Shown here: piece by piece, positions 1-38,944 of the stretch | How positions within the stretch are numbered: the first letter of the stretch is position 1 | How the letters are laid out: every line of letters starts with the position of its first letter | Assembly: GCF_000818195.1 (NCBI RefSeq) | Contig: NZ_JTHL01000001.1 | Span: forward strand, 4,379,654-4,418,597 | From: Streptomyces sp. 150FB | Lineage (GTDB): Bacteria; Actinomycetota; Actinomycetes; Streptomycetales; Streptomycetaceae | DNA length: 38,944 nucleotides | Direction: 5' to 3' | Translations under genes and position numbers: made by a program | Notes under the pieces: model-generated | The model's database searches: none | What the model saw: only the letters and a program-made list of their open reading frames with translations | Told to the model about the DNA's origin: nothing

Positions 1-194
1 CGCGTACGTACCCACGCGTCGTCGACGCCCCACGCCCCGGGCAGCGCCTCGTTGGGGACGGGCGCCCCTGGGACCCATCCCGTTACGGCTTCCAGCACCG
101 CCGTCCGTACGTCCCAGGCGCGCGGAGCCTCCACTTCCGCTTCCGACTCCGCGCACCCGTCCAGCACACACCCGCTCGCCATCGCGCCCCCCAT
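1..194 (-). CDS. Partial hypothetical protein, N-terminus only
   Basis: This is an open frame without stops that reads leftward off the window edge. It begins at ATG 194, or at a second in-frame ATG at 182, and about 64 codons are visible. The peptide starts MGGAMASGCVLDGC and continues with an acidic and then Trp/Pro/Val-rich stretch containing AVTGWVPGAPVPNEALPG. I do not recognise the family. The frame lies 54 bp downstream of the geoA stop on the same strand, so it could be co-transcribed with it. No convincing ribosome binding site precedes either ATG. It could be a real truncated gene or a chance frame in GC-rich DNA. Confidence 0.4.
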   Translation of the reverse strand, partial: MGGAMASGCVLDGCAESEAEVEAPRAWDVRTAVLEAVTGWVPGAPVPNEALPGAWGVDDAWVRT

Positions 195-248
195 CCGTAA
201 TCGATCGCATCGACCGGATGAGCAACGCTCCACGGCATACTGGCGTTA

Positions 249-2654
<2,406 letters not shown>

Positions 2655-2752
2655 TCAGGAATGCCGGCATCGCCAACCGCCCCCCTGTCTCGTCACCCGG
2701 TCGGCCCAGATCTACCCTCCATGGACGGCAACCATCCGCGCAGCACAAGAGT

Positions 2753-2776
2753 CGTATAAACGTACGTATAAACGTG
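2753..2776. promoter_or_regulatory. Tandem 12-bp AT-rich repeat in the geoA upstream region
   Basis: Two head-to-tail copies of CGTATAAACGT(A/G) lie in the 233-bp gap between the divergent geoA and HhH-GPD starts. They are the most AT-rich spot locally and contain TATAAA, so they could be a -10 region or a repressor operator for either gene. No footprint or regulator can be inferred. Confidence 0.35.
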
Positions 2777-2830
2777 CGCTTTCCGCGTGCCCTGCGCGCG
2801 GTACGCGGCGACCCGGGTGATCATCGTGGG

Positions 2831-3436
2831 ATGAGCACCCCACTCCGGCTCGCACAGCAGCCCGAAGCCGACGCCCTCCTCGGCCGCAGCCCGCTGGCCG
2901 CGCTGGTGGGCATGCTGCTCGACCAGCAGGTTCCGATGGAATGGGCGTTCACCGGCCCCTACACGATCGCCACCCGCATGCACGGCGACGATCTGGACGC
3001 GCGGGCGATCGCCGCGTACGACCCGGACGCGTTCGTCGCACTGCTCTCCGAGAAACCGGCCGTGCACCGCTACCCGGCGTCCATGGCGGGGCGGGTGCAG
3101 CAGCTCTGCCAGTTCCTGGTCGAGCACTACGACGGCGATCCGACCGCGATCTGGCGCGATGTCGCCACCGGCGCGGAGGTACTGGCGCGGCTGAACTCGC
3201 TGCCCGGCTTCGGGAAGCAGAAGTCCCAGATCTTCCTTGCCCTGCTGGGCAAACAATTCGGTGTACAGCCCACCGATTGGCGCGCCGCCGCCGGGTCGTA
3301 CGGCGACGAGGGCTCGTACCGCTCGGCCGCCGACATCACGGGACCCGAGTCCCTCGGCCGGGTCCGCGCGTTCAAGCAGGAGGCAAAGCGCAAGGCAAAG
3401 GCGGCAAAAGCAGCGAAGGACGACGGGAAATCCTGA
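2831..3436 (+). CDS. HhH-GPD-type base-excision-repair-like protein
   Basis: A 201-residue protein starting MSTPLRLAQQPEADALL. It resembles the actinobacterial HhH-GPD base excision DNA repair family. The all-helical N-terminal part contains LVGMLLDQQVPMEWAF. A helix-hairpin-helix-like segment, LNSLPGFGKQKSQIF, lies around residues 119-133. The C-terminal tail is Lys/Ala-rich and basic (KQEAKRKAKAAKAAK), suggesting nucleic-acid contact. The 4Fe-4S cysteine cluster of EndoIII/MutY is absent. The frame is open further upstream, but the ATG at 2831 fits the conserved start of the family. A DNA glycosylase activity is inferred from family only; the lesion is unknown. Confidence 0.8.
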   Translation: MSTPLRLAQQPEADALLGRSPLAALVGMLLDQQVPMEWAFTGPYTIATRMHGDDLDARAIAAYDPDAFVALLSEKPAVHRYPASMAGRVQQLCQFLVEHYDGDPTAIWRDVATGAEVLARLNSLPGFGKQKSQIFLALLGKQFGVQPTDWRAAAGSYGDEGSYRSAADITGPESLGRVRAFKQEAKRKAKAAKAAKDDGKS

Positions 3437-3504
3437 ACACGGTCCCCAGCGGCCACACGGGTGGTTAGTTTTCCCTCACGCTCCTCCGGACCGGAAGGAA
3501 CCCT

Positions 3505-5106
3505 GTGAACGCGATACCGCGCAGACTCCTGGCTGTCGCAGCCGCCACCGCCCTCGCCGCACCGCTCCTGCTGACGGCGTCACCCGCCTCGGCGCAGCCG
3601 CACTCCCCCCAACAGCACGGCCGGCACGGGCACATACCGAGCGCCGCGAAGGCCGCAGCGAAGGCGGGCGCGAAGCTCTCCCGGGAACTCGTACGGGAAG
3701 CCTCCGCCAAGGACGCCTACCAGCACCTGAAGAAGTTCCAGGCCATCGCGGACTCCGCGGGCGGCAACCGCGCCGCCGGCGCCATCGGCCACGACGCCTC
3801 CGCCGCGTATGTGTACAGCCGGCTCAAGAAGGCCGGCTACCAGGTCTCGTACGACACGTTCGACTTCACCTACATCGAGACGCTCTCCGAGAAGCTGACG
3901 GTCAAGGCGCCGACGCCGCGCGATGTCGCGATCACGGCGATGTCGTACACCACGTCCACGCCGGAGGGCGGCATCACGGCGCCGCTCGCCGCCGTACCCG
4001 TCGACACGACAGCGGGCTGCGAGCCCGCCGACTACGCGTCCACGGACGTCACAGGCAAGATCGCGCTCATCCAGCGCGGCGGCTGCGACTTCGCGGTGAA
4101 GCAGCAGCAGGCCGCCGCCGCCGGCGCGGTCGGCGCGATCATCTACAACAACACCGAGGGCGTGCTCAGCGGCACCCTCGGCGATCCGGCCGCCGCCAAG
4201 ATCCCCACCGGCGGGGTCAGCCAGGAGGACGGCGAAGCGCTCGCCGCCGAGGCCGCCGGCGGGGACGTGAGCGTCACCCTCGACGTACGCCAGCTCCAGG
4301 AGCAGCGCACCACCCGCAACGTGATCGCCGAGACCAAGTCAGGGCGCGCCGACCGTACGGTCATGCTCGGGGCCCACCTGGACTCCGTCACCGCGGGCCC
4401 CGGCATCAACGACAACGGCTCGGGCTCCGCCGGGCTGCTCGATGTGGCCCTCGACCTCGCCAAGACCCACCAGAAGCCGGCCAACAAGGTCCGCTTCGCC
4501 TGGTGGTCGGCGGAGGAGCTGGGGCTGCTCGGCGCCGACGCGTACGTCACCGGGCTGAGCCCCGAGCAGCGCGCCGACATCGCGCTCTACCTCAACTTCG
4601 ACATGATCGCCTCGCCGAACTACGCCGAGCTGGTCTACGACGGCGACGACTCGGACGCGACAGGCTCGGGGCCGGGCCCCGAGGGTTCGGCGCTGCTGGA
4701 GAAGGACATCATCGACTTCCTCGACGCCAGGAAGTCCCCGCACCAGGGCACGGACTTCGACGGCCGCTCCGACTACGGGCCCTTTATGGACGCCGGCATC
4801 CCCTCCGGAGGCACCTTCACCGGCGCCGAGGACATCAAGACGGCGGCGGAGGCCAAGAAGTACGGCGGCGAGGCCGGCGTCGCGTACGACAAGTGCTACC
4901 ACTCGGCCTGCGACGACCTCTCCAACATCAACATGAAGGCCCTCGACATCAACGTCGACGTGATCGCCGACGCCGTCGGGACGTACGCGTACGACCTCGG
5001 CGCACTCGCGAAGCGCGCCCCGGCCGACGCCGACGCCCCGCTGAGCGGGCGTACGGGCTCCGGTTCCGGCCTGTCGCCGACGCGTGGCCACACGCCGAGC
5101 GCGTAG
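3505..5106 (+). CDS. Secreted PA-domain M28 metallo-aminopeptidase
   Basis: A 533-residue exported zinc aminopeptidase of family M28. The signal peptide is MNAIPRRLLAV followed by an Ala/Leu core and an ASPASA-Q cleavage site near residue 31. A protease-associated (PA) domain occupies roughly residues 165-255 (GCEPADYAS...IALIQRGGCDFAVK). The peptidase domain carries the two-zinc ligands in the spacing of Streptomyces griseus aminopeptidase: His291 (GAHLDS), Asp303 (NDNGSG), Glu337/Glu338 (WWSAEELG), Asp366 (NFDM) and His466 (CYHSACDD). The start is GTG 3505, seven bases behind GGAAGGAA. The expected role is release of N-terminal hydrophobic residues from extracellular peptides. A strong hairpin follows the stop. 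Confidence 0.93.
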   Translation: MNAIPRRLLAVAAATALAAPLLLTASPASAQPHSPQQHGRHGHIPSAAKAAAKAGAKLSRELVREASAKDAYQHLKKFQAIADSAGGNRAAGAIGHDASAAYVYSRLKKAGYQVSYDTFDFTYIETLSEKLTVKAPTPRDVAITAMSYTTSTPEGGITAPLAAVPVDTTAGCEPADYASTDVTGKIALIQRGGCDFAVKQQQAAAAGAVGAIIYNNTEGVLSGTLGDPAAAKIPTGGVSQEDGEALAAEAAGGDVSVTLDVRQLQEQRTTRNVIAETKSGRADRTVMLGAHLDSVTAGPGINDNGSGSAGLLDVALDLAKTHQKPANKVRFAWWSAEELGLLGADAYVTGLSPEQRADIALYLNFDMIASPNYAELVYDGDDSDATGSGPGPEGSALLEKDIIDFLDARKSPHQGTDFDGRSDYGPFMDAGIPSGGTFTGAEDIKTAAEAKKYGGEAGVAYDKCYHSACDDLSNINMKALDINVDVIADAVGTYAYDLGALAKRAPADADAPLSGRTGSGSGLSPTRGHTPSA

Positions 5107-5184
5107 CGAAGCAGCCGCGTAACAGCAGAGGCGGCGGGAGAACAGCGGGAGCGGGGGCAGCATCCCCTTTCGGGCGAATCAGCC

Positions 5185-5221
5185 GGCGCGGTCCGGTGGC
5201 AGCCGGCCACCGGACCGCGCC
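5185..5221 (+). terminator. Terminator hairpin after the M28 aminopeptidase
   Basis: A perfect 16-bp inverted repeat (GGCGCGGTCCGGTGGC and its complement) with a 5-nt loop AGCCG, flanked by further pairing GAATC/GATTC. There is no U-tract, as is usual for Streptomyces terminators. Confidence 0.8.
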
Positions 5222-5329
5222 GATTCCGCACCTCGGGTGCGGCTTTGGTCCCGCTTGTGCGGTGAATACCGCTTATGCGCTCCTGCGCCTTGGCTGCGCC
5301 CGGAGCCGCTCTCCCGGTAGGCTTTCCGT

Positions 5330-5632
5330 GTGATCTTCAAGCGCATCGGTAACGGGCGGCCGTATCCCGACCACGGCCGGGAATCCACCCGCCAGTGGGC
5401 GGATGTCGCGCCGCGTCCGGTCCGCCTCGATCAGCTCGTGACCACAAAAGGTCAGCTTGATCTGGAGACGCTCCTCGCGGAGGACTCCACTTTCTACGGC
5501 GACCTCTTCGCGCATGTCGTGAAGTGGCAGGGCGATCTCTATCTGGAGGACGGACTGCACCGCGCGGTCCGGGCCGCACTCCAACAGCGGCAGGTGCTCC
5601 ATGCGCGTGTTCTGGAACTCGATCAGGGCTGA
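5330..5632 (+). CDS. Small conserved actinobacterial protein (often labelled VapB family)
   Basis: A 100-residue protein starting with GTG (MIFKRIGNGRPYPDHG). Such proteins are very conserved in streptomycetes and, as far as I recall, are often auto-annotated as VapB-family antitoxin. I see no ribbon-helix-helix or AbrB signature and no PIN-domain toxin gene beside it, so a toxin-antitoxin role is unsupported. The C-terminal half (DLYLEDGLHRAVRAALQQ...VLHARVLEL) resembles the substrate-loop region of ParB/sulfiredoxin-like folds (DGxHR followed by an Ala-rich helix and a beta strand). The gene stands alone, 114 bp before the LytR_C gene. Its function is unknown. Confidence 0.8.
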   Translation: MIFKRIGNGRPYPDHGRESTRQWADVAPRPVRLDQLVTTKGQLDLETLLAEDSTFYGDLFAHVVKWQGDLYLEDGLHRAVRAALQQRQVLHARVLELDQG

Positions 5633-5745
5633 ACGCAGCACCGGGGCGGTCGCGACTAGCCTTTCAGAGCTAATTCGTACTTCTGACCGCCTAATCTGTT
5701 GATCGTTTAGTAGGAATCACCACCCGCTCGCACTACGCTGCGCTC

Positions 5746-6378
5746 ATGAGCATGCTGACTCCCCCCGGCCTGGGCGGAAAGTACCGCATCACGGGCGAAA
5801 AGTACCCCCGCATGCGCCGCCCTCGTCATCGCCGCAAGTACGTGCTCGCAGCCGTCGCCTCAGTGGTCGCCCTCGGTCTGGCCGGGTGGGGGACGCTCCA
5901 GCTCATCGACGTCTTCACCGGCGAGGGCAAGAAGGCGAACGCGGCCGACCGCGAGCCGGACTGCCGGCCGTCCGTCGCCCCGGTCAGGGCGCTGCCCAAG
6001 CCGGCCCAGATCAAGGTCAACGTGTACAACGCGACGCCGCGCAGCGGTCTGGCCAAGACGACCGCCGACGAGCTGAAGAAACGCGGCTTCGCCATCGGCA
6101 AGGTGGGCAACGCTCCGGCCGCTTTCGACAAGAAGGTGCCCGGCGCCGCCGTACTGCTGGGCGCTCCGACGGCCGCCGACAGCTCCATCAGCGTTCTCGG
6201 CACCCAGGTGAAGGGGGCCACACCGAAGACCGACACCCGCAAGACCAAGGATGTAGATCTGATCATCGGAACGGCCTTCAAGACGCTGAACGTCCCGCAG
6301 GAGGCGAACCAGGCCCTCGCGACGCTGACGAAGCCGGCGCCCAAGCCGTGCGCGGGGAGCACGGCGGCGCGACGGTAG
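5746..6378 (+). CDS. LytR C-terminal (LytR_C) domain membrane protein
   Basis: A 210-residue protein: a basic cytoplasmic head (residues 1-30, MRRPRHRRK), one membrane helix (about 31-52, YVLAAVASVVALGLAGWG), then an extracellular LytR_C domain (about 87-190). The domain is marked by IKVNVYNATPRSGLAKTTADEL and ends in a conserved Cys. LytR_C domains are often joined to LCP cell-wall ligases; this one is free-standing, so a cell-envelope accessory role is inferred. ATG 5746 is chosen, but ATG 5752 is possible because no clear Shine-Dalgarno precedes either. It converges on upp. Confidence 0.88.
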   Translation: MSMLTPPGLGGKYRITGEKYPRMRRPRHRRKYVLAAVASVVALGLAGWGTLQLIDVFTGEGKKANAADREPDCRPSVAPVRALPKPAQIKVNVYNATPRSGLAKTTADELKKRGFAIGKVGNAPAAFDKKVPGAAVLLGAPTAADSSISVLGTQVKGATPKTDTRKTKDVDLIIGTAFKTLNVPQEANQALATLTKPAPKPCAGSTAARR

Positions 6379-6423
6379 GGGGCGCGGGGTGGTGGCGTAC
6401 GTACGTCCCAGCTCGCAGCTCGG

Positions 6424-6450
6424 CTCCCCGCTCCCCGCTCCCCGCTCCCG
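6424..6450. repeat. Short CTCCCCG tandem repeat between convergent genes
   Basis: Three exact CTCCCCG units and a fourth degenerate one lie just beyond the upp stop, in the gap between the convergent LytR_C and upp genes. It is probably slippage-generated. No function is evident. Confidence 0.6.
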
Positions 6451-6458
6451 GACAGGGC

Positions 6459-7094
6459 CTAGTCGACGGTCCCGTACATCCGGTCCCCGGCGTCGCCCAG
6501 GCCGGGGACGATGTACCCGTGCTCGTTGAGGTTCTTGTCGATCGCCGCGGTCACGACCGTGACGGGCGCGCCCGCCAGCTCGCGTTCCATCACCTCGACG
6601 CCCTCGGGCGCGGCGAGCAGCACCACGGCGGTGACGTCGTCGGCACCGCGCTTGATCAGCTCCCTGATCGCCGTGACCAGCGTGCCGCCGGTCGCCAGCA
6701 TCGGGTCCACCACGTACACCTGACGGCCCGAGAGGTCGTCGGGCATCCGTGAGGCGTACGTGGACGCCTTGAGCGTCTCGTGGTCCCTGACCATGCCGAG
6801 GAACCCGATCTCGGCGGTCGGCAGCAGCCGCACCATGCCGTCGAGCATGCCGAGCCCGGCCCGCAGGATGGGCACGACCAGCGGACGCGGGTACGAGAGC
6901 CGCACCCCGGTCGTCGCCGTCACCGGAGTCCTGATGTCGACCTGTTCCGTACGCACGTCCCTGGTGGCCTCGTAGGCGAGCAGGGTGACCAGCTCGTCGG
7001 CGAGCCGCCGGAAGGTGGCCGAGTCGGTGCGCTCGTCGCGCAGCGTGGTGAGTTTGTGCGCCACCAGGGGGTGGTCGACAACGTGAATCCGCAT
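6459..7094 (-). CDS. upp: Uracil phosphoribosyltransferase
   Basis: A 211-residue cytosolic pyrimidine-salvage enzyme (uracil + PRPP to UMP + PPi). It begins [16 protein letters not shown], the usual family start, so the longer upstream frame beginning MRPWPPV is discarded. PRPP-binding sequence [18 protein letters not shown] and the uracil-binding C-terminus ([18 protein letters not shown]) are present. PRPP-site residues [14 protein letters not shown] are also intact, and the length is normal. It diverges from the small basic protein at 7225. The upp/tadA neighbourhood is conserved in Streptomyces. Confidence 0.97.
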
Positions 7095-7224
7095 GGCGAC
7101 CACAGTAACCGGGGGCCAAGGCCTCACGCCCCGGCATCAAGCCCTTGCATCAAGCCCCGGCATCAAGCTCCGGTCCACGGGGAAGCTTGATGGGGAGTCC
7201 CCGGCCTTGGGTGGTGGAGCGTCG

Positions 7225-7473
7225 ATGCGGGAGCAGGAACGGTCGCAGGACGATGAGCCGTACGCGGACGGGCTGGACCCGGACGCGCTGGCCCCGGACG
7301 GGCCGGAACGGGAGCGGCGGAATCCGAAGGAGGACGCGGAGCGCCGCCGGCGGCGCGCGAGGTTCCTCCGGGAGCTGAACGAGGCCAGGGCGCTGCGCGA
7401 GCGGGTGAAGCCCCGGCAGGCGCGGGCGGCACGGATGCGCCAGCAGATGCGTATGCGTACCTTCCGCTGGTAG
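7225..7473 (+). CDS. Small highly charged conserved protein
   Basis: An 82-residue protein starting MREQERSQDDEPYADG. The N-terminal third is acidic (Asp/Glu/Pro); the rest is strongly basic and helical (ERRRRRARFLRELNEARALR) and ends RMRTFRW. ATG 7225 follows a GGAG site. Orthologues of this kind sit between upp and the tadA pair in streptomycetes. The basic helix could bind nucleic acid or form a coiled coil, but the function is unknown. Confidence 0.7.
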   Translation: MREQERSQDDEPYADGLDPDALAPDGPERERRNPKEDAERRRRRARFLRELNEARALRERVKPRQARAARMRQQMRMRTFRW

Positions 7474-7682
7474 CGGGGCAGTTCAGAGGCCTCGAACGGC
7501 CCGGTGCGACCGAATGTGGCATCCGGCAGTCGAGTACGAACAGGCGCCGAATAAAATGGGCGCACGACGCAACGGCGGAAGACCTCTCGCGGAGCGCTGG
7601 TTTCTGCCACGATTCCGAGAGGGCGGGGCACAGAGCACCGCACCGCCGGATCGTCACACCTCTGACCAGTGGGAGAGTCACG

Positions 7683-8219
7683 GTGTACTTCGCCGCACTG
7701 CTCGCGCGCACCGAAGTCGGGTGGGAAGCGAGCGATACAGAGCTCGACGACGTGGAGACCCTGTCGGATCTGACCGACCTGGCCCGTGACGCCTCGGTGG
7801 ACGAGGACACAGTCCTCGTCTTCATCGAGCAGGAGGACGCCTGGTTCGGCATCCTCCGCGTCGAGGGCGAGGAGGACCCTCGTATCTACGTCTCTGACGC
7901 GGCCGCGGCCGCACGCTCCTCGTACGGGGAGATTCTCATCGATGAAGTGATCGGCAGGGACGACGAAGACCCGGCCGACGAACTGGATTCGCTGGACCTC
8001 GACGGTACCGAGGACGGCGAATCGGACGTGAACGACGAGGAGGACGAAGACAGCCCCGTGACGGCCGGAGAGACCGTGCCGTCGGGACCCGTCGGGGATC
8101 AGGAGATCCTCGCCGACCTCGGCCTTGGCGAGGCGGAACTACTGGCGCTCGACACCGACGCGATGGCCGAGATCGCGGAGGCCCTCGGGGCCGCCGAGGT
8201 CCTGGAGACCGTCCGCTAG
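7683..8219 (+). CDS. tRNA adenosine deaminase-associated protein
   Basis: A 178-residue acidic protein starting with GTG behind GGGAGAG. It matches the actinobacterial family named for its position beside tadA. The N-terminal part (MYFAALLARTEVGWEASD) is folded and includes VFIEQEDAWFGILRVEGEEDPRIYVSDA. The middle is an Asp/Glu-rich linker (about residues 100-135). A short helical tail follows (LGLGEAELLALDTDAMAEIAEALGAAEVLE). Its stop codon overlaps the tadA GTG, so the two are translationally coupled. The biochemical role is undefined; partnership with TadA is inferred from gene order. Confidence 0.9.
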   Translation: MYFAALLARTEVGWEASDTELDDVETLSDLTDLARDASVDEDTVLVFIEQEDAWFGILRVEGEEDPRIYVSDAAAAARSSYGEILIDEVIGRDDEDPADELDSLDLDGTEDGESDVNDEEDEDSPVTAGETVPSGPVGDQEILADLGLGEAELLALDTDAMAEIAEALGAAEVLETVR

Positions 8220-8713
8220 TGCCCGGGCAGGACCCTGTGCACACCTCTGTGCACGACCCGGTACGCGATCCGTGGCGGGCGCCGATGCGCCGTGCCCTGG
8301 ACGAGGCGGCACGGGCGGCGCGGTCCGGCGATGTGCCGGTCGGCGCCGTCGTGCTGGCCCCGGACGGGACCGTCCTCGCGACGGGCCACAACGAACGCGA
8401 GGCGACGGGCGACCCGACGGCCCACGCGGAGGTCCTGGCCATCCGCAGGGCGGCCGGGCGGCTCGGCGCGTGGCGGCTCACGGACTGCACGCTGGTGGTC
8501 ACTCTGGAGCCGTGCACGATGTGCGCGGGCGCGATCGTGCAGTCCAGGGTCGACCGCCTGGTCTTCGGCGCCCTGGACCCCAAGGCCGGCGCGGCCGGCT
8601 CACTGTGGGACGTCGTACGCGACCGCCGCCTCAACCACCGCCCCGAGGTGATCCACGGAGTGCTCGCCGAGGAGTGCTCCGCACAACTCACCACCTTCTT
8701 CCGAACCCCCTGA
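8219..8713 (+). CDS. tadA: tRNA-specific adenosine deaminase
   Basis: A 164-residue zinc-dependent enzyme that deaminates the wobble adenosine A34 to inosine in tRNA-Arg(ACG). The cytidine/deoxycytidylate-deaminase fold is marked by PTAHAEVLAIR (zinc His and catalytic Glu) and EPCTMCAGAIVQSRV (two zinc Cys). The GTG start overlaps the preceding stop. An internal ATG (MRRALDEAARAAR) is an alternative start. The gene ends 80 bp before tRNA-Ser(CGA). Confidence 0.95.
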   Translation: MPGQDPVHTSVHDPVRDPWRAPMRRALDEAARAARSGDVPVGAVVLAPDGTVLATGHNEREATGDPTAHAEVLAIRRAAGRLGAWRLTDCTLVVTLEPCTMCAGAIVQSRVDRLVFGALDPKAGAAGSLWDVVRDRRLNHRPEVIHGVLAEECSAQLTTFFRTP

Positions 8714-8793
8714 CCACCCACCCCCCGCACCTCACCCCCGCCCCCCGGATACCGATTTCGGAGCACGGCACATCGTGGGCTAAGCTCTCTCCC

Positions 8794-8878
8794 GGTAGCG
8801 TGTCCGAGCGGCCGAAGGAGCTCGCCTCGAAAGCGAGTGTGGGGAAACTCACCGAGGGTTCAAATCCCTCCGCTACCG
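8794..8878 (+). tRNA. tRNA-Ser(CGA)
   Basis: An 85-nt class II tRNA. The acceptor is GGTAGCG/CGCTACC with discriminator G73. The anticodon stem CTCGC/GCGAG bears the loop CTCGAAA (anticodon CGA, reading UCG). A long variable arm TGTGGGGAAACTCACC and a T-arm with loop TTCAAAT follow. CCA is not encoded. It is the intact translational tRNA against which the two anticodon-less tRNA-like genes further right can be compared. Confidence 0.96.
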
Positions 8879-8883
8879 CTCTC

Positions 8884-8926
8884 ACACCCTCCTGAACTGC
8901 GGGAACGCAGATCAGGGGGGTGTTTT
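8884..8926 (+). terminator. Terminator after tRNA-Ser
   Basis: A two-tier hairpin begins 6 nt after the tRNA. The outer 12-bp stem is ACACCCTCCTGA with TCAGGGGGGTGT (one G-T pair). The inner stem CTGCG/CGCAG has a GGAA loop. A short T run follows. Confidence 0.85.
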
Positions 8927-9308
8927 GCGCGCGCCCCGGGAGCTGGCAGAAGCACAACTGCCCAGCACGGGCGGCACGTTGCCCCCCGTACGGAGGGATC
9001 TGCCACCTATGGCCCTCGGCGAGTATCCCCACAGCCCGGCGAGGTAGCCGAAGCTCCGGCCCGCCACCCCGAAGAGCTCCCCCTCAGACACGGCCGCACC
9101 GCCCCCGCGAGAAACCTCATCCGGCCCCACATCAACCAGATCGCCAGAGCCCACCTCCCTGTCAGTTCAGTAAGGCGGCGGGACGAGGCAAATGCCAGCA
9201 CCTACGAATGCGGCGGAAGGACCACGTTGTTCTTCCCAGCCGCCTGCCGTGTTTCGCCCGGCAGTTCCTCCTCCACGATCACGGTGTGCGTCGCCTTACT
9301 CGTCAGTT
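8927..9308. other. Intergenic stretch without a supported gene
   Basis: The 380-bp gap between the tRNA-Ser terminator and the DUF1330 stop has several weak frames on both strands, with poor codon use and no ribosome binding sites. One short leftward frame ends at 9202 (peptide end AAGKNNVVLPPHS), but I cannot support it as a gene. No tRNA 3'-end duplication, integrase or IS end is visible here. Confidence 0.5.
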
Positions 9309-9677
9309 CTATTCGGTCTCGGTGCGCTTCTCCGCGCCGATCGCGGACCGGATCTGCTTGGCGAAGCCGCGAACGGTGTAGTCCGGGGGGAGGCTGTCGA
9401 TCAACACCATGTCGGAGATCGCGTTGTTGATACGCAGCGGCCGGATTTCCCGGTAACCGGGTGAGTCGTACCACTGTTCCGCGGCGGTGCGGTCGGGGAA
9501 CTCCATCAGCACGGCCGTCCCGGGCCACGCGCCCTCCACCAGGGTCACTTCGCCGTTCGCGAGCCATTTGCCGCCGAACGGCTTGGCTGTCTCCTCGACC
9601 TGCTCAAGATAGGACAGACCCGCTTCGTTGGGGACGTCACCGGGAATACGGAGGTGGTTGATCAGATAGGTGCTCAC
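9309..9677 (-). CDS. DUF1330-like small protein
   Basis: A 122-residue protein starting GTG (MSTYLINHLRIPG). The start at 9677 is chosen because AGGAG sits 7 nt upstream; the frame also runs up to ATG 9701, but the added residues (MMKFRSPE) are encoded by the leader. The pattern of a ferredoxin-like alpha/beta-barrel DUF1330 protein is visible: YLEQVEETAKPFGGKWLANG, VEGAWPGTAVLMEFPD and AEQWYDSPGYREI. DUF1330 proteins have no established reaction. It is monocistronic and divergent from the CorA gene. Confidence 0.82.
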   Translation of the reverse strand: MSTYLINHLRIPGDVPNEAGLSYLEQVEETAKPFGGKWLANGEVTLVEGAWPGTAVLMEFPDRTAAEQWYDSPGYREIRPLRINNAISDMVLIDSLPPDYTVRGFAKQIRSAIGAEKRTETE

Positions 9678-9849
9678 TTCTGGACTCCTGAACTTCATCA
9701 AGCACTTCTGAATGTCGGAAAGCTATAGCTTCCTCGTTCGTGGCCGAGCGTATATCCCCTGATCTCAAGAGTTTGACAGGCGTCCGGTGAAATCGCAGCG
9801 GCGAGCCGAGAACCGGACGGGGCGGTGCGGGCGGCTACGCTCGGTATTC

Positions 9850-10824
9850 ATGGTGCGCACCCGCCTTTACCGCAGCGGCACTCTGATCTCTGAGAATTTC
9901 CCCGTCCGCGACATCTCCGAGTACCTCCGCGATCCGACCTCGGTTGTCTGGCTCGACCTCTACCAGCCGGAGCATGACGAATTCGCCTTGATCGGTGAAG
10001 AGTTCGGTCTGCATGAGCTCGCGGTGGAGCATGCCCTGCACCAGGGGCAGCGTCCCAAGATCGACCACTACCGCACGCACATCTACATGAACGCCTACGC
10101 GACCAACGTCGCCGACGTCGGCGAGGCGCTGACTGTCAGCGAGATCGCGGCGTTCGTCACCAACCAGGCGCTGATCACCGTCCGCAAAGATCCCGGCATC
10201 GCGATCGATGAGGTGGTGGCCCGCTGGGACGACTCCCCGGAACTGGCCGCCGAGGGCGTCGGCTTCCTGCTGCACGGCCTGCTGGACCATCTCGTCGACG
10301 GGCACTTCCGCGCCGTCCAAGCGCTCGACGATGCCATCGAGAAGCTGGAGGACCTGGTGTTCGACGAGGGGCGTGAGCAGGTCCTCGCCGTCCAGCACCG
10401 GGTGCTGGTGCTGCGCAGGTCGCTGGTCGACCTGCGGCGGACGGTGCTGCCGGTGCGCGAGGTCGTCAATACGCTCATGCGCCCGGGGCTCCAGCTCGTC
10501 ACCCCGCGACTCGTGCCCTACTACCAGGAGATCTACGACCAGGTCCTGCGGGCCACCGAGTGGACCGAGTCGTTGCGCGACCTGATGAACTCGGTCATGG
10601 AGACGAACCTGTCCGTCCAGGCCAACCGGGTGAACGTCATCATGAAGAAGGTGACGAGCTGGGCGGCGATCATCGCGGTGCCCACCGCCGTCACCGGTTT
10701 CTACGGGCAGAACGTCCCGTACCCGGGCTTCGCCCGCGAGTGGGGGTTCGCCGTCTCCAGCAGCGTCATCGTGCTGATGGCACTGGTGCTCTACCTCGTC
10801 TTCCGCCACAAGGACTGGATCTGA
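9850..10824 (+). CDS. corA: CorA-family divalent cation channel with a GQN signature
   Basis: A 324-residue protein of the CorA/ZntB metal ion transporter family. The large cytoplasmic N-terminal alpha/beta domain (residues 1-235) starts MVRTRLYRSGTLISENF. It is followed by a long stalk helix and two C-terminal membrane helices (about 265-285 and 295-318). The pore-entry signature, normally GMN, here reads GFYGQNVPYPG. The substitution Met to Gln sits at the selectivity filter and may alter ion preference, so Mg2+ transport should not be assumed. The basic C-terminal end FRHKDWI is typical. ATG 9850 is chosen; the frame is open to 9787, but that part looks non-coding. Confidence 0.9.
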   Translation: MVRTRLYRSGTLISENFPVRDISEYLRDPTSVVWLDLYQPEHDEFALIGEEFGLHELAVEHALHQGQRPKIDHYRTHIYMNAYATNVADVGEALTVSEIAAFVTNQALITVRKDPGIAIDEVVARWDDSPELAAEGVGFLLHGLLDHLVDGHFRAVQALDDAIEKLEDLVFDEGREQVLAVQHRVLVLRRSLVDLRRTVLPVREVVNTLMRPGLQLVTPRLVPYYQEIYDQVLRATEWTESLRDLMNSVMETNLSVQANRVNVIMKKVTSWAAIIAVPTAVTGFYGQNVPYPGFAREWGFAVSSSVIVLMALVLYLVFRHKDWI

Positions 10825-10836
10825 CGGCGCCTCCAG

Positions 10837-10867
10837 CCGGGCGCGCGGCCGACCTGCCCGCGCCCGG
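10837..10867. terminator. Bidirectional hairpin between corA and the LCP gene
   Basis: A 9-bp perfect stem, CCGGGCGCG with CGCGCCCGG, around a 13-nt loop in the 49-bp gap between convergent genes. Confidence 0.7.
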
Positions 10868-10873
10868 CGGGGG

Positions 10874-12406
10874 CTACCCGTAGGAGAGGTCGGAGCAGAG
10901 GTCGTGGTCGGCGGAGCGTGCCTGGGCGGATACGTCGCTGGGCAAGGGGGCGGGCGGCGCCGGAGAAGTGGACGGGGTCGGGGTGTTGGCGTAGTCCTCG
11001 CCCGTGACGAGGTTCAGCCGGGCGTCGGCGACGGGCTGGAGTTCCGCTCCGGGGAAGAGCTTGGCGAGGGTCTGGGCCTGGGATTTCAGTCCGGTGCCGT
11101 ACTGGATGACGGTGGTGGCGTGGTCCTGGGTACGGGCGGTCGCCGTGCCGGTGACGGTGAAGTGGTGGTCACGCAGCAGGGTGGTGGCACGGCCGGCGAG
11201 GCCGTCGGTCGTGGTGCCGTTGTAGACGGCGACGGTGATGCCCGCTCCGACCACGGACGGTGTGCCGGCGGTGGAGGTCGGGGAGGGCTTTTTCTTCTGG
11301 CCCGTGGTGTGGCCGTCGAGGGTGCGGTCGTCCTTGAGGGTGGCCCAGAGGCTGTCGACATCGGGGTGGACGAGGGCGACGCGGGCTCCGTCGTAGCGCC
11401 AGGGGGCGGTGAGGAACTGGATGTTGGCCAGGTCGATGTTCTGCAGTGACATCGCGAAGGACAGGAGCTTGTTCGGCGAGCCGAGGCCGGGGTCCACGGT
11501 GAGGGACTTGGTGGCCGCGTTGGCCAGCGGGAGCAGTGTGGTGGGGCTGAAGCCCTCTTTCTTGACCTGGGTGATGAGGCTGGAGATGAACGCCTGCTGG
11601 CGTTTGGTGCGCCCGATGTCGGAGCCGTCACCGATGCCGTGCCGTAGCCGCACGTAATCCAGGGCGGCTTTCCCGGAGACCTTCTGTTCGCCCTTGTGGT
11701 AGAGGAGTTCGCCTTGAGTGAGGCGGCTGGGGCTGAGGTCTTTCTGGTAGATGTCCTTGGGCAGGCACACCGGTACGCCGCCCACGGCCTCGGTCATCGT
11801 GGCGAAGCCCGCGAAGTTGACGACGACGGTGTGGTCGACGCGCAGTCCGGTCAGGGCTTCGACGGTGTTCTGGGTACAGGCGGGGTTGCCGGCAGCGGTA
11901 CTGCCCAGGGAGAACGCGGCGTTGAACATGGTGTTCTGGCGCCGGTCGGTCCAACTGCCGTCGGGCAGCCGGCACGGCGGGATGTCCACGAGGGAGTCGC
12001 GCGGTATCGAGACGCCCACCGCGTGACGGTGATCGGCGTAGACGTGGAGCAGGATCGTGGTGTCGGAGCGGCCGACCGCGTCGGTGCCGCCGCCGAGTTT
12101 CGCGTTGTCGCCGGAGCGGCTGTCGGAGCCGATGAGCAGGATGTTCTGCGCGTCTCCGGGAGTGTCCTTGGGCCTTTGACGGCTGAGGCCCTTGCCGTCG
12201 AAGGTGTCGATATTGCCGTTCAGCCGCAGGTACACCGCGCCAACGGAGGCCACGGCCAGCACGACCGCTGAGGCGGCGATGGCCAGGAACAGCCTCTTCC
12301 GGCTCCGCCCGGGTCGCCGGGTGCGCCCGCAGGATTTCCGCCGGCCGGCGCGCCCCCCGGGGCCGGGAGGTGCGGGCTGGTCGGGTGTGGAGTGATGATC
12401 AGTCAT
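10874..12406 (-). CDS. LytR-CpsA-Psr (LCP) family cell-wall ligase with LytR_C tail
   Basis: A 510-residue membrane-anchored protein. LCP enzymes move lipid-linked glycopolymers onto peptidoglycan outside the cell. A Pro/Arg-rich cytoplasmic head (1-38) leads to one membrane helix (about 39-60, LFLAIAASAVVLAVASVGAVY). The LCP catalytic domain (about 85-300) follows, with ILLIGSDSR, RSDTTILLHVYADH, SIPRDSLVDIP and LDYVRLRHG bearing the conserved Arg/Asp residues. Next comes a LytR_C domain (about 390-475, ITVAVYNGTTTDGLAGRA) and a Pro/Ser-rich end. It starts at ATG 12406 in its own leader. It is independent of the LytR_C protein at 5746. Confidence 0.94.
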   Translation of the reverse strand: MTDHHSTPDQPAPPGPGGRAGRRKSCGRTRRPGRSRKRLFLAIAASAVVLAVASVGAVYLRLNGNIDTFDGKGLSRQRPKDTPGDAQNILLIGSDSRSGDNAKLGGGTDAVGRSDTTILLHVYADHRHAVGVSIPRDSLVDIPPCRLPDGSWTDRRQNTMFNAAFSLGSTAAGNPACTQNTVEALTGLRVDHTVVVNFAGFATMTEAVGGVPVCLPKDIYQKDLSPSRLTQGELLYHKGEQKVSGKAALDYVRLRHGIGDGSDIGRTKRQQAFISSLITQVKKEGFSPTTLLPLANAATKSLTVDPGLGSPNKLLSFAMSLQNIDLANIQFLTAPWRYDGARVALVHPDVDSLWATLKDDRTLDGHTTGQKKKPSPTSTAGTPSVVGAGITVAVYNGTTTDGLAGRATTLLRDHHFTVTGTATARTQDHATTVIQYGTGLKSQAQTLAKLFPGAELQPVADARLNLVTGEDYANTPTPSTSPAPPAPLPSDVSAQARSADHDLCSDLSYG

Positions 12407-12425
12407 GGATCACGCAATCGTCCGG

Positions 12426-12444
12426 GCGCCTGCGTCGCAGGCGC
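12426..12444. promoter_or_regulatory. Palindrome upstream of the LCP gene
   Basis: A perfect 9-bp inverted repeat, GCGCCTGCG-T-CGCAGGCGC, ends 20 bp upstream of the LCP start codon. It is well placed for a dimeric repressor or a 5'-leader hairpin. The regulator is unknown. Confidence 0.35.
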
Positions 12445-12482
12445 GGCGTCGCTCATGTCCCCGCCGACGCTCAAGGCCGTTG

Positions 12483-12517
12483 TCCGGCCCGCACACGGGT
12501 GCGGACCGTGGGCCGGA
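12483..12517 (-). terminator. Hairpin terminator of the cation antiporter gene
   Basis: An outer 8-bp stem TCCGGCCC/GGGCCGGA encloses CCGCAC/GTGCGG. It lies 47 bp past the antiporter stop, before the LCP promoter region. Confidence 0.6.
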
Positions 12518-12563
12518 GGCAAGTGCGGGGAGGCCGCCTGCGGCGCGGTGTCGCGGTGTCGCG

Positions 12564-13619
12564 TCAGCCGAGGATCGGTACGAGGCCGATGGCGAAGACG
12601 ACGTAGAACCCTGCCGCCACCGTGAGGCGAGCGGGGGTGAGTCTGTGGGCACGCATGGTCAGCAGCAGATAGACGATCGCGGCCATGGTTATCAGCCCCG
12701 CCCACAGCAGGGCCCCGTCGAACTTCCACGTGGTGAAGAGCAGACCCAGCCCACTGGGGACGGTGGCCTGGATCATCATGGCGCCCGAGATGTTGGCCAG
12801 GGCGAGCTTCGTCTTGCCCTGGCGCACCCAGATGATCGCGTTCATTATCTCGGGCAGCTCCGTCGCGACCGGCGAGAGCAGCAGGGCGGTCACGGCCGCG
12901 GACAGGCCCAGCATCGGGCCGATCGCGTCGAGCTGCTTCACGAAGAGCTGGGAAGCGAAGAAGATCACTACCAGGGTCACGAGGGTCTGCAGCACCACCG
13001 CCCAGGTCGCCGGGGAGGCCACCTTGGGCTGGAGCTTCAGCGGCTCCAGCTCCTCGTCCTCCTCGTCGCCGTCGTCGCCGCCGCCGCGTATCTCGCGCCA
13101 GAAGTAGACGGCGTAAGCGGCGAAGAACAGCAGACCCAGGGTCGGCTTGAACGCGAAGGCGACCAGACCCAGGGCGACCTTCACGATGAAGATCGGCAGG
13201 AACCACTTCTGGTCCTTGGCCAGGCGGCGCATGTCCTTCTCGTCGCCCAGCGCCTCGCCCTCACCCCCGGCGCGGCTTTCCGGCATCCCGGTGGTCTCCA
13301 GGACGTGGGCCTTTTCCTTGCGGCGCTTGAGCAGCAGCATCGCGCCGGTGACGCCGTACGCGACGGTGGCCAGCGCCAGCGGTCCTCCCATCGCGGCGCC
13401 GACGCCGATGTTCTTGGCTTCCTCAGTGCCGCCGGTGGTCACCGCCACCAGGGTGACCACGGACTCCGGCAGCGCGGTACCGAACGCGGCCAGGATCGTT
13501 CCGACCGCCATCTTCCCGACATTCAGGCGCTTGCCGAGCCATTCGACAGCGTTGACGAACCACTCGCATGAGAGGTAGATCGCCACCGCGCACACGATGA
13601 GCAACAGAAAATGGATCAC
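12564..13619 (-). CDS. Ca2+/cation antiporter (CaCA superfamily)
   Basis: A 351-residue integral membrane exchanger with about ten helices in two inverted repeats. The diagnostic alpha repeats are visible: FGTALPESVVTLVAVTTGG near the N-terminus and SPVATELPEIMNAIIW in the second half, each with the ion-binding acidic residue in a (G/S)xxxxPE context. The repeats are separated by a long Asp/Glu-rich cytosolic loop (GGGDDGDEEDEELEP). The family exchanges Ca2+ (or another cation) for H+ or Na+. The reading frame extends to 13772, but the first helix begins VIHFLLLIVCAVAIYL, and GTG 13619 has a GGA site; GTG 13643 is the alternative start. Confidence 0.88.
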   Translation of the reverse strand: MIHFLLLIVCAVAIYLSCEWFVNAVEWLGKRLNVGKMAVGTILAAFGTALPESVVTLVAVTTGGTEEAKNIGVGAAMGGPLALATVAYGVTGAMLLLKRRKEKAHVLETTGMPESRAGGEGEALGDEKDMRRLAKDQKWFLPIFIVKVALGLVAFAFKPTLGLLFFAAYAVYFWREIRGGGDDGDEEDEELEPLKLQPKVASPATWAVVLQTLVTLVVIFFASQLFVKQLDAIGPMLGLSAAVTALLLSPVATELPEIMNAIIWVRQGKTKLALANISGAMMIQATVPSGLGLLFTTWKFDGALLWAGLITMAAIVYLLLTMRAHRLTPARLTVAAGFYVVFAIGLVPILG

Positions 13620-13843
13620 ACCGATCGTCCAGCTTTCCCGCACCGCGGGGAACCTGGGAGAGACGCGCGGAGGGGGTTCCGGCGTACGACCTCGGCCCCG
13701 CGACGCACGTTCGTCGTCGACAAGGAACCGAAGGTCTCGCCCGCCCGGCAGACTCTGCACGGACCCGGCCACCGGGAACCGTGAGGTTCCAGCATGTCGA
13801 CGACCGGTTTGCGGGGCTACTCCCCTTCGCGGCCGCCCACTCT

Positions 13844-13887
13844 ACACAGTCCGGATTTCCTCCAGACACAGTCAGGATTTCCTCCAG
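13844..13887. repeat. Tandem 22-bp repeat upstream of the PP2C phosphatase gene
   Basis: Two adjacent 22-bp copies of ACACAGTC(C/A)GGATTT plus CCTCCAG with a single mismatch, 144 bp before the phosphatase ATG. The rest of the 411-bp gap between the divergent antiporter and phosphatase genes (13620-14030) holds nothing else I can support. Possible roles are a two-site operator or a recent duplication. Confidence 0.6.
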
Positions 13888-14030
13888 GCGGTCCATGGAC
13901 ATCCTCGACGCGGCCACACCACCCACCGCCGACGGGCAGGAAGAGCAGGACGAGCCGGCGCCCCGGGCTCGGGCACACCGCCCGGTCGCGTTCACCGCTT
14001 CTGGCTCCTTCCGACGATAAGAATGGCCGG

Positions 14031-15170
14031 ATGGATCTTCGGCGGTTGCTTGATTTCCCGGGCCGTGTCTCAGGGCGGCTGCTGGTCGTTCCCGTTGTCC
14101 TGATCGTCGTGATCACCGTCGCCGGCATGGTGTCGCCGAGCGACGTCCATCTCAGTCCGCTGCTCGTGATCGCGCCGGCGCTGACCGCCTCGTTCGCCGG
14201 GCCGTGGCGCACCGCCATCATCGGGGCTGTCGCTGTGGGGGCGGACGCCCTGGTCACGGCGCTGAACGGCGGAGTGGGCACCGCGAACCACGTATGGCAG
14301 TTCACGGCGCTGGTGGTGCTGTCGGCGCTGGTCGTCTTCTTCTGCTACCTGCGTGAGGAGCACAGTCAGCAGTTGAGCCGGGTACGGGTGGTGGCGGAGA
14401 CCGCACAGCGCGTCCTGCTGCGGCCGCCCCCGGAGCGGGTGGGGCCGCTGCGGGTGGCCTGGCGATATCTGACGGCCGACGCCGACGCGCAGATCGGCGG
14501 CGACCTGTTCGCTGTCGTCAGGACGGGCCGCAACCGCAGCCGAGTCATCATCGGCGACGTACGGGGGAAGGGGCTGGCCGCCATCGGGGAGGCGTCCGTG
14601 GTCCTGGGCGCCTTCCGCGAGGGCGCCCGGCACTGCGAAACCCTGCCCGCGCTGGTGCAGGCGATGGAAGACAGCGTCGGCGCGGACATCGAGGACGCCG
14701 GCGAGACCGAACAGGATCCCGGTGAGCACTTCGTGACCACCCTCGTCCTGGACCTGCACGACACGAGCGGACAGGGCACGATGATCAACTGCGGGCACCC
14801 GCCGCCGCTGCTGCTCCGCGACGGCCGCGTCACCGTCCTGCACTCCAGCGCCCCCGCACCGCCTCTGGGCCTGGCCGGTCTGTACGTCCCCGGGCTTCAC
14901 TGTGACGCCTTCGCCTTCGCCGATGGCGACACACTCCTGCTGTACACCGACGGTGTGATCGAGGCACGCTCACCGCAAGGCGTGTTCTATCCGCTGGCCG
15001 AGCGAGCCGCGGCGTTCCCGCAGGCCGGCCCGGAGAAGTTGCTGCGGCACCTGCTCCAGGACATGACCGCGCACACCGGAGGACGGCTGTCCGACGACGT
15101 GGCTGTCGTGGCCATCGAGCAGGTCCCTGCGCCGGTGCCCACCGCCGGGGCGGGCGTGCTTCTCACCTGA
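14031..15170 (+). CDS. Membrane-anchored SpoIIE-type PP2C serine phosphatase
   Basis: A 379-residue protein. The N-terminal 105 residues hold about four membrane helices (LLVVPVVLIVVITVAG, LLVIAPALTASFAG, AIIGAVAVGADALV, ALVVLSALVVFFCYL). A short linker helix is followed by a PP2C/SpoIIE phosphatase domain (about 130-365). Metal-binding acids are in QIGGDLFAVV, IGDVRGKGLAA, LLLYTDGVIEAR and LSDDVAVVAIE. Such enzymes dephosphorylate anti-sigma antagonists in partner-switching systems. There is no GAF/PAS sensor and no anti-sigma kinase domain or neighbour. The start MDLRRLLDF was chosen by fold; the upstream open frame is low-quality sequence. Confidence 0.9.
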   Translation: MDLRRLLDFPGRVSGRLLVVPVVLIVVITVAGMVSPSDVHLSPLLVIAPALTASFAGPWRTAIIGAVAVGADALVTALNGGVGTANHVWQFTALVVLSALVVFFCYLREEHSQQLSRVRVVAETAQRVLLRPPPERVGPLRVAWRYLTADADAQIGGDLFAVVRTGRNRSRVIIGDVRGKGLAAIGEASVVLGAFREGARHCETLPALVQAMEDSVGADIEDAGETEQDPGEHFVTTLVLDLHDTSGQGTMINCGHPPPLLLRDGRVTVLHSSAPAPPLGLAGLYVPGLHCDAFAFADGDTLLLYTDGVIEARSPQGVFYPLAERAAAFPQAGPEKLLRHLLQDMTAHTGGRLSDDVAVVAIEQVPAPVPTAGAGVLLT

Positions 15171-15209
15171 CACCGTCCGCCCCCGTACAGCATTCCCAAC
15201 GGCGCGTAT

Positions 15210-15923
15210 TCAGTGGTTGTGCCGGGCTGCGTCGTTCGCGCGCAGGTGGTTGCCGAGCGTACGGACCACCGCCGCCGCCATGACGGCCTGGCCGCGGCTG
15301 TTCGGGACGAGGCCGTCGCGGCCCCATACCTGGTCGGCCGCCGCCGGCTGACGGGCCGCCAGGTCCACGTACAGCGCGCCGTGCCGCAGCGCCAGGGTCG
15401 CGCACGCGTCCGACTGGGCGCGGTGACGGGTACGCAGCACCTTCTCGCCGAGCAGTCGCGCACCGGGCGAGTGCGTCAGGTCGAAGGGGGTCACCAGGAG
15501 GACGTCGTAACCGTGTTCGCGCAGCGGGGCGACGACCCGGACCACCTCCGAACGGAGCACGTTCGCGTCGAACGCCGGGTGCAGCAGGTCATGGCCGGCC
15601 AACTGGACCACCGCCAGATCGCCGCCGAACGCCAGCGCGCGCGGCAACTGCCGGGAGCGGACCGCCGCGACGTTCTGCTCCCGTCCGCCGATCAGGCTGA
15701 GGCAGGCGAGACGGGGGTCCACCACGCGCAGGGCGTCGGCGACCCGGTCGTACCAGGGCGCGCGGCCGTAGCCGTCGACCCACTCGCGCCGAGGCGCCCT
15801 GCCGTCCCCCAGCACCACGAGCCGACGCCAGCGCAGCCCGTCCAGCAGCCGGGCCGTCTCGCCGTCCCGTAGGCAACTGGGGTCGTTCGCCTCGGAGTCG
15901 GGGGGTACAGGCAGTTCTGGCAC
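15210..15923 (-). CDS. SGNH/GDSL-hydrolase-like protein with degenerate catalytic motifs
   Basis: A 237-residue alpha/beta protein of SGNH appearance. GTG 15923 is preferred to ATG 15959 because GGGAGA lies 8 nt upstream of it. Block I reads VVLGDGRAP (the GDS serine is Gly here), block III reads VQLAGHDLL in place of GxND, and block V reads DGLVPNSRGQAVMA where DxxH is expected. At least the nucleophile and the terminal His are therefore not in their standard places. It could use an alternative nucleophile or be a non-catalytic paralogue. It lies just left of the SARP-box promoter of the first tRNA-like gene, transcribed away from it, so cluster membership is uncertain. Confidence 0.75.
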   Translation of the reverse strand: MPELPVPPDSEANDPSCLRDGETARLLDGLRWRRLVVLGDGRAPRREWVDGYGRAPWYDRVADALRVVDPRLACLSLIGGREQNVAAVRSRQLPRALAFGGDLAVVQLAGHDLLHPAFDANVLRSEVVRVVAPLREHGYDVLLVTPFDLTHSPGARLLGEKVLRTRHRAQSDACATLALRHGALYVDLAARQPAAADQVWGRDGLVPNSRGQAVMAAAVVRTLGNHLRANDAARHNH

Positions 15924-16002
15924 CGGGCTTCTCCCATCCAAAGGGTTACAGGTCTTCATGTGCCCGACGGCGGAAATGGGCCCCTTCCGGGATCCGTCGC
16001 CA

Positions 16003-16046
16003 TCTCAGGGCCGTCTCAGCGAAATCTCAGTCGCGACCGGCAGAAT
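16003..16046 (+). promoter_or_regulatory. SARP-type promoter of tRNA-like RNA 1
   Basis: Three exact TCTCAG hexamers start at 16003, 16014 and 16025 (11-bp steps, one helical turn). They are followed by 10 bp and the -10-like CAGAAT at 16041-16046. SARP activators are known to bind direct heptad repeats at 11-bp spacing just upstream of -10. The same layout, including the 10-bp gap, recurs on the other strand before tRNA-like RNA 2. The predicted transcript starts about 40 nt before the RNA. Confidence 0.8.
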
Positions 16047-16091
16047 CATCACCACGGCGGAACGGTCCCCTGGACCTCCACCCACCGTGAA

Positions 16092-16178
16092 GGAGAGGTA
16101 CCCGAAGCGGCCCAACGGGGTTCCGAGGCAACTCGGACCGGGTGAAAGCCCTCGCAGGTTCGAATCCTGCCCTCTCCG
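16092..16178 (+). ncRNA. Anticodon-less tRNA-Ser-like RNA, copy 1
   Basis: An 87-nt RNA with full tRNA architecture except the anticodon. The acceptor is GGAGAGG/CCTCTCC with unpaired G73, then U8 A9. A 4-bp D-stem CCCG/CGGG has an 11-nt loop containing G18G19. The T-arm is GCAGG-TTCGAAT-CCTGC. In place of the 17-nt anticodon arm is a 16-nt hairpin TCCGAG-GCAA-CTCGGA with a GNRA tetraloop. The long variable arm is GGGT-GAAA-GCCC. G1-C72, G2-C71, A3-U70, C11-G24, G73 and a long variable arm are serine-identity features. Folding it with a 7-nt anticodon loop forces a C-C mismatch. It is 92% identical to copy 2. CCA is not encoded directly after G73. Confidence 0.85.
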
Positions 16179-16184
16179 CACCAC

Positions 16185-16229
16185 GCACCCCTGGTCACTC
16201 CTCCCAGTCACAGGAGCTACCGGGGGTGC
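16185..16229 (+). terminator. Terminator after tRNA-like RNA 1
   Basis: An 11-bp stem, GCACCCCTGGT with ACCGGGGGTGC (one G-T pair), and an inner CTCC/GGAG, beginning 7 nt after the RNA. It makes copy 1 a free-standing transcription unit that converges on the FAD oxidoreductase gene. Confidence 0.75.
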
Positions 16230-16329
16230 GCCCGTGTGGTGTCCGATGCCCTCTGCCCCTGTCCCCGAACGGCGCGCGGGACGACAACTCCTCTGCGGTC
16301 AGGCGTCCGTACGACTGCGTCCGTACGGC

Positions 16330-17709
16330 TCACGGGGTACGGCGGGCCTCCCGGTCCAAGCTGTTCAGGTACGCCCGCAGCAGCCCCCTCGCCGGGCGCG
16401 CGGTGAGCGGGACCAGGGGGGCACGGTCGCGGTGCCAGGGGTAGCCGCCGGGGCCGACGCCGCCACGGGTCGCCGGCGGGCCCTCGACGAGGGACTCGGC
16501 GACATGCGATCCGTGGGCCACCGACATGGCCAGGCCATGACCGCAGCAGCCGCCGATGTACCAGATGTCCGGGTGCCCCCCGACGTGCCCGACCACCGGA
16601 AGGTCGTCCATGGTCATGCCGATCTGCCCCGACCAGCGGTGGCTGACCGGGACTTCGGCGACGCTGGGATGCAGCAGCCGCAGCCGCTCCTCCAGCCACG
16701 CCCAGGTCGCGGTGCTCAGCTCGGCGGCCCGGCCGGGGCTCAGCCCCGGGAGATGTACGGCCCTACCGCCACCCACCACCAGGCGTCCGTCGTGGGTGAG
16801 GCGGAAGTACGGCGCCAGGGACATGGTGTTGACGACGGCGGTGCCGGTGGCGCCCCCCAACGCGGCGCGGGCCTCGGCGCCGAGCGGGGCGGTGGCGACG
16901 GCGTGCACCTGAAGCGGCAGGACCGTGCCGACGGGCAGCCCGAGCTGCCCGGCCGCCGCGTTGACGGCGAGGACCGTCTTGCGGGCGCGGAGCGTACCGC
17001 TGGGGAAGAGCAGTTCGGTGGGTGCGGCGCCGCCGCCGGGGCCCAGACCGCGCAGGGGGCTGTCGTCGTAGAAGCGGACCCCCTTCGCGGCACAGGCCGC
17101 TGCCAGCGCGCCGCTCAGCGCGGCCGGGTCGAGGGTCGCGGCGCTGCGGTAGAGCAGACCCGCGTGGTACGGAACGTCGACACGCTCGCGGATGGCCGCG
17201 GCCGACAGCACGGGGACGTCCAGACCGAGCGCCCGGTAGGTCTCCGCCTGCCGCGCGAGCGACGCCAGGCCGGGCCCGCCGCGCGTCGCCACGATCTGCT
17301 CCCCGGTGCGCAGCCCGCACGGTGCGCCCAACTCCTCGGTGAGCGCGACCACCCGCTCCACCGCGGTGACGGAGGCGAGATACATGCGCCGCGCCATGGA
17401 CGGGCCGAAGCGGCGGGCCGCCCGGTCGATCGCCGGACCCACCCGGGGTCCGAGCAGGCCGGTGCCCCGGCCGCTGGCGCCGGCCGCCGGATGCCGGGCG
17501 TCCACGACGACGACATCCAGCGAAGGATCGCGTTCGATCAGGTGGTAGGCGGTGGACAGGCCGGCGAGTCCGGCCCCGACCACCGCGACATCGGCGGTGA
17601 GCCCGCCGGAGATCCGCGCCGCGGGGGCGCCGTCGGCGGCCCCGCCGTGGGCGTTACGCGAGGGGGCGCCGGGTGCCCAGCACGGCTCCTCCCCGACCTG
17701 GGCCGTCAC
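16330..17709 (-). CDS. FAD-dependent oxidoreductase (DAO/amine-oxidase-like family)
   Basis: A 459-residue flavoprotein. Near residues 34-60 it has a Rossmann dinucleotide motif, VAVVGAGLAGLSTAYHL, followed by VVVVDA. The C-terminal FAD/substrate motif is IGMTMDDLPVVGHVGGHPDIWYIGG in part, ending CCGHGLAMS, as in glycine oxidase/sarcosine oxidase relatives. These enzymes oxidise C-N bonds using O2. In this cluster an N-containing intermediate (amine, hydrazine or amino acid moiety) is a reasonable substrate, but that is inference. The GTG start overlaps the flavin reductase stop (GTGA). It is the last gene of the leftward operon and faces tRNA-like RNA 1. Confidence 0.85.
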   Translation of the reverse strand: MTAQVGEEPCWAPGAPSRNAHGGAADGAPAARISGGLTADVAVVGAGLAGLSTAYHLIERDPSLDVVVVDARHPAAGASGRGTGLLGPRVGPAIDRAARRFGPSMARRMYLASVTAVERVVALTEELGAPCGLRTGEQIVATRGGPGLASLARQAETYRALGLDVPVLSAAAIRERVDVPYHAGLLYRSAATLDPAALSGALAAACAAKGVRFYDDSPLRGLGPGGGAAPTELLFPSGTLRARKTVLAVNAAAGQLGLPVGTVLPLQVHAVATAPLGAEARAALGGATGTAVVNTMSLAPYFRLTHDGRLVVGGGRAVHLPGLSPGRAAELSTATWAWLEERLRLLHPSVAEVPVSHRWSGQIGMTMDDLPVVGHVGGHPDIWYIGGCCGHGLAMSVAHGSHVAESLVEGPPATRGGVGPGGYPWHRDRAPLVPLTARPARGLLRAYLNSLDREARRTP

Positions 17710-18251
17710 CGCGCCGCCCCGTCCACCAGGGTGTGGAACGCGCGGTCGTGCCAGATCAGGGGCCGCCCTTCGGCCATGTGCAGGGCGGCGACCCGCCCGA
17801 CGACCAGGCAGTGGTCGCCGTACGCGCGTACCTCCTCCGTCACGCAGATCGACCAGGCGTAGGTGTCGGCCAGCACGGGTACGCCGAGCACCTCCTCGTA
17901 CGATTCGGCGGCGAAGCGCTCGGCGGGGGTCGCGGAGGCGGAGGCGAACAGCCGTGCCCGGTCGCCCTGTTCCTCGCCCAGCAGGTGCACGGCGAAGGCG
18001 GAGCCCGGTGTGATCGCGGCGAGCGTGCGCGAGGTGTGCGACAGGCAGACGAGCAGCAGCGGCGGTTCGGCCGAGAGCGAGGTGACGGTCGATACGGTCG
18101 TCCCCACCGGCCCGTCGTCCGAGGGCGCCGTGACCACGGCGATGCCGGAGGCGAGACCGGCGTAGAAGTCCAGGCAGCGGTCGGCGCGGGGAGCGGAGGT
18201 CTGGTCCACTTCCGACCCGCCGGTACGCGCACCGGCTATGACGTGCGGCAT
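17706..18251 (-). CDS. Flavin reductase (FMN-binding split-barrel family)
   Basis: A 181-residue protein of the HpaC/VlmR-like short-chain flavin reductase family, which uses NAD(P)H to supply free reduced flavin to a monooxygenase partner. Diagnostic segments are FYAGLASGIAVVTAP, VGTTVSTVTSLSAEPPLLLVCL, and the end LIWHDRAFHTL. The natural partner in this cluster is the acyl-CoA-dehydrogenase-fold protein at 28841-29977. The pair resembles the two-component isobutylamine N-hydroxylase VlmH/VlmR. It sits between the SRPBCC gene (66-bp gap) and the FAD oxidoreductase (overlap). Confidence 0.9.
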   Translation of the reverse strand: MPHVIAGARTGGSEVDQTSAPRADRCLDFYAGLASGIAVVTAPSDDGPVGTTVSTVTSLSAEPPLLLVCLSHTSRTLAAITPGSAFAVHLLGEEQGDRARLFASASATPAERFAAESYEEVLGVPVLADTYAWSICVTEEVRAYGDHCLVVGRVAALHMAEGRPLIWHDRAFHTLVDGAAR

Positions 18252-18317
18252 GAGGGGGCTACTTCCTGTCCGGTGGGTGTTGTTCCGGGGCGTTGTTCTC
18301 TCTGTTCCGCGCAGGCC

Positions 18318-18833
18318 CTACCGCCCGGACTCCAGGGAGTCCCGCAGCGCGACGAGCGTCGTGCGCATGGTCGCCCTGTTGCGGGTCCTGCGGCGTACGA
18401 CGCCGGTCACCAGCGGGGTGACAGCGGTGAGCGCCATGCCCAGCGGGCCGGCCCTGCGGTCCCGCCACTCCTCCCGCACCTCGCACCCCTCCGGCAGCGC
18501 CGAGAAGCGGTACGTCCAGCCCGCCACCTGGATACCGAGGAAGCTCACATGGAACGTGAAGGCGCGGCCGGGATCGGCCTCGATCACCCGGCACAGGGTG
18601 GGCCACGGCAGCCAGCGGGCGCGGTTGCGCCCGACGAACCGCATGCCCTTCCTGGCGGGGCCGCCCCGTCCGACGATCCACGCGCCACGGCACTCGGGGC
18701 TCCACTCGCCCATCCGTGCCACGTCGCTGACGGCCGCGTAGGCGGTCTCCGGAGGGACCCGGATGACGATGCTCTCGGATATCCGTGAGGGGGTGCCGGG
18801 TTCACCCGCCATCTCGGCGGTCTGGTCGGTCAC
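18318..18833 (-). CDS. SRPBCC (START-like) family protein
   Basis: A 171-residue protein starting with GTG that overlaps the MMPL stop. SRPBCC features are ISESIVIRVPPETAYAAVSDVARMGEWSPECRG, then a beta-rich core (FTFHVSFLGIQVAGWTYRF) and a long C-terminal helix. Such helix-grip proteins bind hydrophobic ligands in a deep pocket and act as cyclases, aromatases or binding proteins. There are no catalytic residues I can assign. It may hold or shape a lipid intermediate. It is a second, unrelated-looking SRPBCC protein next to the one at 26984. Confidence 0.82.
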   Translation of the reverse strand: MTDQTAEMAGEPGTPSRISESIVIRVPPETAYAAVSDVARMGEWSPECRGAWIVGRGGPARKGMRFVGRNRARWLPWPTLCRVIEADPGRAFTFHVSFLGIQVAGWTYRFSALPEGCEVREEWRDRRAGPLGMALTAVTPLVTGVVRRRTRNRATMRTTLVALRDSLESGR

Positions 18834-21295
18834 TGGGTGCCCGTCCTTTCCATGCTGTCCGTACGTTCGGGTGGTACGGGTCCGGTTGAGTCGGCCGTGC
18901 CGGCGTCAACGGCCGCACGGTCCGCCGCGAGGGTGGGGGCGGACGCGCTTCTCCGGCCCGGCAGCCACCAGTTGACCCTGCTCATCAGGCGCATCGACGC
19001 CGGGACGATCAGGAGCCGGATGACCGTCGCGTCGAGCGCGATGGCCACCGCCATGCCGAGGCCCAGTTGCTGGATCGGCAGGATGCCGGTGAAGGCGAAG
19101 GCCGTGAAGACCGCCACCATGAGGACGGCCGCGCCGGAGATCAGCGGCATCGTGGCTGACATGCCGCGCACCACGCTGCCGATGTCGTCCCCGGTGGCGA
19201 CGTAGTCCTCGCGCACCCGGCTGAGCAGGAAGACCTCGTAGTCCGTGCTGAGGCTGAACAGCAGCGTGACCAGCAGGACGGGGACGAAGTTGGTGAGGTG
19301 CCCGTCCACGTCGAAGCCGAACAGCCCGCTCCCCAGGCCGTCCTGGAAGACCAGCACCAGCACGCCGTAGGTGGCGCCCACGGAGAGCAGGTTCATCGCG
19401 ATCGCCTTCAGCGGCAGGAACACCGAGCGGAAGGTGAGGAGCAGCAGCAGGTAGATGACGGCGAGCATGGTCCCGATGACCGGCACCAGACCGTCCTCGA
19501 TGACCTTGTTGGCGTCGACGCCCTCGGCGGTCTCCCCGCCGACGTCGACGATCCACCCCGCGCCGCCGGCCGTGAACGCCGCCGCCTCGGCGCGTACGGA
19601 GGTGAGCAGGGCCCGCGCCGCTTCGGAGGAGGCGGTGTCGTCGCCCACCACCTCGATCAGCGCGGTCCTGCCGTCGCCGGAGACGAAGAAGTCGACGGTG
19701 GCGCGCGCGTCCCCGGGCAGCCGGTCCCGCGCCGCCAGAGCCGCGAACGGCCGCTCCCGGTCGGCCTGGCTGAGCGTGCCGACCGCCGAGTCGGCCCGTA
19801 CCACCCCGGGCAGGGCGCCCACCGCGTCGTGGAAGCGCAGCAGGTGGGCGATGTCCGCGTCGGAGCGCTCCTCGAGCGGTACGCGCGACGCGACGACCAC
19901 CTGGAGCGGCGCGGCGCCGCCCACCCCGAACTCGTCCCTGACCGCGTCGTACCCCTGGCGTACCGCCGCGTCGGCGGACACGACCCTGGCGTCCGGGGTG
20001 AAGGTCTCCAGGCGCAGGGCGGGCAGGGCGAGGGCGGCCGGCGCGGCGACGCCGACCACCAGGAACAGCGCGGGGCGGCGCATGACCGTCCGGGTCAGGG
20101 TGACCCAGCCGCCGCCGGTCCTCGCGGTGTCCGGCCGCCGGCGGCCGATCCGGCCCCACTCGATCCTGGGGCCCAGCAGGCGCAGCAGTACGGGGAGCAG
20201 CAGCACGCTGGTCAGGACGGAGAAGGCGACCACGACCACGGCGCCCAGGGCCATCGACCGGATGACGTCCAGGTCCACCAGGAAGAGCGTGGACATGGCG
20301 GCGACGATGGTCAGGCCGGAGGCCACGACGGTCACGCCCGAGGTGCGCAGCGTCCGGGTGAGGGCGCGCTCGCTGTCCGCCCGGAAGCCCGTCCCTTCCC
20401 CGGCCCGCAGCTCGCTCCTGAACCGCGTGATCATGAAGAGCGAGTAGTCCACGCCCACGCCGAGCCCGAGCATGGTGGCGGCGTTCTGCACGAACACCGA
20501 CAGTTCGGTACGCCGGGCGACGAGGGTGAGCACAGCGAGCGCGAGGACCACCGAGGTGACGCCGACCAGCAGGGCGGCGAGCGCGGCGGCCACGCTGCGG
20601 AAGAGCAGCAGGAGCACCAGGAGGATCAGCGGCAGGGTGACCAGTTCGGCCATGATCAGCCCGCGTTCGCTGAGGTGGTTCACCTCGCCCCACAGCGCGG
20701 CCTGGCTCACCAGGGAGACCTGGAGGCCCGCCGGCCCGTACTGCCTGCTGAGCCGGTCCTGGATGCCGGGCAGCAGCCGGCGCGCTGTGCCGTCGTCCAG
20801 TTCGGAGCCGACGCGGACCAGCGCGGTACGCCGGTCCTCGCCGAGGAAGGCGGCGCGCGGCCGTTCCCCGGTGAGCGTGGTGTAGCCGTACCCGCCGGTG
20901 GCCTTGAGGTCTCCGTCGTGGAGCACGGCCTCGGCCGCTCCCCGTACGCGGGTGTCGAAGGCGGGATCGCCGGCCCGGTGCCGGGTGTCCCTGATCACCA
21001 GGGTCAGTGAGGTCGCGCCGCGCCCCTCGAAGCCGTCGGTGAGCCGCGCCGCGGCGACGGCGGAGCCGGAGCCCGGTACGAGCCACCCGCCACCGCTGAG
21101 CAGGCCCGGCAGCGAGGCGGCCTGCCAGCCGGCGACGCCGAGCAGCAGCAGCCACAGGACGGCGAGCGGCCAGCGGAGACGGCCGGTCAGACGGGACAGG
21201 CCGGCCGGTAACCGGGACTCCCGGCGGCCCGGAGGCCGCTTCGGGAGCGCCGGCCCTGCGGGGGGCCCGCTCGACGGGGCGCGACGCTCGCTCAT
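18830..21295 (-). CDS. MMPL/RND-family lipid transporter
   Basis: An 821-residue inner-membrane transporter. Its topology is the actinobacterial MmpL type: one helix (WPLAVLWLLLLGVAGWQ), a periplasmic domain, a five-helix bundle, a second helix (LFLVVGVAAPAALALPAL), a second periplasmic domain and a second bundle. Proton-relay-like motifs LGLGVGVDYSLFMITRFR and SLSTDYEVFLLSRVRE contain the paired Asp-Tyr residues of the family. MmpL proteins export lipids and lipid-like natural products, so this is the likely product exporter or self-resistance pump. Its ATG overlaps the stop of the CrtC-like gene and its stop overlaps the SRPBCC gene. Confidence 0.92.
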   Translation of the reverse strand: MSERRAPSSGPPAGPALPKRPPGRRESRLPAGLSRLTGRLRWPLAVLWLLLLGVAGWQAASLPGLLSGGGWLVPGSGSAVAAARLTDGFEGRGATSLTLVIRDTRHRAGDPAFDTRVRGAAEAVLHDGDLKATGGYGYTTLTGERPRAAFLGEDRRTALVRVGSELDDGTARRLLPGIQDRLSRQYGPAGLQVSLVSQAALWGEVNHLSERGLIMAELVTLPLILLVLLLLFRSVAAALAALLVGVTSVVLALAVLTLVARRTELSVFVQNAATMLGLGVGVDYSLFMITRFRSELRAGEGTGFRADSERALTRTLRTSGVTVVASGLTIVAAMSTLFLVDLDVIRSMALGAVVVVAFSVLTSVLLLPVLLRLLGPRIEWGRIGRRRPDTARTGGGWVTLTRTVMRRPALFLVVGVAAPAALALPALRLETFTPDARVVSADAAVRQGYDAVRDEFGVGGAAPLQVVVASRVPLEERSDADIAHLLRFHDAVGALPGVVRADSAVGTLSQADRERPFAALAARDRLPGDARATVDFFVSGDGRTALIEVVGDDTASSEAARALLTSVRAEAAAFTAGGAGWIVDVGGETAEGVDANKVIEDGLVPVIGTMLAVIYLLLLLTFRSVFLPLKAIAMNLLSVGATYGVLVLVFQDGLGSGLFGFDVDGHLTNFVPVLLVTLLFSLSTDYEVFLLSRVREDYVATGDDIGSVVRGMSATMPLISGAAVLMVAVFTAFAFTGILPIQQLGLGMAVAIALDATVIRLLIVPASMRLMSRVNWWLPGRRSASAPTLAADRAAVDAGTADSTGPVPPERTDSMERTGTQ

Positions 21296-22311
21296 GCGCG
21301 GATCGCGATTCCGTGTTCGCGGTCGTCGGTCAGGATCTCCATCAGCGCGCGGTTGGACGTGGTGAGCCGCTGGACCGTGCGCGTCGCCTTGTTGAGGATC
21401 TCCAGCTCACACCGGCCGATCTTGGTGTTCAGGCAGTGCTTGATCCCACCGGGAGGGTTGTAGTAGTTGAGCCCCACGAAGTCCTCGGGGGCCGCGGTGA
21501 AGCGGCCCCGGACGGCGACGGACTCGTCGGAGCTGGCGAAGTCCCAGTAGAAGTACCCGAAGTCGGCCTTGGCCTTGAGCCCTTGGCGGAGGGCGGTCAG
21601 GGAGTACTCGCGGTCGTCGTGCCGGAGCACCAGGAACGTGAGCTTGGGCGTCTTGACCGGACCGGCCAGCCTCGTCGTGGCGGTGATGATCTCCAGGAAG
21701 CTGTCCGGGTGCTCGTCGAACCCGGCCACCTGGCCGAAGGCGTAGTGATCGGTGTGCCGGCTGCCCCAGTTGTGGTTCTGGCTGCCGGTCCAGCCGTCGA
21801 CGTCGACCGTCTCGCCGTCGACCGTGAGCTTGCCGCTGTACGTGGCGAGCGGGACCCCGACCAGGCTCTTGGCCTTGGGGAATCCGCCGGTGTACATCGA
21901 GGCCGGCAGCAGGAGCAGCGGCGGCTCCGAGCCCTCGTACGTCAGGTCCCAGCCGATGCGGCCGTTGGTGCCGGCCGCCTCGCCCTTCAGACTGCCCGGC
22001 TCCAGGACCCGGTCGCTCACCCGGGCGCCGAAGGAGTCGGGGTTGAAGTGGCAGTCGGAGATCGGCCACTCCTCCTTGGCCACGACGTGACGGCCGGTCG
22101 TCCCGTCGAAGTAGATGGCCCACAGTTCACCGATGGCCGCTTCGGGCATGCCGGCCGGGCTGAAGATCGTGTAGCGGATCCAGAAGGCCCTGGGCTCGGT
22201 CGGGTGGTTGCCCCGCTGGTAGAAGCTCTCGTAGTGGCCGGCTTGCTGGCCCGGACGGTACTGCGTCCAGTTCAGGCGATCCGCGTCCGCTGTGCTGGGG
22301 TCGTAGTTCAT
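21292..22311 (-). CDS. CrtC/AttH-like lipocalin-fold protein
   Basis: A 339-residue protein resembling hydroxyneurosporene synthase (CrtC)/secreted hydrolase-like proteins with a double lipocalin-type barrel. The diagnostic stretch is VDVDGWTGSQNHNWGSRHTDHYAFGQ, near residues 175-200. Earlier segments are FWIRYTIFSP and ISDCHFNPDSFG. CrtC adds water across a polyene double bond, while other members act in tailoring of natural products, so the reaction cannot be named. There is no obvious signal peptide. It lies between P450 (48-bp gap) and the MMPL transporter (overlap), arguing for a tailoring step on a lipid chain. Confidence 0.8.
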   Translation of the reverse strand: MNYDPSTADADRLNWTQYRPGQQAGHYESFYQRGNHPTEPRAFWIRYTIFSPAGMPEAAIGELWAIYFDGTTGRHVVAKEEWPISDCHFNPDSFGARVSDRVLEPGSLKGEAAGTNGRIGWDLTYEGSEPPLLLLPASMYTGGFPKAKSLVGVPLATYSGKLTVDGETVDVDGWTGSQNHNWGSRHTDHYAFGQVAGFDEHPDSFLEIITATTRLAGPVKTPKLTFLVLRHDDREYSLTALRQGLKAKADFGYFYWDFASSDESVAVRGRFTAAPEDFVGLNYYNPPGGIKHCLNTKIGRCELEILNKATRTVQRLTTSNRALMEILTDDREHGIAIRA

Positions 22312-22359
22312 CGGGTCCGTCTTTCCATCCGATACCGGTACTGGTTCTGCTGTGACGTC

Positions 22360-23826
22360 TTACGGGGCGCCGGGGGCTCCCGTACGGGCGTGCGCGGTCA
22401 TGGACATTCCGTAGCGGGGCCGCAGCGTGATCGATGCCTGGTTGACGACCCGGTGCGCGGGCACGTGCCGGAATTCGTACCGCCGTACCAGGGCGGCGAG
22501 CAGCAGGTGTGCCTCCATCAGCGCGAAGTGCTTGCCTATGCAGAGATGGGGCCCAGCGCCGAAGGGCATGTGCGCGAAACGGTGCCGGCCCTTCCTGCTC
22601 TCGGCGGAGAAGCGGTCCGGGTCGAAGCGCTCCGGATCGCTCCAGTGCCGCTCGTGGCGGTGGATGTTGAAGAGGTTGACCAGCAGCCGCGAGCCGGCCG
22701 GCACGGAATAACCCCCGAGGACGGTGTCCTTGAGGACCAGCCGGGGAACGATCGGCGCCGACGGGTACAGCCGCAGCGCCTCCTCGAAGACCTGGAGGGC
22801 GTACGGCATGGCCGCCAGGTCCTCCATGGTGGGCATGCGGTCGCCGAGGACCTCGTCCACCTCCTCCTGCACCCGGCGCATGGCCGACCGGTTGCCGGAG
22901 AGCAGGTAGAAGGCCCAGGTGAGGGTGATCGCCGTGGTCTCGTGCCCGGCGCCGAAGGTGGTGATGACCTCGTCGCGCACCTGACGGTCGCTCATGCCCT
23001 CGCCGGTGTCGGCGTCCCGTACGTCCAGCATCATGTCGAGCAGGTCGGGCACACCGTCACCGCGGGGGACACCGTCGGCGGCCGCCTTGCGGCGCTCGGC
23101 GATGATCCCGTACGTCATGTCGTTGATCCCCTTCATCACCGCCTGGAAGCGGCGGTTGCGCGGTGTGGGCCACTCGGGCGGCGGGCTGAAGGGGTTCTGG
23201 AGTCGGTCGAACGCGTAGTTGATGGCGATGTCGACGGCTTCCGGGCCGATGCCGTCCCTGGTCCGCTCGACATCGGTGCTGAACATGCACCGGCTGACGA
23301 TGTCGAGCGTGACCCGCATCATCTCCTGATGGACGTCCACCACGTCGCCGCTTCGGTACGTGTCAGCCATGTGGGCGACCTGTCGGGTGGTCGACTCGGA
23401 CATCGAGTCGAACATGCGGGCGATCGCCTGCTTGGTGTAGATCGGCTGCATCATGCGCCTGTTGCGCATCCAGCTCTCGTGGTCGTCACCGGTGAGCAGG
23501 CCCTCGCCGAGGATCAGCCGGAGCGGGTTGTCCGGGCCGAGCTTGCCGTACGTCGCGCTGTCGGTGAGGACCTCACCGGCGAGTTCGGGGCTGGAGACGC
23601 CGTGCACGACGACCGGGCCGAGCCGGTAGCGGACCAGGTCGCCGTGGTCGCGCCAGCCCTGCCGCATGGCCTCCAGGATGTCCTTGCGGAAATCCAGGAC
23701 GCTGCCCAGCACCGGCAGGCTGCGCGCCTCCGGCGCGGAGGGAGCGGGCGCCCCCGGCCGGACCGGGGTCGCGGTGGAAGTGGCGGTGTCGCTTGTTGCC
23801 GTCATCGGAGGTTCCGTCCCCTTCAC
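22360..23826 (-). CDS. Cytochrome P450
   Basis: A 488-residue P450 with all hallmarks: I-helix AGHETT (residues 293-298), ExxR in EEALRLYPSAP (Glu349-Arg352), PERF-type segment DPERFDPDRF, and heme-binding FGAGPHLCIGKHFA with Cys429 as thiolate ligand. The ETT context and length resemble CYP102/CYP4-like fatty-acid hydroxylases more than the 400-residue macrolide P450s. A fatty chain substrate is therefore plausible (hydroxylation or desaturation). The first 35 residues are Ala/Thr/Pro-rich and disordered. The start overlaps the methyltransferase stop. Confidence 0.95.
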   Translation of the reverse strand: MKGTEPPMTATSDTATSTATPVRPGAPAPSAPEARSLPVLGSVLDFRKDILEAMRQGWRDHGDLVRYRLGPVVVHGVSSPELAGEVLTDSATYGKLGPDNPLRLILGEGLLTGDDHESWMRNRRMMQPIYTKQAIARMFDSMSESTTRQVAHMADTYRSGDVVDVHQEMMRVTLDIVSRCMFSTDVERTRDGIGPEAVDIAINYAFDRLQNPFSPPPEWPTPRNRRFQAVMKGINDMTYGIIAERRKAAADGVPRGDGVPDLLDMMLDVRDADTGEGMSDRQVRDEVITTFGAGHETTAITLTWAFYLLSGNRSAMRRVQEEVDEVLGDRMPTMEDLAAMPYALQVFEEALRLYPSAPIVPRLVLKDTVLGGYSVPAGSRLLVNLFNIHRHERHWSDPERFDPDRFSAESRKGRHRFAHMPFGAGPHLCIGKHFALMEAHLLLAALVRRYEFRHVPAHRVVNQASITLRPRYGMSMTAHARTGAPGAP

Positions 23827-24503
23827 TTACGGGCCAGTGCGCAGACCCAGCCGAACGAGCGGGTCGGCTCAGCGACGTACCGGCCGTCCCGGAAACCGGC
23901 CTTGCCCAGCATCTCCACCAGATCGGCGCCCGAGAGGATCCTCAGGCCCTCGCGCTCGGAGCGCTCGGTGAACCGCCGCCCCAGGTAGCGCTGTTTGGGC
24001 GTGGGCTTCTCCGGCGTCTCCCGGCTCATCTCCAGAGTGATCGACACCTGGCCGCCGGGCTTGAGCACGCGGTACGCCTCGCTGAGCCCGCGCATCGGGT
24101 CGGGCCAGAAGTAGAACGTCTCGATCGCGCTCACCTGGTCGAAGGACGCGTCCTCGTACGGCAGTTGGCCCGCGTCGCCCTGCTTGAACTCCACCCGTCC
24201 AGCGGCGACGCCTTCGACGTTGCGCCGTACGGACTGCCGGACCATCTCCGTCGAGTAGTCGACTCCGGCGACGAAGCCCTGAGTCGCCCGTTCCGACAGG
24301 AGCTTGACGGCCATTCCGCCGCCGCAGCCGATGTCCAGGACGCGCTGGGAGCGCCGTACCCCCATGTGCTCGATCGCCCACACGGTGAGCGTGCGGTGCT
24401 GCTTGGTCATCACGTGGCCGATCAGCCGGCCGGCTCGCCCGTTGGGCTGCTTGAAGTTGTTCTCCACCAACTCCAGTGGCGCCTTCAGGAGTTTGTCGAT
24501 CAT
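23823..24503 (-). CDS. SAM-dependent methyltransferase
   Basis: A 226-residue class I methyltransferase. SAM motif I is VLDIGCGGGMAVKLL, then VAGVDYSTEMV (acidic loop), GDAGQLPYEDASFDQVSAIETFYF (motif post-I/II) and LKPGGQVSITLEM. It starts at ATG 24503 behind AAGGGAAG. It is the first protein gene after tRNA-like RNA 2 and heads the block running to 16330. An O-methyl or ester methyl on the final product would fit, but the acceptor is unknown. Confidence 0.92.
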   Translation of the reverse strand: MIDKLLKAPLELVENNFKQPNGRAGRLIGHVMTKQHRTLTVWAIEHMGVRRSQRVLDIGCGGGMAVKLLSERATQGFVAGVDYSTEMVRQSVRRNVEGVAAGRVEFKQGDAGQLPYEDASFDQVSAIETFYFWPDPMRGLSEAYRVLKPGGQVSITLEMSRETPEKPTPKQRYLGRRFTERSEREGLRILSGADLVEMLGKAGFRDGRYVAEPTRSFGWVCALARK

Positions 24504-24644
24504 CCGGACTTCCCTTCACGGTTCGCAACGTCTCGGGTGGTGCCGCGGAACGGGCCCCCGGCCCCGGAGGGCGGGCCCGGCAATTTCCGGGAACGGGTGT
24601 GTGGGGGTGGGGTCGACGCGCGCGCTGACTGCCTGCCTGGCGGC

Positions 24645-24662
24645 GCGGGGCGCGCACCCCGC
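24645..24662 (-). terminator. Hairpin between tRNA-like RNA 2 and the methyltransferase gene
   Basis: A GC-rich 6-bp stem, GCGGGG/CCCCGC, with a 6-nt loop in the 206-bp stretch after the RNA. Further GC-rich foldback lies closer to the methyltransferase (CCCGG-AAATTG-CCGGG). It may attenuate or separate the RNA from the downstream operon. Confidence 0.4.
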
Positions 24663-24709
24663 GGGAGCGGGGGCGGGGGCGGCGTCGCGGCACGGCATCG
24701 GATGGCCGG

Positions 24710-24796
24710 CGGAGAGGGCAGGATTCGAACCTGCGGGGGCTTGCGCCCGATCCGGGTTGCCCCGGAACCCCGTTGGACCGCTTCGGGTACCTCTCC
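24710..24796 (-). ncRNA. Anticodon-less tRNA-Ser-like RNA, copy 2
   Basis: An 87-nt partner of copy 1. The acceptor stem, G73, D-stem, G18G19 and T-arm are identical. The hairpin at the anticodon position is TCCGGG-GCAA-CCCGGA, so an A-U pair of copy 1 is G-C here (both bases changed). The variable arm is GGGC-GCAA-GCCC, so the G-U pair of copy 1 is G-C and its GAAA loop is GCAA, still GNRA. No anticodon can be read. CCA is not encoded (CCG follows G73). It lies about 65 nt after a SARP-type repeat array and before the methyltransferase gene, so it may also form the leader of that operon. Confidence 0.85.
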
Positions 24797-24844
24797 TTGC
24801 CTCGGGAACGGATGAGTCACCGCTCCGCTCCCGCTGCGACTCCG

Positions 24845-24888
24845 ATACTGCCGCAGCGTTCTGAGATCACGCTGAGATCCCCCTGAGA
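24845..24888 (-). promoter_or_regulatory. SARP-type promoter of tRNA-like RNA 2 and the tailoring operon
   Basis: Read on the minus strand, three exact TCTCAG repeats occupy 24888-24883, 24877-24872 and 24866-24861 (11-bp steps). Ten base pairs later comes CAGTAT (24850-24845), a -10-like hexamer. Spacing is the same as at the first tRNA-like gene. The array lies just beyond the ketosynthase stop. Confidence 0.8.
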
Positions 24889-24973
24889 CCGGTGAGCGGC
24901 CCCGGGGGCACCCGCCGAGGTGCCCGCCGCCGAGGAGACGCGTACCCCGGCCTCCTCGGCGGTCGCGCACCGC

Positions 24974-26230
24974 TCAGGCCCTGGTGAACAGCAGTACGGC
25001 ATTCTGTCCGCCGAATCCGAAGGAATTGCTGACGGCCACCTCGGCGCGCAGATCGCGCCCGGCCTTGAACACCACGTCGATGTCCAGCTCCGGATCCAGG
25101 CTCTCCAGATTGGCCGTCGGTGGGATGCGCCCCTCTTCGAGGGTGAGCGCCGTCGCCACCGCCTCGATGGCGCCGGCGGCGGACAGGGAGTGGCCCACCA
25201 CCCCCTTGACGGAGGTGACGGCGGGCCGCTCGCCGAGCACCCGGCGGATGGTCCTGGCCTCGGTGGCGTCGTTCAGCATCGTCGCCGTGCCGTGCGCGTT
25301 GACGTGGTCCACCTCGTCCGGGCCGACCCCGGCGTCGGACAGCGCGGCGCGCAGGGCGAGTTCGGCACCTCTGCCGTTCGGCTCGGGAGCCGTCGCGTGG
25401 TACGCGTCGGCGGAAGCCCCGTAACCGCTGACCATGGCCCGGACGGTGGCGCCCCGCGCCCTGGCGTCCTCGGCCCGCTCCAGGACGAGGATGGCCGCGC
25501 CCTCGGCGGCCACGAAGCCGTTCCGGTCGGCGTTGAAGGGCCGGGAGGTGGTGGACAGGTCGTCGCGGCGGCCGGCCAGGGCCCGCATCTGGCCGAACCC
25601 GGCGATCAGCGAGGGGACGAGAGGCGCCTCGGTGCCGCCGGTGATCACCACGTCGCAGATCCGGCTGCGCAGCAGTTCCCGCGCCATGCCCACCGCCGTG
25701 GTTCCGGAGGCGCAGGCCGTCGACGTCACCAGGCTGGGGCCCTGGGCGCCGAACATCATGGACACGTACCCGGCGCACATGTTGGACGAGAGCATCGGCA
25801 CGAGCAGCGGGGAGACCTTGCGCGGACCCCGCTCCAGCAGCACGTTGTGCTGCTTCTCCCAGGTGGCGGCGCCGCCGATGCCGTTGCCGAGGATCACCCC
25901 GACCCGGGTGGCGTCCCAGGAGTCCCGGTCGAGGCCGGAGTCGGTGACGGCCTCGTGCGCGGCGACCAGCGCGAGCTGGCTGCTGCGGTCCAGCCGCCAC
26001 GCCTGCTTGCGCTCGATGAGCCCGCTGGGGTCGAAGTCGGCCACGGCGCAGGCGAAGTCGGCGGGTATGCCGGCCAGGGCGGGCACCTCGGAGGCCGCCG
26101 TACCCTCCCCGGCGCGGATCCGCTCCCAGCTCCGCTCCACCCCGACCCCGGCCGCGGTGACCATGCCGACGCCGGTGATCGCGGCGTCGAACGGCGCCCG
26201 TGCCGGGGCGGACGTCGGTTGCCGAGCCAT
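24974..26230 (-). CDS. Beta-ketoacyl-ACP synthase (KAS II/FabF-like)
   Basis: A 418-residue thiolase-fold condensing enzyme with an intact Cys-His-His triad: Cys173 in STACASGTTAV, His313 in VNAHGTATML and His347 in VKGVVGHSLSAAG. It catalyses decarboxylative condensation of malonyl-ACP with an acyl primer. Its ATG overlaps the ACP stop (ATGA), so the two are coupled and probably dedicated partners. No ketoreductase, dehydratase, enoyl reductase or acyltransferase is encoded nearby. The pair may therefore borrow fatty-acid synthase functions or carry out a single extension. Confidence 0.95.
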   Translation of the reverse strand: MARQPTSAPARAPFDAAITGVGMVTAAGVGVERSWERIRAGEGTAASEVPALAGIPADFACAVADFDPSGLIERKQAWRLDRSSQLALVAAHEAVTDSGLDRDSWDATRVGVILGNGIGGAATWEKQHNVLLERGPRKVSPLLVPMLSSNMCAGYVSMMFGAQGPSLVTSTACASGTTAVGMARELLRSRICDVVITGGTEAPLVPSLIAGFGQMRALAGRRDDLSTTSRPFNADRNGFVAAEGAAILVLERAEDARARGATVRAMVSGYGASADAYHATAPEPNGRGAELALRAALSDAGVGPDEVDHVNAHGTATMLNDATEARTIRRVLGERPAVTSVKGVVGHSLSAAGAIEAVATALTLEEGRIPPTANLESLDPELDIDVVFKAGRDLRAEVAVSNSFGFGGQNAVLLFTRA

Positions 26231-26469
26231 CAGACGGTGGTCAGTTTGCCGGAGATGGTCTCGGCGGCCTGCCCGACGGTCGACTCGAGGCCCAGCTCGC
26301 TGTCCTCGATCGGTACGTCGAACTCCTCCTGGGCGGCGATCGACAGCTCCACCAGGGCGAGGGAGTCGAGTTCGAGCTCGCTGAAGGTGCTGGCCGGCGT
26401 GATGCTGCCGGCGTCGAGGCCGAACGTACTGGTGAGCAGTTCCACCAGGCGCTGGTAGGTCTCTTCCAT
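26230..26469 (-). CDS. Acyl carrier protein
   Basis: A 79-residue acidic four-helix carrier protein. The phosphopantetheine serine is Ser36 in ELELDSLALVEL. It starts at ATG 26469 behind GAAGGGA; a longer frame (MTISRREPV) would put the start inside the ribosome binding site. It carries the acyl chain for the adjacent ketosynthase, and it or its product could feed the aldehyde-dehydrogenase-fold enzyme of the same operon. No dedicated phosphopantetheinyl transferase is visible in the window. Confidence 0.93.
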   Translation of the reverse strand: MEETYQRLVELLTSTFGLDAGSITPASTFSELELDSLALVELSIAAQEEFDVPIEDSELGLESTVGQAAETISGKLTTV

Positions 26470-26492
26470 GACGGGTTCCCTTCGGGAGATGG

Positions 26493-26984
26493 TCATCGGT
26501 GTGACGGTTCGGGGCGCGCGGCGGAGGCGGCGGGCGCGGCCGGCGCCGCGTCGAACTGGCCGGTGAAACGGGAGTACGCGGGGTGCGCGACCGGTTCGAA
26601 GTCCAGCGCGAACGGCTTGAGGAAGTTGCCGAACAGCGCGCGGTCGCCGAAGAGATGGATGGGGACGACCAGCAGCGCCCACTCGGGGCCCCACAGCCAG
26701 ATCCACGCGAGCACGACGAGCGTCTGGGTGGCCAGGCTGTGCATCACGTTGTACGCGACGTAGTAGCCGCGGTGGATCCGCTTGGTCTTGCTGCGGTGGT
26801 AGGCGATGGCGCCGGGGATGTAGCCGATGAGGTCGATGTACACGAAAAGACCGACGGCGGGGAGCCATCTGACCTCGCCGATGTGGACGAGGAAGTAGAC
26901 GGCGGCGATCACCAGACCGAGCCCGTACTCCAGCCGGATCAGCCGGTAGGTGGTCCGCGTCTCGAAGAGGTTCTTCCCGTCCAT
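26493..26984 (-). CDS. Four-helix membrane protein of unknown function
   Basis: A 163-residue integral membrane protein with about four helices: LGLVIAAVYFLVHI, WLPAVGLFVYIDLIGYIPGA, MHSLATQTLVVLAWIWLWG and WALLVVPIHLFGD. His residues cluster at helix ends (AYHRSKTKRIHRGYYVAYNVMH in part, and PIHLF), which might hint at a metal centre, but I see no established His-box pattern. The tail is Ala/Pro-rich. It overlaps the SRPBCC gene (ATGA) and precedes ACP by 23 bp. I do not recognise the family. A membrane-bound tailoring or scaffolding role is only a guess from context. Confidence 0.8.
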   Translation of the reverse strand: MDGKNLFETRTTYRLIRLEYGLGLVIAAVYFLVHIGEVRWLPAVGLFVYIDLIGYIPGAIAYHRSKTKRIHRGYYVAYNVMHSLATQTLVVLAWIWLWGPEWALLVVPIHLFGDRALFGNFLKPFALDFEPVAHPAYSRFTGQFDAAPAAPAASAARPEPSHR

Positions 26985-27499
26985 CAGCGCGCTCCCGAGG
27001 TGGCGACGACGGGCTCGGCCGTCAGTTCGGCGACGGCGCGGGCGACCGCCTCGTCGCCGACCACGGAGGCGTTGCCGGCGAAGAGGCTGATGACGACGCG
27101 GGCGATGGTCTCCTTGAAGACCCGCTCGGCGACCGGGTCGAGGATGCCCGCGAGGCTGGGGATGCCGAAGTCGAACTCGGCGCTGAAGTCGACCAGGCAG
27201 TCCCGGCCGTCGGCGGTGAGCCGCCAGACGCCGTTGAACTCGGCGAAGTCGCCGTCGATCTGCTCGAAGGTGATGGTCAGGGCGTCCCGGTCGAACAGGT
27301 CGGTCTCGCTCCAGCTCAGGATGCCGTTGCGGAAGTAGACGTCCCAGTCGCTGGCCTCCTCCTCGGCCGACACCTGACGGGTCGTCACCGAGCGGATGAC
27401 GTCGGACAGTTCGGCGTACCGGTTGAAGGCGCCGACCCGATCGAATGCCGCCGCCGCCTCGATGTCGTGGACTCGGATGGTCACATGAGCGCTACGCAT
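26984..27499 (-). CDS. SRPBCC/polyketide-cyclase-like protein
   Basis: A 171-residue protein with the helix-grip pattern of the COQ10/RatA branch: AAAAFDRVGAFNRYAELSDVIRSV, then strands (SWSETDLFDRDALTITFEQIDG, FNGVWRLTADG, CLVDFSAEFDFGIP in separate parts) and a long C-terminal helix (VAERVFKETIARVVISLFAG). Members bind lipid tails or catalyse cyclisation. It overlaps the aminotransferase stop by 8 bp and the membrane-protein start by 1 bp, so it is tightly coupled. It could present an acyl or isoprenoid-like chain to the pathway enzymes. Confidence 0.82.
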   Translation of the reverse strand: MRSAHVTIRVHDIEAAAAFDRVGAFNRYAELSDVIRSVTTRQVSAEEEASDWDVYFRNGILSWSETDLFDRDALTITFEQIDGDFAEFNGVWRLTADGRDCLVDFSAEFDFGIPSLAGILDPVAERVFKETIARVVISLFAGNASVVGDEAVARAVAELTAEPVVATSGAR

Positions 27500-28829
27500 G
27501 GATGGTGTCGCCTTCCGCTGTGGGTGCGTAGCGGGCGCCCTGCGCGCGGCACGCGCGGTCGACCGCCTCGTAGAAGAAGTCCAGGTCCGCCCTGGTCAGA
27601 ACCGCGGGAGGGGTGAAGCGCAGGACCAGGTGCGAGTTGAGCGAGTGGTTGGCGATGACGCCGTTCATGATCAGCTCGATGAGCAGGTCGCCCGCCGGGC
27701 CGGGATCGGTGAACTCGATCCCCAGCAGCAGGCCCCGTCCCCGCACCTCGCGCACGGCGGCGCCGTAGTGCGACCGGACGATCCGGTCCAGCTCGGGGAG
27801 GATCTCGGCGCCCAGGTCGCGGGAGCGGGCCACGAGGTCGTCCTCGTGCAGCGCGGCGAGCGACCCGCGTACGGCGGCCATCGCCAGCGGCGCCCCGGAG
27901 AACGTGGACGTGTGCAGATACGGGTCCCGGTCGAAGGCGCCGAACGCCTCCCGGGTGGCGACGACGGCCGACACCGGCACGACGCCCCCGCTGAGCCCCT
28001 TGCCGACGAGCAGTATGTCGGGGGAGACGCCCTCCCGGTCCGCGCCCCACCAGGTGCCCAGCCGGCCCAGGCCGGTCTGGATCTCGTCCAGGACGAGGAG
28101 GGCCCCGTACCGGTCGCACAGGGCGCGCACCGCGCGCAGATAGCCTTCCGGCGGAATCACCACCCCGGCCTCGCCCTGCACCGGTTCGATGAAGACGCAC
28201 GACTCGCCGGGGGCCGCCGCGAGCAGGGGTTCCAGGGCGGCGGCGTCTCCGTACGGGACATGGCTGGTCTCGGGGAGCAGCGGCCGGAACGGGTCCTGGA
28301 AGACGCTCCTGCCGGTGAGGCTGAGCGCGCCCATGGTCTTGCCGTGGTAGCCGTTCTCCGTGGCGATCAGCCGGTGGCGGCCCAGGGTGCGGGCCAGCTT
28401 GATGGCCGTCTCGACCGCCTCCGCACCCGACCCCGCGAAGTGGACCCGCTCCAGCCCGGCCGGCGCCACCGACACCAGGGCGTCGGCGGCCAGGGCCGCC
28501 TGCGGTTCGAGGAAGAGCCGGGTGGCCACGGGGTGGGTGGCCAACTGCTCGGCGACGTGCCGGATGACGGTGGGGTGGCGGGCGCCGGTGAGGAAGACGC
28601 CGTAACCGCCGCAGTTCAGGAAGGTCTTGCCGTCCGATGTGGTGACCCAGGCGCCCTGCGAGGCCACCTCGATGTGTCCGCCGAACAGTTCGCCGAGCGT
28701 CGCCCGGCCCTTGCTGAGCCGGGTCCGGTACAGCTTTCCCAGCTCGGCGCGCCCGAGGACGGGCGTGAGGGTGGGGGAGATCGGGGGGACGGGCGACGGA
28801 AGAATCGGTGTCGTTGTCACGGATGTCAT
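27492..28829 (-). CDS. Class III PLP-dependent aminotransferase
   Basis: A 445-residue fold-type I, class III aminotransferase (acetylornithine/omega-amino transaminase group). The PLP lysine is Lys277 in LLVGKGLSGGVVP. The ring-nitrogen Asp248 is in VLDEIQTGLGR, and phosphate contacts are in GSGAEAVETAIKLAR. ATG 28829 (MTSVTTTP) is preferred over ATG 28835 because GAGG abuts the earlier ATG but is 6 nt from this one. This group often transfers NH2 to terminal aldehydes. With the neighbouring aldehyde-dehydrogenase-fold enzyme it is the obvious candidate for making a primary alkylamine. Confidence 0.93.
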   Translation of the reverse strand: MTSVTTTPILPSPVPPISPTLTPVLGRAELGKLYRTRLSKGRATLGELFGGHIEVASQGAWVTTSDGKTFLNCGGYGVFLTGARHPTVIRHVAEQLATHPVATRLFLEPQAALAADALVSVAPAGLERVHFAGSGAEAVETAIKLARTLGRHRLIATENGYHGKTMGALSLTGRSVFQDPFRPLLPETSHVPYGDAAALEPLLAAAPGESCVFIEPVQGEAGVVIPPEGYLRAVRALCDRYGALLVLDEIQTGLGRLGTWWGADREGVSPDILLVGKGLSGGVVPVSAVVATREAFGAFDRDPYLHTSTFSGAPLAMAAVRGSLAALHEDDLVARSRDLGAEILPELDRIVRSHYGAAVREVRGRGLLLGIEFTDPGPAGDLLIELIMNGVIANHSLNSHLVLRFTPPAVLTRADLDFFYEAVDRACRAQGARYAPTAEGDTIHA

Positions 28830-28840
28830 GGGCATCCTCG

Positions 28841-29977
28841 TCAGGTCAGACGCAGCGGGTCGCCCGCGACGTGGTCCAGGTACGGCCGGGTGAAGCTCGC
28901 CCGCGACGGCGGGTGGAAGGACAGACCGTGCGCGGCGCCGGCCAGGTAGGCCACGTCCGAGGAGGACATGAAGGTCGTGCCGCCGAGCAGTTCGACGGCC
29001 TGGTTCAGCGCGTCGCCCAGCGCGTCCTGGGCCGCGTACCGGGCGACGAGCGTGTTGGCGAGCCCCGTGTTGCCGGTCTCGCCGTCCTTGATCATGCGGG
29101 CGGTGCCCTCCAGCAGCAGGGCGGCCGTCTCCAGCCGGGTGAGCACCCGGGCGCGGTCGGAGTCGCTGCCCCGGCCGCCGTCGACGACCCGCTCGACCAG
29201 TCCGCTGACGATGCCGAGGTAGCAGGCGGAGATGAGGAGTTCGAACCAGATCAGCCCGACGGTCTGGAGGTCGTCGAGGTTCCCGGCGTCGCCCGGCTCG
29301 GTGCGCATGATGAGCTGCTCGTCGACGAAGACGTCCGTGAGCCGTACCTCGTCGCTCTCGGCCCCCGCGAGGGTGCGGCTCCCCCAGAACTGGTGGACGC
29401 TGATCCCCTCGGTCTGCCGGGGGATCAGCAGCACCGCCATCCTCGGCTCACCGCTGTCGGTCGGCAGCGCCACGCTCGCGGTGAGCAGGTCCATCGAGTG
29501 CGAGAGGCTGCACGGCTTCTTGGCACCGTTGATGACGTAGCCGCCCTCGGCCTTCGTCGCCGTCATCATCGGCGAGAGGATGCCGCGTCCCGGCCGGCCC
29601 TCGGCGAAGCCCGAGGCGACCAGCAGCCGCTGTTCCGCGATCCCTTCGAGCAGCGCCCACTCCATGCCGCTGCTCTGGATGGACTCGGCGAGGGTGAACA
29701 GGGTCGCGACCGAGAAGTGGTGCATCGTGGTGGCGATCGCCAGGGACGGCGCCCTGGAGGCCAGGGCCCGTACGACGGCGAGGGCCTGGAGCGGGTCGGC
29801 GCCCGCCCCGCCGTAGGTCTTGGGGATCACGAGGCCGGGGCCGCCGGCCTTGCGGAAGTGGTCGAGAGCGGGGTTCTTGGGCGCTTCCAGCTCTTCCAGC
29901 GGCGTGCTGGAGAGCAGGTCGAGCAGGCCGGGCAGGAATGATTCGCACGTCTCGCGTGCGGCTTCCAACGAGCGCAT
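28841..29977 (-). CDS. Acyl-CoA-dehydrogenase-fold flavoprotein, likely N-hydroxylase
   Basis: A 378-residue ACAD-superfamily protein: N-terminal helices with IPKTYGGAGADPLQALAVV, beta domain (FAEGRPGRGILSPMM, YVINGAKKPCSL) and C-terminal four-helix bundle (LETAALLLEGTARMI, ALNQAVELLGGTTFM). The catalytic Glu of true acyl-CoA dehydrogenases is not evident, as in ACAD-fold monooxygenases such as isobutylamine N-hydroxylase VlmH. Reduced flavin would come from the cluster's flavin reductase. The proposed reaction, N-hydroxylation of the amine made by the adjacent aminotransferase, is inference. ATG 29977 follows GAGGAGG. Confidence 0.85.
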   Translation of the reverse strand: MRSLEAARETCESFLPGLLDLLSSTPLEELEAPKNPALDHFRKAGGPGLVIPKTYGGAGADPLQALAVVRALASRAPSLAIATTMHHFSVATLFTLAESIQSSGMEWALLEGIAEQRLLVASGFAEGRPGRGILSPMMTATKAEGGYVINGAKKPCSLSHSMDLLTASVALPTDSGEPRMAVLLIPRQTEGISVHQFWGSRTLAGAESDEVRLTDVFVDEQLIMRTEPGDAGNLDDLQTVGLIWFELLISACYLGIVSGLVERVVDGGRGSDSDRARVLTRLETAALLLEGTARMIKDGETGNTGLANTLVARYAAQDALGDALNQAVELLGGTTFMSSSDVAYLAGAAHGLSFHPPSRASFTRPYLDHVAGDPLRLT

Positions 29978-30067
29978 GGATCCTCCTCAATTCTGTTCTG
30001 TTCGGGTGGCTTCTGGGCGCGGACGGGGGCGGCGCGGGGACGGGTGCGGCGCGGTTACGAGCGGCTG

Positions 30068-31762
30068 TCAGGGCTGTCGGTGTCCGGCGGCCGCCTGAAG
30101 GGCCTTCCAGGCGCCGAACACCGCTTCGGAGGGACGCGCGCCGGCGGCGGCGACGCTCACGCCCTGGATGTGGGAGGTGCGCAGGATCGGGTAGTTGGCC
30201 TCGCCGAACACGCCTCCGGTGAGGCCGGTCCCGCCGTGGCTCGGCATGTAGGGCAGGAACCCGATGTGGGAGTCGTTCACCTTGAGCAGTCCGCCCTTGG
30301 TGATCCGGCCGACGATCCGGTCGATCACCGCGGGGTCCCGGGCCCACGCCGAGTTCCGCAGCCCGTAGGCGTTGCTGTTGACGAAGTCGATGAACCGCTC
30401 CAACAGCACCTCGTCGGGGGCGGCTTCGGCCACGATCAGCGGGAGCAGCGGGAAGAACGTCTCCTCGCGGACCGCCTGGACCTCGCGGGCATTCTCCAGC
30501 CCGCGCACCCTGACGACCGTGGGCTCCAGGAAGATCCCGGCCGTGTCGCGGGTCCCGTCCTCCTGGATCGCGTGCCCGCCGCAGACCAGCTCGGCGCCGT
30601 GGTCCAGGGCGTCGCGCAGGCACGAGAAGAACTTCTCGTTGCGCAGCACCGGGGTGAGCAGCACGCCCTCCTCCGACGACCGGCCGGGCCTGATCCGCGC
30701 GGCCCTGTCGACCAGCAGGGCCACCAGCTCGTCGGCGACGGCCGGGTGGGCCACCACCTGGTTGGGGATCATGCAGAGCTGGCCGGAGCCGTAGAAGCTC
30801 TCCGTGATGGCCTCGGCCGCCAGCTCCAGATCGGCGTCCTTCCACACCAGCACGATGTCGTTGCCGGCCAGTTCGAGGATCGGCTTCTTGCCGGCGGCGA
30901 TGCAGCGCTCCTGGAAGCGGATCCCGTTCTCGCTGCTGCCGAAGTACATGATGTCGTCGACGAACGGGCTGTCCAGCCAGGCGTCCAGCATCGGGGCCGG
31001 GTCGCCGCACACCACGCCGAGGACGCCGGGGGGAGCGCCCAGCTCGGCGAGGACCGGGGCCACGATCTCCTGAAGGACGTACATCGCGCCCAGCGGGGCG
31101 CTGCGGGGCGCCCGTACGACCAGGGAGTTGCCGGCCATGATCGCGGTCACGCCGAGCAGCGCGCTGGACAGCGGAGCGTTCTGCGGGGGGTTGAGGCAGA
31201 CGACACCGTCGGGACGGCGGCGCACGGAGATCTGCCGCTCCCCGTGCCGGTACTCCTGGAGCATCTGGCTCCGGAAGAAGCCCAGCGTCTCGGGCCCGAA
31301 GGCCTCCAGCGCCCCCGACACCTGCCAGCGGGCCAGAGCGAGCGGATGTCCTTCCTGAACGAGAACCTCGGTGATCCGCTCGGCCTGCTCGGCGATCCTG
31401 CGGCGCAGCAGGGTGCCGAACCGCTCGATCCGGGTCTCCGGGGGGAACGCGGACCAGGGGCCGACCGCGGCGGCCGCCGCCTCGACCGCCAGATCCGTGG
31501 TCCGGCGGTCCGCCCTCGCCACCCGGCCGACGATGGTGGCCGGCAGATTGTCGGCGGGGATGCGGCCGCTCTCCAGTTTCCGCTTCAGGGTGAGCGTGGA
31601 AAACGCGTCGTCGAGCAGGGCGTCCGAGTCGACCACGTAGACCCAGGACCCGCTCGGAACATTCTTTCCGTCAATGAGGGAAAGGTAGGTGGGGATTTCC
31701 GGACGAGGCGCTCCGGAATCTTCTCGTCCTGACAGTGAAGGCGTTGCGATATCGCTGCTCAC
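30068..31762 (-). CDS. Aldehyde-dehydrogenase-superfamily enzyme
   Basis: A 564-residue protein. GTG 31762 is chosen because GGAGG sits 6 nt upstream; the longer open frame would run into the promoter repeats. It has the catalytic Cys330 in SGQLCMIPNQ, the general-base Glu297 in LELAGND and the NAD-fold region NSLVVRAPRSAPLG. The Cys and Glu spacing is standard. An extended N-terminus (about 100 residues) precedes the fold. ALDH-fold enzymes either oxidise aldehydes or, as acylating reductases, release acyl thioesters as aldehydes. Before an aminotransferase, the second is the attractive reading. It is the first gene of the main operon. Confidence 0.9.
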   Translation of the reverse strand: MSSDIATPSLSGREDSGAPRPEIPTYLSLIDGKNVPSGSWVYVVDSDALLDDAFSTLTLKRKLESGRIPADNLPATIVGRVARADRRTTDLAVEAAAAAVGPWSAFPPETRIERFGTLLRRRIAEQAERITEVLVQEGHPLALARWQVSGALEAFGPETLGFFRSQMLQEYRHGERQISVRRRPDGVVCLNPPQNAPLSSALLGVTAIMAGNSLVVRAPRSAPLGAMYVLQEIVAPVLAELGAPPGVLGVVCGDPAPMLDAWLDSPFVDDIMYFGSSENGIRFQERCIAAGKKPILELAGNDIVLVWKDADLELAAEAITESFYGSGQLCMIPNQVVAHPAVADELVALLVDRAARIRPGRSSEEGVLLTPVLRNEKFFSCLRDALDHGAELVCGGHAIQEDGTRDTAGIFLEPTVVRVRGLENAREVQAVREETFFPLLPLIVAEAAPDEVLLERFIDFVNSNAYGLRNSAWARDPAVIDRIVGRITKGGLLKVNDSHIGFLPYMPSHGGTGLTGGVFGEANYPILRTSHIQGVSVAAAGARPSEAVFGAWKALQAAAGHRQP

Positions 31763-31856
31763 GCAGCCCCTCCGTTCTCCATTTCCCATCCGACGACGGG
31801 AACGTTCGTATGACCAAGTGGTGGTTACGACCATTACAGACCTCCCTGACAATCCC

Positions 31857-31895
31857 CGGAGACGGCGCTGAGACGGCACTGAGACCGCAGTGAGA
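31857..31895 (-). promoter_or_regulatory. SARP-type repeat array before the main biosynthetic operon
   Basis: Read on the minus strand: TCTCAC (31895-31890), TCTCAG (31884-31879), TCTCAG (31873-31868) and a weaker TCTCCG (31862-31857), all at 11-bp steps. The same hexamer precedes both tRNA-like RNAs. It lies in the divergent gap between the ALDH-fold gene and the transferase gene, so it may serve both. I do not see the -10 hexamer at the 10-bp distance found at the other two sites. Confidence 0.7.
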
Positions 31896-31995
31896 CGGGC
31901 GTTTCAGGGAAATGGAAGAGAGGTCGTGGAGACTCCGGGGAGCATGGAACCGGGCGTAGGCCCCGTAACTCGACGCATCAGGCAACGGGAGTGAG

Positions 31996-33003
31996 ATGAC
32001 GACGCGCAGCGGAGAGGTATCCGACGAAGAAGTACTCGAAGTGCTGGAGAAACTCCGTAAGGACGGCGACAATCCCAGCGCTTTCCTCGCGCTCAACTCC
32101 GGTAACGCGTACTTCACCGATCCGTCGGTGGACGGGGTGGTCGCCTATCGCGAGGCGGGTTCGTATCTGATCCAGTTCGGCGGTGTCCACGCCCCGCCGG
32201 ATCAACAGGAGGCGCTGCTGCGGGCTTTTCTCGACCACGCGCGCCGGCGGCGCCGAAAGGTCGTCGCCATACAGGTTCTGACCGCCGACGTCGACCTCTA
32301 TGTCCGCAGTGGTTTCACGGTCAATCAGGTCGGCTCGTCGTACTCGGTGCACCTGCCGGACTTCGCCCTGCGCGGCACCCGTTTCATGAAACTCCGCAAC
32401 AAGATCTCGCGGGCCCGGCGCAGCGGTCTCGAGGTGGCGGAGGTCAGCTACGAGGAGTGCGCGGCGGAGATCGCCGGCATCGACGGCGCCTGGCTGCGGA
32501 GCAAGGGCCGCCATGTCAAGGAGATCGAGTTCCTGGTCGGCCAGTTGGGCGGACCCGTGCAGCACGCGCGCCGGCTGATGCTGGGCCGGCTCGACGGGGT
32601 GCCCATCGCCTACATCTCGTACTCGCCCGCGTACGGCTCACGCCCGGGGTGGCTGCACGACCTCAGCCGCCGGCTCCCGGACGCGCCCCCCGGTGTGATG
32701 GAGGCCATCAACCTCACCGCGCTGGAGATGTTCCGTCAGGAGGGGGCCCAGTGGCTGCACTTCGGCTTCACCCCGTTCACCGGACTGTCCGCCGAGCACG
32801 ATCCGGCCGGGGCCAGCGCGGCCACCCGTAAGATCATGCGGCTGCTGGCCGACCACGGCGACAAGGTCTATCCCGCGGCCAGCCAGCTCGCCTACAAGGA
32901 GAAGTGGGGCCCCCAGTTCGTGCTGCCCGAGTATCTGGCCTTCCACGGCCGGGCCAGGCTGGGGGCCATCTGGCAGATCCTGCGGGTCACGAAATCGGTG
33001 TGA
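31996..33003 (+). CDS. Soluble aminoacyl-tRNA-dependent transferase (LPG_synthase_C/DUF2156)
   Basis: A 335-residue protein of the phosphatidylglycerol lysyltransferase C-terminal family (tandem GNAT fold), which moves an amino acid from aminoacyl-tRNA to an acceptor. Typical parts are FMKLRNKISRARRSGLEVAEV and SPAYGSRPGWLHDLSRRLPDA, followed by GAQWLHFGFTPF and YKEKWGPQFVLPEYL. There is no membrane flippase domain, unlike MprF, so it is cytosolic. VlmA of valanimycin biosynthesis, which seryl-esterifies isobutylhydroxylamine from Ser-tRNA, belongs to this group. Here it is the obvious user of the two tRNA-Ser-like RNAs. ATG 31996 follows GGGAG. It converges on the SARP gene. Confidence 0.88.
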   Translation: MTTRSGEVSDEEVLEVLEKLRKDGDNPSAFLALNSGNAYFTDPSVDGVVAYREAGSYLIQFGGVHAPPDQQEALLRAFLDHARRRRRKVVAIQVLTADVDLYVRSGFTVNQVGSSYSVHLPDFALRGTRFMKLRNKISRARRSGLEVAEVSYEECAAEIAGIDGAWLRSKGRHVKEIEFLVGQLGGPVQHARRLMLGRLDGVPIAYISYSPAYGSRPGWLHDLSRRLPDAPPGVMEAINLTALEMFRQEGAQWLHFGFTPFTGLSAEHDPAGASAATRKIMRLLADHGDKVYPAASQLAYKEKWGPQFVLPEYLAFHGRARLGAIWQILRVTKSV

Positions 33004-33022
33004 GAATCGGTGCGATCTCTCC

Positions 33023-33838
33023 TCAGGACTCCCGTCTGGTCAGATGGGGCGCCTGGCGGAGGATGTCCTGGAACGTGTCGCGCAGCTCGTGTCCGGGTTG
33101 CAGTCCTAAGTGCTGCGACAGGTACTCCCGGGTGCGGTGGTAGGTGTTGAGGGCGTCGGACTGCCGGCCTGAGCGATAGAGGGCGGTGATGAGCTGTTCA
33201 CAGAAGTGCTCGTGCAGCGGGTATCTGGCGTGCATCTGTTCCAGCTCGGGGATGATCGCCCGGGGGTGATCCAGCCGGAGGCGGAGGTCGAAGAGCCTTT
33301 CGTAGGCTCCCAGCCGGACCTCCTCCAGTTGGGTGTACGCCACCTGGCAGATCATTCCGCGCCCGGCGTCGATCAGCGCCGGGCCCCGCCACAGTGATAA
33401 CGCCTCGTTCAGCAGGTCAACGGCTCCTCTCGGGTCGCGCGCGCTCGCCTCGTCGGCGCGGGCCACCAGTTGGTGCAGCCGGGAGGCGTCGATGTCCTCC
33501 TCGGCCAGCTCCAGGACGTATCCGGTCGCCGAGGTCTGGATGACATCGCGCAGTGCGGCTTTCCCTCCGTGTGCCACCAACACCCGGCGCAGCCGGGCTA
33601 TATGGCCGTGCAGTGAATTTTCGGCGCTGTTCGGGGGCTCTTCGCCCCACAGTTCGTCGATGAGCTCGCTCCGCGAAACGGAGCGGCCCACCGACAGCGA
33701 GAGAGCCGCCAGGATCGAGCGTAGTTTTTCGCCGGGTATCCGGACCTGAATGCCGTCGTCGGTTACTTCCATCGGTCCGAGAAGATTGATCCGCAATTGA
33801 GGTCCGTTGCCTTGTTGATGTGAGCGAGGAGTGGACAC
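33023..33838 (-). CDS. SARP-family transcriptional activator
   Basis: A 271-residue Streptomyces antibiotic regulatory protein. An OmpR-type winged helix (about residues 12-105; LRINLLGPMEVTDDG, SRSELIDELWGEEPPNSAENSL in part, ATGYVLEL) is followed by a bacterial transcriptional activation domain (about 112-255; LEEVRLGAYERLFDLRL, LHEHFCEQLITALYRSGRQ, ALNTYHRTREYLSQHLGLQPG in parts). GTG 33838 has an AAGG site 8 nt upstream. Leu147 is encoded by TTA at 33400-33398, making translation dependent on the bldA tRNA. The TCTCAG repeats at the three cluster promoters are its likely targets. It ends 19 bp from the transferase stop. Confidence 0.95.
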   Translation of the reverse strand: MSTPRSHQQGNGPQLRINLLGPMEVTDDGIQVRIPGEKLRSILAALSLSVGRSVSRSELIDELWGEEPPNSAENSLHGHIARLRRVLVAHGGKAALRDVIQTSATGYVLELAEEDIDASRLHQLVARADEASARDPRGAVDLLNEALSLWRGPALIDAGRGMICQVAYTQLEEVRLGAYERLFDLRLRLDHPRAIIPELEQMHARYPLHEHFCEQLITALYRSGRQSDALNTYHRTREYLSQHLGLQPGHELRDTFQDILRQAPHLTRRES

Positions 33839-34093
33839 ATGGAACGCCTTCTCTCGGGGAGAGCGCCCCTGTGCGGGTGTCACCGTCCACCCGGGACGGT
33901 GCGTGCGTGAACACCGTTGCGGGCCCGGATCCACGACGAGATCACTCCGGGACCCGCCTGCTTCTGCCGCTGACCTGATCACTGTGCGACTGCTGCGGCG
34001 CGACGGGAGCGACGTCGGCGGCTGCGACGGCGCGGTTACGGGTCGTACGCATAAGAATCAGATTCCGTTTCGGGAAGGTGATGAGCGGTGTGG

Positions 34094-34225
34094 TCAGTGA
34101 CGGTTGACGATCGTGAGTACGACCGCGATGGAGGTGATCAGCACGACGACGGCCAACGCGTCGACCAGGCTGATACGGAGTCGGGTTCTGATCGCTGCTC
34201 CCAGTTCGGTCGGTGCCTCACTCAC
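34094..34225 (-). CDS. Possible 43-residue single-helix membrane peptide
   Basis: A short frame from GTG 34225: a polar head MSEAPTELGAAIRTRLR, then one hydrophobic helix (LALAVVVLITSIAVVLTIV-like, about residues 20-40) ending NRH. Amino-acid order (charged head, positive-inside Arg, helix, basic end) looks like a genuine small membrane protein, but the ribosome binding site is weak and I know no family. It lies 256 bp upstream of the SARP gene on the same strand, with no other gene between. Confidence 0.35.
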   Translation of the reverse strand: MSEAPTELGAAIRTRLRISLVDALAVVVLITSIAVVLTIVNRH

Positions 34226-34780
34226 CTTGCGGGGTTGTCGGAAGCGGCCGCAATCGCCAGCGGACAACGAGGGAAGCTGGAACGCTCACAGATGCTCTTA
34301 GCTGCGTAGACGCTGATTACCTGGAATACGTTCCTGGGACGGTCGGGCAATTGGGAGGCGGCGGACGACCGGTGACGACGGCCCCGGCCGGAACTTCGGC
34401 AGAACCGATACCGGTGGGCCGTACACGTGGACCGCAGCTTCGCCGCACGACGGCTCGGGCACTGATCCAGCGGTCGCGGACCCACCCGGCCCTTCCCGCG
34501 ATCCGTGCGCGTCTCCGGCGCCATAACACCTGGTCGCCCCCCGGTAAACCGGCCGAATCCGGACTGGACCATGGGATTCCGGCCGTTTTCCGTGATCACT
34601 ACGTCAGAAGAAGTACGCCTAATTACGCTGCGCGTGTAGGCCTGTCTTGACCGTACGAGCCCGGGAAGGGTGTGGTTCGCTGTGTCTACGCTGCCGACAA
34701 CGACCGAGGGACGTCTGGGGAATCTCCGTGTCGGCCTCGGCGGAGTACGGCCGGCGGGCGCGGCGGCCGCCGGGTGCGGA
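34226..34780. other. Low-coding spacer between the two biosynthetic loci
   Basis: This is the left part of the roughly 1-kb gap before the PhyH gene. It is less GC-rich in places (for example around 34600-34625) and has no frame with good codon use, ribosome binding site or recognisable protein. No TCTCAG array, tRNA-like RNA, IS end or integrase is visible. Confidence 0.5.
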
Positions 34781-35113
34781 TTAACCGCTCCCTGAACGTG
34801 CTGGTCGCGGACCCTCGTTCAAGCCCTTCCTCGAACCGCCGGTACGGCCAGGGCTGATGCCCAGCCCGTCCGGAATCCGGGGCCGGTCCTCCTGTAGACA
34901 CGTCTTCACGCGATGGCAATTGCCGGCGAACCCGTGCTCCGCCACCGGACGTTCATGGACCACCGCGCCCTTGAGCAGGATATCGGCCAGCGGCATCCCG
35001 TCGGTCCCCGGCGCGTTCTCGCCCGCCACCCGACGCTGAGGGTTCACAAACCCAGGCGCGCCCACGGCCGCGGCTTCCGGTCCGCATTCCCGCAGAGACA
35101 ATTCCCCGGCCAT
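34781..35113 (-). pseudogene. Possible gene remnant in the spacer
   Basis: A leftward frame of about 110 codons (from ATG 35113). Its middle third shows strong GC at third positions and protein-like sequence (RRVAGENAPGTDGMPL, ADILLKGAVVHERPVAEHGF). Both ends have poor codon use, and there is no ribosome binding site. This pattern suits the eroded core of a former gene better than an intact one. I do not recognise the family. Confidence 0.25.
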
Positions 35114-35202
35114 TGAGTCGCCTGCGGTCCGTTCGAGCCAACTTGACGTAAAGAGACTTACTTCAGGTTGTCCACATTGGTCACGAAAGGAACAAGAGTC
35201 AG

Positions 35203-36000
35203 ATGCCGCTCTCTTTCGAAGGCAACGGGAAGCTGTCGGCACAGCGCGAGCAATTCGCAGACTCGGGGTACCTCGTATTACCCGGACTGATTCCCACATC
35301 GCTGCAGAACCGGCTCACACCCGAAGTGGACCACTGGGTGGACGACGGACTGCGCTCGCTCTCCATAGCCGCCTGCAGCGACCCCGGAACCGACGTCCCA
35401 CCGCCGCTCATGGAGCTGGAGCTGCCCGCCCACGGTGAACTCCTCACGCACGAGCCGCTGTTGGAGCTGATCGGGGACCTCATGGAAACGCCGTTCGTCT
35501 TCCACCATCTGCACAGCGACCGGCACGGTCCCGGGGTCCCCGGCAAACCGTGGCACCACGATCGTGAGCCGAACGACCAGGACGACCCCAAGCTTCTGAT
35601 GGTGCACGCCCTGCACTACCTCGGGGGCCTCGACGGCACGATAGGCAGCCTCACGATAGTGCCCGGCTCCCATCGGGAGCCCTGGAGCAAGTCCGCGCTC
35701 GCCCATCTCGGCAGCGTCGAACTGCCCGGCGAGGTGGTGATCGACACGCTGCCGCCCGGCTCGACCGTACTGGTGAACTCCGCCCTGGTGCATGCCCGCA
35801 GACCCGCGCCGAGCCCGCCCGGCACCGCTTCCCGTTATTTCATCGACGCGTGCTACTGCCAGACGGGGGCGCGCTGGCAGCCCGTGAAACCGTACTGGCG
35901 GCACATGCTCGCCACGGCCCGCGCCCTCGACCTCGACGGCGGCCGGTGGCCGGAGCTGTTCGGGGAACGGCACTTCACCGAGTACGCCCGGTCGGCGTGA
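35203..36000 (+). CDS. Phytanoyl-CoA dioxygenase (PhyH) family Fe(II)/2OG oxygenase
   Basis: A 265-residue non-heme iron, 2-oxoglutarate-dependent oxygenase. The HxD half of the iron triad is in KPWHHDREPNDQDD. The distal His and the 2OG-binding Arg are in SALVHARRPAPSPPGTASRY. The usual N-terminal FADSGYLVLPGL is present. PhyH enzymes in biosynthetic loci hydroxylate amino acids or halogenate or epoxidise; the Asp of HxD is present, so hydroxylation rather than halogenation is expected. Leu26 is encoded by TTA (35278-35280), implying bldA control. ATG 35203 has AAAGGAAC upstream. It is the first gene of the rightward NRPS operon. Confidence 0.92.
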   Translation: MPLSFEGNGKLSAQREQFADSGYLVLPGLIPTSLQNRLTPEVDHWVDDGLRSLSIAACSDPGTDVPPPLMELELPAHGELLTHEPLLELIGDLMETPFVFHHLHSDRHGPGVPGKPWHHDREPNDQDDPKLLMVHALHYLGGLDGTIGSLTIVPGSHREPWSKSALAHLGSVELPGEVVIDTLPPGSTVLVNSALVHARRPAPSPPGTASRYFIDACYCQTGARWQPVKPYWRHMLATARALDLDGGRWPELFGERHFTEYARSA

Positions 36001-36028
36001 GAAAGCCCGAGAAGAAGGAGCGGCACTG

Positions 36029-36592
36029 ATGCAGATCATGGGTCCAGTCACCTTCGACGAGGTGCTCACCGCCTTCCGCCAGGACCATCCCGTGGCCCGC
36101 GAGCACGGGAACAACACCAACCAGGACGCGGAGAATGTCCTCTTCCTGGCCGACAAGCTCTTCACCACCTGGTCGAAGGCCCGGCTCTCCCGCGCCGACT
36201 TCCGCGACGTGATGCTGCCCTGGCACCTCAGTGAGGGCGGCGGGTTCGAACTCGTACCCCGCACCGGGCGGACGGTCGGCCAGGCCGCGGACCTGGTGCG
36301 CTCGCGCACCGCTGAGCTGGCCACGGCCAACCCCGTCTGCATGGCGAAGATCACGCAGTTCGGCGACTCCCCCTTCAGCTCCGTCTACCTGAGCACCAGC
36401 CCGGTGACGCATGACCACTACGCGGACCTCCCGACCGGCGAGGGTCTCGTCCACCTCGACGGCCTGCACCGTCTGCTCGCCTGGGAGTTGTCCGGGCGGC
36501 TGTCACTGACGGAGGAGCTGTCCGTGTACATCGCCGGTGATCTCTCCCCGGGCAGCACGCCGAACGCCACCACCGGAGGTCGCCGAGCATGA
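36029..36592 (+). CDS. Uncharacterised small protein, DUF6309-like
   Basis: A 187-residue protein starting MQIMGPVTFDEVLTAF behind AAGGAG; I think, without certainty, that it matches DUF6309. The C-terminal half contains CMAKITQFGDSPFSSVYLS and then GLVHLDGLHRLLAWEL, a DGxHR-plus-helix pattern reminiscent of ParB/sulfiredoxin-like nucleotide-binding folds. The tail is Gly/Thr/Arg-rich. It follows PhyH by 28 bp and overlaps the NRPS start (ATGA), so it is co-translated with the NRPS. It may be an accessory protein of the assembly line. The reaction is unknown. Confidence 0.75.
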   Translation: MQIMGPVTFDEVLTAFRQDHPVAREHGNNTNQDAENVLFLADKLFTTWSKARLSRADFRDVMLPWHLSEGGGFELVPRTGRTVGQAADLVRSRTAELATANPVCMAKITQFGDSPFSSVYLSTSPVTHDHYADLPTGEGLVHLDGLHRLLAWELSGRLSLTEELSVYIAGDLSPGSTPNATTGGRRA

Positions 36593-38944
36593 CGGATGCG
36601 ACACACTCCCCCACCTCGCCGCACTCCCCGACCTCGCCGCACTCCCCGGCCTGGCTGCCCGAACTGCTCATGCTCAACGCCCGGACGTATCCGGACCGGC
36701 CCGCCCTCAGCGACGGCACACGCACCTTCGACCACCGTCAGCTCGACACCGTGGCCGGACATGTCGCCGCCCGCCTCGCCGATCTGGGGACCGGCCGCGG
36801 TGACCGGGTGGCGCTGCTCGGTGCCCGGGACGCCCAGGTGTGCGCGCTGTTGCACGGCATCCTGCGCTCGGGGGCCGCCGCTGTGGTGGTCGACCCCGGG
36901 TGGAGCCCGGACGACGTACGCCGGAGGCTGGACGCCGTCGAGGTCAGCCAGGTCCTCACCACGACGCCCCGGATGCGGGCCCCCGAGCCGTACCGCACCG
37001 AGTTCGTCGATGTCGACACGCTCGCCAAGACCGATCCCGTCGATCCGCCCGCCGTCCTCCCCCGGGCACCGGACGACCTCGCGTACCTGTCGTTCACCTC
37101 GGGGTCGAGCGGGGAGCCGAAGGCCGTCGCCGTCACCCACGCCAACGCCGTGCACTACGCGCGGTCCCTGCGCGACCGGCTGGGGCTCGCCGCCGCCGAC
37201 GCGCCCTGCCTCGCGCTCGTCACCACTCTCGCAGCGGACCTCGGTCACACCTCCTGGCTGCTCGCGCTGGCGACCGCCGGATCGGTGCATGTGGTCCCCG
37301 ACGACCGGACCCGCGACCCGGAGGCGTTCTGGGCCTCGCTGCACGACGCCGGGGTGTCGGTGCTCAAGACGACGCCCTCGCACCTGACAGCGCTGCTGGC
37401 CGGCCGTCCTTCCGGCGGTCCCGCCCTGGACACCGTCATCCTCGGCGGCGAGGCGCTGCCCCGCTCGCTCGCCGCGAGTCTCCTCCAGGACGGCGTCGCC
37501 GCGCGGGTCGCCAACCACTACGGACCGACCGAGACCACCGTCGGCGCCACCTGCTTCCTCGCCGCCGACGTGGCCGAACTGCCCACGGACGAGGCCACCG
37601 TGCCCATCGGCACCGCCATCGGCGAGGTCCACCTGCGGCTGATGCCCGACGCCGCCGAGGGCGCCGCCGAGGGCGCTGCCGAGGATGCCGCCGAGGGCGA
37701 ACTCCACATCGGCGGAAAGGGCGTGAGCGCCGGGTATTACGGACGGCCGGACGAGACCGCGCGGAGATTCGCCACGTACGAGGGACGGCGCGAGTACCGG
37801 ACCGGCGATGTGTGCCGCCGCCGGCCGGACGGGAATCTCGTCTTCGTCGGCCGGTCCGACCGCCAGGCCAAGATCCGGGGCTTTCGCGTCGACCCCGTCG
37901 AGATCGAGCACGCCATCGAGAAGTTCCCGGGTGTCCGCCAGTGCGCGGTGATCGTGCGCGCCACCCCCTCGGGCAGCCAACTGGTGGCCGCCGTACGGCT
38001 GACCGACCGGCGCGACGAGGGCGAGGCGCTCGCCGCGCTCCGCGCGCACCTGCGCGACCGACTGCCCGCGTACTCCGTGCCGCAGCCGATCCTCGCGGTG
38101 CCCGACTTCCCGTTCGGAGCGAACGGGAAGCTCGACCGCGCACGCCTGAGCGACATCGTCTCCGGCCTCATCCAGTCCCGGGCACGCACGGCACGGGGCG
38201 AACCGTCCACCCCGGCGGGGAGCGCCGACCGGGCCACGGCGTCGCTGGCGCTGGTCATCGCGAAGCTGTGGGCCGAGGCACTGGGCCTGCCTCTGGTGGA
38301 TCAGCACGCCAACGTGCTGGACCTGGGCGGCGATTCGATCCTCGCGATGCGCACCATCGCCTCTCTGCGCCACCGCGGCCACCGCGTCGCTTTCGAGGAC
38401 TTCTACGAGCACCCGACGCCCAGCCTGCTGGCCGCGGCTGCCGCGTCCGCGCGGTATCTTCCACGGCCGCGCTCCGAGGCGACCACCGAGCCGGGACGGC
38501 TCGCGCCCGCGCAGCGCTGGCTGTTCCGACAGCCGATCGACACACCACGGCACTGGAACCAGTCCGTTCTGCTGCGGTGCCGGGTGCGTGTGGACGCCGA
38601 GGCCCTGTCGGTGGCGGTCCGGGCCGTCCTGCACCGCCACGCGGCGCTGCGCCGGCCGGTCGGCCCCGGCGGTCCCGGGCGTACCCGGCCCGAGGACGAC
38701 CTGGACACCGTGAGCCACTCCCGGCTGCGGTCGACCGACCCGCTGCCCGAGACGGTCGGCGGCGTCTGCACGGAGCTGCACCGGAGCCTCGACCCCGAAG
38801 CCGGACGGCTGCTGCGGGTGCACCTGTTCTCCGGCGGGCCCGGCGTGGAGGACCGGCTCGCGCTGATCGCCCACCATCTCGTGGTCGACGGGCTGTCCTG
38901 GCGCATCCTGCTCGACGACCTCGCCACCGCCTACCGGGCCGCGC
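36589..38944 (+). CDS. Non-ribosomal peptide synthetase, A-PCP-E module (3' end cut by window)
   Basis: The first 785 residues of an NRPS. After a repetitive head there is no condensation domain, so this is a loading module. The adenylation domain (about 20-510) has A3 FTSGSSGEPKA, A5 NHYGPTETTVGA, A7 YRTGDVCRRRPDG, A8 GRSDRQAKIRGFRVDPVEIE and A10 FGANGKLDRARL. The A4 region reads TTLAADLGHTSW, atypical for alpha-amino-acid domains, so no substrate is predicted. The carrier domain serine is in LGGDSILAMRTI. The next domain (LAPAQRWLFRQP, WNQSVLL, HHLVVDGLSWRILLDDL) looks like epimerisation rather than condensation, implying a D-configured starter. ATG 36589 overlaps the previous stop behind GGAGG. 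Confidence 0.92.
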   Translation, partial: MTDATHSPTSPHSPTSPHSPAWLPELLMLNARTYPDRPALSDGTRTFDHRQLDTVAGHVAARLADLGTGRGDRVALLGARDAQVCALLHGILRSGAAAVVVDPGWSPDDVRRRLDAVEVSQVLTTTPRMRAPEPYRTEFVDVDTLAKTDPVDPPAVLPRAPDDLAYLSFTSGSSGEPKAVAVTHANAVHYARSLRDRLGLAAADAPCLALVTTLAADLGHTSWLLALATAGSVHVVPDDRTRDPEAFWASLHDAGVSVLKTTPSHLTALLAGRPSGGPALDTVILGGEALPRSLAASLLQDGVAARVANHYGPTETTVGATCFLAADVAELPTDEATVPIGTAIGEVHLRLMPDAAEGAAEGAAEDAAEGELHIGGKGVSAGYYGRPDETARRFATYEGRREYRTGDVCRRRPDGNLVFVGRSDRQAKIRGFRVDPVEIEHAIEKFPGVRQCAVIVRATPSGSQLVAAVRLTDRRDEGEALAALRAHLRDRLPAYSVPQPILAVPDFPFGANGKLDRARLSDIVSGLIQSRARTARGEPSTPAGSADRATASLALVIAKLWAEALGLPLVDQHANVLDLGGDSILAMRTIASLRHRGHRVAFEDFYEHPTPSLLAAAAASARYLPRPRSEATTEPGRLAPAQRWLFRQPIDTPRHWNQSVLLRCRVRVDAEALSVAVRAVLHRHAALRRPVGPGGPGRTRPEDDLDTVSHSRLRSTDPLPETVGGVCTELHRSLDPEAGRLLRVHLFSGGPGVEDRLALIAHHLVVDGLSWRILLDDLATAYRAA
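36604..36649. repeat. 18-bp tandem repeat in the NRPS start
   Basis: Two and a half units of CACTCCCC(C/G)ACCTCGCCG encode the N-terminal HSPTSP repeats. Period 18 keeps frame. It is probably a disordered leader that varies in copy number between strains. Confidence 0.7.

What the first reader, a model, noticed from the sequence alone, without database searches (positions are those of the whole stretch)
16092..16178. tRNA-Ser-like RNA with a GNRA hairpin instead of an anticodon
Seen: an 87-nt gene with acceptor stem, G73, D-arm with G18G19, canonical T-arm and long variable arm. The anticodon arm is replaced by a 6-bp hairpin with a GCAA tetraloop; no 7-nt loop can be folded without a C-C mismatch. 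Known: seryl-tRNA synthetase reads the long variable arm, acceptor end and discriminator and does not contact the anticodon. Inference: the RNA could be serylated yet never decode, which makes it a dedicated amino-acid donor for biosynthesis. I know of no described Streptomyces cluster with such an RNA.
Basis: partly seen in the sequence, partly recalled or inferred. Interest (0 to 1): 0.95.

Follow-up and report, generated by a model that had tools for sequence, protein, structure and literature searches.

The report
Anticodon-less serine tRNA for natural products
Some Streptomyces gene clusters predicted to make azoxy compounds carry genes for a serine-tRNA-shaped RNA whose decoding arm is a plain hairpin, and this RNA is likely loaded with serine only to feed the cluster's own transfer enzyme rather than the ribosome, which would explain how these cells set aside an amino acid for making the compound.

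Summary
16092-16178(+) and a second copy, 24710-24796(-), fold as tRNA-Ser-like RNAs (G73, long variable arm) whose anticodon arm is a 6-bp GCAA hairpin. Neighbours identify an azoxy cluster: VlmA-, VlmH-, VlmR- and VlmO-like genes and a SARP regulator. The RNA is a family: acceptor stem, T-arm and G73 nearly invariant, anticodon arm hypervariable. Of 120 distinct members, 3 can form a 5-bp/7-nt arm in the normal register (control: 4 of 4 ordinary tRNA-Ser). In 392 Streptomyces genomes all 51 RNA-positive ones have a VlmA-type gene; none of 310 VlmA-negative ones has the RNA. A class-wide sample adds 4 of 4. Nine of nine plasmids matching the RNA carry VlmA. A valanimycin-like plasmid cluster with its own seryl-tRNA synthetase has two copies. 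Triple TCTCAG repeats with an 11-bp period (SARP type) occur at three places in the window: before both RNAs and before a biosynthetic gene run. One VlmA clade lacks the RNA where searched. Most likely the RNA is a dedicated serine donor for VlmA that never decodes. Transcription, charging and use by VlmA are untested. I found no description in the open-access library searched.

The parts
16092..16178 (+). tRNA-Ser-like RNA, copy 1; anticodon arm is a 6-bp GCAA hairpin
24710..24796 (-). tRNA-Ser-like RNA, copy 2 (80 of 87 bases identical to copy 1)
16003..16030 (+). triple TCTCAG direct repeat, 11-bp period (SARP-type operator), 61 nt upstream of copy 1
   Evidence: 0 mismatches; 5 matches in all, 0.01 expected
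24861..24888 (-). triple TCTCAG direct repeat, 11-bp period, 64 nt upstream of copy 2
   Evidence: 0 mismatches
31846..31895 (-). run of 11-bp-period TCTCAG-type repeats (1-2 mismatches) in front of the aldehyde dehydrogenase/VlmH-like/aminotransferase gene run; overlaps the listed ORF start, so the true start codon probably lies downstream
31996..33003 (+). VlmA-like aminoacyl-tRNA-dependent transferase (LPG_synthase_C / DUF2156); predicted user of the RNA
28841..29977 (-). VlmH-like acyl-CoA-dehydrogenase-family protein (predicted amine N-hydroxylase)
   Evidence: role by comparison with PMC9379638
17706..18251 (-). VlmR-like flavin reductase
27492..28835 (-). class III aminotransferase (predicted to make the fatty amine)
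30068..31879 (-). aldehyde dehydrogenase-family protein (Ady2-like role predicted)
26493..26984 (-). VlmO-like protein: D51, H82, H110 and D114 all present (also in 111 of 111 matched loci, some of them the same record twice)
33023..33982 (-). SARP-family regulator (BTAD + Trans_reg_C)
8794..8878 (+). ordinary tRNA-Ser(CGA), used as comparison; not part of the system

Best explanation
The RNAs at 16092-16178 and 24710-24796 belong to a family of tRNA-Ser-shaped RNAs whose anticodon arm is a variable hairpin and which, in the genomes sampled, occurs only together with a VlmA-type aminoacyl-tRNA transferase gene; each is likely charged with serine by seryl-tRNA synthetase and used only as the serine donor for VlmA in azoxy biosynthesis. 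Shown here: the predicted structure, the family, its linkage to VlmA, and shared SARP-type repeats before both RNAs and a biosynthetic gene run. Inferred: (1) SARP-driven transcription and end processing to a CCA-ended RNA; (2) charging by SerRS, which in other species reads the variable arm and G73 and not the anticodon; the single host SerRS would serve in this genome, a private SerRS in some relatives; (3) no decoding, because no usable anticodon loop exists; (4) transfer of serine by VlmA to the hydroxylamine made by the aminotransferase and VlmH/VlmR-like enzymes, followed by VlmO-type N-N bond formation. The RNA would thus separate the pathway's serine supply from translation.
For: Co-occurrence: in 392 Streptomyces genomes the RNA (model R1; members at 72.3 bits or more, next match 62.5) is in 51, and all 51 have a VlmA-type match; 0 of the 310 genomes without one have the RNA. 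In 394 genomes across the class, 5 of 5 RNA-positive genomes have VlmA, 4 of them new. Nine of 72,556 plasmid records match the RNA by BLASTN; all 9 are among the 13 VlmA-positive ones, and R1 finds it in 2 more of the 13. Linkage: 43 of 51 genomes have RNA and VlmA on one contig, 24 within 500 bp, 42 within 30 kb. Relaxed anticodon arm: 3 of 120 allow 5 bp + 7 nt in register, control 4 of 4 tRNA-Ser. Kept body: G73 and C48 in 120 of 120, T-stem GCAGG/CCTGC in 114 of 120 (partly built into the search pattern); helices covary (78 double-change cells; 0 of 500 shuffles). Serine: paralogous SerRS in 8 RNA-positive loci, 7 of them distinct, and in two RNA-positive plasmid clusters; in none of 20 RNA-negative VlmA loci. 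A valanimycin-like plasmid cluster carries two RNAs; VlmA of that pathway uses Ser-tRNA (passages). Regulation.
Against: No transcript, CCA addition, charging or VlmA assay is available. VlmA does not need this RNA everywhere: a supported clade of 32 of 80 named VlmA proteins lacks it where looked for (6 whole genomes, 26 flanks only); 21 of 72 genomes with a VlmA-like gene in the genus sample and 4 of 9 in the class sample have none; and the literature passages describe VlmA with Ser-tRNA-Ser. 34 of the 40 first-set loci, and this window, show no SerRS gene in the stretch read. Some genomes carry 6 to 11 copies scattered far from VlmA, which the donor model explains only as gene dosage. A regulatory role of the RNA is not excluded.
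Confidence: 0.85

Rival explanations
1. The RNA is a regulatory tRNA mimic: it binds SerRS, VlmA or another factor, charged or not, and tunes the pathway rather than donating serine.
For: SARP-type repeats tie it to the pathway; scattered copies far from VlmA; a B. cereus pseudo-tRNA that does not function in translation affects phenotype (PMC3399842, start of abstract in the listing).
Against: G73 and the acceptor stem are kept, which points to use of the 3' end; among the loci examined a paralogous SerRS sits only in RNA-positive ones; the hairpin loop, a likely place for target pairing, varies between relatives.
Confidence: 0.08
2. It is an unusual decoding tRNA-Ser (suppressor or recoding) that serves the cluster's mRNAs.
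For: ARAGORN assigns assorted anticodons to relatives; 6 of 120 can form some 5-bp/7-nt arm with U33 when register shifts of 0-2 are allowed.
Against: The assigned anticodons range over Ala, Arg, Cys, Glu, His, Lys, Pro, Sec, Thr and Trp; 3 of 120 allow a normal arm in register; all four ordinary tRNA-Ser are present in this genome.
Confidence: 0.02
3. It is tRNA debris: an attachment-site remnant or mobile pseudogene carried along with the cluster.
For: tRNA genes are common integration sites (abstract start of PMC3399842); tandem and scattered copies exist.
Against: Near-invariant acceptor and T arms while the aligned VlmA proteins are 46-80% identical to the window's; compensatory changes; upstream repeats; no match in 50,697 phage records at E <= 1e-5.
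Confidence: 0.03
4. It is a donor RNA as proposed but charged with another amino acid or used by another transferase of the cluster.
For: The azodyrecin paper proposes alanyl-tRNA as the donor for a VlmA homologue (PMC9379638 passages).
Against: G73 with a long variable arm is serine identity (PMC9976931 passages); the extra synthetase found beside it is SerRS (other synthetases were not searched for); SerRS, VlmA and RNA sit together in a valanimycin-like cluster.
Confidence: 0.06

Closest known systems
Ordinary tRNA-Ser (Rfam RF00005)
   Same: acceptor stem, D arm, long variable arm, T arm, G73
   Different: no 7-nt anticodon loop; anticodon arm hypervariable between relatives; borderline Rfam score for copy 1 (32.0 against a gathering score of 29)
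Non-proteinogenic tRNA-Gly of Staphylococcus aureus (cell-wall glycine donors; passages of PMC4052509)
   Same: tRNA set aside for a non-ribosomal transferase; A51-U63 in the T stem, one of the pair changes linked there to weak EF-Tu binding, is shared by this family, while all four ordinary tRNA-Ser of this genome have G51-C63
   Different: those are tRNA-Gly isoacceptors and serve peptidoglycan, and have lost G18G19; this family lacks the anticodon loop, is linked to a metabolite cluster and keeps G18 (47 of 47 rows) and G19 (90% or more)
Valanimycin VlmA/VlmL pathway (PMC4052509, PMC12945691, PMC11705231; passages)
   Same: VlmA-type transferase uses Ser-tRNA; extra SerRS in the cluster; SARP regulator (title of a reference seen)
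   Different: no dedicated tRNA is mentioned in the passages read; PMC4052509 says how Ser-tRNA is diverted from translation is unknown
tmRNA and plant-virus tRNA-like structures (recalled)
   Same: aminoacylated RNAs without a decoding anticodon
   Different: different structure and function; not amino-acid donors for a small molecule
tRNA-Other of Bacillus cereus (PMC3399842, start of abstract only)
   Same: pseudo-tRNA that does not function in translation
   Different: single pseudo-tRNA beside a genomic island; no link to a metabolite transferase in what I saw

Membership tests
Decoding tRNA-Ser | tRNA body with long variable arm and G73 | tested here: met
   (G73 in 120 of 120)
Decoding tRNA-Ser | 5-bp stem and 7-nt anticodon loop with U33 | tested here: not met
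   neither window copy; 3 of 120 relatives allow the arm in register; control 4 of 4
Serine-accepting RNA | serine identity elements (variable arm, G73) | tested here: met
   identity rules from passages of PMC9976931
Serine-accepting RNA | charged by SerRS in vitro or in vivo | not testable with these tools
   no experiment available
Non-proteinogenic tRNA (S. aureus tRNA-Gly type) | tRNA-Gly isoacceptor | tested here: not met
   serine-type body, long variable arm, no anticodon loop
Non-proteinogenic tRNA (S. aureus tRNA-Gly type) | T-stem changes linked to weak EF-Tu binding (A49-U65 and A51-U63) | tested here: inconclusive
   A51-U63 present in 47 of 47 aligned rows, 49-65 is G-C in 45 and G-U in 2; EF-Tu binding not measured
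VlmA-type azoxy cluster | VlmA-like aminoacyl-tRNA transferase | tested here: met
   similarity and family only, no sequence of the characterised VlmA was compared
VlmA-type azoxy cluster | VlmH/VlmR-like N-hydroxylase pair and VlmO-like enzyme | tested here: met
   by family; by residues D51, H82, H110, D114:
VlmA-type azoxy cluster | VlmB-like oxygenase | not tested
   annotated in relatives L296, L297 and L300; not identified in this window
SARP-regulated genes | direct repeats with 11-bp period at the promoter | tested here: met
   11-bp rule from PMC5930380 passages; binding not tested

The most novel reading that the evidence does not exclude
Azoxy gene clusters run a private, translation-free aminoacylation line: a SARP-controlled tRNA-Ser that has discarded its anticodon, in some clusters with its own seryl-tRNA synthetase, delivers serine to VlmA, and some genomes amplify the RNA to eleven or more scattered copies in step with the pathway. 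It would be a class of tRNA that exists only to supply a small-molecule pathway.
Probability: 0.7. Interest if true: 0.95.

Novelty: categorically new. Interest (0 to 1): 0.92.

Why it matters
[quoted passage not shown] A dedicated, non-decoding serine RNA next to VlmA would be a direct and testable answer, and it is present in a valanimycin-like cluster and beside a VlmA-like gene in Streptomyces atratus, the species named for elaiomycin. It would also show that a tRNA gene can leave the genetic code altogether and be kept for metabolism, give a genome-mining handle for this group of clusters, and offer an anticodon-free tRNA/SerRS pair for engineering.

Tried and rejected
Rejected readings: chance hairpin (family, covariation and linkage); ordinary tRNA with a wrong register; phage-borne element (no match in 50,697 phage records); relation to the Mycobacterium sRNA Ms_IGR-2 or the Deinococcus Y RNA (17.4 and 21.8 bits against gathering scores of 45 and 80).

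Expectation that failed: I expected an extra SerRS to replace the RNA in RNA-negative clusters. The opposite was seen: among the loci examined, SerRS paralogues lie only in RNA-positive ones. Scattered copies have no neighbour gene common to all, judged by eye from my own ORF calls for 23 copies in 5 genomes. An early motif idea, GTCAG...GTGANCGG, covers only 37 of 130 upstream stretches and was replaced by the 11-nt repeats.

Limits of counts. The 120 distinct RNAs were found with a text pattern that allows up to 3 mismatches in the 5' part and 3 in the 3' part, so conservation of those parts is partly built in; R1 searches do not share that limit, but R1 was trained on such sequences. Loop size by energy (3 nt in 17, 4 in 63, 5 in 33, 6 in 5, 7 in 1, 10 in 1 of 120) is a weaker test than the register test: by energy one of the four control tRNA-Ser also shows a 3-nt loop. 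In the anticodon-arm helices 82.4% and 75.0% of cells pair, fewer than elsewhere, and the measure 'further pair types' is reached by 20 of 500 shuffles. In one search, 381 of 392 genomes have some R1 match at E <= 0.01; those at 62.5 bits or less are presumed to be ordinary tRNA-Ser and were not inspected. At most 11 candidates per genome were scored there, so G365 and G327 (11 members each) are lower bounds. VlmA-RNA distances use part of the RNA coordinates, so they are upper bounds. Ten of the 82 VlmA matches (304-327 bits) I set apart as MprF-like; they count as VlmA-positive in the 310 figure and as neither in '21 of 72'. The script stopped at row 41 of 47; the analysis was redone on 120. 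In the tree 27 of the 35 RNA-negative labels rest on about 10 kb of flank (less where the contig ended) and 8 on whole genomes; the RNA of L177's genome lies by the second VlmA of that species (L224). Of 21 RNA-negative genomes with a VlmA-like gene, 20 were read around VlmA (G337 and the second VlmA of G086 were not fetched).

Full report
WHAT IS THERE. The 87-nt sequence at 16092-16178 is as described. It folds into an acceptor stem, D arm, hairpin UCCGAG-GCAA-CUCGGA, a short variable-arm hairpin and a T arm, and Infernal aligns it end to end with the tRNA model at 32.0 bits. A second copy lies at 24710-24796 on the minus strand. The two agree at 80 of 87 positions; two of the seven differences form one compensatory A-U to G-C change inside the hairpin. 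Searches of the window's own genome find these two and no third member, four ordinary tRNA-Ser genes, and one SerRS above the family cut-off.

WHERE IT SITS. Around the RNAs are genes for a VlmA-like aminoacyl-tRNA-dependent transferase, a VlmH-like flavoenzyme, a VlmR-like flavin reductase, a class III aminotransferase and an aldehyde dehydrogenase-family protein, and a SARP regulator. The protein at 26493-26984 matches DUF4260 only weakly (E 0.081), as the azodyrecin paper reports for Ady6, but has D51, H82, H110 and D114, the four essential residues reported for VlmO (PMC11705231 passages); 111 of 111 matched loci keep all four, some of them the same record twice. This set is the aliphatic azoxy gene set described in PMC9379638 (passages), except that I did not identify a VlmB-like gene in the window. 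VlmA of the valanimycin pathway transfers serine from Ser-tRNA to an alkyl hydroxylamine (passages of PMC12945691, PMC4052509 and PMC11705231).

A FAMILY, NOT A ONE-OFF. BLASTN of copy 1 in 392 Streptomyces genomes gave 67 genomes with a match, part of them short matches. From the fetched loci I aligned 47 distinct full-length RNAs and built a covariance model, R1. Acceptor stem and T arm are almost invariant, and 11 of 26 pairs show changes on both sides (78 cells; 0 of 500 shuffles reach this). All six pairs given for the anticodon-arm hairpin show changes on both sides, though 18-25% of cells there do not pair because the arm differs so much in sequence, length and loop. Over the loci held there are 120 distinct sequences: G73 in 120, an encoded CCA in 17, and a 5-bp/7-nt arm in the normal register possible in 3. 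The same register test passes 4 of 4 ordinary tRNA-Ser of this genome. This is the reverse of a decoding tRNA: what is needed for folding and charging is kept, the decoding loop is not.

WHO HAS IT. With R1, 51 of 392 Streptomyces genomes have members at 72.3 bits or more; the next match is 62.5 bits. A VlmA search of the same 392 genomes gives 82 with a match: 72 VlmA-like ones (in two of them the match comes in two pieces) and 10 weaker matches, mostly in longer reading frames, that look MprF-like. All 51 RNA-positive genomes are among the 72; 21 of the 72 lack the RNA; none of the 310 genomes without a match has it. In 394 genomes across the class, 5 carry the RNA and all 5 are among the 9 with VlmA; one of the five is the window's genome and one is from another family. 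Among 72,556 plasmid records, 9 match the RNA by BLASTN and all 9 are among the 13 with VlmA; some of these plasmids are also in the genus sample. R1 finds the RNA in two more of the 13 (L296, L297) and not in the 31-kb stretches read from Paraburkholderia and Embleya.

LINKAGE. In 43 of the 51 genomes RNA and VlmA share a contig; in 24 they lie within 500 bp, in 39 within 15 kb and in 42 within 30 kb. Of 80 named VlmA loci, 24 have the RNA within the fetched stretch. Of 29 whole genomes whose fetched stretch had none, 21 have it elsewhere (which also re-found it in L217's genome). On the VlmA tree the RNA label needs 4 changes against 26.2 in shuffles (0 of 500). The RNA-negative loci are one supported clade of 32 plus three single rows: a metagenome bin (L182), one whose genome was not held (L170), and one draft genome without it (L231). 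One RNA-positive row is Microbispora, outside Streptomycetaceae. Streptomyces atratus, the species named for elaiomycin in PMC11705231, has the RNA about 120 bp from VlmA (L217, strain JCM 3386). S. rochei NRRL B-2410, of the species that makes KA57-A, is in the RNA-negative clade.

A PRIVATE SYNTHETASE. Paralogous SerRS genes, 34-39% identical to the host enzyme, lie in 6 of 40 first-set loci and in 2 of the 80 named loci, all RNA-positive; one locus is in both sets, so 7 are distinct. The four tested score above the family cut-off; one was aligned with solved SerRS over nearly its whole length. None lies in the 20 RNA-negative VlmA loci read. The plasmid of Streptomyces sp. NBC_00212 (L297) carries a VlmB-like gene, flavin reductase, acyl-CoA dehydrogenase-family gene, VlmA-like gene, pyridoxal-dependent decarboxylase, ilv genes, serS, MmgE/PrpD and diacylglycerol-kinase-family genes and a SARP, in my reading a valanimycin-type cluster (gene roles partly recalled), and has two tandem RNAs beside the SARP. 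Plasmid pSA3239 (L300) has serS, VlmA and the RNA.

REGULATION. TCTCAG repeated three times with an 11-bp period, allowing 3 mismatches, matches five times in the window, at three places: before copy 1, before copy 2 (both perfect), and before the aldehyde dehydrogenase/VlmH-like/aminotransferase gene run; 0.01 matches are expected by chance. Eleven-bp units are the classical SARP binding sequence (PMC5930380 passages). Upstream of 131 RNA copies, triple repeats occur in 51% at a period of 11 and in 0-2% at periods 8-10 and 12-15; 1500 random stretches of the fetched loci give 1.5% at period 11. So RNA genes, including many scattered ones, look like members of the SARP regulon.

HOW IT LIKELY WORKS. 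The RNA would be transcribed with the pathway, charged by SerRS (serine identity rests on the variable arm and G73, not the anticodon; PMC9976931 passages), ignored by the ribosome, and discharged by VlmA onto the hydroxylamine. Two T-stem features fit escape from EF-Tu but prove nothing: A51-U63, a change seen in non-proteinogenic tRNA-Gly (PMC4052509 passages), where all four ordinary tRNA-Ser here have G51-C63; and C50-G64, an EF-Tu antideterminant pair of tRNA-Sec (PMC9976931 passages). Transcription, charging and transfer are inference.

WHAT DOES NOT FIT YET. One VlmA clade manages without the RNA; it may use ordinary tRNA or another amino acid. Some genomes have 6 to 11 copies scattered around the genome (members listed: G365 11, G327 11, G003 10, G282 9, G033 8, G388 8, G258 6; G784 11, G768 6, G776 6), between genes with no family common to all in the 23 copies looked at. 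34 of the 40 first-set loci show no SerRS in the stretch read.

LITERATURE. Word searches of the open-access PMC library found no description of such an RNA; subscription papers and preprints are not held, and the primary valanimycin papers could not be read. I therefore call it new with that reservation. By the membership tests it is neither a decoding tRNA nor a tRNA-Gly of the staphylococcal kind, though it would work like a set-aside tRNA.

Noticed in passing
G365 and G327 (11 members each), G003 (10), G282 (9), G033 and G388 (8 each), G258 (6); G784 (Kitasatospora mediocidica, 11), G776 and G768 (6 each): Some genomes carry many scattered copies of the RNA, mostly far from VlmA and between unrelated genes, several with GTCAG-type 11-nt repeats upstream. 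Counts are lower bounds where 11 was reached.
   Followed up: partly
   Followed up: partly
L114-L133 and the clade L181, L183, L186-L210, L212, L213, L218, L219, L229: A large VlmA clade whose clusters mostly carry a DAO-family oxidase and mostly lack a SARP hit in the stretch read also lacks the RNA; its amino-acid donor is open.
   Followed up: partly
L057 15365-15581, L058 9814-10154, L059 2835-3176, L078 9861-10136, L230 4422-4762: Tandem arrays of two or three RNA genes with periods of about 96-125 nt.
   Followed up: no
L298 15001-15966 (Paraburkholderia phymatum plasmid pBPHY01): A VlmA-like protein (46% identical) outside Actinomycetota, without the RNA in the 31 kb read.
   Followed up: no
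window 16330-17709, 18830-21295, 21292-23826: DAO-family oxidase, MMPL transporter, P450 and a protein without Pfam match between the two RNAs; similar genes lie near the RNA in close relatives. Product unknown.
   Followed up: no
window 249-2597: Terpene synthase with two Terpene_syn_C_2 stretches, probably a geosmin-type synthase (recalled); unrelated to the RNA.
   Followed up: no
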